From Antedon mediterranea (lineage: Eukaryota > Echinodermata > Crinoidea > Comatulida > Antedonidae), in contig NC_092672.1 in NCBI RefSeq assembly GCF_964355755.1, positions 7,006,001 to 7,070,000 of the forward strand: a DNA stretch of 64,000 bases, written 5' to 3'. The notes under the pieces are model-generated. The model did no database searches. It was not told the origin of the DNA and saw only the letters and a program-made list of their open reading frames with translations. The position numbers were made by a program, and so were the translations under genes. Positions 1-64,000 of the stretch are shown piece by piece (within the stretch, counting starts at the first letter, position 1; each line of letters starts with the position of its first letter).

Positions 1-9817
<9,817 letters not shown>

Positions 9818-12800
9818 GTGTGGCTTCAATCGAACATCCTACGAAAAAACCCGTATTTTGCTGATTTTGGTCATTGTAATAATAAGGTTTAACGCAAATA
9901 GCGTTCGCGAAGCATGGTGGGAAGAATTTGGGAGCAAACGTCACGACGCGTACGTACGTGATTTGTTGTTTGTATGTACACGTAGTGACTTTTGCAATGA
10001 TGTTCCTCGCGAAATCAAGCTATTTGCGATAAACCTTATCGGTCTGAAAAAGAAGATTGTGAATCATGTTTTTCCGGTAGAAAGCAAACTCAAGTTTTTT
10101 TTTCTCCTAACTTTGTAATAATAATTAATTTCATTTCGTTTCATTTCATTTATTCCACATTTATTTAGTCATCAATTACAGTACATCATAATTACAGTAC
10201 AACTGAAAACAGGGATCCTGCATAAAAAAGCTGTAGCTTCGTTTTTTTGTAGGACCCTTTTACATAAGAACAAGTATATAGAACTTAAATAAACAAAGGT
10301 GTTGTTAATCAGCATATAGTGATAACAAGTATTTTTGACCTGTTTTTTTATACATTTATTTTGTTTCTTTAAAATAACCGGTTTATTACCACCATTACAA
10401 GTGAATTCTTTCCACAATTTTGGTCCATATGTGTATAAACTGTTGACTGCAAGTTAGTCTTGTGAAGGGAATTTCGAATTCAGTTTCTGTTATGAGGTTA
10501 TGAGTAGGCCTAATACTGTCACAGTAATTAAAAATATTTAAAATGTGATGTAATCTGTGTATTTTGTGAATTATTATTTTTTTTAAAAATTAGATTGACG
10601 TTGGAAATCGTTTACATCCTAACATAGTGACGACAACAACCAAGTTATGAAATTTTAAAATGTAAATGTAATTAGTCGATTCTGCTTCATTTTTCGCATA
10701 TTGTTTAATGTCGACGACGAAGATAGATTAAACGAGTCATGGTACTCTTTGTAGATTGAATGGTTAATGTATAAGTAGTGTTGTTATTGTTATACACTAA
10801 TCGAATTGTTTTTTTAATGTGACATGAAAAGATCTCTCCGCCGATCACGTGACATTTCTTCACATTTACACTGCGAGCAATTACGTCACTTTTGTTTTTA
10901 AATGTAAATGTATCAGTGAAATGTGTTTCTGTTTATTTATGTAACCAAGACGACACAGCCACAGGTCGGATTAGCGCCGGATATTATTATTAATATCTAT
11001 TATGTAAAACGCTTAGGTTACAAAACAAATATGTATATTAGTTTAATTATTCAATCCTTTCGAAACAATATTGTTGCTCTATATAATTGGTAGACAGTGA
11101 CACTGAATTTAAAGTCTCGTACAATTATATAGCTTAGTGTATGTTGTTGTAATAAACCGACACCGATTGTTTTGTAGCCGCACCATACATTAGAAACCGA
11201 TTGTTTTGTAGCCGCACCATACATTAGAAAGCGTGTATAATATAATTATCCTAGTTGTATTTATCCAGCTTCTGTCAATACTTATTATAACTACTGCACG
11301 GTAAAGTACCGTACATCTCATGAATTATCGTATGTTAAGCTGAGGTGGTCGCGATGAAGAAATTTGACTACGTCGTATATTTGCAACTTAATTTTGTGGA
11401 ATGGTTTGCGGCATAATATACATCGACTTTTACAAGCATTTCCGTGAATACATAAGTAATTTAAATCTCTGTACAATAGAGAATAAAGTTGGAATTTCCA
11501 TGTTCATTGTGTTGGTGTGTTATGTTTCCAACAACGTCACTATAAAAACTCAAATGAAATCCGGTTCTAGAACCAGTAGAAAACAAGACAAAACGAAATA
11601 TATGCCACGCGTAATGTTATTTGATTTGTATTGGCTTACCTGTCCGGTAATTGAAATACTACAACTAAGCAAGATTTCTCTGGTTGGTAACCAAGGTAAG
11701 CGTTTTTTATTGTTAATCCCGAGACTGAGTTTGCTTTAACCGACTAAACCTGTTCAACAACCCTCGTCATCAGAGATCTCAATATTCCAAATTAACAAAC
11801 ACTATATTTGAAGGAGAATACATAATTGAACCAATTTAATTATATAAATTATAAATACTAATATACTTCTAGTTTTTCTTTATGGTTATAATTCCAGAGA
11901 AATCTCTCAACAAAAAATATAACACAATATTCAACATTTTCACGTCTAGTATATTATTTATTTAGATGTATTATTATTATTATTATTATTTAATAATTTA
12001 ATATTAATATATTCTATTTTCAGGATAGTTGTTTAATTGTTTAAAAAATAAACTAGAAATACAGGATACAACTTGTTTGGTCAATACAACCTACCATTAG
12101 TTATGTGGTTATTCAATTTGCATATTATAATAGTTTTGTAGAGTCTAATGTGTGTATATTGATGTCAATTACCAAAATAACACGAGGAGCTGTTATTTGT
12201 ATAAAAATATGTATATATTCTTTAAACCGATGGCAGATATCGTGACTAGATCACTGCTGGGAAATTTCGTATGCCTGACTGGATATCGATTCGTTTCTTT
12301 TCTATATTTTTATCAGGGAAGAGTGACACTCTTTCCTGCATTTCGTGCTGTTGTAATAGAAAACAGCCGATAATTGACGACGTGGTTCATATCTAACGCC
12401 CAATAAACATCATGCAGTATCGTCTGTTCACGGCAACAAGCCCACAAAACCATGAGCACCGTACCTAACTCCAATTATGAACGGTTCGAACCAAGGAAAG
12501 CTGGGCACTCCATCCAAACAACTGGCTAGCAGAAAGCATTGATATAAAGACTATTGTATGTGTCAGAGGAGGATACAGTATCACATACTGGATGGAAGAA
12601 GACGCATTAGATGTACTGCATTATGTATAGTGTCGTTAGACATAGAATAATCACCCGGGCCGATTCTGTATCATGTTTCCAAAATGCCATGGATATTGAT
12701 ATTAATTGAACGTCAAATATTCATTGATGAGGGTTTCCAAAGATTCGTAATATTTGTCGAGGATGTATGTACACTGGTGTGTGTTTAGATTTTCCATTTG

Positions 12801-13953
12801 CGAGTGCAACTAATGGATCTGTCGATCGCGTGGATATAATATTTCAGTCATTGTTCAATTCAAAGCCTAATATTTCAGTGAATCACAGAACTACTATAAA
12901 TAGGCATACACCGGATGGGAAGCCAACCATAGAATATTTTTGAATTTAGTATTGACTTTTCTCAATTGAACAATCACTACTATACACTATTTAATATAAT
13001 GACACAATGTAATATAAAACAACTAATCCTCAAATGATTACGCACACGACTTGCGTGCGTAGCACCCTTAATTACACTTTAAATTATCCGATACATTTCA
13101 TAATAATACCTGTTTCTAAAAAAGAATAGTCAATGCCAAGCCTCATTATTCATCACAACCACCAGCCCATGCAATAACCTTATATAAAAATACAGTATTG
13201 TTTACAAAGAAAACTGGTATTTTAGTGTTGTGTTATATAGATAAAGAGACAGTGGTGACGTGTCGTCATTAGGAATTCTAAAATACTGAATAAAAAAACC
13301 TTTTTTTTTAAAACCTCGAAACGTTTCTTTTTAAAATCTGGACTTTCTGGGCTCTTGTATTTATACTTTTAATTGTCGAATGGAATATACATAGAACTAT
13401 GTCACTACTCGATGAAGTAACTGCAGGTAATTTTTCATGTTATTATGTATCATGTAAGAACCAATCTTTTGAAAAAACCTAGGCCTATGTTTTCACAATT
13501 TTAGACGAGGTAAATAAAGTCTTGCAAGGCAGCAGTATTTACACTTTATGAGCACAGCACTAGTATTGATACATGTGCGTAGTCCGTAGAAAATGGTTGG
13601 AAGGCGTCGAGGGTTCGAACGAAACCTAATCTCCCGCCCCACCCTCCCCTAAAGTGCCTTTTGAATTAGACATGAGGTATGGTAAATGCTATGCTGGACT
13701 ACACTAAGCTCATGACGATCGTTAAATGTGGAGTAAATTTTTTTTCAATTTTTTTAACCAATTGTTAATTTAGTACTCGACAAAGGTGCGAGTGGATTAA
13801 CAATATTTATCAAATACTGTAGGCCTACTTTGGTAGGATAATTGTACTGTACCACAAATCGGTGTCTTCGGTAGGTAAGCATGAAAAGTAAGCTTATTAA
13901 GAAATCACAGCAATGAGCATAAGAACAAAAGCATGCGTTAAATTAATCGGAAA
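9818..13953. other. Non-coding region downstream of gene 1
   Basis: No convincing exon was found. The stretch is paralogous to 51.48-57.62 kb in several blocks (for example 10.6-11.74 kb against 51.83-53.88 kb, and 11.99-13.44 kb against 55.2-57.6 kb). It contains a local tandem duplication of about 37 bp (11163-11230) that is single-copy in the paralog. Open frames such as 11401-11739 are broken in the paralog and were not called. Confidence 0.7.
10129..10550 (-). mobile_element. 5'-truncated LINE fragment (3' end with (TGAAA)n tail)
   Basis: Absent from the paralogous region at 51.78-51.83 kb. Read on the minus strand it starts with coding-like sequence containing YGPKLWKEF, similar to GPKLW near the RT-protein C-terminus of the element at 56.3 kb. 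It ends in a TGAAA-type tail next to the TTTCATTTCG run. Confidence 0.65.
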
Positions 13954-14168
13954 TTGGTTATCCGCAACGAAGTTGCAGGATAACCTCTTGTGATTGTACG
14001 AAATCATCATCATCATCATCATCATCAACTTTTTGGTTATCCGCAACGAAGTTGCAGGATAACCTCTTGTGATTGTACGAAATCATCAACATCAACTTTT
14101 TATTTTTGGTTATCCGCAACGAAGTTGCAGGATAACCTCTTGTGATTGTACGAAATCATCATCATCTT
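13954..14168 (+). repeat. Triplicated 5' head hairpin of the Helitron-like unit
   Basis: Three consecutive copies of the head (starting near 13954, 14034 and 14106) each contain the GGTTATCC...GGATAACC hairpin, a GATTGTACGAAATC stretch and a variable (ATC)n run. Confidence 0.9.
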
Positions 14169-17100
14169 TTTCTTAATCTTCTTTCTTTCTGTATGATTTT
14201 TGTGTAACGCTTTTCTCTAAAACTTGCAAACATAACATTTTGTTAACTATGTTAACATTTTGACATTTATGTAACGTCGTCAAGCGAAGCTTTTCATGAT
14301 GTTTACAATTGCGCAACGTGACGTACGCGCGATTTAACGATTTTCTCGTATTTAACAAATGTCGAAAACCAAATAACATTTAAAAGTGAAACTTTGCAAA
14401 AGTTTAATTTATATCATGCGCTAACTTTCTGTTGAAAAAAAATTGCGTGTTTTATACAAAGTTACGCGCGCACGCGCATTTAAAATTTCAAAATGCGCAA
14501 AATTAATTTTTAATCAACTTTCTACGCGTTTCATGTCGTTTTAAGCATGTCAAAAATTCCCACGCGTGCGCACATTTTTACGTGTGCGGTGCGCACGTAG
14601 CATTGAAAACGTATTTTTTTCGCGTGATTTATTTTGTTCCAGCCTTTTCTAGTAATGTTACCAAATTTTAAACAATTTCGACTTAAAGATACGTCATACG
14701 AGCACGTCGAATTGGACAATTTGCGCGCGTTTCTTATGAAAAGGTTAAAAAAATCGTTTAAAATATGCCTTTTTTTAAACAGTCGTAATTTCTAAAGTAG
14801 ACGGTCAAATTTTTGTGGATGACATATTCTAGAAGTAAATGAGTTGTAGATATCGGATCAGGTATTAATATGGCTAACCGGACATTGTGACGTCATCGTA
14901 TGGCCACGCGAATATAAAATTTAGGATTTTTGTATCTTTCGTCATAGCTCATCACATTGAATAGAGCGCATCTCCACTTATCCGTTTTCTATTTTCACCC
15001 CGATTTTGATATTGTCTAGGTCAATCAACTATCTTTCGCATGAGTTAAAAATATTTTAATTTTTTTGACGTCATCATGCCTAAAAATTTATATCACGTGT
15101 GGCATCGATTTCATCTTTACAGTAAATTTTAATCTGTTATAGCTCGTAAAAATAAAATGTGATAATCACGATTAAAACTTTTTCTGGAAGCTATTGGATT
15201 GTAGATACGAAATTATGTAAAAATGTTGCCAATCGGATGTTGTGACGTCATCATATGGCCAGTTAAATAAAAAAGGTCGTATTTTCATCTTTTGCGTCAT
15301 AATTCATTACATTTAAAAGAGCGCGCCTCAATATTTCACGTATTCAAATTTCTTCTACACGCTAATACGTTGTTGCTGAGATAATTTCCTTTCGGAATTG
15401 CTACCTTCGCGTTTCATTTTAAAACCGTCAACATGTTAAAAATTGCAATAAATAGCGGGTCCGTAATTTCACCTATTCTACACTGTATGTGATATGGATA
15501 CAGATTATACTGTGTATACTATATATGAATTTAAATAATAAAATTCAGCAATAACAACATATCATATTCTTCAGTTCAGGTCATAATGCCAACGTGAACA
15601 CTTCCTTTTGTCCTCAACCTATCCCCTTAATGTTAATGTTGCACCACTTGCGCGGCGGATAACCAAACTCGTCAAAGTGACGAGTTACATGTCTAGTTGG
15701 TTATCCGCAACGAAGTTGCAGGATAACCTCTTGTGATTGTACGAAATCATCATCATCATCAACTTTTTATTCTTCTTCTTTCTTTCTGTATGATTTTTGT
15801 GTAACGCTTTTCTCTAAAACTCGCAAACATAACATTTTGTTAACTATGTCAACATTTTGACATTTATGTAACGTCGTCAAGCGAAGCTTTTCATGATGTT
15901 TACAATTGCGCAACGTGACGTACGCGCGATTTAACGATTTTATCGTATTTAACATATGTCGAAAACCAAATAACATTTTAAAGTGAAACTTTTCAAAAGT
16001 TTAATTTATATCATGCGCTAAATTTCTGTTGAAAAAAAATTGCGTGTTTTACACAAAGTTACGCGCGCACGCACATTTAAAATTTCAAAATGCGCAAAAT
16101 TAATTTATAATCAACTTTCTACGCGTTTCATGTCGTTTTAAGCATGTCAAAAATTCCCACGCGTGCGCACATTTCTACGTGTGCGGTGCGCACGTAGCAT
16201 TGAAAACGTATTTTTTTCGCGTGATTTATGTTTTTCCAGCCTTTTCTAGTAATTTTACCAAATTTTAAACAATTTCGACTTAAAGATACGTCATACGAGC
16301 ACGTCGAATTGGACAATTTGCGCGCGTTTTTTATGAAAAGGTTAAAAAATTCGTTTAAAATATGCCTTTTTTTAAACAGTCGTAATTTCTAAACTAGACG
16401 GTCAAATTTTTGTGGATGACATATTCTGGAAGTAGATGAGTTGTAGATATCGGATCAGGTATTAATATGGCTAACCGGACATTGTGACGTCATCGTATGG
16501 CCACGCGAATATAAAATTTAGTATTTTTATATCTTTCGTCATAGCTCATCACATTGAATAGAGCGCATCTCCACTTATCCGTTTTCCATTTTCACCCCGA
16601 TTTTGATATTGTCTAGGTCAATCAACTATCTTTCGCATGAGTTAAAAATATTTTAATTATTTTGACGTCATCATGCCTAAAAATTTAAATCACGTGTGGC
16701 ATCAATTTCATCTTTACAGTAAATTTTAATCTGTTATAGCTCGTAAGAATAAAATGTGATAATCACGATTAAAACTTTTTCTGGAAGCTATTGGATTGTA
16801 GATATGAAATTATGTAAAAATGTTGCCAATCGGATGTTGTGACGTCATCATATGGCCAGTTAAATAAAAAAGGTCGTATTTTCTTCTTTTTCGTCATAAT
16901 TCATTACATTTAAAAGAGCGCGCATCAATATTTAACGTATTCAAATTTCTTCTACACGCTAATACGTTGTTGCTGAGATAATTTGCTTTCGGAATTGCTA
17001 ACTTTGCGTTTCATTTTAAAACCATCAACATGTTAAAAATTGCAATAAATAGTGGGTCCCGTAATTTCACCTATTCTACACTGTATGTGATATGGATACA

Positions 17101-20100
17101 GATTATACTGTGTATACTATATATGAATTTAAATAATAAAATTCAGCAATAACAACAGATCATATTCTTCAGTTCAGGTCATAATGCCAACGTGAACACT
17201 TCCTTTTGTCCTCAACCTATCCCCTTAATGTTAATGTTGCACCACTTGCGCGGCGGATAACCAAACTCGTCAAAGTGACGAGTTACATGTCTAGTTCTTC
17301 TTTCTTTCTGTATGATTTTTGTGTAACGCTTTTCTCTAAAACTTGCAAACATAACATTTTGTTACCTATGTTAACATTTTGAAATTTATGTAACGTCGTC
17401 AAGCGAAGCTTTTCATGATGTTTACAATTGCGCAACGTGACGTACGCGCGATTTAACGATTTTCTCGTATTTAACATATATCGAAAACCAAATAACATTT
17501 TAAAGTGAAACTTTGCAAAAGTTTAATTTATATCATGCGCTAACTTTCTGTTGAAAAAAAATTGCGTGTTTTACACAAAGTTACGCGCGCACGCGCATTT
17601 AAAATTTCAAAATGCGCAAAATTAATTTATAATCAACTTTCTACGCGTTTCATGTCGTTTTAAGCATGTCAAAAATTCCCACGCGTGCGCACATTTTTAC
17701 GTGTGCGGTGCGCACGTAGCATGGAAAACGATTTTTTTTCGCGTGATTTATGTTTTTCCAGCTTTTTCTAGTAATTTTACCAAATTTTAAACAATTTCGA
17801 CTTAAAGATACGTCATACGAGCACGTCGAATTGGACAATTTGCGCGCGTTTTTTATGAAAATGTTAAAAAATTCGTTTAAAATATGCCTTTTTTTAAACA
17901 GTCGTAATTTCTAAACTAGAAGGTCAACTTTTTGTGGATGGGATATTCTGGAAGTAGATGAGTTGTAGATATCGGATCAGGTATTAATATGGCTAACCGG
18001 ACATTTTGACGTCATCGTATGGCCACGCGAATAGAAAATTTAGGATTTTTGTATCTTTCGTCATAGCTCATCACATTGAATAGAGCGCATCTCCACTTAT
18101 CCGTTTTCCATTTTCACCCCGATTTTGACATTGTCTAGGTCAATCAACTATCTTTCGCATGAGTTAAAAATATTTTAATTTTTTTGACGTCATCATGCCT
18201 AAAAATTAATATCACGTGTGGCAGTAATTTCATCTTTACAGTAAATTTTAATCTGTTATAGCTCGTAAGAATAAAATGTGATAATCACGATTAAAACTTT
18301 TTCTGGAAGCTATTGGATTGTAGATACGAAATTATGTAAAAATGTTGCCAATCGGATGTTGTGACGTCATCATATGGCCAGTTAAATAAAAAAGGTCGTA
18401 TTTTCATCTTTTGCGTCATAATTCATTACATTTAAAAGAGCGCGCATCAATATTTCACGTATTCAAATTTCTTCTACACGTTAATACGTTGTTGCTGAGA
18501 TAATTTGCTTTCGGAATTACTACCTTCGCGTTTCATTTTAAAACCGTCAACATGTTAAAAATTGCAATAAATAGCGGGTCCCGTAATTTCACCTATTCTA
18601 CACTGTATGTGATATGGATACAGATTATACTGTCTATACTATATATGGATTTAAATAATAAAATTCAGCAATAACAACATATCATATTCTTCAGTTCAGG
18701 TCATAATGCCAACGTGAACACTTCCTTTTGTCCTCAACCTATCTCCTTAATGTTAATGTTTCACCACTTGCGCGGCGGATAACCAAACTCGTCAAAGTGA
18801 CGAGTTACATGTCTAGTTATTCTTCTTCTTTCTTTCTGTATGATTTTTGTGTAACGCTTTTCTCTAAAACTCGCAAACATAACATTTTGTTAACTATGTT
18901 AACATTTTGACATTTATGTAACGTCGTCAAGCGAAGCTTTTCATGATGTTTACAATTGCGCAACGTGACGTACGCGCGATTTAACGATTTTATCGTATTT
19001 AACATATGTCGAAAACCAAATAACATTTTAAAGTGAAACTTTGCAAAAGTTTAATTTATATCATGCGCTAAATTTCTGTTGAAAAAAAATTGCGTGTTTT
19101 ACACAAAGTTACGCGCGCACGCACATTTAAAATTTCAAAATGCGCAAAATTTATTTATAATCAACTTTCTACGCGTTTCATGTCGTTTTAAGCATGTCAA
19201 AAATTCCCACGCGTGCGCACATTTCTACGTGTGCGGTGCGCACGTAGCATTGAAAACGTATTTTTTTCGCGTGATTTATGTTTTTCCAGCCTTTTCTAGT
19301 AATTTTACCAAATTTTAAACAATTTCGACTTAAAGATACGTCATACGAGCACGTCGAATTGGACAATTTGCGCGCGTTTTTTATGAAAAGGTTAAAAAAT
19401 TCGTTTAAAATATGCCTTTTTTTAAACAGTCGTAATTTCTAAACTAGACGGTCAAATTTTTGTGGATGACATATTCTGGAAGTAGATGAGTTGTAGATAT
19501 CGGATCAGGTATTAATATGGCTAACCGGACATTGTGACGTCATCGTATGGCCACGCGAATATAAAATTTAGTATTTTTGTATCTTTCGTCATAGCTCATC
19601 ACATTGAATAGAGCGCATTTCCACTTATCCGTTTTCCATTTTCACCCCGATTTTGATATTGTCTAGGTCAATCAACTATCTTTCGCATGAGTTAAAAATA
19701 TTTTAATTTTTTTGACGTCATCATGCCTAAAAATTTAAATCACGTGTGGCATCAATTTCATCTTTACAGTAAATTTTAATCTGTTATAGCTCGTAAGAAT
19801 AAAATGTGATAATCACGATTAAAACTTTTTCTGGAAGCTATTGGATTGTAGATATGAAATTATGTAAAAATGTTGCCAATCGGATGTTGTGACGTCATCA
19901 TATGGCCAGTTAAATAAAAAAGGTCGTATTTTCATCTTTTTCGTCATAATTCATTACATTTAAAAGAGCGCGCATCAATATTTAACGTATTCAAATTTCT
20001 TCTACACGCTAATACGTTGTTGCTGAGATAATTTGCTTTCGGAATTGCTAACTTCGCGTTTCATTTTAAAACCATCAACATGTTAAAAATTGCAATAAAT

Positions 20101-20344
20101 AGCGGGTCCCGTAATTTCACCTATTCTACACTGTATGTGATATGGATACAGATTATACTGTGTATACTATATATGAATTTAAATAATAAAATTCAGCAAT
20201 AACAACAGATCATATTCTTCAGTTCAGGTCATAATGCCAACGTGAACACTTCCTTTTGTCCTCAACCTATCCCCTTAATGTTAATGTTGCACCACTTGCG
20301 CGGCGGATAACCAAACTCGTCAAAGTGACGAGTTACATGTCTAG
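13954..20344 (+). mobile_element. Tandem array of four Helitron/Helentron-like units
   Basis: Four head-to-tail copies, about 1.52 kb each without the head: 13954-15696, 15697-17294, 17295-18816, 18817-20344. Each ends with an inner TIR-like CGGATAACCAA, a 9-bp stem hairpin (AACTCGTCA, loop AAG, TGACGAGTT), six bases and then CTAG. The 5' head TTGGTTATCCG is the inverse of the inner 3' motif, giving asymmetric terminal repeats. It also folds on itself (GGTTATCC-GCAAC-GAA-GTTGC-A-GGATAACC). The head occurs three times in front of copy 1, once in copy 2, and is missing from copies 3 and 4. No replicase or other coding frame is present, so the units are non-autonomous. Family assignment rests on these ends only. 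Confidence 0.75.
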
Positions 20345-23300
20345 TTTAACTTATTATTGTATTGTATATTTGTAAAACCGAGGGTAAAAACCGAGGGTAA
20401 AAACCGAGGGTAAAAACCGAGGGTAAAAACCATCTGTACTATGTACGCACGTATAATGTTTAAATACACAGACCTTTCTTCTCTCGTTCTTTACTTGGCT
20501 TGCTCTCTCAACCATAAAGGTTTTACAAGATAAGTCTACTATAAATTCAAAAGTATGAAATGTAGAATACATTCACAGTAATCGAACAGTATATAAAAGT
20601 ATTAGCAGTGAAGAGTTAAATTATTATAACTAGATGGCACGCTCGCTTCGCTCGCGTACCATCTAGGGGTGCTCACAGATGGTTCTCGAATACAGTAGAA
20701 TCCACGGACGGGGACTTTTTTGGGACACTAAACAAAAACGGAAGTGTCCCCCTAATTGGGGTATTCAGAAATAGAGACAACAAAACCAATACTGGATTCC
20801 ATAAAGGACAATTAATTTATGTGGATTAAAGAAATTAGGGAGAAATGGAAATGTATGTACGGGAATTGGGCGGCGGCACGTGGTTGTGGTGATGGAACCG
20901 CAGTAATAAAGTTGATTGTATTTATATATTATAAGAACCAAACTAAATAAATAGACCTAGACATTCTGCGAAATGGAAATCGGAAATTCAAGCTCCTATT
21001 CAGTGAAAAATTAAACTGTAGTCTACCTAAATATTTAGGGCAAATCATCGGTTGTGGTGTTGAACTTCCTGTAAACATTTGTGTGAACCAAACTGGGTCG
21101 AATTTCTGTCATGAGTACTGATTTGTTGGCCTGTGATTTATGACGCCTAAGGGATCTATCTAGACTTATTTTTTAGAATAATGTACGTACCTGTCAGATA
21201 CAATTGTCTTGTGTCGTATAATAAATAAGTACTGTAATAGTTACTGAAGTTACTATTACAATCTCGTCAATGAAAACACGAAAATGTATATGCACTTACT
21301 TATGAAAACGTATACAGTATTATACTCAGTTATTGAAACAGTAGGTTTAAAAAAGTTTCGTTTGTCTGTAAAATGATGTAATCAAGCTGTTTACATGAGT
21401 CTTAATTTATAAGCACATCAATAATAAAATAGTTTATCTATCCTGTAATTGGCGAGATTATGGTCGCTGTTGAATGAAATAAAGCCAATCGGTATCATAT
21501 TTGTACAGAAACGTTTTCGCGGCCGAAGGGTGTAACCTAAATTCGTTGTATTATCGTCAAGAACTAACTGTAACTAAACTTACATAGAAAGTAGGGTATC
21601 ATAAATTTGGCCTTAGCACTCGGGGGAGTGGCTAAGATGAAGTCCGTGGGACTACTAAATATAAATTGTAATGAACCTCGAGGGACATAAAAAGGAATAT
21701 TTCATGTTTCATTATCAATGTATAATAAATGGAAACTGTTTACCGATTAAAATAATAGAAATTGGTTTTTTAACATTTTCCGAACCTATTGCAAGTTTAT
21801 TCTCAAAGGGCCCATATATTTACCTACCGTATGTGTTAAACCAAGGGCTCATAAATTTACCTACAGTACTTGTGTTAAACCAAACTGGATGTTCCATTCA
21901 TCGCAAATCAATACATTTGTATAATCGTATATTAAATCTATCAAAATAGTATTTTTTAAAGAAAATCGGCCTGTCTTCAACATTATGATGGTGTACTCTA
22001 GCAATCTATCAAAATAGTATTTTTAAAAGAAAATCGGCCTGTCTTCAACATTATGATGGTGTACTCTAGCTGTTCAACCGGTTTTCAGCTATTAAAAACA
22101 ATTATCGTAGGAGGAGATAGGAAAATGCGAAGCCTCCTCGCTATGTAACATTAGGGTTGAGGGATGGGAAAGCGGATAGGTACAAAGAGGAACAATTTTT
22201 AAATATATTCTTTATCCACTGAGTAACGAAATATTTTGTTCATGTTTTATAGGCCTATAAATAATATACCTCTAAATACAGTAGGCCTAAAACATTTGCG
22301 ATTTAATACTTTGTTAAAACTGTCACTGTCATAATCGATTGAAATATTAAAGTACATGTCATGATACACCACTACGACGTTTATATTTTTGGTAATTATT
22401 AATTAATACAAACGTTGAGAAGGAACTGTCAGTATAAAGTTTATTTGTATATCTAACAGTAGAGCCTATCCACAGTCTCAGTAATAAAGTTTATTTGTAT
22501 ATATTTTTATATTACATCTAACAGTACGAACATTCACAGTAAGAAATGTTCGATTCAAATGAAAAATAGTTAATAGGTATTTACAGTATTGTCAAAGTAT
22601 TGCAAGTTTATTCTCAAAGGGCCCATATATTTACCTACCGTATGTGTTAAACCAAGGGCTCATAAATTTACCTACAGTACTTGTGTTAAAACTCTGGCAG
22701 ACTGAGAGATTGGGATGTTCCATTCATCGCAAATCAATACATTTGTATAATCGTATATTAAATCTATCAAAATAGTATTTTTTAAAGAAAATCGGCCTGT
22801 CTTCAACATTATGATGGTGTACTCTAGCTGTTCAACCGGTTTTCAGCTATTAAAAACAATTATCGTAGGAGGAGATAGAAAAATGCGAAGCCTCCTCGCA
22901 TTTTTTTGGCGGGTATTTTTCAAGATGGACATCCATTAGACAGTGTATACCACGATCGGAAAACACCCCTATTTGGGGCAAATCTTTGAACCTAAATTCG
23001 TTTTAATCGTCAATAACTAATTATCTAACTCAATTTAATTAGTAAACAGGGTTACATCAGGCGGTTAAAATCAGTACCGAAAGTACGAACCAACTTTACA
23101 TACCATCGAGTGAAAATTCTAGAAGTAAGGCGCGATTTACCGAATTTTGCCCTTACGTAAATTTATATATAGATCCCTGGTATTGGATTATTAATTAGTT
23201 CTGACCTCACAAGCATATCAGTTTTAAACTGAGTAACGAATATTCCTTTTTTATAATTAAAAAAAAAAATTAAAATAAATTTTCAATTTAAACATCCTGT

Positions 23301-23703
23301 GCCTTGATTAATAAATTGTAATTTATTGTAATTTATATTGTAATATGGCACAACGTTGCTTATGAAATACGTTTTACAATATCCTTTTTAATTGTGGTAT
23401 ACAAAGTGAAAAACGTGTGTTGATGTCTCTTCTCAAGCTCGAAATTCAAGTTTTAGTTTTGTGTGTGCGTGTTTGGTTTCGACTTCAGAGGGAATACGTT
23501 AAGTTGGATCACATGATTTTTCAGATGTCACTTAAAAAACTTAACTGACTATCGCAAGTGTATTACGTACTTTTAATATACATGTTCTAATGTTTGATGG
23601 GTGGCACCGGCATTGTATTACAAGCGCACAATCCATTATTCTGAAATAGATTTGCAGTATATTATAATAAAGTTACTTATTTCTCCTCAGATAGTTTACT
23701 GTA
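20345..23703. other. Intergenic mosaic of dispersed repeats upstream of gene 2
   Basis: No gene recognised. Contents include a 13-bp tandem repeat of AAAAACCGAGGGT (about 20376-20431), a hairpin CTAGATGG...CCATCTAG around 20633-20668 with GCTCGCTTCGCTCGC in the loop, a 69-bp tandem duplication (21933-22001 and 22002-22071), and a segment at 21790-21890 repeated at 22600-22690. Confidence 0.75.
22140..23195. repeat. Dispersed repeat X, copy 1
   Basis: Shares long colinear similarity with 24420-25260 and 54000-55195 (for example CACTACGACGTTTATATTT, ACAGTGTATACCACGATCGG and CTTACGTAAATTTAT). No coding potential seen. The 54-kb copy lies inside sequence that is otherwise colinear with gene 1's flank, so this unit behaves as a mobile or duplicated block. 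Confidence 0.7.
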
Positions 23704-23776
23704 ATGGCCGCTTGTCTTCATGTTATAAAACTGTTTATGCTGTTTTCGTCTTTAGCCTCAAGTGCTGATAGCAATG
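23704..23776 (+). CDS. Gene 2 candidate first exon: signal peptide
   Basis: ATG in GTAATGG context is followed by 24 codons with a hydrophobic core ([12 protein letters not shown]) and small residues ASSAD suited to signal-peptidase cleavage. The frame reaches a possible donor G|GTTCGT after 23776 in phase 1, which matches the phase-1 acceptor of the next exon at 25325. The donor is weak, which is the main doubt. Confidence 0.5.
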
Positions 23777-26700
23777 GTTCGTTTATTATTTGTATAGCTC
23801 TTTTTACATCATCATCATTAACATCATTAAAACCATGCTGTGGGTTTTTATGAAGCCTACACTGTATGCTACAGTTGGCCTTTATTATTAGGTGATGATT
23901 TAATTCATTAACAGCTGGACAGATTGTATGTGTAACATACTTCTTTCATTCAGATTCAGCATTATTCTTCTTCTTCTTCTTTTTTTTCTTCTTCTTCTTC
24001 TTCTTCAAGATGTTGCATTCAATTGCGGAACGTATCCCTCCTCCAAATCTCTTCATTTACTTCTCTCGTTTGCTATTCTGAACCAGTTTCATATTTATCA
24101 TCTCGATCCGTCTCAGTTTGGGTTTTCTCTTTTCCTTGATTGCCAAAGCAAACTCCTACTTGTCCATCTATTATCACGCAGTCTTGCAACGTGGCCTGTC
24201 CATCTCCAATTATTTTTAACAACTAGGTGGTACGCTCAGATGGTTCTCACATAGTAAACTCAGCGTAAAAAACTGGCGATTTCAAATGTACGTGCCACAG
24301 GACTATAAAATACATGTTTAGAGAAACGAATAAATAGACACGGTGATTCGTATGTAGTCAACTAAAATTAGCACCTGGGGAATACTTCCAAAAGAGAAAC
24401 TTGTCACAAAATTAGTTCAACTTTTTGAGTGTGTTTTGTGAAGGATGGTGAAAAGGATGGGTGCAAAGAGAAACAATGTTTAAATAAATGAATTTATCCT
24501 CTCAGTAACGAAATAAGTTTTACAAATAATATACCACTAAACACAGTAAGACATAATTTGTTAAAACTGTCACTGTCATAGTCGATTGAAATAGTAAAGT
24601 TCATGTAACGATACACCACTACGACGTTTATATTTGTGTAATTATTAATTAATACAAACGTTGAGAAGCAACTATCAGTAATAAAGTACCCACACTCACA
24701 GTAAGAAATTTGCGATTCAAATGGCGATCAAAAATATACCTAAAGTTTATACCCCAAGGGCCCATAAATGTACCTACTTGTGTTATACCAAATAGTTATA
24801 CTGGGAGATTGAGAGATTGGCATGTTCCATTTATCGCTAAGCAATACGTTTGTGTAAAATATTAAATCTATCAAAATAGTTTTTTTAAAGAAAATCGGCT
24901 TTTCTTCAACATTATGATTCTATCCTCGAGCTGTTTAACCAATTTTCAACTATTAAAACAATTATCGTAGATAGATAATGCCAAACATCCTCGTATTATT
25001 GTGTACCGGTATTTTTCAGCATCTAAATCCATTTGACAGTGTATACCACGATCGGAAAACACCCTTATTTGGGGAAAATCGTAAAACCCCAATTCGTTTT
25101 AATCGTCAATAAATAATTATCTAACTCAATAATTAGTAAACAGGGTTACACATCAGGTGGTTAAAAAATAGTGCCGAACGTACGAATTTATATACCATCG
25201 AGTAAAAATTCTAGAAGTAACGCACGATTTACCGAATTTTGCCTTTACGTAAATTTATTATAATATATTTTTTAATCTTTCTAATTAACTGATCTATATT
25301 GCTATCCTTTTTCGTTTCTTTTAGATTCAACTTTGTATCCAGATCCAGTCACCACATATCCAGATACAACCTCATATCCACATACAACCTCGTATCCAGA
25401 TAGAACCTTATATCCAGATTCAACCTCATATCCAGAATCAACCTCATATCCAGATACAACCTCATATTCAGATACAACCTTGTATCCAGATACAAAGTTA
25501 TATCTAGAAACAACCTCGAATCCGGATTCAACCTCATATCCAGATACAAAGTTATATCTAGATACAACCTCAAATCCAGATTCAAGCTCATATCTAGATT
25601 CAACCTCGTATCCCGATTCAACCATAGCCTTATATCCAGATTCAACCTCGAATCCAGATTCAACCTTAGCTTTATATCCAGATACAACCTCATATCCAGA
25701 TTCAACCTCATATCCACATTCTACCTCATATCCAGATACAACCTCATATCCAGATTCAACCTCATACCCAGATTCCACATCATATCCATATTCAACATTA
25801 GCCCTATATCATCCAGATACAACCTCATATTCAGATTCAACCTTAGCCTTATATTCAGATACAACTTCATATTCAGATTCAACCTCATATCCACATTCTA
25901 TCTCATATCTAGATTCCACCTCATATCCAGATTCAACATTAGTCATATATCCAGATTCAACCTTATATTCTGATTCAACATCGTCCGAATATTTTTACTG
26001 TGAGTGTAACGAATATTATTGATTTTGCAGTTCAGCTATAGTATACAAATAATGAATGTTTATGAGTGTAATGATACAAATAATGGCATGAGGTGAATGA
26101 TGAAAGGTTATATGAACGAGGCAACGCCGAGTTGATATAACCTTTCATCATTCACCAAATGCCATTATTTGTACCATTACACGAATATTAAACATTCATT
26201 ATTTGTTTTATATAACATCTAAATAGATTCCTGTCATTTGAATCAAATATGAGCTAGCCCTAGACAAGAGGCCTACATTTCATTCAGATTGATTAAAACA
26301 GTAACATTTGTTTTTTAATTTTATAATATTAAATGTTATATTTATATGGATTTTATAAACACACCTACTTTAGTGTTAATTATGTCAACAAACGACCAAA
26401 CAATCCTATGCCTAGCAAGGCTAAAACGACTAGGATAGGCCTAGCCTAATACTAACAGGCCTAGCTAGGCTAGACCTAGTACTACTACTACTCTAGTAGG
26501 CCTAGGCCTAGTACTAGATTGGCTGAAAGGCAAACTTCGACAGACAATTGGAACTTATCTTGGCTAATTATGGTTTTTCCAACGTCTTGTAGGGATGTCC
26601 CCATTAAATTCTAAAAACGATCTAAAGCTAATTTAAATGCCTTTTTGAATGAAATTAGTACATATAGGCCTATCTCCAAATCGTACACAAAAATCTGCTG

Positions 26701-29700
26701 CTGTTGCATATCTCGCGGTGGTGTTTACAAATAACAGAGGCAGGACGACCGGTGGCGCTGTTGTATTTCAATGTAGTTTTTGTATTCTAAATTTTTTTTC
26801 ATCCGCGAAACGTTTTTTGTTTTCCGTACACAAAATGTTTAAAAAAGTACTATTAAACGATCGTTTAATAGTGCGTACTATTGCATGCCATGTGACCCAC
26901 AATCGTCCAATCAAATGACAGGAATTTATTTAGGTGTTATATAATATCAATTATTGAATTGTTATGATTATTAAACCAGTTATGATCATCTTTTGGCACA
27001 CTGTAGTAATCAGGCTGCATCAATAATAATTGTAATAATTCATTTGGTTTAATATAATCATTTTTCCTACCATTGTAACATTTGTCATTGTCAATTGTTT
27101 GCAAGATGGATTTATAACTCTTGTTGGTGGCAATGTAAGAAGAGAAGGTCGCATTCAACTGGGAGGTTATATTTTTGGTACTGTTTGTTCTATTGGTTGG
27201 ACCGAAGCTGATGCTTCATTAGTCTGTGAGAGTCTTGGTTATGAAGGTGTTGAAGAACATTTAGTGCATAGATTCGGAGAAGGAACTGGGAAAATTTGGT
27301 CGAATATTAGTGGTTGTATTGGAGATCCTACGTGTACTCCAACGGATTCAACGGAAGATCCACAATGCACTCATGCAAATGATGTCGGGATAGTATGTTC
27401 ACCTTGTAAGTAAACAGGGAGATTTGTTACGACTAACCTAGGCCAGGTCAACCGATGTGTCGGCGGTCGTCGCCTGAACCCAGAATCCGTCAAATCTGTG
27501 TCGAGGTGGGGATCGCGGAAACACGTCCAAATAATTTCCTCATGTGCACAATCGAAAGCTTCTAATATTAAATTGTAATTTCAGAAATCATGTGTGAACC
27601 ACTTTGAAGCTTAATAACAAACGCTTCAACTTGTTTACCCCTTTTTTTAAAGTGACAATTCGACTTGATGGTGGTGAGAATCGGAATGAAGGGCGTGTAG
27701 AGTTCAATTATTTTGGTAAGTTTTCAACAATAAGGGATCTACATATCACCGAAGCCGACGTCATTTGTCGTTCGCTTGACTTTCCTTCTGCTGTGTTCTC
27801 GGATTGCTGTGGAATCTATGGTACTGCTTTTGACTTGCCTTCTTATTATGTCGAATGTGGGGGAAATGAGAAAGATTTATCTGGATGTTTGATGTATGCT
27901 TCTTATGATATTGATCAACAGTCTGGGATTAGATGTTCAACTGGTAAGAAAATGCAATGCAACATTTTTTGTTATTACAGTATATATATTTAAAGGTATC
28001 TGATGAGTTTAGAATTTCTTTTAAATATGTTAACATTTTCAACAAATTTAACCTGCACTGGTTATGTCAATGATAGTAAATGTATGACCATTATGACACA
28101 TTTACAACTAATAGTATTTTCTTATAAAGATTTAGTTTATATAAAGTCTTATTTCACAATATATTATTATAATACCAGCTCCTTAATTTTAGTACTGGGC
28201 CTACATCTGTATCAAAATGACGGAGAGAAGATTCTGGGTGACAATTATTATAGAGATAAACTGATAGATAGATAGATAGGCCTATTTTAAATATTAATTT
28301 ATCTTTTAATAGTGGTTATGATATTTCCTCAGATGGCGTAAGATTAACGGGACAGTTTGAATCAGACGGACTACTTGAAATCTTCACAAGCTCTGCGTGG
28401 CATAAAGTATGTTCGGTTGATTTTAACATTAAAGTTGGCGAAGTAATCTGCAGTCAACTCAACTTTGACGGTGTTTTAAATGTCACTGACATTGACAGTG
28501 ACAACGGAACAACAACCATACGAGAAATTAGTTGCACAGGAATGGAAATTAGATTTGAAGAATGCTCTTTCAATATTGTGCCTGAACAAATGTGCACAAG
28601 TTTTGTGAAGCTGTCATGCATTAGAAGTAAGCAACACGTACAAAGATACAGACAGTAATAAGCAGGGAAACAACATGGAGTCGATTTAGGGGCGTGTTAT
28701 GTAGGGTCATTTTTAAATTATCCTCTATGCAGTACAAATCTCAACACATTTATGTTATACAAACATTGATTATGCAATAGACTTCTGTAGTCTAGTCTGT
28801 ATTTTTTTTTTGTTAATCCACCGGTGGTTTAATTTTTGTCTGAACAAATTCGAGTAGTATATATATATATATATATATCGGTATATTTATTCAAAATTCA
28901 CATACAAATTACATACATGGCAGCACATGGCTGAATTGCATATGTATTACATTATAAAAACTATTTAAACTATAATCACTATCAACAAAACATACATATA
29001 TAAAAACGAATAAATTAGACTGCAGTTACCTCAAATAATACAAGCAAAAAAAAAAAATTACAGTTTGTTCAAAAGTTCAACCATAAAAGGGACAGGACTA
29101 GTTTGGAAACGTTTTGTTTTATAACTATAGTTTTCCACTTTACGATTATGTCTAAGGGTCATGCAGGATCTATACTGAGGGGCAGGGAACCAGGTGGAGA
29201 ATTGACCAGAGGCGTGTGCTTTAGAGGCAAAAACCTTGCAAGAGTGCCATCTTCTTGTGTGGAGTGGTTGAAGATTTAAAATGGCAAGAGAATCCGAGTA
29301 TGTTGTATACTCATTGCCCAACACAATCTTGCAGACACGCTTCTGAATCTTTTCCACCTGATTCACCTGTCCCTGCGTAAGACCTGCATACCACAAAGGG
29401 GCTGCATACTCAAGCACCGGTCTCAGATAACCTTTATAAACAGAAATAAGTTCATTCATCTTTTACCAATATTATATTCAGCCTATAACCAAGACATTTT
29501 ACATTAGAATGTCTACTTTGGACACCCATATTTAGATCTTTTCAGAAAACATCATTTTGGTTAACTCATGCGCGAACATGTCTAGTAAACAAACTTTTTA
29601 AATAATTAGTATAAATATGAAACGCCATGTGTGCCAAAATATGTATCTTTTACCAATATTATATTCAGCCTATAACCAAGACATTTTACATTAGAATGTC

Positions 29701-32700
29701 TACTTTAGACACCCATATTTAGATCTTTTCAGAAAACATCCTTTTTAGAGGAAACCTCTTTTTTGGCCTACACGTAAAACGAGGGACAGAAATTGTGTAT
29801 TACTAGCCTACAGACTCTCTATTGAGTCTCGAAAGTTTCCCTTTAATATTTGTCCACTGTTGTAAACATAAGACATTCTTCATCCAGCTACAACATTTTT
29901 AGTAGTGTTTTCCAATATACATGAGAATGTATATGACCTTTAATCAACAAAATATTGTTTCCTTGACAGAAAAAAATGTTTTAATAATGCAATACTGCAG
30001 CTAATAATCGTAGGCCATTTGTCTATAATAATTTGTATTAATAATATTTACAGGTGGATCAAGATTTGCTGATGGGTATACTAGGAACTCGGGGTATGCG
30101 CAGGCATATATAACTAGTAAATGGAATTATATTTGCGACAGTGAAAGAAGAGTTACTGAGTTTATCTGCTTACAGAAGCAATCAACTGGTGTTGACTTAG
30201 TACGAAACCAATACCTATTCTACGATTTTGATGATGAATACGCCGATTGTGACATCACACCTGAAAACAGTCTACAATGTAATCAAACCTCGGTTGATTG
30301 TTTTACTTTTTATCTTATTTACACGGAATGCTCAACAGGTATGGTATTTGATTGTTTTGTGTGCCATTCCGAAGTCCAAATCCTTCCTCTAATTTAAGCT
30401 TGGTTAACTCATGCGCGAACATGTCTAGTAAACACAAATAAATAAATCCTAAAAAAATATAAATGTTGAATTTTGTTATTGTTTCTTTTGCCTATCTGGA
30501 TATTGAATTATTTCTTCAAAATACCAAACTAAACATTTTGGCAAATTTTAGCCTAATACAGGTAAAATTAGCAATAGAAGTGACGGTACAAATCTTTTGT
30601 ATGTTAACAACAGTGAAAACTCATAAGCCATGCACTTGTGACGTAACAGAAATTTACGACGAATGGCTGTACGGCGAGCACGCGCGGCGATATCGTAAAT
30701 CTCGTGATTGTTCTGAAATCATATGTACATCCCTAATACGTTGTTAAAATATGGTTCTCGGTCAAGTTGTTCTTTAATGTTCGGATTAATATTTTTCAAT
30801 AACTGCTTTAAAATCAGAACGTTCATCCATAATATTTGTCATGGTCATCCGCATTATTACCATGCTGTCCGTCAATTTTAAGCCTCTGATAACAAATACA
30901 GTATAATGTCATTATAACGATAATCATCTTGTTATAATACACACTGGTCTCTGTGCCATGAACCTCGAGTACAAATCCCTCGTTCTCCGTATTTATGCCA
31001 TTTGGGGATTACGTCATTATTTAATCACGAGGTTCATGGCACAGAGACCAGTGTGTATTATAACAAGATGATTATCGTTATATTGTATTTGTCTGAGTTA
31101 CTCTCCGCTATTGAAAATATATATTTCAATAGCGGAGAGTAACTCATTTGTTATAAATATAAGCTTATGAGATAATAATAATGTACTGCAATTTTATTTA
31201 GATGTTGTACGAATCAAGGGAGGAGGTCATCGTGGATTTGTTCAAATCTTCAAAGATGGTAAATGGAATTATATTTGCAGTGAAAACTGGAATGTTCAGA
31301 CTACTGAGCTTGCTTGTAAAGAACTCAACTTTGGCTCCACTTCTACAGTGACTGGTGTTGGTGTAAACACAACCACTGTAGTACCCGATGCTCAGATCAT
31401 TATGTGTGATGGAAGTGAATCGAGTTTGCTGAATTGTCAATTTGATACCAACATGCAATGTAAACGTCATGCTGTACAAGTCACGTGTTCTGAGGGTGAT
31501 AATTTGTGATATTTTGCTACACGACTATTGTACTATTATTGTATTATTTTTGTATAAATTAATTAAATTTGTCTAGACCTATCCATATTATTTACTTATT
31601 TACTGTCACACTCGTACCATGTTGATGATAAGGAGTATGGGTATTTAGCAAGAATAGGATTACCTGTAGTAACTAGTGCTGATAAGTAACGACATATTTA
31701 TTTTATCTTAATATACAGTTGGTATACGTCTTAGAGGATCGCCAGTAAAGCATGCTGGTCGGGTGGAAATATACAACAACAATCAGTGGTGGACGGTTTG
31801 CGATGATTATTGGGATACCAATGACGCGAACGTGGCATGCATTATGTCGGGTTATACTGGAGCCACCAGAGGGTATCGCGAGGCAGCGTTTGGTGAAGGG
31901 GTTGGTCCTATTTTGCGCTATGATTTTTTTTGTGACGGTGATGAAGACGACTTATTTGATTGCCCATTTGGTACACATTTCGATGGATTCTGTTCACATT
32001 ACGAAGATGCAGGAGTGATTTGTTCTACAGGTACGTTTCAGATCTTTGTATATGTGTACCAAAATAATCCAAAGGCATAAGACCGTAAAGGAGTATGACT
32101 GGGTTTACATGCAAAATTCACACATTTTATACTTTTTATACTATAAAAAAAACACTACAAGACCTTGAGAGCTTATCGAAACATCCCGTCTTAATGTATG
32201 CCCTTTCACGGAATCGTCGAGTAATTGATTTTATTGTGTGCCGTGATTGTAATTTTTAAGATTAATTAAAGTGAATGTTTTCTTCCCTTTAACAGATATA
32301 ATTCGTCTTTCTGATGGAAGCCCATCTGCTGGTAGGGTTGAACTATTTATCAATGGCCAATGGGGAACGATTTGTGACGATAACTGGGACATAAATGATG
32401 CCAATGTTGTTTGCCAACAATTAGGCTTTGTCCGAGCTTCTAACGCATACGACAAGGCTAGATTTGGTCCTGGCAAAGGTCCAATACATTTTGATGAAGT
32501 TCAGTGTGCGGGAAACGAAACTGATATCTTACTGTGTAACACTAAAAGTATTCATGATTGTGAACATTCTGAAGACGCAGCGGTGTCCTGTGTTTCTGGT
32601 AAATATTGAACAAAATATATAAGTTTGGGTTTTTTTTTCACAGTAGATTTTCCGTCAGGTTGGGTATCTTTTTTCTAGTCAGACGAATATGTGGTGAATA

Positions 32701-35700
32701 TTAATTTACAACATTTTGTTGTTTCATATTTTTTTTTGGACCAATTAGTTTTGGCGAGTTAAGCTGTGACCGAGTTTACTTGGGCCGAGTTGCCTTGGGG
32801 TCGAGTTATGTATGGTATAATAGATGATTAAATATCAAATTACTTTCATCAATACGTAAAGCAATAGCGAGTATATAGGCCTAACCATTAATTGACGCTC
32901 CGTTTATAAGAATCAACCTTAGTTCATTGTTGTATTATTTGTCTAATTTAGATTCATTTGTTACTCCAGCATGGTTAAAACCATTTAACAGTATTCAGAC
33001 GAAAGGTAAGTTAGCATAAGGTCAGTAATAATAAAGTAAATGTTATATTAATGAACAACAATAAGAATTATTATTCACATCTGTTCCAACATATTTTTCA
33101 TATTCTATAACATACTCATTTTATATTTATTTTCCAAAAGAAATGAAAATGGATAAGAATACAAGCAAAAGCATAAGTTTATAGAATAAGATAAAATGAA
33201 GCGATAATATTCACAGTAATAAACATAAACAAAAGAAAAGTAAAACATTTAATTTTACAAAATAAAAATAGCTTCTTTGAAACAAGCTTAGAAATGTTAG
33301 ACGATACCAATTTTGTTGAAAGAGCTATAGTGTAAAAACGGAGTATCTATCAGAGATCTTTATCAACTGACTGCTTGTTGAATCCAATAGATTCAGAACC
33401 AGTTACAGAATAGAATTCTTGGTAATTTAAATTAAGCGAATCAGCAAATCACCCATCATAAATATTGAATATTCAACAAAGTGTTCAATTTTTGTTTGCA
33501 GGTTGTAAAGACTATTGGTTTCAAAACGATAATTCTTGTCTAACAGTTATACATACAGAGTATAGTACTACGCTTTCCGAATTGTCTTGTCCAGAAGGAT
33601 CGTCAGTTCTTTCAGTAGACACAGAAGTAGGAATGTTTAGAGAATATCTTCGAATACTCTATTACTATTATGAAGAAATCACTCTTCAGGTATATCTTTG
33701 GCAAGATGGTGAATCAGAAATGTGCACCTTTTTAAATCTTACTGGTAGTACTGGAGTGGGCCTAACATGGGCTATGATTAATGTACCGACAATACAATGT
33801 AACTACGTCGATGCTTATGTATGTAAAATGGATATTGAAGGTACAGTAATTATAATGTCACTATGGCATTGTTCATTTGTATATTAATCATCTACTGATG
33901 ATAATATTATTATTAATATTAAGTCGAGGTATGTGGTTATCACGTGTTCAACAAAATTCTATAGAAAGAGGTTCAGTACAACATACAGTATTTTTTAAAT
34001 ATACACCATCACATACCTAACATTTTAAAGTATTTATTAAATTTAAATTTTAGATCAATCTCAAACATGTTCAAGCAATCAATTCAGATGTTTATCTGGC
34101 GCTTGTATTCTAAAATCGTTACAATGTGACGGAAACTTCGATTGCCCTGACAACAGCGATGAAGATGAACAATGTATTCAAGGTAATATAGTAGGCCTAT
34201 ATCAGTATTACTCTCGAGATATTCTCGTGTATTTCACGGTGGGATTTCGCGACGTATGCATCTGAAGGGAATTCTTTCTTCTGCGCAGACAAAAATGTAT
34301 AGGCCGAATGAAGATAGTTACCACCGGTAAAGTACTATAGGCCAGGAGTGAGTAGTTCTTCTTTAGAAGAATGGCTATAGCCTAGGCTTCGCATATTTCA
34401 TATGTATCAATATTATTGCGGGTTTTCTTATTTTAGAGTGTTTCGATTCGTTGGACGGCCACGACTATCGAGGGACAAAGAACAAGACAACAAATGGAAT
34501 ACGTTGTATAAAATGGACAAGTAATTTTAAAGGAACTGATGCGATATATCCAGTAGATTACATTGGAAAAGGTATTGGTGATCACAACTTTTGTCGGAAT
34601 CCAAACGGAAGACAACAGCCATGGTGTTATACAGAGGATTTTTATGAAGTAGAAGATTGTGAAATTCCAGTTTGTGGTAAAGAAATGGATATCAGAGTTG
34701 TTTACCATATCATGTTTTTTTTTGTATATTTCGTTGCCTTATAGATGCACCTTGCACTATTTGGGCAAGTGCCACTGTGTGTGTAAAAATAAAAGTGTAA
34801 ACTCCAAATAATAATAGTATTATTATATTGTATACGGTATTCGTTTAAAACAATTAAGGCCATCTCAGAGAGCGTCGTACGACGAGGCCCCCGACGAGTT
34901 GTCTCGAAGAATAAAATAAAATATGTTCTCGCGATGACGACCTAAAACCTACGCTCGACGCACTAACTCCTCAAGACGACTCGTCTCGTCAGGATTCAAC
35001 AATTCAACACCGACGAGTCAAGACGTTTCGTTTCAACAAAACCTATTAATTTTTGGTAACAAGTTGTTTGTAGGCCTACAACTATTTATTTGGTTATAAC
35101 ACAATATCATTTTTTTTTTTTTAGATCAAGTTTCAGATGCAGATTTAAACAATTGTCCAATAACAAGCTTCCAGTGTTTATCAGGTCATTGTATTTCCTA
35201 TTCATTCCGTTGTGACCATAAACTAGACTGCCCAGATAGCTCAGATGAACAAGATTGTAGTAAGTTTATGTTCACATGACTGTTATTGTTATTTTGGATA
35301 AAGATTTGTGCAAAAAACAAAAATAAATAATTGTATACTTTGTTAATAGCGCACCGCATAGTGACTTGTTAGGCGCACTCACTGGACCACTAAGTTCTTT
35401 AAAATGCGCATAATACATGTTTTTTTTTAATGGTAGTATTCAGGAATTGCACCGATGTCGAGTTTTCCTGTGATAATGGACGCTGTTTACAATCTTCATT
35501 GCAATGTAACAGAATTAAAGACTGTTTAGATGGAACAGACGAACTAAAATGTGGTAGGCGGTTTTTCTTGAATAATGTCATAACATTAGCACAACATTTT
35601 ATTGTAAGGGGAGTTTACAGTTGGAGAGATTTGTTGGATTTTACAATGTATTATGCCTCATGTAATGTATACAACAACAAAAGACTGATAGTTTGTAGAT

Positions 35701-38700
35701 ACAAAATGGGAAGATCTTTAATGTATGGAAAATTAGACGTTAAACTAGTCGTTGAAGGTGAAGCCTGGAACGTGCCACACTGCAACTGCAATTGTATTAA
35801 AATAATTTCGCTCGAGCAACAAAAGTGCTCTCTATATCCATTTATTTTTTCTGGTGCCAGTGTCACTTTATAAAGTTATCTTTATCAGGTGAATGCAGCT
35901 CAGGTTTTTTACGATGTAGTGATGGTAAATGTTTGCACCCAAAATTCAAATGTGATCGAATAAGCGATTGTCCGAAAAGAATTGATGAGCCTAATGATTG
36001 CCGTAAGTCGTATCATTCTTTCAACAATCATTAATTGTAATAATCATCAGCAGAATATTAAAATAAATCATCGGGATAAAACCGATAAAATTGTAAATTA
36101 CTATATTGAATGAGATATCTATTAAACTTTACGGCAGAAAATAATAAATAATTTTGAAAAGGGAGATTAAAAAGAAACCTTTTGGTGACGTAACGTTGTA
36201 TTATATGTTATATTATATAAACAGCTTTGTTGGCAGACAAACTAAATACTAATAATTGGTTAACTCTTGTGTTGTCATTCCTATTATAGAATATACTGAT
36301 ACAAAATCGTTATGTAATCAAACAGAGATGGTATGCGAAAATGGCATTTGCATCGATCAGCGTCACCTGTGTCTATTAGACTACGATGTGTATTTAGACG
36401 TTATAACAGGTTGTCGAGATCGTAGTCACTTACAACATTGTGGTGAGTTGAGTTGTTTCATGTGTTGTGCAACGTTCTTGTATGTATTCAATATTATAAT
36501 CATACAACGATCCTGTTTATTCAGGAACGATGGTACTTGGCAAAACGGTATAGTTTAACTTATTCATAATGCGTAATATAAAGGTCTCATTTGCTTTGTT
36601 TTTCGTGCATTTTTCTAGACTTGTCACAAGTTATGAAACGCCATATATGCCTTTTTAAAGTCAAAATGCCTGTAGACCCGAAGACTAGCATATGAATGTA
36701 CTTTCACGTCAATTATTTGTTTATTATAAAAGTGTGGATTATTTAAAGTACGATTATTTTATTATTTATTATGATTACATGTCTTTACCCAGAGTAGCAC
36801 AAACAGTTTAAACTGGTTTACATTTGGGTCCTGCATACAACTTTATACATTGTTACAAACTCAGCAGAGACTTATTTATTAAGATAGATAGATACATCAA
36901 ACAATTTTGATTTGAAGACCCTTACAGAAGACTCGGTTCTCAAATCAACGGGCAAATTGTTCCATATATTGTTCCACTAACACAAGAACTCCCTTTTTTG
37001 CAAACGTTTCTAACGCTTTAAATCATACTTTGTGTCGTGTAGCTTCATTCGAGTGTCCAGCAAACACATACAAATGTCCGAGCTCGTACTGCATAACAAT
37101 CAAAAGCCGATGTGATGGGCGAGATGATTGCGAAAATGGAGAAGATGAACAGTATTGTGAGGATTATAACTGTCCAGGATACTTCAAATGTCAAGATGCG
37201 TCAAATTGTATTTCTCAAGATCTTGTGTGTGATGGCATCAAAGACTGTCTTCGTGGGGATGATGAACTTTTTTGCGGTAAGATGTGATTCAAAATTCAAA
37301 AAATATTAATACTAAATAAATAGAGAATCAGTCATAAAATAAGTAACACAAAGTGTCATCCATGTGTTCTAGATTATTTGGATACGTTGATTTAGGAAAA
37401 AAAGAAACCGTAACTAATTGATCTATTTAAGATTTATACATTGTTGATAGGTGTATGATCCTGATCCTAATTTAACCCTCGGAGAAATATAATAGTCTCC
37501 TAAGAAGTTGTTACTACAGATTTAATTAGTACTATTTAATTTTGTCTTGCTATGATTTTATATATTTTTTCTAATAATACTTACATCTACCAAGAAGTAG
37601 AACGTAAATGTGCGTAAGTTCTACGTGTGTGATGTGAATTACACTTGTGTAATCTAATTGATTTACATTTCCCTTTCTTGCCTAAAATAATAAATTGTTT
37701 AAACTACTTTTTCATTGATAACGTCTGCCATAGATATACAGTGCCCTAACGGGTGTGTCTGCCAGGACCTTTCATACAACTGTCATGGAGTAGAATGGAC
37801 AGCAGAAAAAGCTGCATTAATTTCGCCAGATGTACGATACTTGTAAGTATAATAATTTATATTTTTATATATGTATTGTTTATAAAAAGAAACATTGTTT
37901 CCTTGCACACATAAGTCCATGTATATATATGCACGCGCACACGACACACATACATATACAGTCCATACAAAATTTGTCGCAGCCAATCAGAAGATCAAAG
38001 GACTGTTAGAACTTGGTCCTATTGGCAAGACGAGCTCAACATCATGTTGTTAGATTGCCTTGATATTAAATAAGTTCTTTTTTGTTTTCAGAAATCTAAG
38101 CAATGTATCTATAGTTCCTTCAGAAGACACGGGTGCAGATCTGCTATTCTTAAATCCCAGTATTTTCAAATTTAATTTTGTTTTGTAAGTTAAATTAAAT
38201 AAAAATACACACTAAGCTTGTTTAAATAATATGTATGTCTAGAGATAAAAAAACTATGAGTAGCTGCATTAGTACTTATACAGTATATTCAAGTATTTTG
38301 TTTACACTTGTAGATGTAGTATAACTATTGTGCTTTTTCATGCATTTTCTTTTATAGAGATATCTCTGGAAACAATATAAAGAAACTAACAGGTGAAATG
38401 TTTTATCAGTTAGACCATCTGACAACTCTGTAAGTCAACATCACAATTTAGTACCACATTTACACAGAGTTTTTAAAATTCCAATGGTCGTTGCATCGTC
38501 AATAGACGTAATAGGGGCCCGGTCACAACGCGGCACAATTCAACAAAATAAATGCACCCGATTCTGTGGCTGTTACTAGACTCTCTGTGGAAGACTGTCT
38601 ACCAGATACCTATCTAACTGTATTAAGTACTTTTAATACAAGATATCTCTGACGTCAATAGGTTCCTATCTAGAGACAATGTATAACCTTATAAAAATGT

Positions 38701-41700
38701 ATTCATCAAATGCACCGGAAACCAGAATAGCAGGTTTATCGTAAATAAAACGAAATTATTATACAAATAATGAATGTTTATGAGTGCAATGGTACAAATA
38801 ATGGCACGAGGTGAATGATGAAAGGTTATATCAACGAGGCAAAGCCGAGTTGATATAACCTTTCATCATTCACCAAGTGCCATTATTTGTACCATTACAC
38901 GAATACAAAACATTCATTATTTGTTTTATATAACATCTAGACGTTTTTTTTTCGTACACAAAAATGTTTCAAAAAGTACTATTTAACGATCGTTGAATAG
39001 TGCGTACTATTGCACGCCATGTGACCCACATTCGTCCAATCAAATGACAGGAATTTATATAGGTGTTATATAAAAACGTATATTTACCTATTCTAGATAC
39101 ATGCAAGGCAACAATATAGCATCATTCGAAGGTGATGTCTTTCAGGATTTAAAACAATTGAAATATCTGTAAGTAAACCATGTTAAACCTATATAGAGTA
39201 GGCTAGTTTTAGTTGTGTAGGTAAACGTTTGTGTTTATTTTTTCTAAAATTAATCTGAAGCTCATTAAACATGTTTAGTTAAATTTCTTTATACCGCTAC
39301 AATAATAGTAGACTATATAATACTTTTACATAAAAAATACTATGGCAACAGCAGAAAATTGCCGTACATTTTGGAACTAATTGTTTATTTGTTTCATTAA
39401 CAGTAATATCCATGGTAATGGATTGGAATCCATCGGCAGAGGAACATTTTTCGGATTATCAAAACTCGAGTATTTGTAAGTATAAAGTATTTTAGATGTA
39501 CGTGATGGGTGACATTGTATGGGTTAATGGAGAGAACACCTTACAATTTAAATACAAAATAACAGAAAAAGATACAATTTAATTCCTAAGTAAAAGTGTA
39601 TATGTATAACAGAATGGTTCTGTGGTAACATTATTTATGTGTGCTCTATTTTAGAAATATGTCTGGAAATAACATTGGTAACGTTGATAAATTGATATTC
39701 AAGGACTTGATGTCTCTTAAAACATTGTGAGTAATGTATATAATCTTGTACTTTGGAAAATGGAAGTTACAGTACAATAAATGTATGTCAATATTGTGTC
39801 AGAGTAGCCTAGATATAATATAGACTTGCCCCAAGTCTGTATTATCTTTTTTTTTTATTTATTTTTTTTTATTTCGACCGCGATTTTTGTCTGAAAATAC
39901 AGACTTGTGAAACACGTATAGAAATCGATTTGCAGACCGCAAACATACGATAAGAATGACGTAGGTTATCATACCGTATTTGGCTATATGGGGCGGGCGG
40001 TATGTAAATATGGATTTCGAATCAACCAATGATCATTTTGTTTCAAAATGAAAGAGATCGAGTACGTAGGCCTACCAGTGCTTAATGTACGATCGAGACT
40101 GTTGAAATATAAAATAGTAATGCCAAGTTGTTTTGTTTATTAATTGTTTAGTCCTTGGCCTAGGCCTCTTTCGTAGGTCCTACTCAACTCGCACGTATGA
40201 CCTGCCAATTAAAACGCCAAATGAAGTAGGCCTACATACCACCGGCACACAACAGGGCTACACCACCACACAGAACAGGACAGGGTCTGGGTGGGAATTA
40301 AATCAAAATTATCTCCGCGTAATAAATGATCCATTCAATGTTTGATTTGCGGAGAAGCTAGCCTATCATATATCAAGACGAGTTTTCATGTTTCAAAGAT
40401 CCCATCAAATGTTTACCAGACTACTAGGCATATAAAATAATTTCTAGCCTTCAGAACTTTCATAAATGTACCCAAGTACACATTGTCTAAACGTAACATA
40501 GCGCATCCGCATCATCTTAGTTGTTGAGCTTTTGAAATTCTTAAATATGAATATTTAAACGGTGTTCGAGAGAGTAGCCAATCGCATGCAGCTGAAACTA
40601 GTCAACCGGATAATCGTATGCACCAAGAATTCTTGGTGTCAAACCACGTGACTTGTGCGTGTTTCCCCAGACGGAGTATCCAAAATCAAGTAGTATACGT
40701 ATGAAACGCCATATGTGCCAAAATATTTATCTTTTAACTAATATTAAGACAAAACTCAGTCTGGAACCCAGACTACCTAGATATAGAGAGATGAAAGAGA
40801 AATACTCGTCTACAAAGTATATACAGTAGCTCTTGCTCTTATAGCGGTGTTGTGTCCATGTAGGAACCGAGCTTCATGAAGTAAATCTTTCATTTCAGAA
40901 TATCTGATGATTATTCATTTTGCTGTTTGTTGGAAGATGTTGGTTTTAACGAAGTTGACTGTACGCCAGATGCAGACGTGTTTTCATCATGTGATAACCT
41001 TATGCAGAATGTGTACCTTAGAGCTTTCTTATGGTTATTTGGACTGAGTGCACTTCTAGGAAACAGTTTTGTAATCTTATGGCGATGGATAAATTGGCCT
41101 GCAAAGAAAAGTCCATCTTACACACAATCGTTTCTAATTACTAATCTTGCAGTTGCCGATATGCTTATGGGGTTGTATATGTTGATCATTGCCAGTGCCG
41201 ATTCCTACTATCGGGAAGATTACGTCACACATGATAGCGAATGGAAGGCCAGTCGAATATGTACGCTTGCAGGAATCTTAGCCTTTCTATCCAGTGAATC
41301 GTCTGTGTACACTCTAACCGTCATTAGCTGCGACAGGTTTTTGCACATTGCATTTCCATTTCGCCGTTTTCATCTTACACAAGAAACAGTAAAATTTGCA
41401 GTAGCTGTCGGATGGTTTCTGACCCTCGTCGCGAGTATTCTGCCAGCATTACCAATCCCGTACTTTAACGATGAGTATTACGGTGTCACCAGCGTGTGTC
41501 TTGCATTGCCATTGACGTCGGAAAAAGTCAGAGGATGGGAATATACCACTGCGATTTTTATAGGTTTTAATTCGTTATGCTTCTTGCTAATTTTTGTTTG
41601 TTATTCAGGTGTGTTCATTTTAATAAAGATATCGAATAGTAAAGTAAATCAAGCAGGACACATGAATTCTGACAAGAATAAGCACATTGCAATTGCTATA

Positions 41701-43249
41701 CGAATGGCTGTTATTGTCGCTACAGACTTCTGCTGCTGGGTACCCATCATAGTAATGGGTATTTTATCATTGACAACATCTGTTAACATACCGGCCACGG
41801 TATATGCTTGGGCTGCAGTCTTCATTTTGCCAATAAATTCAGCAATTAACCCATACTTATATACAATAGCATCTTTAAAGAAACTTCAAAGGCAACTAAA
41901 ACCTTCTAAACATGTATCAGAAAGTATGCCATCTACGGAAAGAACAAATATGAAAATTGGTATGTAAAGAAAAATTATCTATTTCTTTATGTAATTAGGA
42001 TGATAAATCGCGGTTACTGTTACTACAGAGAGAAAAAAAAAGTGTTTTTATTCTATATAAATAGTTTGATCTAAATTTAAACGAACATTTATTTTTAGTA
42101 CGTTTTCTAGCCCTCTAAGTAATAATAATGGAAACTGTTTTCCAAGGGTCCCTACGTTAATTATTTTATAATTGATTGTTAAATTTTGTTATGTTTGTCA
42201 CGGAAACTTACCGTCATCCATCACGTCACATTGTCTCTCTCCACCTAGTTACAGAAAGAACCACAAGCAATTATTATAGTCATGCTTTTAACTCATGTTT
42301 TTGTCATTGTTTACTCAGAAGGTGTAACCATCCCACGAAATCAAAAAGAGCAATCTACCGTTGAGAAAATCGAAGCTATGTTATCAACTGGAACAGATAG
42401 ACATGGGAAAGAACTGGATGCAGACGTACGTAAACACCTTTCAATGGCGTTGAGATTTGCTAAGCAGCAACAGGCTGGAATTGTACAAGTAAGAACGTTT
42501 ATTTATATTCTTATGTAAGTACACATCACAAAATAGAAACATTTCTGAATAAAATGACAATTCGGCGGGTAGGCCTGTCAATAGCTCGATCTCAATGGAG
42601 ATTCAAATAAAATATGCAACAATATAAATCTGAGCTTTCTCTAAACGGTATAATCATTCGTCAGGGCAAAACTAATGAGTTTTGAGCAAGTTGCTTATCT
42701 TTTTACAATAACGAATCATACGTCACTTATAGATGTCTCGTCTATCAAGACGACACACTTTTTCAGCATTAAATGACAGTTCCAAAATAATATCGTCCGA
42801 ACAATATCATTGTCTCTTTCATTAATTAATGTTAAAAATGTTTTCTTCTGAACAAATATGTTTGTACAATTTTTTGGTTGGATATGTCATTTTTAATTTA
42901 CAATAGTACTTTACAAAAATGTTTTCATGTAGTAAATTAGGTTCAGTTATATTAGATAATGCAAGTCGTTCCTGTGTTGTATCTAAAGGAACAAATGATA
43001 TGTCGTGTAAATGACAATAAAGATGTATGGATTGTTCTGTTTGGTTTCTTGCAGGTTGAGGTTGAGGATTGTGTGGAATCCGAAGAAAACACACCAGAAG
43101 AACCTGAAGACACTACAAAAAATCGATCTCAAGACGAAACACAAGAACGAAGCGTATACTGTATAGGAGTATCTAATCCTGCTTACGACAACGAATCATA
43201 CGTCACTAGAAGTCTCGCCTATCAAGACGACACATTTTTTCAGCATTAA
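23704..43249 (+). CDS. Gene 2: giant mosaic LRR-GPCR (mucin-SRCR7-CTLD-LDLa-kringle-LDLa-LRR-7TM)
   Basis: Exons: 23704-23776, 25325-25999, 27106-27405, 27653-27943, 28333-28626, 30054-30338, 31202-31495, 31719-32030, 32296-32598, 32952-33005, 33502-33840, 34054-34182, 34437-34676, 35125-35259, 35437-35553, 35889-36002, 36290-36442, 37043-37276, 37734-37842, 38092-38184, 38358-38429, 39097-39168, 39404-39475, 39655-39726, 40899-41959, 42319-42488, 43055-43249. Phases match at every junction, and the total of 6258 nt gives 2085 codons plus stop. The core from LDLa to 7TM is a relaxin-receptor/GRL101-type LGR. The SRCR, mucin-like, lectin-like and kringle parts suggest adhesion or recognition at the cell surface (inference). 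Least certain are the first two exons. That 27106 onward belongs to this transcript is supported by phase and spacing only. A split into an SRCR gene and a GPCR gene near 33 kb is the main alternative. Confidence 0.75.
23955..24007 (+). repeat. (TTC)n microsatellite
   Basis: CTTCTTCTT tracts interrupted by a T run lie in the putative first intron of gene 2. The poly-Leu frame here is a by-product. Confidence 0.9.
24420..25260. repeat. Dispersed repeat X, copy 2
   Basis: Shorter, more diverged copy of the repeat at 22140-23195, located in the putative first intron of gene 2 just before the mucin-like exon. Confidence 0.7.
25325..25999 (+). CDS. Gene 2 candidate exon: mucin-like (SYPDST)n repeat stalk
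   Basis: A strong pyrimidine tract and TTTTAG precede 25325, and ACT|GTGAGT follows 25999. It is phase 1-1 and 225 codons long, open throughout. The product is an 18-bp/six-residue repeat around SYPDST, with variants such as TLYPDT and SNPDST, and no cysteines. Ser, Thr and Pro density suggests an O-glycosylated extended stalk (inference). The complementary strand is also open in two frames, but only this strand has matching splice sites and phase. Confidence 0.6.
26042..26943. mobile_element. Composite MITE: long hairpin next to a 33-bp-TIR element
   Basis: 26042-26206 is an almost complete inverted repeat of about 75-bp arms centred near 26128. Directly adjoining is 26209-26943, which has 33-bp terminal inverted repeats (TATATAACATCTAAATAG... 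and its inverse ...TTTAGGTGTTATATA, three mismatches). A shortened copy lies at 38762-39072 and is absent from the matching intron of gene 3. No transposase frame was seen. Confidence 0.75.
27106..28626 (+). CDS. Gene 2 exons: SRCR domains 1-3 (27106-27405, 27653-27943, 28333-28626)
   Basis: Three phase 1-1 exons of 100, 97 and 98 codons, each encoding one scavenger-receptor cysteine-rich domain. SRCR1 has [27 protein letters not shown] and a final GIVC, SRCR2 has [14 protein letters not shown] and GIRC, SRCR3 is more diverged ([14 protein letters not shown]). The family serves in ligand and pathogen binding in secreted and membrane proteins and is greatly expanded in echinoderms. Confidence 0.85.
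28856..29459 (-). mobile_element. 5'-truncated LINE fragment (RT-protein C-terminus)
   Basis: On the minus strand a 133-residue frame (29058-29459) encodes the end of a non-LTR RT protein ([32 protein letters not shown]). The 3' non-coding part ends in a TA repeat at about 28857-28878. The plus-oriented SRCR exons flank it, so it lies in an intron of gene 2. Confidence 0.85.
29460..29742. repeat. Pair of ~84-96-bp direct repeats 187 bp apart
   Basis: 29460-29543 and 29647-29742 are nearly identical (beginning CTTTTACCAATATTATATTC). The first lies against the 5' end of the truncated LINE. Between them is a short piece related to the receptor 3' flank (AACATGTCTAGTAAACA) and a GAAACGCCAT motif shared with 36.6 and 40.7 kb. 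Confidence 0.85.
30054..30338 (+). CDS. Gene 2 exon: divergent SRCR domain 4
   Basis: Phase 1-1 exon of 95 codons with acceptor TTTACAG and donor G|GTATGG. It retains SRCR features (KWNYICDSE, then FICLQ and a terminal Cys) also seen in SRCR5 (KWNYICSE), but the middle is rich in Tyr and Asp and does not fit the consensus well. Confidence 0.7.
30397..30777 (+). repeat. Fragment of receptor 3' flanking sequence inside a gene 2 intron
   Basis: Colinear with the region after the stop codon of gene 3 (about 50800-51130) and partly with 9479-9532 after gene 1. It shares ATAAATGTTGA, AACATTTTGGCAAAT, GAAGTGACGGTA and the GTACATCCCTAATACGTTG block. Confidence 0.8.
30899..31145. repeat. Fold-back element plus a separate perfect hairpin
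   Basis: About 65-bp arms (30899-30971 and 31030-31092) are inverted copies (for example ACACTGGTCTCTGTGCCATG and its reverse complement) around a 58-bp centre. Immediately after, 31095-31116 and 31124-31145 form a 22-bp perfect stem with a seven-base AT loop. It lies between SRCR exons 4 and 5. Confidence 0.85.
31202..32598 (+). CDS. Gene 2 exons: SRCR domains 5-7 (31202-31495, 31719-32030, 32296-32598)
   Basis: Phase 1-1 exons of 98, 104 and 101 codons. SRCR6 and SRCR7 are canonical six-cysteine group-A domains: [20 protein letters not shown] and [42 protein letters not shown]5 is somewhat diverged. All acceptors have good pyrimidine tracts and the donors are GTGATA, GTACGT and GTAAAT. Confidence 0.9.
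32952..33005 (+). CDS. Gene 2 exon: 18-codon linker
   Basis: Acceptor TTTAG and donor G|GTAAGT enclose 54 nt, phase 1-1, reading [17 protein letters not shown]. It has no cysteine and is probably a spacer between the SRCR array and the lectin-like domain. It is called from splice signals and phase alone. Confidence 0.55.
33502..33840 (+). CDS. Gene 2 exon: C-type-lectin-like domain
   Basis: Phase 1-1 exon of 113 codons. It begins [14 protein letters not shown] and ends CNYVDAYVC, the Cys frame of a CTLD. The calcium/sugar motifs EPN/QPD and WND are not visible, so classical carbohydrate binding is unlikely. Gene 1 has the end of the same domain at 1-84. Confidence 0.75.
34054..34182 (+). CDS. 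Gene 2 exon: LDLa module before the kringle
   Basis: 43 codons, phase 1-1, six cysteines and calcium box CPDNSDE. Same length and position as gene 1 exon 287-415. Confidence 0.9.
34437..34676 (+). CDS. Gene 2 exon: kringle domain
   Basis: 80-codon phase 1-1 exon, six cysteines, with [18 protein letters not shown] and [10 protein letters not shown]. Very similar to the gene 1 kringle and in the same place between LDLa modules. Confidence 0.93.
35125..36002 (+). CDS. Gene 2 exons: three LDLa modules (35125-35259, 35437-35553, 35889-36002)
   Basis: Phase 1-1 exons of 45, 39 and 38 codons with six cysteines each. The first two have full acidic boxes (CPDSSDE, CLDGTDE), while the third has CPKRIDE, in which the Asp before the Ser/Asp/Glu is replaced. 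The start of the middle exon's homology (35460) is also the left edge of the segment duplicated into gene 3. Confidence 0.88.
36290..36442 (+). CDS. Gene 2 exon: divergent LDLa-like module
   Basis: 51 codons, phase 1-1, with [18 protein letters not shown] followed by [11 protein letters not shown]. It lacks the SDE calcium box, as do the equivalents in genes 1 and 3. Confidence 0.78.
37043..37276 (+). CDS. Gene 2 exon: double LDLa module
   Basis: A single 78-codon phase 1-1 exon encodes two complete LDLa modules (boxes CENGEDE and CLRGDDE). Gene 1 splits the same modules with an intron exactly at the boundary. Confidence 0.9.
37734..39726 (+). CDS. Gene 2 exons: LRR N-cap and five LRR exons
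   Basis: N-cap 37734-37842 ([14 protein letters not shown]), then LRR exons 38092-38184 (93 nt), 38358-38429, 39097-39168, 39404-39475 and 39655-39726 (72 nt each), all phase 2-2. LRR asparagines are seen in ISGNNI, MQGNNI, IHGNGL and MSGNNI. Two introns carry transposon insertions that are absent from gene 3. Confidence 0.9.
38762..39072. mobile_element. Deleted copy of the composite hairpin/TIR element
   Basis: It starts TATACAAATAATG, contains the long hairpin with centre near 38845, and ends GGTGTTATATA. It is absent from the matching gene 3 intron (about 47500), which defines its ends. Related to 26042-26943 with most of the interior lost. Confidence 0.8.
39818..40785. mobile_element. 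~0.97-kb insertion with target-site duplication in a gene 2 intron
   Basis: CCTAGATATA occurs at 39808-39817 and 40776-40785, but only once at the empty site in gene 3 (about 48252). The ends are small inverted repeats (AGACTTGCCCCAAGTCT near the left end, AGTCTGGAACCCAGACT near the right). No transposase frame is visible, so it is a non-autonomous element of unknown family. Confidence 0.8.
40899..41959 (+). CDS. Gene 2 exon: LRR hinge and complete 7TM domain
   Basis: Phase 2 start and phase 1 end. The cysteine-rich hinge (FCCLLEDVG...VDCTP...FSSCDNL) resembles relaxin-type LGRs. The 7TM has [47 protein letters not shown] (DRF in the DRY position), [14 protein letters not shown] and NPYLYT. 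Cys residues at the top of TM3 and in the second extracellular loop can form the usual disulfide. A rhodopsin-class fold is clear, while the coupling partner is not predictable. Confidence 0.93.
42319..42488 (+). CDS. Gene 2 exon: cytoplasmic tail, part 1
   Basis: Acceptor TTACTCAG; joining from 41959 gives [20 protein letters not shown] and a charged helical stretch ending [10 protein letters not shown], donor CAA|GTAAGA (phase 0). Nearly identical in gene 3. Confidence 0.85.
43055..43249 (+). CDS. Gene 2 terminal exon: acidic tail with NPAY motif
   Basis: Acceptor TTCTTGCAG, phase 0, 64 codons and stop TAA at 43247-43249. The first half is acidic and Ser/Thr-rich. The end contains [14 protein letters not shown], where NPAY fits the NPxY endocytosis / PTB-binding consensus and several tyrosines could be phosphorylated (family knowledge plus inference). 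The motif is retained in gene 3. Confidence 0.88.
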   Translation, partial: VEVEDCVESEENTPEEPEDTTKNRSQDETQERSVYCIGVSNPAYDNESYVTRSLAYQDDTFFQH

Positions 43250-43360
43250 ATGGCAGTTCCAAAATAATATCTTCCGAAAAATATTATGGTCATTTTAAAT
43301 GTAATGTTTCTAGCTATTCTTCGGGTCAATAGACAACTTTGCCAAATAGCGAAAATGTCT

Positions 43361-43383
43361 AATAAACACACTTTGTAAATAAA
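43361..43383 (+). promoter_or_regulatory. Gene 2 candidate polyadenylation signals
   Basis: AATAAA at 43361-43366 and again at 43378-43383, about 112 and 129 bases after the stop codon. Confidence 0.55.
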
Positions 43384-43452
43384 TCGTAAAAAATATAAAT
43401 GTTGATTTTTTTTATTGTTTCTTTTGCTTATCTGGATAATGAAGTGTTTTTT

Positions 43453-44546
43453 AGTCGCGTGGAAGCGACTCTATAGTTCACTATGTCGGTCGGTCGGTCT
43501 GTCGGTCTGTCGGTCTGGTATCACTATGCGTTTTATCGCTTTCTGACCTTATCTTGATATCAGTTTAATCTAGCTAGGTCAATTTTTCACAGTATATTCC
43601 TTATGGCCAGGAATCGATGTGGTTATGTTTTCACGGTGCGCAATAAAAAATTACGTGGTCTACGCACGATTTAACGAAATCACGTTTGTAATCATATCTT
43701 CACAACCATGAATCACAATTAAATAAAATTTGGTACTCATAAATTTCAGGGCATAAATCCTCATATGGCAATAAAATTACGTGCGTAGCGCATGCAGTTT
43801 GGACAGTTTGGACACAAGATGGTCGCATACATACCATAATCACTGGCAGTAACGAGAAAGTTGTTTTATCCAGAACTTCCGATCTTAAACAATTACCTAA
43901 ATGTAAAAGGTAATGTGTAAGAATTTTAAATGTCCTAAATCTGTATTGTATTTTATGTAGATAAGATGATTTTAGATTTTATTTGTAACGCATGTAATAA
44001 ACCATTTAAACCAATTCAATTGTTAAACGAACATCGTACGGGAAGCCTTTTAGACAACGACGTAGACGACGCTGAATTACGTAACGACTCTATTGTTTAT
44101 CCTGCTTTTGGCATACTATGCAAATTATGCGAGATTGATTGTACAAAGGGTTTTAAAATTGGTCATTTAAATGTCAGAAGTCTCTATAATAAGGTGGACC
44201 ATGTTCGGAGTTTACTTTCGGAATGCCGTTTCCATGTTTTAGGAATTAGTGAAACCTGGCTAGATCAAAATATACATAATAGTGAACTTGCAATCCCAGG
44301 ATACCTATTAGTTAGAACAGACAGAAATAGACACGGAGGTGGGGTGGCTATCTATGTAAACGAAAATGTTGATTTTGATGTCATTGACTTTGGTGAAAAT
44401 ACAATTGAATCGGTATGGATAAAAATTAAGCCGGTTAACACTAAACCGTTCGTTATAGGTAATGTTTATAGACCACCAAATTCGTGTACTGGATTTGTTG
44501 ATATAATGCATGATCAAATATCTTTTATACTAGATAGTATAAGAGA
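43453..44546 (+). mobile_element. Repeat filler and LINE endonuclease fragment at the duplication junction
   Basis: From 43453, where similarity with the gene 3 flank stops, there is an AGTCGC-GTGGA-GCGACT hairpin and a GTCGGTCG/GTCTGTCG repeat of unknown origin. At about 44150-44546 a frame encodes the N-terminal part of an APE-type LINE endonuclease: IGHLNVRSLYNKVDHV, GISETWLD, RHGGGVAIYV, IGNVYRPPNS. The domain is cut before its catalytic DFN motif, where receptor sequence begins. The frame upstream (43966-44150) may belong to the same element. Confidence 0.8.
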
Positions 44547-44959
44547 GAGTTTTCCTGTGATAATGGACGCTGTTTACAATCTTCATTGCAATGTAACAGA
44601 ATTAAAGACTGTTTAGATGGAACAGACGAACTAAAATGTGGTAGGCGGTTTTTCTTGGATAACATGGCATAACATTAGCACAACATTTTATTGTAAGGGG
44701 AGTTTACAGTTGGAGAGATTTTTTGGATCTTACAGTGTATTATGCCTCATGTAATGTATAGAACAACAAAAGACTGATAGGTTGTAGATACAAAATGGGA
44801 AGATCTTTAATGTATGGAAAATTAGAAGGTGAAGCCTAGAACGTGCCGCACTGCAACTGCAATTGTATTAAAATAATTTCGCTCGAGTAACAAAAGTGCT
44901 GTATATATCCATTTATTTTTTCCGGTGCAAGTGTCACTTAATACAGTTATCTTTACCAG

Positions 44960-46378
44960 GTGAATGCAGCTCAGGTTTTTTACGATGTAGTGATGGTAAA
45001 TGTTTGCACCCAAAATTCAAATGTGATCGAATAAGAGATTGTCCAACAGGAATTGATGAGCCCATGGATGAGCCAAATAATTGCCGTAAGTAGTAGCAAT
45101 CAAATAATCACTAACATTTCACATTTCATTGAGTTTAGACAGGTAGGCTATTTGAAGCAAGTTTTTCTTAAGTGAACATATAAATGATGACAGTGACGAA
45201 ACTAGACTAGCTTTATCATTTGGAGGCAAGTTATCACTAATTCTTGTGTTGTCATTCCTATTATAGAATATACTGATACAAAATCGTTATGTAATAAAAC
45301 AGAGATGGTATGCGCAAATGGCATTTGCATTGATCAGCGTCACCTGTGTCTATTCGACTACGATGTGTATTCAGACGACGTTATAACAGGTTGTCGAGAT
45401 CGTAGTCACTTACAACATTGTGGTGAGTTGAGTTGTTTCATGTGTTGTGCAACGTTCGTATTTATTCAATAGTATAATCATACAACGATCCTGTTTATTC
45501 AGGAACGATGGTACTTGACAAAAATGTATAACATAAAGGTTTCAATTGCTTTGTTTATCGTGCATTTTCTACTTGTCACAAGTTATGACACGCCATATAT
45601 GCCTTTTTAAAATATTAAGTCAAAACACCTGGACCCGAAGACTGGCATATGAAAGTACTTTTCGTGAATAAGTGCATTTTGTAGGATTGTAGATAATAAA
45701 TAAATCATTTTGTTTGAAAAATCAAGTAAAGTAATTACTCACATTCTTTAGCTTTCGCCATCTTGGCGGAAGCAATGATGTGTATACGTGATCGAGAAAT
45801 ACAGCTCCTTCGTCGTGGTTGATTGCGTTATACCCCCCCCCCCCCCCTTCTTTCTGATTTGGATTGCTTTTACTTTGTAAATTATTTGTTTTATTTTTAA
45901 AGTGTGAATTATTTAAAGTACGATTGTTTTATTATTTATTACAAACAGTTTTCATTGGGGACCTACATGCAACATTATAGTAACTCGGCATTTATTTATT
46001 ATATTTTGATTTGAAGACCCTTACAGAAGACTCGGTTCTCGGGCAAATTGTTCCATATATTGTTCCACTAACACAAGAACTTATGAGATAACTCTCCTTT
46101 TTTGCAAAAGTTTCTAACGCTTTAAATCAAACTTTATCGTGTAGCTTCATTCGAGTGTCCAGCAAACACATACAAATGTCCGAGCTCGTACTGCATAACA
46201 ATCAAAAGCCGATGTGATGGGCGAGATGATTGCGAAAATGGAGAAGATGAACAGTATTGTGAGGATTATAACTGTCCAGGATACTTCAAATGTCAAGATG
46301 CGTCAAATTGTATTTCTCAAGGTCGTGTGTGTGACGGAATCAAAGACTGTCTTCGTGGGGATGATGAACTTTTTTGCG
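44960..46378 (+). CDS. Gene 3 exons: LDLa modules (44960-45085, 45267-45422, 46145-46378)
   Basis: Phase 1-1 exons. The first is 12 nt longer than in gene 2 because a GATGAGCC-containing unit is repeated near its end. The second is the divergent LDLa-like module, one codon longer. The third is the double LDLa exon, as in gene 2. Confidence 0.88.
45834..45848 (+). repeat. Poly-C tract
   Basis: An uninterrupted run of about 15 C in a gene 3 intron, inside a segment absent from gene 2. Confidence 0.9.
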
Positions 46379-46581
46379 GTATGGTATGATGCCTAATCGA
46401 TACACATTTACAAATATATGAATACTAAATAAATAGAGAATCATTCATAAAATAAATAACACAAAGTGTCATCCATGTGTTCTAGATTGTTTGGATACGT
46501 TGATTTAGGAAAAAATGAAACCGTAACGAATTGATCTTTAAAATTGTTCAAACTACTTTTCATTGATAAATTGTGTCATAG

Positions 46582-48169
46582 ATGTACAGTGTCCTCACGG
46601 GTGTTTCTGCCAGGACCTTTCATACAACTGTCATGGAGTAGAATGGACAGCGGAAAAAGCTGCCTTAATTTCGCCAGATGTACGATACTTGTAAGTAAAA
46701 TAATTTATATTTTTATATATGTATTGTTTATAAAAAGGTAACTAAACATTGTTTCCTTGCAAACAATTCCATACACAATTTGTCGCAGCCAATCATAAGA
46801 TCAAAGGACTGTTAAAACTTGGTCCTATATTGGCAAGGCTAGCTCAACATCATGTTGTTAAATTACCTTGATATTAAATAAGTTCTTTTTTTTTATTTTC
46901 AGAAATCTAAGCAATGTATCTATAGTTCCTTCAGAAGACACAGGTGAAGATCTGCTATTCTTAAATCCCAGTATTTTCAAATTAAATTTTGTTTTGTAAG
47001 TTATATTAAATAAAAATAATGTTTAAATAATATTTATGTATAGAGATGAATAACTATACGGCAGTAGTAGAGTATATTCAAGTATTTTGTTTACACTTGT
47101 AGATGTAGTATAACTATTGTGCTTTTTTTAAACATTACTTAATAATGAGCATTTCCTTTTTACAGAGATATCTCTGGAAACAATATCAAGAAACTAACAG
47201 GTGAAATGTTTTATCAGTTAGACCATCTGACCACTCTGTAAGTCATCATCACAATTTAGTAAACAGTTTTTAAAAATGGTTTTTGCATTTGGACTTTTGT
47301 CAATAGACGTAATACAGGCCGACATAACACCACAGCAATTCAACAAAGTAAATACTATTAACAAAAATATAAACTTAACTTTTAATACATGATATCTCTG
47401 ACGTCATTAGGTTCCTATCTAGAGATCATGTATAACGTTATAATATGTATTCATCAAATGCACCAGAAAGCAGAATAGCAGGTTTATCGTAAATAGTAAC
47501 GAAATTATAAACTTATATTTACCTATTCTAGATACATGCAAGGCAACGATATATCATCATTAGAAGGCGATGTTTTCCAGGATTTAAAACAATTGAAATA
47601 TCTGTAAGTAAACAATGTTAAACTTATATAGAGTAGACTAGTTGTAGTTTTTGGTAAACCTTTGAGTTTATGTTTTTCTAAACCTAATCTGAAGCTCATT
47701 AAACATGTTTAGTTAAATTTCTTTATACCACTACAATTATAGTAGACTATATATATAATACTTTTGCATAAAAAAAACATAAAAAACATACATCAACATT
47801 TCGGAACTAATTGTTTATTTGTTTCATTAACAGTAATATTCATGGCAATGGATTGAAATCCATCGGCAAAGGAACATTTTTCGGATTATCAAAACTCCAG
47901 TATTTGTAAGTATAAAGTATTTTAAAGATGTACGTGAAATGTATTGGTTAATGGAGAAAACACCTTACAATTTAAATACAAAATAGCAAAAAAATATACA
48001 CAACAATTAAATTCCTAAGTAAAAGTTTCAGATAGTTATTTATCGTGTATATACATATAACAGAATGGTAACATTATTTATTTGTGCTCTATTTTAGAAA
48101 TATGTCTGGAAATAACATTGGTAACGTTGATAAATTGATATTCAAGGACTTGATGTCTCTTAAAACATT
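46582..48169 (+). CDS. Gene 3 exons: LRR N-cap and five LRR exons
   Basis: 46582-46690, 46903-46995, 47166-47237, 47532-47603, 47834-47905 and 48098-48169, with identical lengths and phases to gene 2. Only a few substitutions are seen, such as MQGNDI for MQGNNI. Confidence 0.9.
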
Positions 48170-48375
48170 GTGAGTAATGCATATATAATCTTGTACTTTG
48201 GAAAATGGAAGTTACAGTACAATAAATGTATGTCAATATTGTGTCAGAGTACCCTAGATATAGAGAGATGAAAGAGAAATACTCTTCTACAAAGTATATA
48301 CAGTAGCTCTTGCTCTTATAGCGGTGTTGTGTCCAAGTAGGAACCGAGCTTCATGAAGTAGTTTTTTCATTTCAG

Positions 48376-49436
48376 AATATCTGATGATTATTCATTTTGC
48401 TGTTTGTTGGAAGATGTTGGTTTTAACGACGTTGACTGTACGCCAGATGCAGACGTGTTTTCATCATGTGACAATCTTATGCAGAATGTGTACCTTAGAG
48501 CTTTCTTATGGTTGTTTGGACTGAGTGCACTTCTTGGAAACAGTTTTGTAATCTTATGGCGATGGATAAATTGGCCTGCAAAGAAAAGTCCATCTTACAC
48601 ACAATCGTTTTTAATTACTAATCTTGCAGTTGCCGATATGCTTATGGGGTTATATATGTTGATCATTGCCAGTGCCGATTCCTACTATCGGGAAGATTAC
48701 GTCACACATGATAGCGAATGGAAGGCCAGTCGAATATGTACGCTTGCAGGAATCTTAGCCTTTCTATCCAGTGAATCGTCTGTGTACACTCTAACCGTCA
48801 TTAGCTGCGACAGGTTTTTGCACATTGCATTTCCATTTCGCCGTTTCCATCTTACACAAGAAACAGTAAAATTTGCAGTAGCTGTCGGATGGTTTCTGAC
48901 CCTCGTCGCGAGTATTCTGCCAGCATTACCAATCCCGTACTTTAACGATGAGTATTACGGTGTCACCAGCGTGTGTCTTGCATTGCCATTGACGTCGGAA
49001 AAAGTGAGAGGTTGGGAATATACCACTGCGATTTTTATTGGTTTTAATTCGTTATGCTTCTTGCTAATTTTTGTTTGTTATTCAGGTGTGTTCATTTTAA
49101 TAAAGATATCGAGTAGTAAAGTAAATCAAGCAGGACACATGAATTCTGACAAGAATAAGCACATTGCAATTGCTATACGAATGGCTGTTATTGTCGCTAC
49201 AGACTTCTGCTGCTGGGTACCAATCATAGTAATGGGTATTTTATCACTGACAACATCTGTTAACATACCGGCCACGGTATATGCTTGGGCTGCAGTCTTC
49301 ATTTTGCCAATAAATTCAGCAATTAACCCATACTTATATACAATAGCATCTCTAAAGAAACTTCAAAGGCAACTAAAACCTTCTAAACATGTATCGGAAA
49401 GTATGCCATCTACGGAGAGAACAAATGTGAAAATTG
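48376..49436 (+). CDS. Gene 3 exon: LRR hinge and complete 7TM domain
   Basis: 1061 nt, the same length as in gene 2. I see about three residue changes over the 346-residue stretch (Glu/Asp in the hinge, Asn/Ser in the third cytoplasmic loop, Met/Val at the end). All GPCR landmarks are retained. Confidence 0.92.
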
Positions 49437-49752
49437 GTATGTAAAGAAAAATTATCTATTTCTTTATGTAATTAGGATGATAAATCTGTGACTGTGTCTG
49501 TGACTACAGAGATTATAAAGTAGGGTAGCCCTCTCAGTAATAATAATAAACCCTGTTTTTCCGAGGAGCCCTACGATACTTATTTTATAATTGATTGTTA
49601 AAATTGTTGTCCAAGGAATTGTTATGTATGTCCCAGAAAAGTAATGTCATCCGTCACGACGTCACATTGTCTCTCAGCCTAGTTACAGAAACAACAACAA
49701 GCAATTATTATAGTCATGCTTTTAACTCATGTTTTTGTCATTGTTTACTCAG

Positions 49753-50681
49753 AAGGTGTAACCATCCCACGAAATCGAAAAGAGCAATCTACAGTTGAGA
49801 AAATCGAAGCTATGTTATCAACTGGAACAGATAGACATGGGAAAGAACTGGATGCAGACGTACGTAAACACCTTTCAATGGCGTTGAGATTTGCTAAGCA
49901 GCAACAGGCTGGAATTGTACAAGTAAGGACGTTTATTTATATTCTTACGTAAGTACACATAAAAAAAAAGAAACATTTCTGAATAAAATGACAATTCGGC
50001 GGGTAGGCCTGTCAGTAGCTCGATCTCAATGGAGATTCAAATAAAATATGCAACAATATAAATCTGAGCTTTCGCTAAACGGTAAAATCATTCGTCAGGG
50101 CAAAACTAATGTGTTTTGAGCAAGTTGCTTATCTTTTTACAATAACGAATCATACGTCACTTATAGATGTCTCGTCTATCAAGACGACACACTTTTTCAG
50201 CATTAAATGACAGTTCCAAAATAATATCGTCCGAACAATATCATTGTCTCTTTCATTAATTAATTTTAAAAATGTTTTCTTCTGAACAAATATGTTTGTA
50301 CAATTTTTTGGTTGGATATGTCATTTTTAATTTACAAATACTTTATAAAAATGTTTTCATGTAGTAAATTAAGTTCAGTTATATTAGATAATGCAAGTCG
50401 TTCCTCTGTTGTATCTAAAGGAACAAATGATATGTCGTATAAATGACAATAAAGATGTATTTATTGTTCTGTTTGGTTTCTTGCAGGTTGAGGTTGAGGA
50501 TTGTGTGGAATTCGAAGAAAGCACACAAGAAGAATCTGAAGACACTACACAAAATCAATCTCAAGACGAAACACAAGAACGAAGCGTATACTGTATAGGG
50601 GTATCTAATCCTGCTTACGATAACGAATCATACGTCACTAGAAGTCTCGCCTATCAAGACGACACATTTTTTCAGCATTAA
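49753..50681 (+). CDS. Gene 3 tail exons (49753-49922, 50487-50681) with NPAY motif
   Basis: Same splice sites and phases as gene 2. The last exon keeps [12 protein letters not shown] and the stop position. Differences concentrate in the acidic linker (for example FEESTQEESEDTTQNQ). An AATAAA follows at 50824-50829. Confidence 0.88.
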
Positions 50682-50823
50682 ATGGCAGTTCCAAAATAAT
50701 ATCTTCCTAACAATATTATGGTTTCTTTCATTAATTATTTTTAAATGTAATGTTTCTAGCTATTCTTCGGGTCAATAGACAACTTTGCCAAATAGCGAAA
50801 ATGTCTAGTAAACATACTTTGGA

Positions 50824-50829
50824 AATAAA
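50824..50829 (+). promoter_or_regulatory. Gene 3 candidate polyadenylation signal
   Basis: AATAAA 143 bases after the stop codon, in sequence colinear with the gene 2 3' flank. Confidence 0.5.
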
Positions 50830-51329
50830 TGGTAAAAAATATAAATGTTGATTTTTTTTATTGTTTCTTTTGCTTATCTGGATAATGAAGTGTTTTTTCA
50901 AAATACCAGGCTAAACATTTTGGCAAATTTAAGCCTAAAACAGGTCAAATAAGCAATTGAAGTGACGGTAGCTATCGTTTGTATATGAACTACAGTAAAA
51001 ACTCATGACGTAAATGTTGCGATGCACCTGTGACGTCGTAGCAATTTACGGTTGTACGGCGAGCTCGTGTAGCGATATCCTTAATCTCGCGATTTTTCTG
51101 AAATCATATATATAGTTCTCGTCACGTTGTCCTTTAAATAGTAGGGCCTGTAGATGGAGTCAGATTTCCACTTTAAACATCTATTTTACTTTGATGGACC
51201 GTTATGTTACATAGCGTCTGTCTATTCTCTATTTTTTGTAATCAGTGTAGGCCTATTTATAATACAAAAGACAATATGACGAATGCCATACTCTAGAAAA
51301 GTAACGCATATTGGGGTACAGCCTTTTTT

Positions 51330-51464
51330 TAATGATGTCAAACGAAAGGACGGTCGTAGAAATGATTGACAATATCATACGATCCCAAAAACGGCGGTGT
51401 TAACGTTGAAATCTTAGAGCATCTTTCATGGGTCTAGCTAAGAAGTATAATACTTACATTTCAG
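51330..51464 (+). pseudogene. Dead copy of the gene 1 tail exon
   Basis: Matches 9652-9802 (TCAAACGAAAGGACGGTCGT block) but has lost bases in the middle and near the end. The frame reaches a stop at the GTGTTAA near 51395, and the original acceptor is changed. The flanks are also colinear with the gene 1 flank, so this is the relic of a gene 1-like 3' end. Confidence 0.8.
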
Positions 51465-51891
51465 GTAGTTGAGTGTGATTTCAATCGAACATCCTACGAA
51501 AAAAAACATAATTTTTGCTGATTTTGGTCATGGTCATAATTAAGATTTATCGCAAATAGTTTGCGCGAAGCATGGTGGGAAGGATTTGAGAACAAACGTC
51601 CCGACATCTACGTACGTGATTTGTTGCTTGTATGTATACGTAGTGACGTTTGCTCCCAAACCCTTCTCACCGTGAATTGTGCAATGACGTTCCTCGCGAA
51701 ATCAGGCTATTTGCGATAAACCTTTTTGGCCTGAAGAAGAAGGATTGTGAATCATATGTTTTTCAGGTATTTTCGCCTAACTTTGTTAATGTAATAATTA
51801 GGCTAATCTGTGTATTTTGTGAATTATTTCTGGTTTTTTTTAAAATTAGATTGACGTTGGAAATCGTTTACAGCCTAACATAGTAACGACT

Positions 51892-52015
51892 ACGGAAGCC
51901 CGTTTGGGCCACAAGTTAACTATATTTTTAAAGCTGTTATCTGGCGGCCGCCACTTAATTATCTTATTGTGTCGCTTCTAGATATAGTTAACTTGTGGCC
52001 CGAACGGGCTTCCGT
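51892..52015. mobile_element. 124-bp MITE-like element with ~33-bp terminal inverted repeats
   Basis: ACGGAAGCCCG...AACTATA is mirrored by TATAGTTAAC...CTTCCGT. The paralogous site at about 10621-10633 is empty, and AACGAC flanks both sides here, which suggests a ~6-bp target-site duplication. Confidence 0.8.
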
Positions 52016-52086
52016 AAACGACAACAACCAAGTTATAAATATTGTAAATGTAATTAGTCGATGGTGCTTTATTTTTCGCATATTGT

Positions 52087-52885
52087 CTTCAGAATCTTCA
52101 GAATGATGACTGGACATCGCTGATTTCAGCACTATAATCCAGTGTGTTAGCAGCTTACGGTACGCCACGTGTGCTCAGTTTTATTTATTTATCTATAAAC
52201 TTTTTATGAATTTATCAAGGGCTTGCTCAAATGCGGCTTTTTGAGACAGCGCGGTTTCGGTCGGGAGGCTGTTCCAGTCATTTAATGTTCTGGGCAGAAA
52301 ACTGTATTTGTAGCATTGTGTACGACAGAAGATCGGCGTATATTTATGCAAGTTCGTATTTCGTTGTTGACGTGATGGTTTCTTAACATATGATGGGATG
52401 TCAATGGCTATTTCCTCGTTAATAGCTCGTTTTAGTAACATTAATCTTTTCTTTTTCCTACGTTGTTGAAGAGTTGGCCAGTGTAGTGTGTGTAGCATGG
52501 ATGTGACACTTGATGTTCTTCTGTAATCGGATGTTGCAAATCTTGCAGCTCTTCGTTGTACCATTTCAAGCTTGTTTATAAGTTGTGATTGATGGGGATC
52601 CCATACTGTAGCTGCATATTCAAGTTTTGGACGAACTAGTGATTGATAGGTAGTTGCCTTAATACGAGAGTCGCATCGAGAGAAGTTTCTCCTTAGGAAG
52701 CCTAGAATCTTATTGGAATCGTTTATAACTTGGTTTATGTGTGGTTCCCATGATAGATCATTTGTTATTAAGACTCCAAGGTATTTGCTGCTCTTGACAG
52801 TGGTTAGAATCTCTCCTTTCATCTTGTATTCAAGTGTAAGTGGATTTTTACTCCTCGTCATGTTCATTGTATAGCATTTTGATGG
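52087..52885 (-). mobile_element. 5'-truncated LINE with RT C-terminal frame and target-site duplication
   Basis: Flanked by ATATTGT on both sides (52080-52086 and 52886-52892); the empty site is at about 10697 in the gene 1 flank. The minus-strand frame 52193-52867 encodes the end of a non-LTR RT protein: SSKYLGVLITNDLSWEPHI, LVRPKLEYAATVWDP, LEMVQRRAARF and a final LPRTLNDWNSLP. The element's 3' end is a short direct repeat of ATTCTGAAG. Confidence 0.88.
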
Positions 52886-52892
52886 ATATTGT

Positions 52893-53999
52893 TTAATGTC
52901 GACGACGAAGATAGATTAAACGAGTTATGGTACTATTTGTAGATTGAATGAATGGTTAATGTATAATTATTGTTGTTATTGTTAAACACTAATCGAATTG
53001 GTTTTTTTTTAATGTGACAATCATTTACGTAGGCGTAAAAGTGTATTATAGATACATAACTTGTATTTTTAAGGGAGGAGTTAGTTCAATTGTTATATTA
53101 CGTACAGCCTGCAGCATTATTGTCTGCAGACGTAAAGATCGCTTCGATTCTTATGCAGTTGTTTCATTACGTGCAGCCTGCGGCATTGTCTGCTTACGTG
53201 AAGATCTTTCCGATTCTTATGCATACTTATTATTGTCTATATATAACACGCTTACAATGGTACAAAACAAATATGTTTATTAGTTTAATTATTCAATCCT
53301 TTAGAAACAATATTGTTGCTCTATATAAATAGTAGACAGTGACACTGAATTTTGTAATAAACCGACACCGATTGTTTTGTAGCCGCACCATACACTAGAA
53401 AGCGTGTATAATATAATTATCCTAGTTGTATTTACCCAGCTTCTGGGAATATATTATAACTACTGCACGGTAAAGTACCGTACATTTCATGAATTATCGT
53501 ATGTTAAGCTGAGGTGGTCGCGATGAACAAATTTGACTACGTCGTATGTTTTCAATTATTTCGTGGAATGTTTTGTGGCATAACATACATCGACGCTTAC
53601 ATGTTTTTCCGTGAATACATAAGTAATTCAAATATCTGTACAATGCCGGTACAATAGAGAATAAAGTTGGAATTTCCATGTTCATTGTGTTGCTGTGTTG
53701 TGACTCAAATAAAATCCGGGCCTAGAACCAGCAGAAAACAAGAAGAAAAGTAATATATGCCACGCGTAATGTTATTTGATTTATATTGGCTTAACTGTCA
53801 ATTGAAATAGACTAAGCAAGATTTCTCTGGTTGGTAACGTTGCTACCAAGGTAAGCGTTTTCGATTGTTAACCCCGAGACCGAGTTTGCTTTAACCGACT
53901 AAACCTGTTCCACGATAAAAGCCTCATCGTCAAAAATCTCATATTCCAAATTAATTTTTTAGTTTTTGACTCATTTAAAAAAAAACCACTTTGTGTTTT
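52893..53999. other. Non-coding region paralogous to the gene 1 flank
   Basis: Colinear with about 10698-11760 apart from small indels. The frames present in one copy are interrupted in the other, so no gene is called. Confidence 0.65.
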
Positions 54000-55195
54000 G
54001 TATGTAACATTAATGTTGATGGAAGGTACAAAGAGGAACAATTTATATTTATATACAACAATACATTCTTTATCCACTCAACAACGAAATATTTTGTTCA
54101 TGTTTTATATAGGCCTATAAATAATATACCACTAATACATTTAATACTTTGTTAAAACTGTCACTGTCATAGTCGATTGAAATAGTAAAGTACATGTGAC
54201 GATACACCACTGCGACGTTTATATTTTTTGTAATTATTAATTAATACAAACGTTGAGAAGCAATTGTCATTAATATAGTTTATTTGTATACTATGTGTTT
54301 ATAATCTAACAGTAGGGCCTCCCACACCCACAGTAAAACAGTTTAGTAGTATATGTTTATATTATATCTAATAGTAGGCCTACCAAACACTCACCTCACA
54401 GTAAGAAATTTGCGATTCAAATGGAGACCAAAAGATTTAATAATAAGTCTTTGTCTATGTAGAGCATCTTGTGTACATGTTTGTCTTATATGTTCTAGTG
54501 CAGTATATGGAGAGCCATCTCGATAGTGCTTTGCACTCATGGCAATCCTCAGGGTGCTGCACCGATTTGTTGTCATGTATTGTTGTGCCTGAAAATTGAA
54601 TAAAATAAAATAAATAAAAATAAAAAAGTGGTTAATATGTATTTACAGTATTGTATAGTATTGCAATACTATATCTTAAGGTTTTATGTTTATTCTGTAG
54701 GGGCCCATACATTTACCTACTTGTGTTAAACCATGGAAAGATACCTCCATGGTTAAATAATTAGGAATGTTCCATTCATCGCAAATCAATACAGTCGTGT
54801 ATTAAATCAATCAAAATAGTATTATTTAAAGAAAATCGGCCTGTTTTTAACATTATGATGCTGTATTCAATCGATTTTCAGCCATTAAAAACAATTATCG
54901 TATGAGGAGATAGGGAAATGCGAAGCATCCTCCTATTATTGTGTGCGGGTATTTTCAAGATTGACATCCATTAGACAGTGTATACCACAATCGGTTTGGG
55001 GCGAATCGTTAAAACTAAATTCGTTTCAATTGTCAATAACTAATTATCGAACTTAATTTAATTAGTAAACAGGGTTACATCATGTGGTTAAAAACAGTAT
55101 CGAGATTCTAACCAACTTTATATACCATCGAGTAAACATTCTAGAAATAACGCGCGATTTACCGAATTTTGACCTTACGTAAATTTATATATAGC
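54000..55195. repeat. Dispersed repeat X, copy 3
   Basis: Similar to 22140-23195 and 24420-25260. It interrupts colinearity with the gene 1 flank between positions equal to about 11740 and 11990. Confidence 0.7.
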
Positions 55196-55366
55196 TTATT
55201 ATTATTTAATAAATTAATATTCATATATTCTATTTTCAGGATAGTTGTTTCATTCAAAATAAACAGGATACAAAAAATAAACAATACAACCTATGACTTA
55301 TATGGTTATTCAATTCAATTCAATTCAATTTGCATATTAGGCCTATAATAGGTTTGTAACGTCTAA

Positions 55367-55470
55367 AGCTCTGTCTACACTATCAAAAAAAGTTTAATAA
55401 AAAGTCCATGTCCGTATATGGGCACATCACATTTTTTTGTCATATAAAGTCTTATAGTGTAGACAAAGCA
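55367..55470. mobile_element. 104-bp Harbinger-like MITE
   Basis: Imperfect ~17-bp terminal inverted repeats (AGCTCTGTCTACACTAT and ATAGTGTAGACAAAGCA) are flanked by TAA on both sides. The empty site with one TAA is in the gene 1 flank near 12147. A TWA target duplication is typical of PIF/Harbinger elements. Confidence 0.7.
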
Positions 55471-56311
55471 TAATGTGTGTGTATTGATGTAAATTTACAA
55501 AACTAGATGGTACGCTCGCATCGCTCGAGTACAATCTAGGTTGTGCCCACAGATGGTTCTCGAATACACATAGTAAATTCAGCGTAAAAAAACTGTATGT
55601 AACACAGGACTATAAATACATGTTTACAGGAACGAATAAAAGGTGATTCGTATGTAGTCAACTAAAATTAGCACTCTGGGAATTACTTCCGAAGAGAAAC
55701 TTGTCACAAAATGAGTAAAATTTCGAACCTGTGTTTTGTAAAGGATGGGGATTGGTGCTTTTATCCTCTCAGTAACGAAATATTATGATGATGATGATGA
55801 TGACAATTTAACAAGCATTTTGATAATTGTTACTGTATTTTATCACTTCTTGATATTGATTGTGTTATGTTTTTCATATTCAGGGAGAATTTATTTTATT
55901 AGGCCTATACCTGTTACCATTCGTTAAAAAATTAAACACCTCCCTTGAAAAAACCATGAAAATACAAATAATGTATATATCGTTTTTGAACATAATACCG
56001 CTCGCGTATCACATAATGGTGTGCGAAATGCCATGAAACCTGATATGGATATTGATTGAACGTCAAATATCTGTTGATGAGGGGTTTTCATTATTATTTG
56101 CTGAGCCTAGTGGAACAGCGATGTACTTGTTTTCATTTGTGTGTTAAACTAATGGATCTGCCGGGTGAATGTAAATGGCATATTTCAATCATTGTTTAAT
56201 TCAAAGCCTAAGTTAACTAATATAATACCCAGGATGTGCTAAGCCAACCGTGGAATATTTTTTACATTTTTTATTGCCTTTCCTCGATTAAACACAATTT
56301 CTACCACACAC

Positions 56312-57199
56312 TATTCAAAAAATGTATTATTACTAAACACTGTAATAAATCGAGAAGCAAATAAAAGAATAGATAGAGTTAAATCGACTAAATTCCTTGG
56401 AGTACATATTGATGAATTTCTCACATATAAGAACCACATCAATGTTACAGCTAGGAAAATATCTCGATATGTAGGCATACTATATAAAGTAAGACATTTT
56501 TTACCAACCTATGCTCTCTGGACAATATACAAATCACTCATTGAACCAGTATTAAATTATTGCAACATAATATGGTGTAGCACATTTCCAAGTTATTTAG
56601 ATGAGTTATTTAAACTCCAGAAAAGGGCATTACGAGCTATAACATGGTCAAAGTTTAATGATTCAATGACTGAATGTTTCTATAAATTTAAACTTCTTAA
56701 AATTACGGATATCAATAAGTACCAAATTGGGCTTTTCATGTATAATGTTACTACTAATCAGGACGTGCGTTTTTCATCGCTCTTTATTAAAAATGGTTCT
56801 TACCATAATTATAATACAAGATCTAAAGACAAAATGAGACTCAGAAAACGTAATCGTACTTCTACTAGTTTTACTGTGTCATGTGTGGGACCCAAATTGT
56901 GGAATGACTTGAATTACGAACTACAAAGTACCAAATCAATATATATATTTAAATCATTGTTTAAAGACCATTTATTATCATTTTACAAATAATTTTAAAA
57001 ATTATACTTGTTGCAGGATTTAGCTTTTTTATTATTTATGTTTTAGTTTTTTAGGCTAGTTAGGGACATAGGGGGACACAACTAATCAAGCTCTTTTGAG
57101 TTTTTATGTGTTTCCTTTTCACCTTTTTTATGTTCTCATATATTGTTGTTGTATATTTTCATGATAGAGGATGAATAAAGAATATTTGAATTTGAATTT
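56312..57199 (+). mobile_element. 5'-truncated CR1/Jockey-type LINE
   Basis: The plus-strand frame runs from about 56344 to the stop at 56990-56992: KFLGVHIDEFLTYKNHI, LIEPVLNYCNIIW, LQKRALRAITW and GPKLWNDL. A 3' non-coding part follows, ending in a TTTGAAT repeat near 57185-57199. It interrupts sequence colinear with about 12.99-13.0 kb. Confidence 0.85.
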
Positions 57200-60100
57200 G
57201 ATATAATCATCTAATCCTTAACTACATGAGCATGCGTGAGTTTCCGACTTACGTGTGTTCAGTACCTTTGCATAAAAGAAATTCTCCATGGTATAACAAT
57301 TCTTCGATACATTTCATAATAATACCTGTTTCAAAAAGAAAATAGTCAATGCTAAGCCTCATTATTCATCACAACCACTAGCCCATGCAATAACCTTAAA
57401 TAAACATACAGTATTGTTTACAAAGGAAACTGGTATTTTGTTTTTGTATATTATAGTTCAGGAGACGTGCATCGTCATTGGATATTGAAATACTACTTTC
57501 GTTTCAAAATCTTAGTGGTCTTTCAAAGAATATTTATTGTATTTTTATACTTTTATTTTCGAATGGAATATGTAGGCCTAGTACGCCACTAACTCGAGGA
57601 AGTAACTGCAGGTAATTATCTTTCATTTCAATATTCCCCCTTATTTTCTTTCTACAAAAAAATGTTTCCAAAAATGTTGCTTAGTTTTTTTGAAGTCTTG
57701 GAAAGCAGTAGAACACCTGTAGATTGAGGAGAAACTTACAGCATGTAGCATTGGTACAAAGTCAGTGCCGTGGTACTCCAGATAATAATCCTATGGAGAG
57801 AGGTGCTGTGTGTGTGGTTTGAGGATTTGCCTTTCCCTCTTTTCAAACTAGATTTCAGCAGTAAAAATGCATGACTCCTCATGACAAACCAACCATGTAA
57901 AACCCTACGGGCTTGGACTTAACAATCAGATTATTATAGGTGGGTCATGGTTTGAGGGAGGGTATTTTTTTTTTAATTCAAATTGGCTTTAAAACATTTC
58001 AGGCACACGTGCACATGTTATGAATGTTGAAAGTAACTAAAACAGTCGCGCTTTTCAATCGTGAAACACGTCACGTTTGTGTTCACCTCATTTCGAAAGA
58101 AACCCCCTTAAATAAAAATTACCAAATTGTTAATAAACATTCGGTCTAAACATGATGCAAAAAAATAAGTAAGTAAGCCGTAATCACATTTCTTAATAAA
58201 TTGCAGCAATGAATCCCAAAAGCAGACCATATTAACTGCGGAAATTTAACTGTATTTTACGTCGTTATTATAATATGCTGAATAACCATGGGTAAAAAGC
58301 ATGTACAGTACATTATATAAGCATGTATGATGTTTAACAATGTAGGCCTATACACAATCTCACATAATATCTTCCCTTCTATTGTCCCATAGGCATAACT
58401 CATATTGTAGGCCTACAAGATAAGTCTATTAAATCCAAAAGTATGCACATACAATTTATACTCCATTATGAGTCACTCGATAATTACTTAATGAAATATT
58501 TACCGCGAAACCTATTACAATAGTGTTCAATATTTCTTTATTAGGAAGATATCATGGACGATTTAAAAACGAAATGTAGGGTTTCATCGGCGGTAAAGTT
58601 AGTTCCGGGTTCACGGTGAGTCATCACCTTGCAACTTCACGTGTTCAACTAAGTTGGCCGTTGGTGGCGATAGCCATTATAGTTGTTTGTTTATTTTCGG
58701 ACCGCGTTTGAAAGTACATTAGTTAGCAAAATAAAAATTATACTGCAAATTAATAAAGATCAAATTAAATATATTCATAAAGCATCGGACTATATTGTGG
58801 AGAATAATATAAAAAATACAAAAACAAATTAAATCGGGAGAACTGATGATAAGACTTTTTGTTTGAAATCGAGTGAAACCCACTGTTGAGTAAGCTGGCA
58901 GGACTGTAGGCCTATAACTATGCGCTACCTGTGTCCCGTTAGGACCCTCTGAAACGTCTCCCTTCTTAGGACAAATCGCCCCACTGTGTCGCTGAAGTTA
59001 GTTTCAAAAGATGTTTAAACTAAATAATGTATTAATTATACTAAGTGGATGGTATTTATTTGAATAAACTATACGTTAAATTGTTATTAATCTAAGACAC
59101 TGTGAAACATTGCAACATCAAGCATTTCAATAATGGTAACCGACCGAAAACGTCCAAGCCAAGACTTCCTTCTAAAACCTTTTTACCCGAGTCATTATCT
59201 CCACCCAGAAAATTACTATTTTTCATACATTTCAACTATTATTTAAAAATATCATCCCTTATACTTCATATTTTTTTGAAATTTTTTTCAATGAGTACGA
59301 TTTTCTTGAAAATCACGCCTTTTTGCATTTTGGGGGGATACCTTGTAATTTCCTATTCTTTTACATGCAAAAGGGGGGTATATTTGAATAATCCTAAAAA
59401 ATTCATTTCTTCACCAAAAAAAAAATGTAAAATGTAAATTTATGTAATTTTTCCAGATCTTTCTATTTCTGGTATTTTTATCACGTATACATTGCGCAAT
59501 TTTGCGCAAATAGACACTTTCCCCCGTTCGGGTCCAATTGGGTTTTTTATTTTGCTAGGGAGTACGATCACGTGACATTTTTCACAATCACACTACTGAA
59601 GCTGGCAATCTGTTATTTTGTCGCGATGTTATTTTTGACGGGCGAAAAGTATATTAAAACATTCTGAATGTGACCCTATTATGTTTCACAGTGTAATAAT
59701 GTGATTATGAGACTATTACTAAAATGTCAAATTTAACGAGATTTGAGAAAGATGTGGCTATATATTCAATAAAGCTAGGCCTAGGCCTACTAGAGTGTAG
59801 GTATGTACCGATGCTGCTTAGTGGCTTGGCCTCTAGCTAGGCTAGGCTGACAGCAGTGAAGTTTGTTTTGCTTTCACCCGACCTTGGCCTACCCATGGGC
59901 CATGATAGGGTGCCTGAATAGTTGCTTTTCAGTCAGGTCTAAGCTTGCACATCGCTTTACTATTCTTTACTACTCTTGTTCTGTATAGGATTTTGTGTTT
60001 CACAATTCTTAATATGCGAGAAAACCCAGGAACGATAAATTGGGCGAAACGACCATGCCTATGAATACATAGGCCTCTTGACAAAAATTCAAGGCTAGCT

Positions 60101-60595
60101 AGGCTGAGCAGACGGCTTAGCTAGGCCTAGCCCTAGCTTAAAGTTAAAAGCAATCTGATAAGATTATTATGCTGTTGTTGTACAGTGAAAATCATGAGGT
60201 TACATGTAAATTATACTGACATTCTTATCGGAAATATTACTTAGGCCTAAACAAATCGTATTAATTGTGTGTATAAAATTTATTCCCCATTTTTCGACAC
60301 ATAATTTACCAAAGGGAAGACATTTCCACAATGCGTTGACCAGCGACTAAAACGCGTCAGTCGCTAAGTGTAACGCGTTTCACGACGTATTGTAAACTAA
60401 TAACCCCTAAGTTACTGAAAAACTGTAATTTGTTAAAAAACACTATTTTCTGACCGATTTTTTAGAAATGAGTTTTTGGAAAATATTTCCGTATTTTTCC
60501 TGGTTTTTTTTATGCAATCACTTTCAATTAAACATACTTAAACATAATATAAGCTGAGAAAGTCTGAGTGTAGCTCCACTTTAAGTTATAGCATG
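57200..60595. other. Intergenic region without a recognised gene
   Basis: 57.25-57.62 kb continues the paralogy with 13.08-13.44 kb. Beyond that there is AT-rich sequence with clusters of AGGCCTA (about 59780 and 60060-60130). The frame at 59102-59437 shows low-complexity composition, no domain and no splice support. A GC-richer patch at 58580-58710 could belong to a promoter or first exon, but nothing decides it. Confidence 0.6.
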
Positions 60596-63500
60596 AAGCA
60601 ATAATAATAATAATTATTTATTTGGAAAACGCTTTTTGAACAGCGGCACACATAATAATGGTGCATCCTTAAAACAATTAAACATACAATATAAAAAATA
60701 TGAGTATAAAAATAAAGATAAACTAGATTAAAACAGATAATACTCAGATAAAACGGAAGTTCGATAAAACCAAATTAAAAATAAACTGTAATACTAAAAC
60801 CAATTAAATGCAACCCACATACATAAGCTTGGACACTAAATTAGCATATCAATTAGTATATGAACAAAGGAATATACAGTACTTAGAATCTATGTTAAGA
60901 TATACACATTCTTGATACACAGTGTCTACCAGCAAAAATAATAAGGAACAATAGGAACCCAAATTAGGGACATCAATAAACAGGAAAGCATAGATTAAAT
61001 TATTTCAGCTGTGGTGAATTATTTGATGACTGTAAACAGAATTAAGATAACTAAACCAACTTACATACAATAAAAAAATTAAAAAAAATCATTCGATAGT
61101 GTTAGACTTTATACGTTGTCTAAAGGCCCATGCTTTCTTAAGATATGATTTGCAGAATTTATCAAGAATGTCATGGGCTTTGTTTACCATATTAATCGAC
61201 ATTGTTGGAATGAGAACAGAACAATCACCACCAAGTATAATCATTAAGATAACCTCTGAATTATTTAACTGGAGTGAATTCCATAGATCTGAAAGACCAG
61301 AATCATTAAGGTTTTGTTCCAAGCATTCAAATTCTGAAATTCGCACTTCTTGTAGTACTTTACAATTTAACATAAAATGATATAAATCTTCAGGTTCATC
61401 CTTACATAACATACAATTACCAGTATTATTCATATCCCATTTACTTAATCTACTTTCAAGTTGAAGAGTATTTGACCTTGCCTTAAATTTCAATTGAGCA
61501 CCATGAAAATCAGTTTTAACAGTAAGATAATTTTCTAACTCAGGCATTTTTTTTAATTTAACATAAAGTGATAATGATGGTTTGGTACAGCTTTTATTAA
61601 ACCAATCCAATTCATACATTTGACGATTAACACACTTAAAAGATTTAAACCATGCTGAATCTATAGGTATGTTATTTGAAAATACATGATTAAATCCAGT
61701 ATTATTCAGAATACTTTTAATTGAGTTTAACCATCGCCATTTTATATTAACATTATTGTCATGCAAGGTAAATAATGCATGCAACAGCAGCTTTGGCCAA
61801 CGATGGGCTTCTAAGTTGATAAGCCTGTCAAAATATTTAATTTTTATTTCATTATGGGTATTTTCAATGCTATCCCATCCTAAGTCACCCAACAGAGCCA
61901 ATGATGGCGTGTTCCTCGGTGCTTTTAGTAGTGTTTTAGCCATTTGTAGCTGAATGTTTTCGATTTTTTTGTAATCACTGGCACTATAAGCTGATATTGC
62001 ACATGCATAGTTAATTGAAGGTAGTGCTATAGTTTTCCACAAGATATTACCAAAATAAATCCTATTAAAATCTTCTTGCTCATTAAAAATGGACTTGATA
62101 TATCCAATTAATCTATTTCCTTTTCTAACTACATCATTAACATGTATACTTTCGGAGAAGTTTCTTGAAATATTCACTCCCAAGTATTTGTAACAATCTA
62201 CTTCTTTGATGAAGTGGTTTACAAGAGGCCATTGTTTAGTTTTATTAGTACGTTTACCAACAACCACAACATTTGATTTGTCATAATTAAAGTTAAGTTT
62301 CCATTTTTTGGAGAAAATTCCAGCGATAGATAACATTTTCTCCAGATCATTTTCATCTTTAGCAATCAAGACAACGTCGTCAGCCCAAAAAAGACAGCTA
62401 ATTTTTGTGCCTAAAGTATGACATCCGACATTTTCATTATATAACATTTTGGAGAGTTCATTTATAAAAATACAGAATAAGGTCGGTGATAATACGCAGC
62501 CTTGCTTAACCCCTTCATCGACATCAAAATAATCAGTTACAATATCACCAAACTTAACATTACATTTGACGTTTGTATAAAGTTTATCAATAATTTTCCA
62601 GACTTTACCACGGATACCAGTATTCCATGCTATTGACAAAAGGCCATTACGCCAAACCGTGTCAAAAGCCTTACGGAAATCCAGGAAGGCTAAGTATGTT
62701 AACTTATTTTCCGCATTTCGCGTAGCCAATATGCTTTTAAGTGTAAATATGTGGTCCTCACATCTATGATTTTTCCTAAAGCCTCCCTGGATTTCCGTAA
62801 GAATACTATTACTCTCAAGAAATTCTGAGATACGATCACAAATAATACGATTGAAAATTTTAGCAACACATGATGATAATGTGATACCTCTATAGTTATT
62901 TAAATCGTTCTTGCTACCTTTTTTATGGATAGGTATAATGATCCCTTTATTCCACTCGGTGGGAATTTTCTCTGATTTAACAAAATAGTTAAAAAGATAT
63001 GTAAGTGACCTAATAAGGCAGTCACCTCCGTTCTTTAACAATTCGTTAGTGATGCCATCAACACCAGGTGCTTTATTGTTTTTAGAACGAAGTATTGAAC
63101 TTTTAACATCTTCAAATGAAATTCTTATATCATCCAGTACTTTTTGTGGATCATCATTAACATAATTTATATAATTTTCCCTAATATCAGAAACATGACT
63201 ATTGATAACTATATCATTATAAGTATTGACACCAGTTTGATTACCCAAGTTACTCCAATAAATTTTAATCAAGTTAGCCATAACCTGTTTGTCTGAGGTA
63301 ACTTGTGTAGAGTCGGGAATTTTTAGGTTAGAAGGAACAATTACCTTCTTAGGCCCCCTTAATTCGTTCCAAAAGTCTTTAGAACTCTGACCACCTGCTT
63401 TCGCTATGGCAACACTTTTGTCAACTTTCAATTGCATCATTTTATTTTTTATTACATTTTTCGCTTGAGTTTTTTTCATTTTATAATCCTTCCATAAAGC

Positions 63501-64000
63501 ATCCCCCTTATCAAGATCTGCCCTATTATGTTTAGACCATGCACGATGCTCCTTACAAGCACGTTTACGTTCTTGAATGGCAGTGTCTATTGTCTTATCC
63601 CACCATTGTTTACTTTTGCTTTTAACATCCTTAAAGCCAATTGTATTATTAGTAACTGAAATAAGAGTATCTTTCCATTTTTCCCAACCATAATTTATAT
63701 CACTAATATCCTCAAGGTTATTATTAAACCAAATGTTGTCAAATTTATCAATAATTGAATTTTTGTAAGCAGACCAGTCTTGATCGCTTTTAATATTCCA
63801 AACTTGTCGTTTATTATCATTCGAATTTTTTACATTAGTATTATATTCAAATTTAAGATAGGCTAGTAGCACATTATGGTCACTACCCATGTGGTAGTTT
63901 CTTTCCTCATCGATGACCATTTTATGTATAAATTTATCGACACTACACGAGGAAAGCACATAATCAATGCAGCTTGAGTGTGGGTGTCTAAACCAAGTTA
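60596..64000 (-). mobile_element. Non-LTR retrotransposon, intact ORF running off the window end
   Basis: On the minus strand the frame is open from 64000 to the stop at 61089. It begins inside an APE endonuclease domain (SSCIDYVL... and GSDHNVL). The reverse transcriptase follows: ADDVVLIA catalytic motif near 62362-62393, with IIPIHKKGSKNDLNNYRGIT, DFRKAFDTVW and GVKQGCVLSPTLF before it. A C-terminal CxxC...H...C motif (CMLCKDEP...HFMLNC) is present. The 3' end is a 490-bp non-coding part with a (TTA)n tail at 60598-60615. No internal stop is visible in about 970 codons. The clade was not settled. Confidence 0.88.

Follow-up and report, generated by a model that had tools for sequence, protein, structure and literature searches.

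Gene model of the reference unit

A 64,000-nucleotide stretch of the genome of the crinoid Antedon mediterranea (hereafter the window; C3:7006001-7070000 of a genome of 354 Mb in 18 contigs) raises the question of whether a G-protein-coupled receptor may carry, in a single polypeptide, the SRCR, lectin-like and kringle modules encoded upstream of its LRR/7TM core, or whether two neighboring genes are being read as one. The unit at window positions 23704-43249 (plus strand) was taken as reference (unit T), and its exon chain was rebuilt from the raw sequence. The model consists of 27 exons, with GT-AG boundaries at all 26 introns and a single frame of 2085 residues with one stop, at 43247-43249. 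This is the chain described in the first-pass annotation, which had counted 27 exons in a continuous frame of about 2085 residues, and the four junctions singled out there (25999/27106, 32598/32952, 33005/33502 and 34182/34437) all fall on GT-AG sites. From the N terminus, the modules are a signal peptide, an S/T-rich repeat, seven SRCR, a linker, a lectin-like module, one LDLa, a kringle and six more LDLa; downstream of the LDLa array come an LRRNT, five LRR, a class-A 7TM bundle and a tail. Above its cut-offs, Pfam recognizes six SRCR stretches, six LDLa, the kringle, LRR_8 and 7tm_1. Hydropathy exceeds 1.6 (19-residue average) only at the N terminus and in the 7TM region, so the SRCR half appears to have no membrane anchor of its own.

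Exons 2 to 18 are all of phase 1-1, exon 19 is 1-2, and those of the LRR are 2-2. Because phase 1-1 is common among exons that encode extracellular modules, adjacent genes would join in frame too, and the continuity of the frame in T is weak evidence for a single gene. Frame continuity not being enough, paralogues were sought in the same genome; two papers that take mispredicted domain architectures as their subject (PMC3927609, PMC4967905) were a fair warning that such a test should be made. Eight units were considered as one clade (A, B, T, D, E, F, G and H), of which A, B, T, F and H were read at the sequence level and E and G were judged from match positions alone.

The LRR/7TM core

The core of T begins with the LRRNT (exon 19, 37734-37842), which together with five LRR exons directly precedes the hinge and the 7TM bundle. 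LRR1 (exon 20, 38092-38184) is 93 bp long, and the other four are exactly 72 bp each: LRR2 (exon 21, 38358-38429), LRR3 (exon 22, 39097-39168), LRR4 (exon 23, 39404-39475) and LRR5 (exon 24, 39655-39726). Hinge and bundle share exon 25 (40899-41959), which alone finds RXFP1 at E 1.4e-48, and the cytoplasmic tail is encoded by exon 26 (42319-42488; matched in F and D, weakly in H) and exon 27 with the stop (43055-43249; matched in F and D only). Pfam scores are 100 bits for 7tm_1 (PF00001) and 73.9 bits for LRR_8. Compared with solved structures, the LRR and 7TM parts of T are closest to RXFP1 (E 1.9e-69), in an alignment that spans LRR, hinge and 7TM, followed by TSHR, LGR4 and LHCGR. The sequence contains the motifs FSSC, NLAVAD, CDRF, CCWVP and NPYLY, and we take FSSC, CDRF, CCWVP and NPYLY to be the hinge, DRY-, CWxP- and NPxxY-type motifs, respectively.

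With a 7tm_1 bundle and LRR before the hinge, T has the features of an LGR, and with LDLa N-terminal to the LRR those of type C. RXFP1/2 (LGR type C1) resemble T in LRR, hinge and 7TM and include its closest solved relative, but RXFP receptors combine one or two LDLa with about ten LRR, whereas T has seven LDLa (one of them degenerate) and five LRR. GRL101-type LGRs, first found in Lymnaea, have several LDLa, LRR and a class-A 7TM, and their combination of many LDLa with few LRR is also that of T. For starfish, the RXFP-type receptors are described with one or two LDLa in the same work that equates the GRL101 type with LGR type C2 (PMC11863921), and the GRL101 ectodomain has been described as LDLa plus LRR (PMC8286064). 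The ectodomain of T departs from such a composition: the domain descriptions in PMC8286064, PMC6267866 and PMC11863921 give the GRL101 type without SRCR or kringle, and T adds seven SRCR, a lectin-like module, a kringle and a stalk. An ectodomain of LDLa and LRR only is not a strict property of the type, because snail members carry a lectin domain, as described in PMC12297450. No 7tm_2 or GPS/GAIN was found in residues 245-2085 of T with Pfam to E 0.001, which sets it apart from the adhesion GPCRs. By its LDLa and LRR counts, the core is a predicted type-C LGR with GRL101-like make-up. The first-pass annotation had called it relaxin-receptor-type, which holds for the RXFP1-like LRR/7TM part but not for the numbers of LDLa and LRR.

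Modules of the ectodomain

The signal peptide is encoded by exon 1 (23704-23776, phase 0-1), which has a weak donor, gttcgt, with identical letters in unit F, where the signal-peptide exon reads MAAYRHAIKLIMLFTTITSS. Exon 2 (25325-25999), also matched in F, encodes a stalk of 224 aa rich in S, T, P, Y and D and built on an 18-bp unit. The SRCR exons follow, each with six cysteines in T, in keeping with the six or eight of the SRCR superfamily (SRCR2 of A and B has five). Six of them pass the Pfam cut-off: SRCR1 (exon 3, 27106-27405, 54.5 bits), SRCR2 (exon 4, 27653-27943, 41.2 bits), SRCR3 (exon 5, 28333-28626, 53.5 bits), SRCR5 (exon 7, 31202-31495, 51.8 bits), SRCR6 (exon 8, 31719-32030, 83.4 bits) and SRCR7 (exon 9, 32296-32598, 103 bits), the most conserved, with 70-71% identity in A, B and H. 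SRCR4 (exon 6, 30054-30338) has counterparts in A, B, F and H but, searched alone, no Pfam match; a profile built from the family's remaining SRCRs gives it 19.9 bits in T and 7.9 bits in H, with negative controls at 3.0 and 0. The seven SRCR domains proposed earlier can be kept with the qualification that SRCR4 is degenerate. A linker exon of 54 bp (exon 10, 32952-33005, phase 1-1) is kept with its splice sites in F (94%) and H (59% of 17 aa).

The assignment of exon 11 (33502-33840, residues 961-1074, phase 1-1) to the C-type lectins is less clear. Pfam gives no match over its cut-off in any of four paralogues, one member finding UL45 (C-type-lectin-like) at E 0.089, below that cut-off. A profile of the exon searched against the PDB finds CLEC9A (two entries, E 0.02) and NKG2-D (E 3), with antibody chains (from E 0.16) and others between. 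By eye, its layout resembles a short CTLD, weakly supported by these matches, so the CTLD of the first-pass annotation is kept here as "lectin-like." A genome search at E up to 0.1 found six matches to this exon, every one inside a receptor unit of the clade.

LDLa1 (exon 12, 34054-34182, phase 1-1) is separated from the other LDLa by the kringle (exon 13, 34437-34676, phase 1-1), which scores 60.9 bits with PF00051 (cut-off, 34.3) and whose PDB list is topped by kringles of plasminogen, HGF and prothrombin. It has six cysteines in T, F, A and B and seven in H. Lysine-binding kringles have the anionic motif NPDxD as their signature; at this place, T, F and H have NPNGR, and A and B have NPNER, i.e., the lysine-binding motif is absent. 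Plasminogen-like lysine binding by the kringle of T is unlikely because NPNGR replaces NPDxD. The remaining LDLa are LDLa2 (exon 14, 35125-35259), LDLa3 (exon 15, 35437-35553), LDLa4 (exon 16, 35889-36002, 28.7 bits), LDLa5 (exon 17, 36290-36442) and LDLa6-7 (exon 18, 37043-37276), two modules in a single exon in T and F that occupy separate places in A, B and H. Six LDLa stretches pass Pfam unaided, and exons 12, 14, 15 and 18 have paralogue matches as well; LDLa5 is degenerate and stays under the cut-off (16.1 versus 24.1 bits), with matches in A, B and H.

A family of paralogous units

In genome searches with SRCR, kringle and 7TM, the units form a local array at C3:6.97-7.17 Mb, with one more lying 3.8 Mb away on the opposite strand, at C3:3.18 Mb; SRCR, kringle, 7TM and LDLa matches fall on C1-C11 only, out of the 18 contigs. 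In a tree of 20 7TM exons (20 of 30 loci, from this genome only), H, A, B, T, D, F and G form one clade with support of 100/100. Identity of the 7TM to T is 98.6% in F, 99% in D, 72% in H and 68% in A and B. When the exons of T were mapped to A, B, F and H, the matched exons were in identical order, the splice sites had the phases of T wherever an exon could be placed, and each of SRCR1-7 had its best match in its positional counterpart in A, B and H. Unit F matches all 27 exons. In A and B, the linker, LRR1, LRR3 and tail 2 were not matched, and tail 1 was unmatched in A and weakly matched in B; both have a conserved signal-peptide exon of their own 215-234 bp before SRCR1. H contains the linker and the five LRR, its lectin-like exon and tail 2 were not matched, and it offers several candidate signal peptides, none of which could be singled out. 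No S/T-rich stalk was found upstream of SRCR1 in A, B or H. The match positions of unit G indicate SRCR, lectin-like module, LDLa, kringle and 7TM.

Two other units lie partly or wholly in the window. The 3' part of B occupies positions 1-9216 (plus strand), from the end of the lectin-like exon through LDLa, kringle (1228-1467), further LDLa and LRR to the 7TM (8180-9216), whose frame is open to 9479; its SRCR exons precede the window (upstream, C3:6996001-7006000). Between the LDLa7 and LRRNT exons of this unit there is a long tandem array (4430-5600) of a acaaagttcgtcaacactt-like unit, and the overlapping open frames of 292-384 aa within it look like translations of the repeat rather than genes. 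Unit D (44547-50681, plus strand) is a recent, truncated duplicate that runs from part of LDLa3 to the tail. Its start adjoins an open frame (43942-44613) with an endonuclease-type match (PF03372, 30.9 bits), as if the duplication had broken, or an element had landed, at this point. Farther along the array, the 7TM frame of unit E (C3:7097364-7098436) is split into two overlapping pieces in different frames, likely a frameshifted copy near intact ones.

Divergence and selection among the units

The units span a wide range of divergence. Between T and B, dS is 1.30 for SRCR1-7 and 1.17 for the 7TM, with dN/dS of 0.27 and 0.17; exceptions are the kringle (dS 0.32, dN/dS 0.78), SRCR5 (0.77 and 0.59) and the lectin-like exon (0.98 and 0.56), and the LRR value was left out, the repeats being partly mispaired. 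Between T and H, dS is saturated in most modules, and pN is below pS in every module (for SRCR1-7, 0.33 versus 0.75). Alignment of T with B covers 3790 of 6258 exon bases and 209 of 13288 intron bases, and that with H covers 2062 exon bases and 119 intron bases (matches unfiltered for colinearity in both cases); A versus T, with 1473 intron bases covered, is a less clean pair. With introns that hardly align, high dS and order kept, the order of modules within the unit must have held through deep divergence.

Close pairs give a different view of the modules. In T-F, the SRCR exons give dN/dS of 1.19 (SRCR1), 0.65 (SRCR2) and 0.15-0.55 (SRCR3-7); the other ratios are 0.89 (lectin-like exon), 0.13 (kringle), 0.07 (7TM) and 0.10 (tail 1), and the values for LDLa2-7 (0.78) and LRR (0.65), also high, are both on a dS of 0.02. 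In A-B, the ratios are 0.95 (SRCR1), 1.08 (SRCR4), 0.75 (lectin-like) and 0.21 (7TM), with an LRR value of 1.59 on a dS of 0.02. Gene conversion between units, which would blur the contrast in dN/dS, is likely because dS varies widely among modules (from 0.02 to 0.35 in T-F). The pattern hints at a variable tip and falls short of proof for positive selection.

One gene or two

The main alternative to a single gene is that T comprises two neighbors, one for a secreted SRCR-lectin-like protein and one for a plain GRL101-type LGR (LDLa-kringle-LDLa-LRR-7TM), tied only by tandem duplication. All joins from SRCR to LRRNT are of phase 1-1, so a continuous frame would be expected anyway, and SRCR exons abound in the genome (408 candidates, of which 150 were scored); one cluster, on C7, precedes an LGR-like 7TM by 28 kb, and family-built profiles found no LDLa between the two. 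Such an arrangement is hard to reconcile with the order and phases kept in H and A/B after the introns had diverged. The gaps are also short: LDLa1 follows the linker after 373 bp in H and the lectin-like exon after 213 bp in T. As far as LRRNT, the exons that were found end in donors and not in stops, and the lectin-like exon is confined to the units of this clade (all six matches).

A separate LGR gene would need a start of its own. The introns between SRCR7 and LRRNT were scanned in five units for polyA-like hexamers, read-through, in-frame upstream ATGs and signal-peptide-like first exons. Signal-peptide-like ORFs and polyA-like hexamers are scattered in the introns, mostly in single units, as one would expect in AT-rich DNA. 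Among the best two candidates per intron, no signal-peptide-like first exon recurred across T, A/B and H; of the two recurring ORFs, one, located between LDLa5 and LRRNT, is shared by the close pair A/B, and the other, in B and H, is an alternative frame of the coding exon in the LDLa7 region. An internal promoter for the LGR half was rejected on these grounds, and the internal signal peptide near 33-34 kb, named in the first-pass annotation among the observations that would speak against one receptor, has no counterpart recurring in those units. Taken together, two genes seem highly improbable.

Co-occurrence in the genome points the same way. Both SRCR and kringle lie on the same strand no more than 20 kb upstream for nine 7TM rows of the clade (seven units; E contributes two rows, and the modules of T lie within reach of D) and for none of the 65 others, in a count that used 74 of 105 7TM rows and the 150 SRCR candidates, of 408, that were scored. 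The association of SRCR and kringle with the 7TM exceeds chance. Because order and phases persist in the paralogues after the divergence of the introns, a single gene is strongly supported, and we consider it very probable that T is one gene with one transcript. The first-pass annotation had proposed the single transcript from the continuous frame, a weak argument with phase 1-1 exons; the proposal now rests on the paralogues.

A single locus could still yield two kinds of product, if alternative splicing or internal promoters gave full receptors along with soluble SRCR ectodomains and short LGRs. Any of the phase 1-1 exons can be skipped without loss of frame, and some modules are missing among the paralogues (linker and stalk in A/B, the lectin-like exon in H). 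Set against this, the introns from SRCR7 to LRRNT contain no conserved alternative end or start in the five units, and we regard this variant of the single-gene model as rather unlikely.

Known receptors with similar modules

Recognition modules of the same kinds are known on other 7TM receptors. The adhesion GPCRs of amphioxus are listed with Kringle, SRCR, lectin C and LDLa, not necessarily on one receptor (PMC2246102), and those of sponges are described with SRCR repeats (PMC4302439). In tabulated data, 7tm_2 appears among the SRCR partners of A. planci (PMC10855680) and Kringle in a row of adhesion-GPCR domains (PMC12716839). As described, the amphioxus and sponge receptors belong to the adhesion family (7tm_2, many with GPS), whereas T has 7tm_1 and an LRR hinge and matches neither GPS nor 7tm_2. 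The earlier statement that no 7TM receptor with kringle and SRCR was known has to be narrowed, both modules being reported on adhesion GPCRs (PMC2246102, PMC4302439), but it may hold for class-A LGRs. In the mainly open-access topical literature, we found no precedent for SRCR or kringle on a class-A LGR, and these modules may be new on this receptor class, though not on GPCRs generally.

A close parallel among LGRs comes from the snail Biomphalaria sudanica, in which a GRL101 cluster with a C-type-lectin domain (SudRes2) is situated at a schistosome-resistance locus (PMC12297450). As in T, these are LRR/LDLa/7TM proteins with an N-terminal lectin-type module in a tandem cluster, and an immune role has been proposed for them; they differ in that the main text of that paper mentions neither SRCR nor kringle, and the lectin-like exon of T is under the Pfam lectin cut-off.

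Possible function

The reading we prefer, and hold to be moderately probable, is that a single gene, T, encodes a very large receptor of class A, namely an LGR of type C whose make-up resembles that of GRL101. With more confidence, we infer that its product would be a membrane receptor signaling through G proteins. The LGR N terminus would have been lengthened by exon shuffling that added the kringle, the lectin-like module and seven SRCR, with an S/T-rich stalk in T and F. The distal SRCR/lectin-like array could capture an extracellular ligand, either the surface of a microbe or particle or a self protein that has been modified; occupancy would then be relayed by LDLa, LRR and hinge to the 7TM bundle, as happens in relaxin receptors, and the bundle would activate a heterotrimeric G protein. 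A recognition role of the distal modules, relayed in this manner, is the most likely reading of the ectodomain, although we put it forward with some reserve. Going one step further, the units may be a lineage-specific family of pattern-recognition GPCRs, in which SRCR/lectin-like arrays bind microbes or particles and the LRR/hinge relay switches a G protein directly. This is possible and still doubtful; if true, it would describe an innate sensor for large ligands that works without TIR, kinase or ITAM signaling, its diversity stemming from tandem duplication and a fast-evolving tip.

LGRs are best known as hormone receptors, and T might respond to an endocrine or paracrine peptide (an IGF- or relaxin-like ligand), the SRCR, kringle and lectin-like modules serving only to position the receptor or to concentrate the ligand. 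RXFP1 is the closest solved structure for LRR and 7TM, and a proposal of GRL101 as an IGF receptor is found in PMC8286064; but a peptide needs no seven SRCR modules, and lineage expansion with a fast-evolving tip would be unusual for a hormone receptor, so that this, too, is a tentative reading. A chemosensory or gamete/allorecognition receptor with no immune role appears unlikely. It would suit the large set of LGR-like 7TM matches in the genome (105, of all strengths) and the reported expression of starfish GRL101, higher in sensory tentacles than in tube feet (PMC6267866), but SRCR are treated in PMC7308585 in the context of immunity. If the large receptor that we prefer is real, a branch of type-C LGRs gained modules that otherwise occur on scavenger receptors and retained them through long divergence. 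A hormone-receptor core would apparently have been re-aimed at large ligands, providing a testable case for GPCRs as multi-domain recognition receptors, and this architecture would fit the snail schistosome-resistance region with its lectin-bearing GRL101 genes, as reported in PMC12297450.

Other LGR-like, SRCR and kringle loci in the genome

Many of the 105 LGR-like 7TM rows are 42-50% identical to T, and the weakest are 22-30% identical. One GRL101 orthologue per ambulacrarian species studied is the count given in PMC8286064. After the clade, the next five 7TM matches (on C11, C4, C1, C7 and C5) have 46-50% identity to T, and each has a same-strand LDLa match ~5 to 27 kb upstream, which fits, as expected, with GRL101-type receptors. 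No scored SRCR (150 of 408 candidates) was detected within 50 kb of these five, and a kringle was near one of them, at 24.6 kb.

At C7:4.05-4.48 Mb, four SRCR clusters are each located 28-42 kb upstream of an LGR-like 7TM exon (7TMs at 4.08-4.48 Mb). One of these four units, 35 kb long and translated in three forward frames, was searched with family-built profiles (SRCR, LDLa, kringle and lectin-like) and gave three SRCR and then the 7TM, with no LDLa, kringle or lectin-like exon. The idea of a general linkage between SRCR and LGR in this genome was discarded, the architecture of the C7 unit being different from that of T and proximity alone being no evidence.

SRCR and kringle are also found together at C9:0.88 Mb, with no LGR-like 7TM match nearby. 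Neurotrypsin-type proteins combine a kringle and several SRCR, as T does, but they are proteases and not receptors. On C1, a strong kringle exon (20199973) is followed 24.6 kb on by a same-strand LGR-like 7TM (20224587), with an LDLa match between them, and this region (C1:20.20-20.22 Mb) is possibly a second kringle-bearing LGR.
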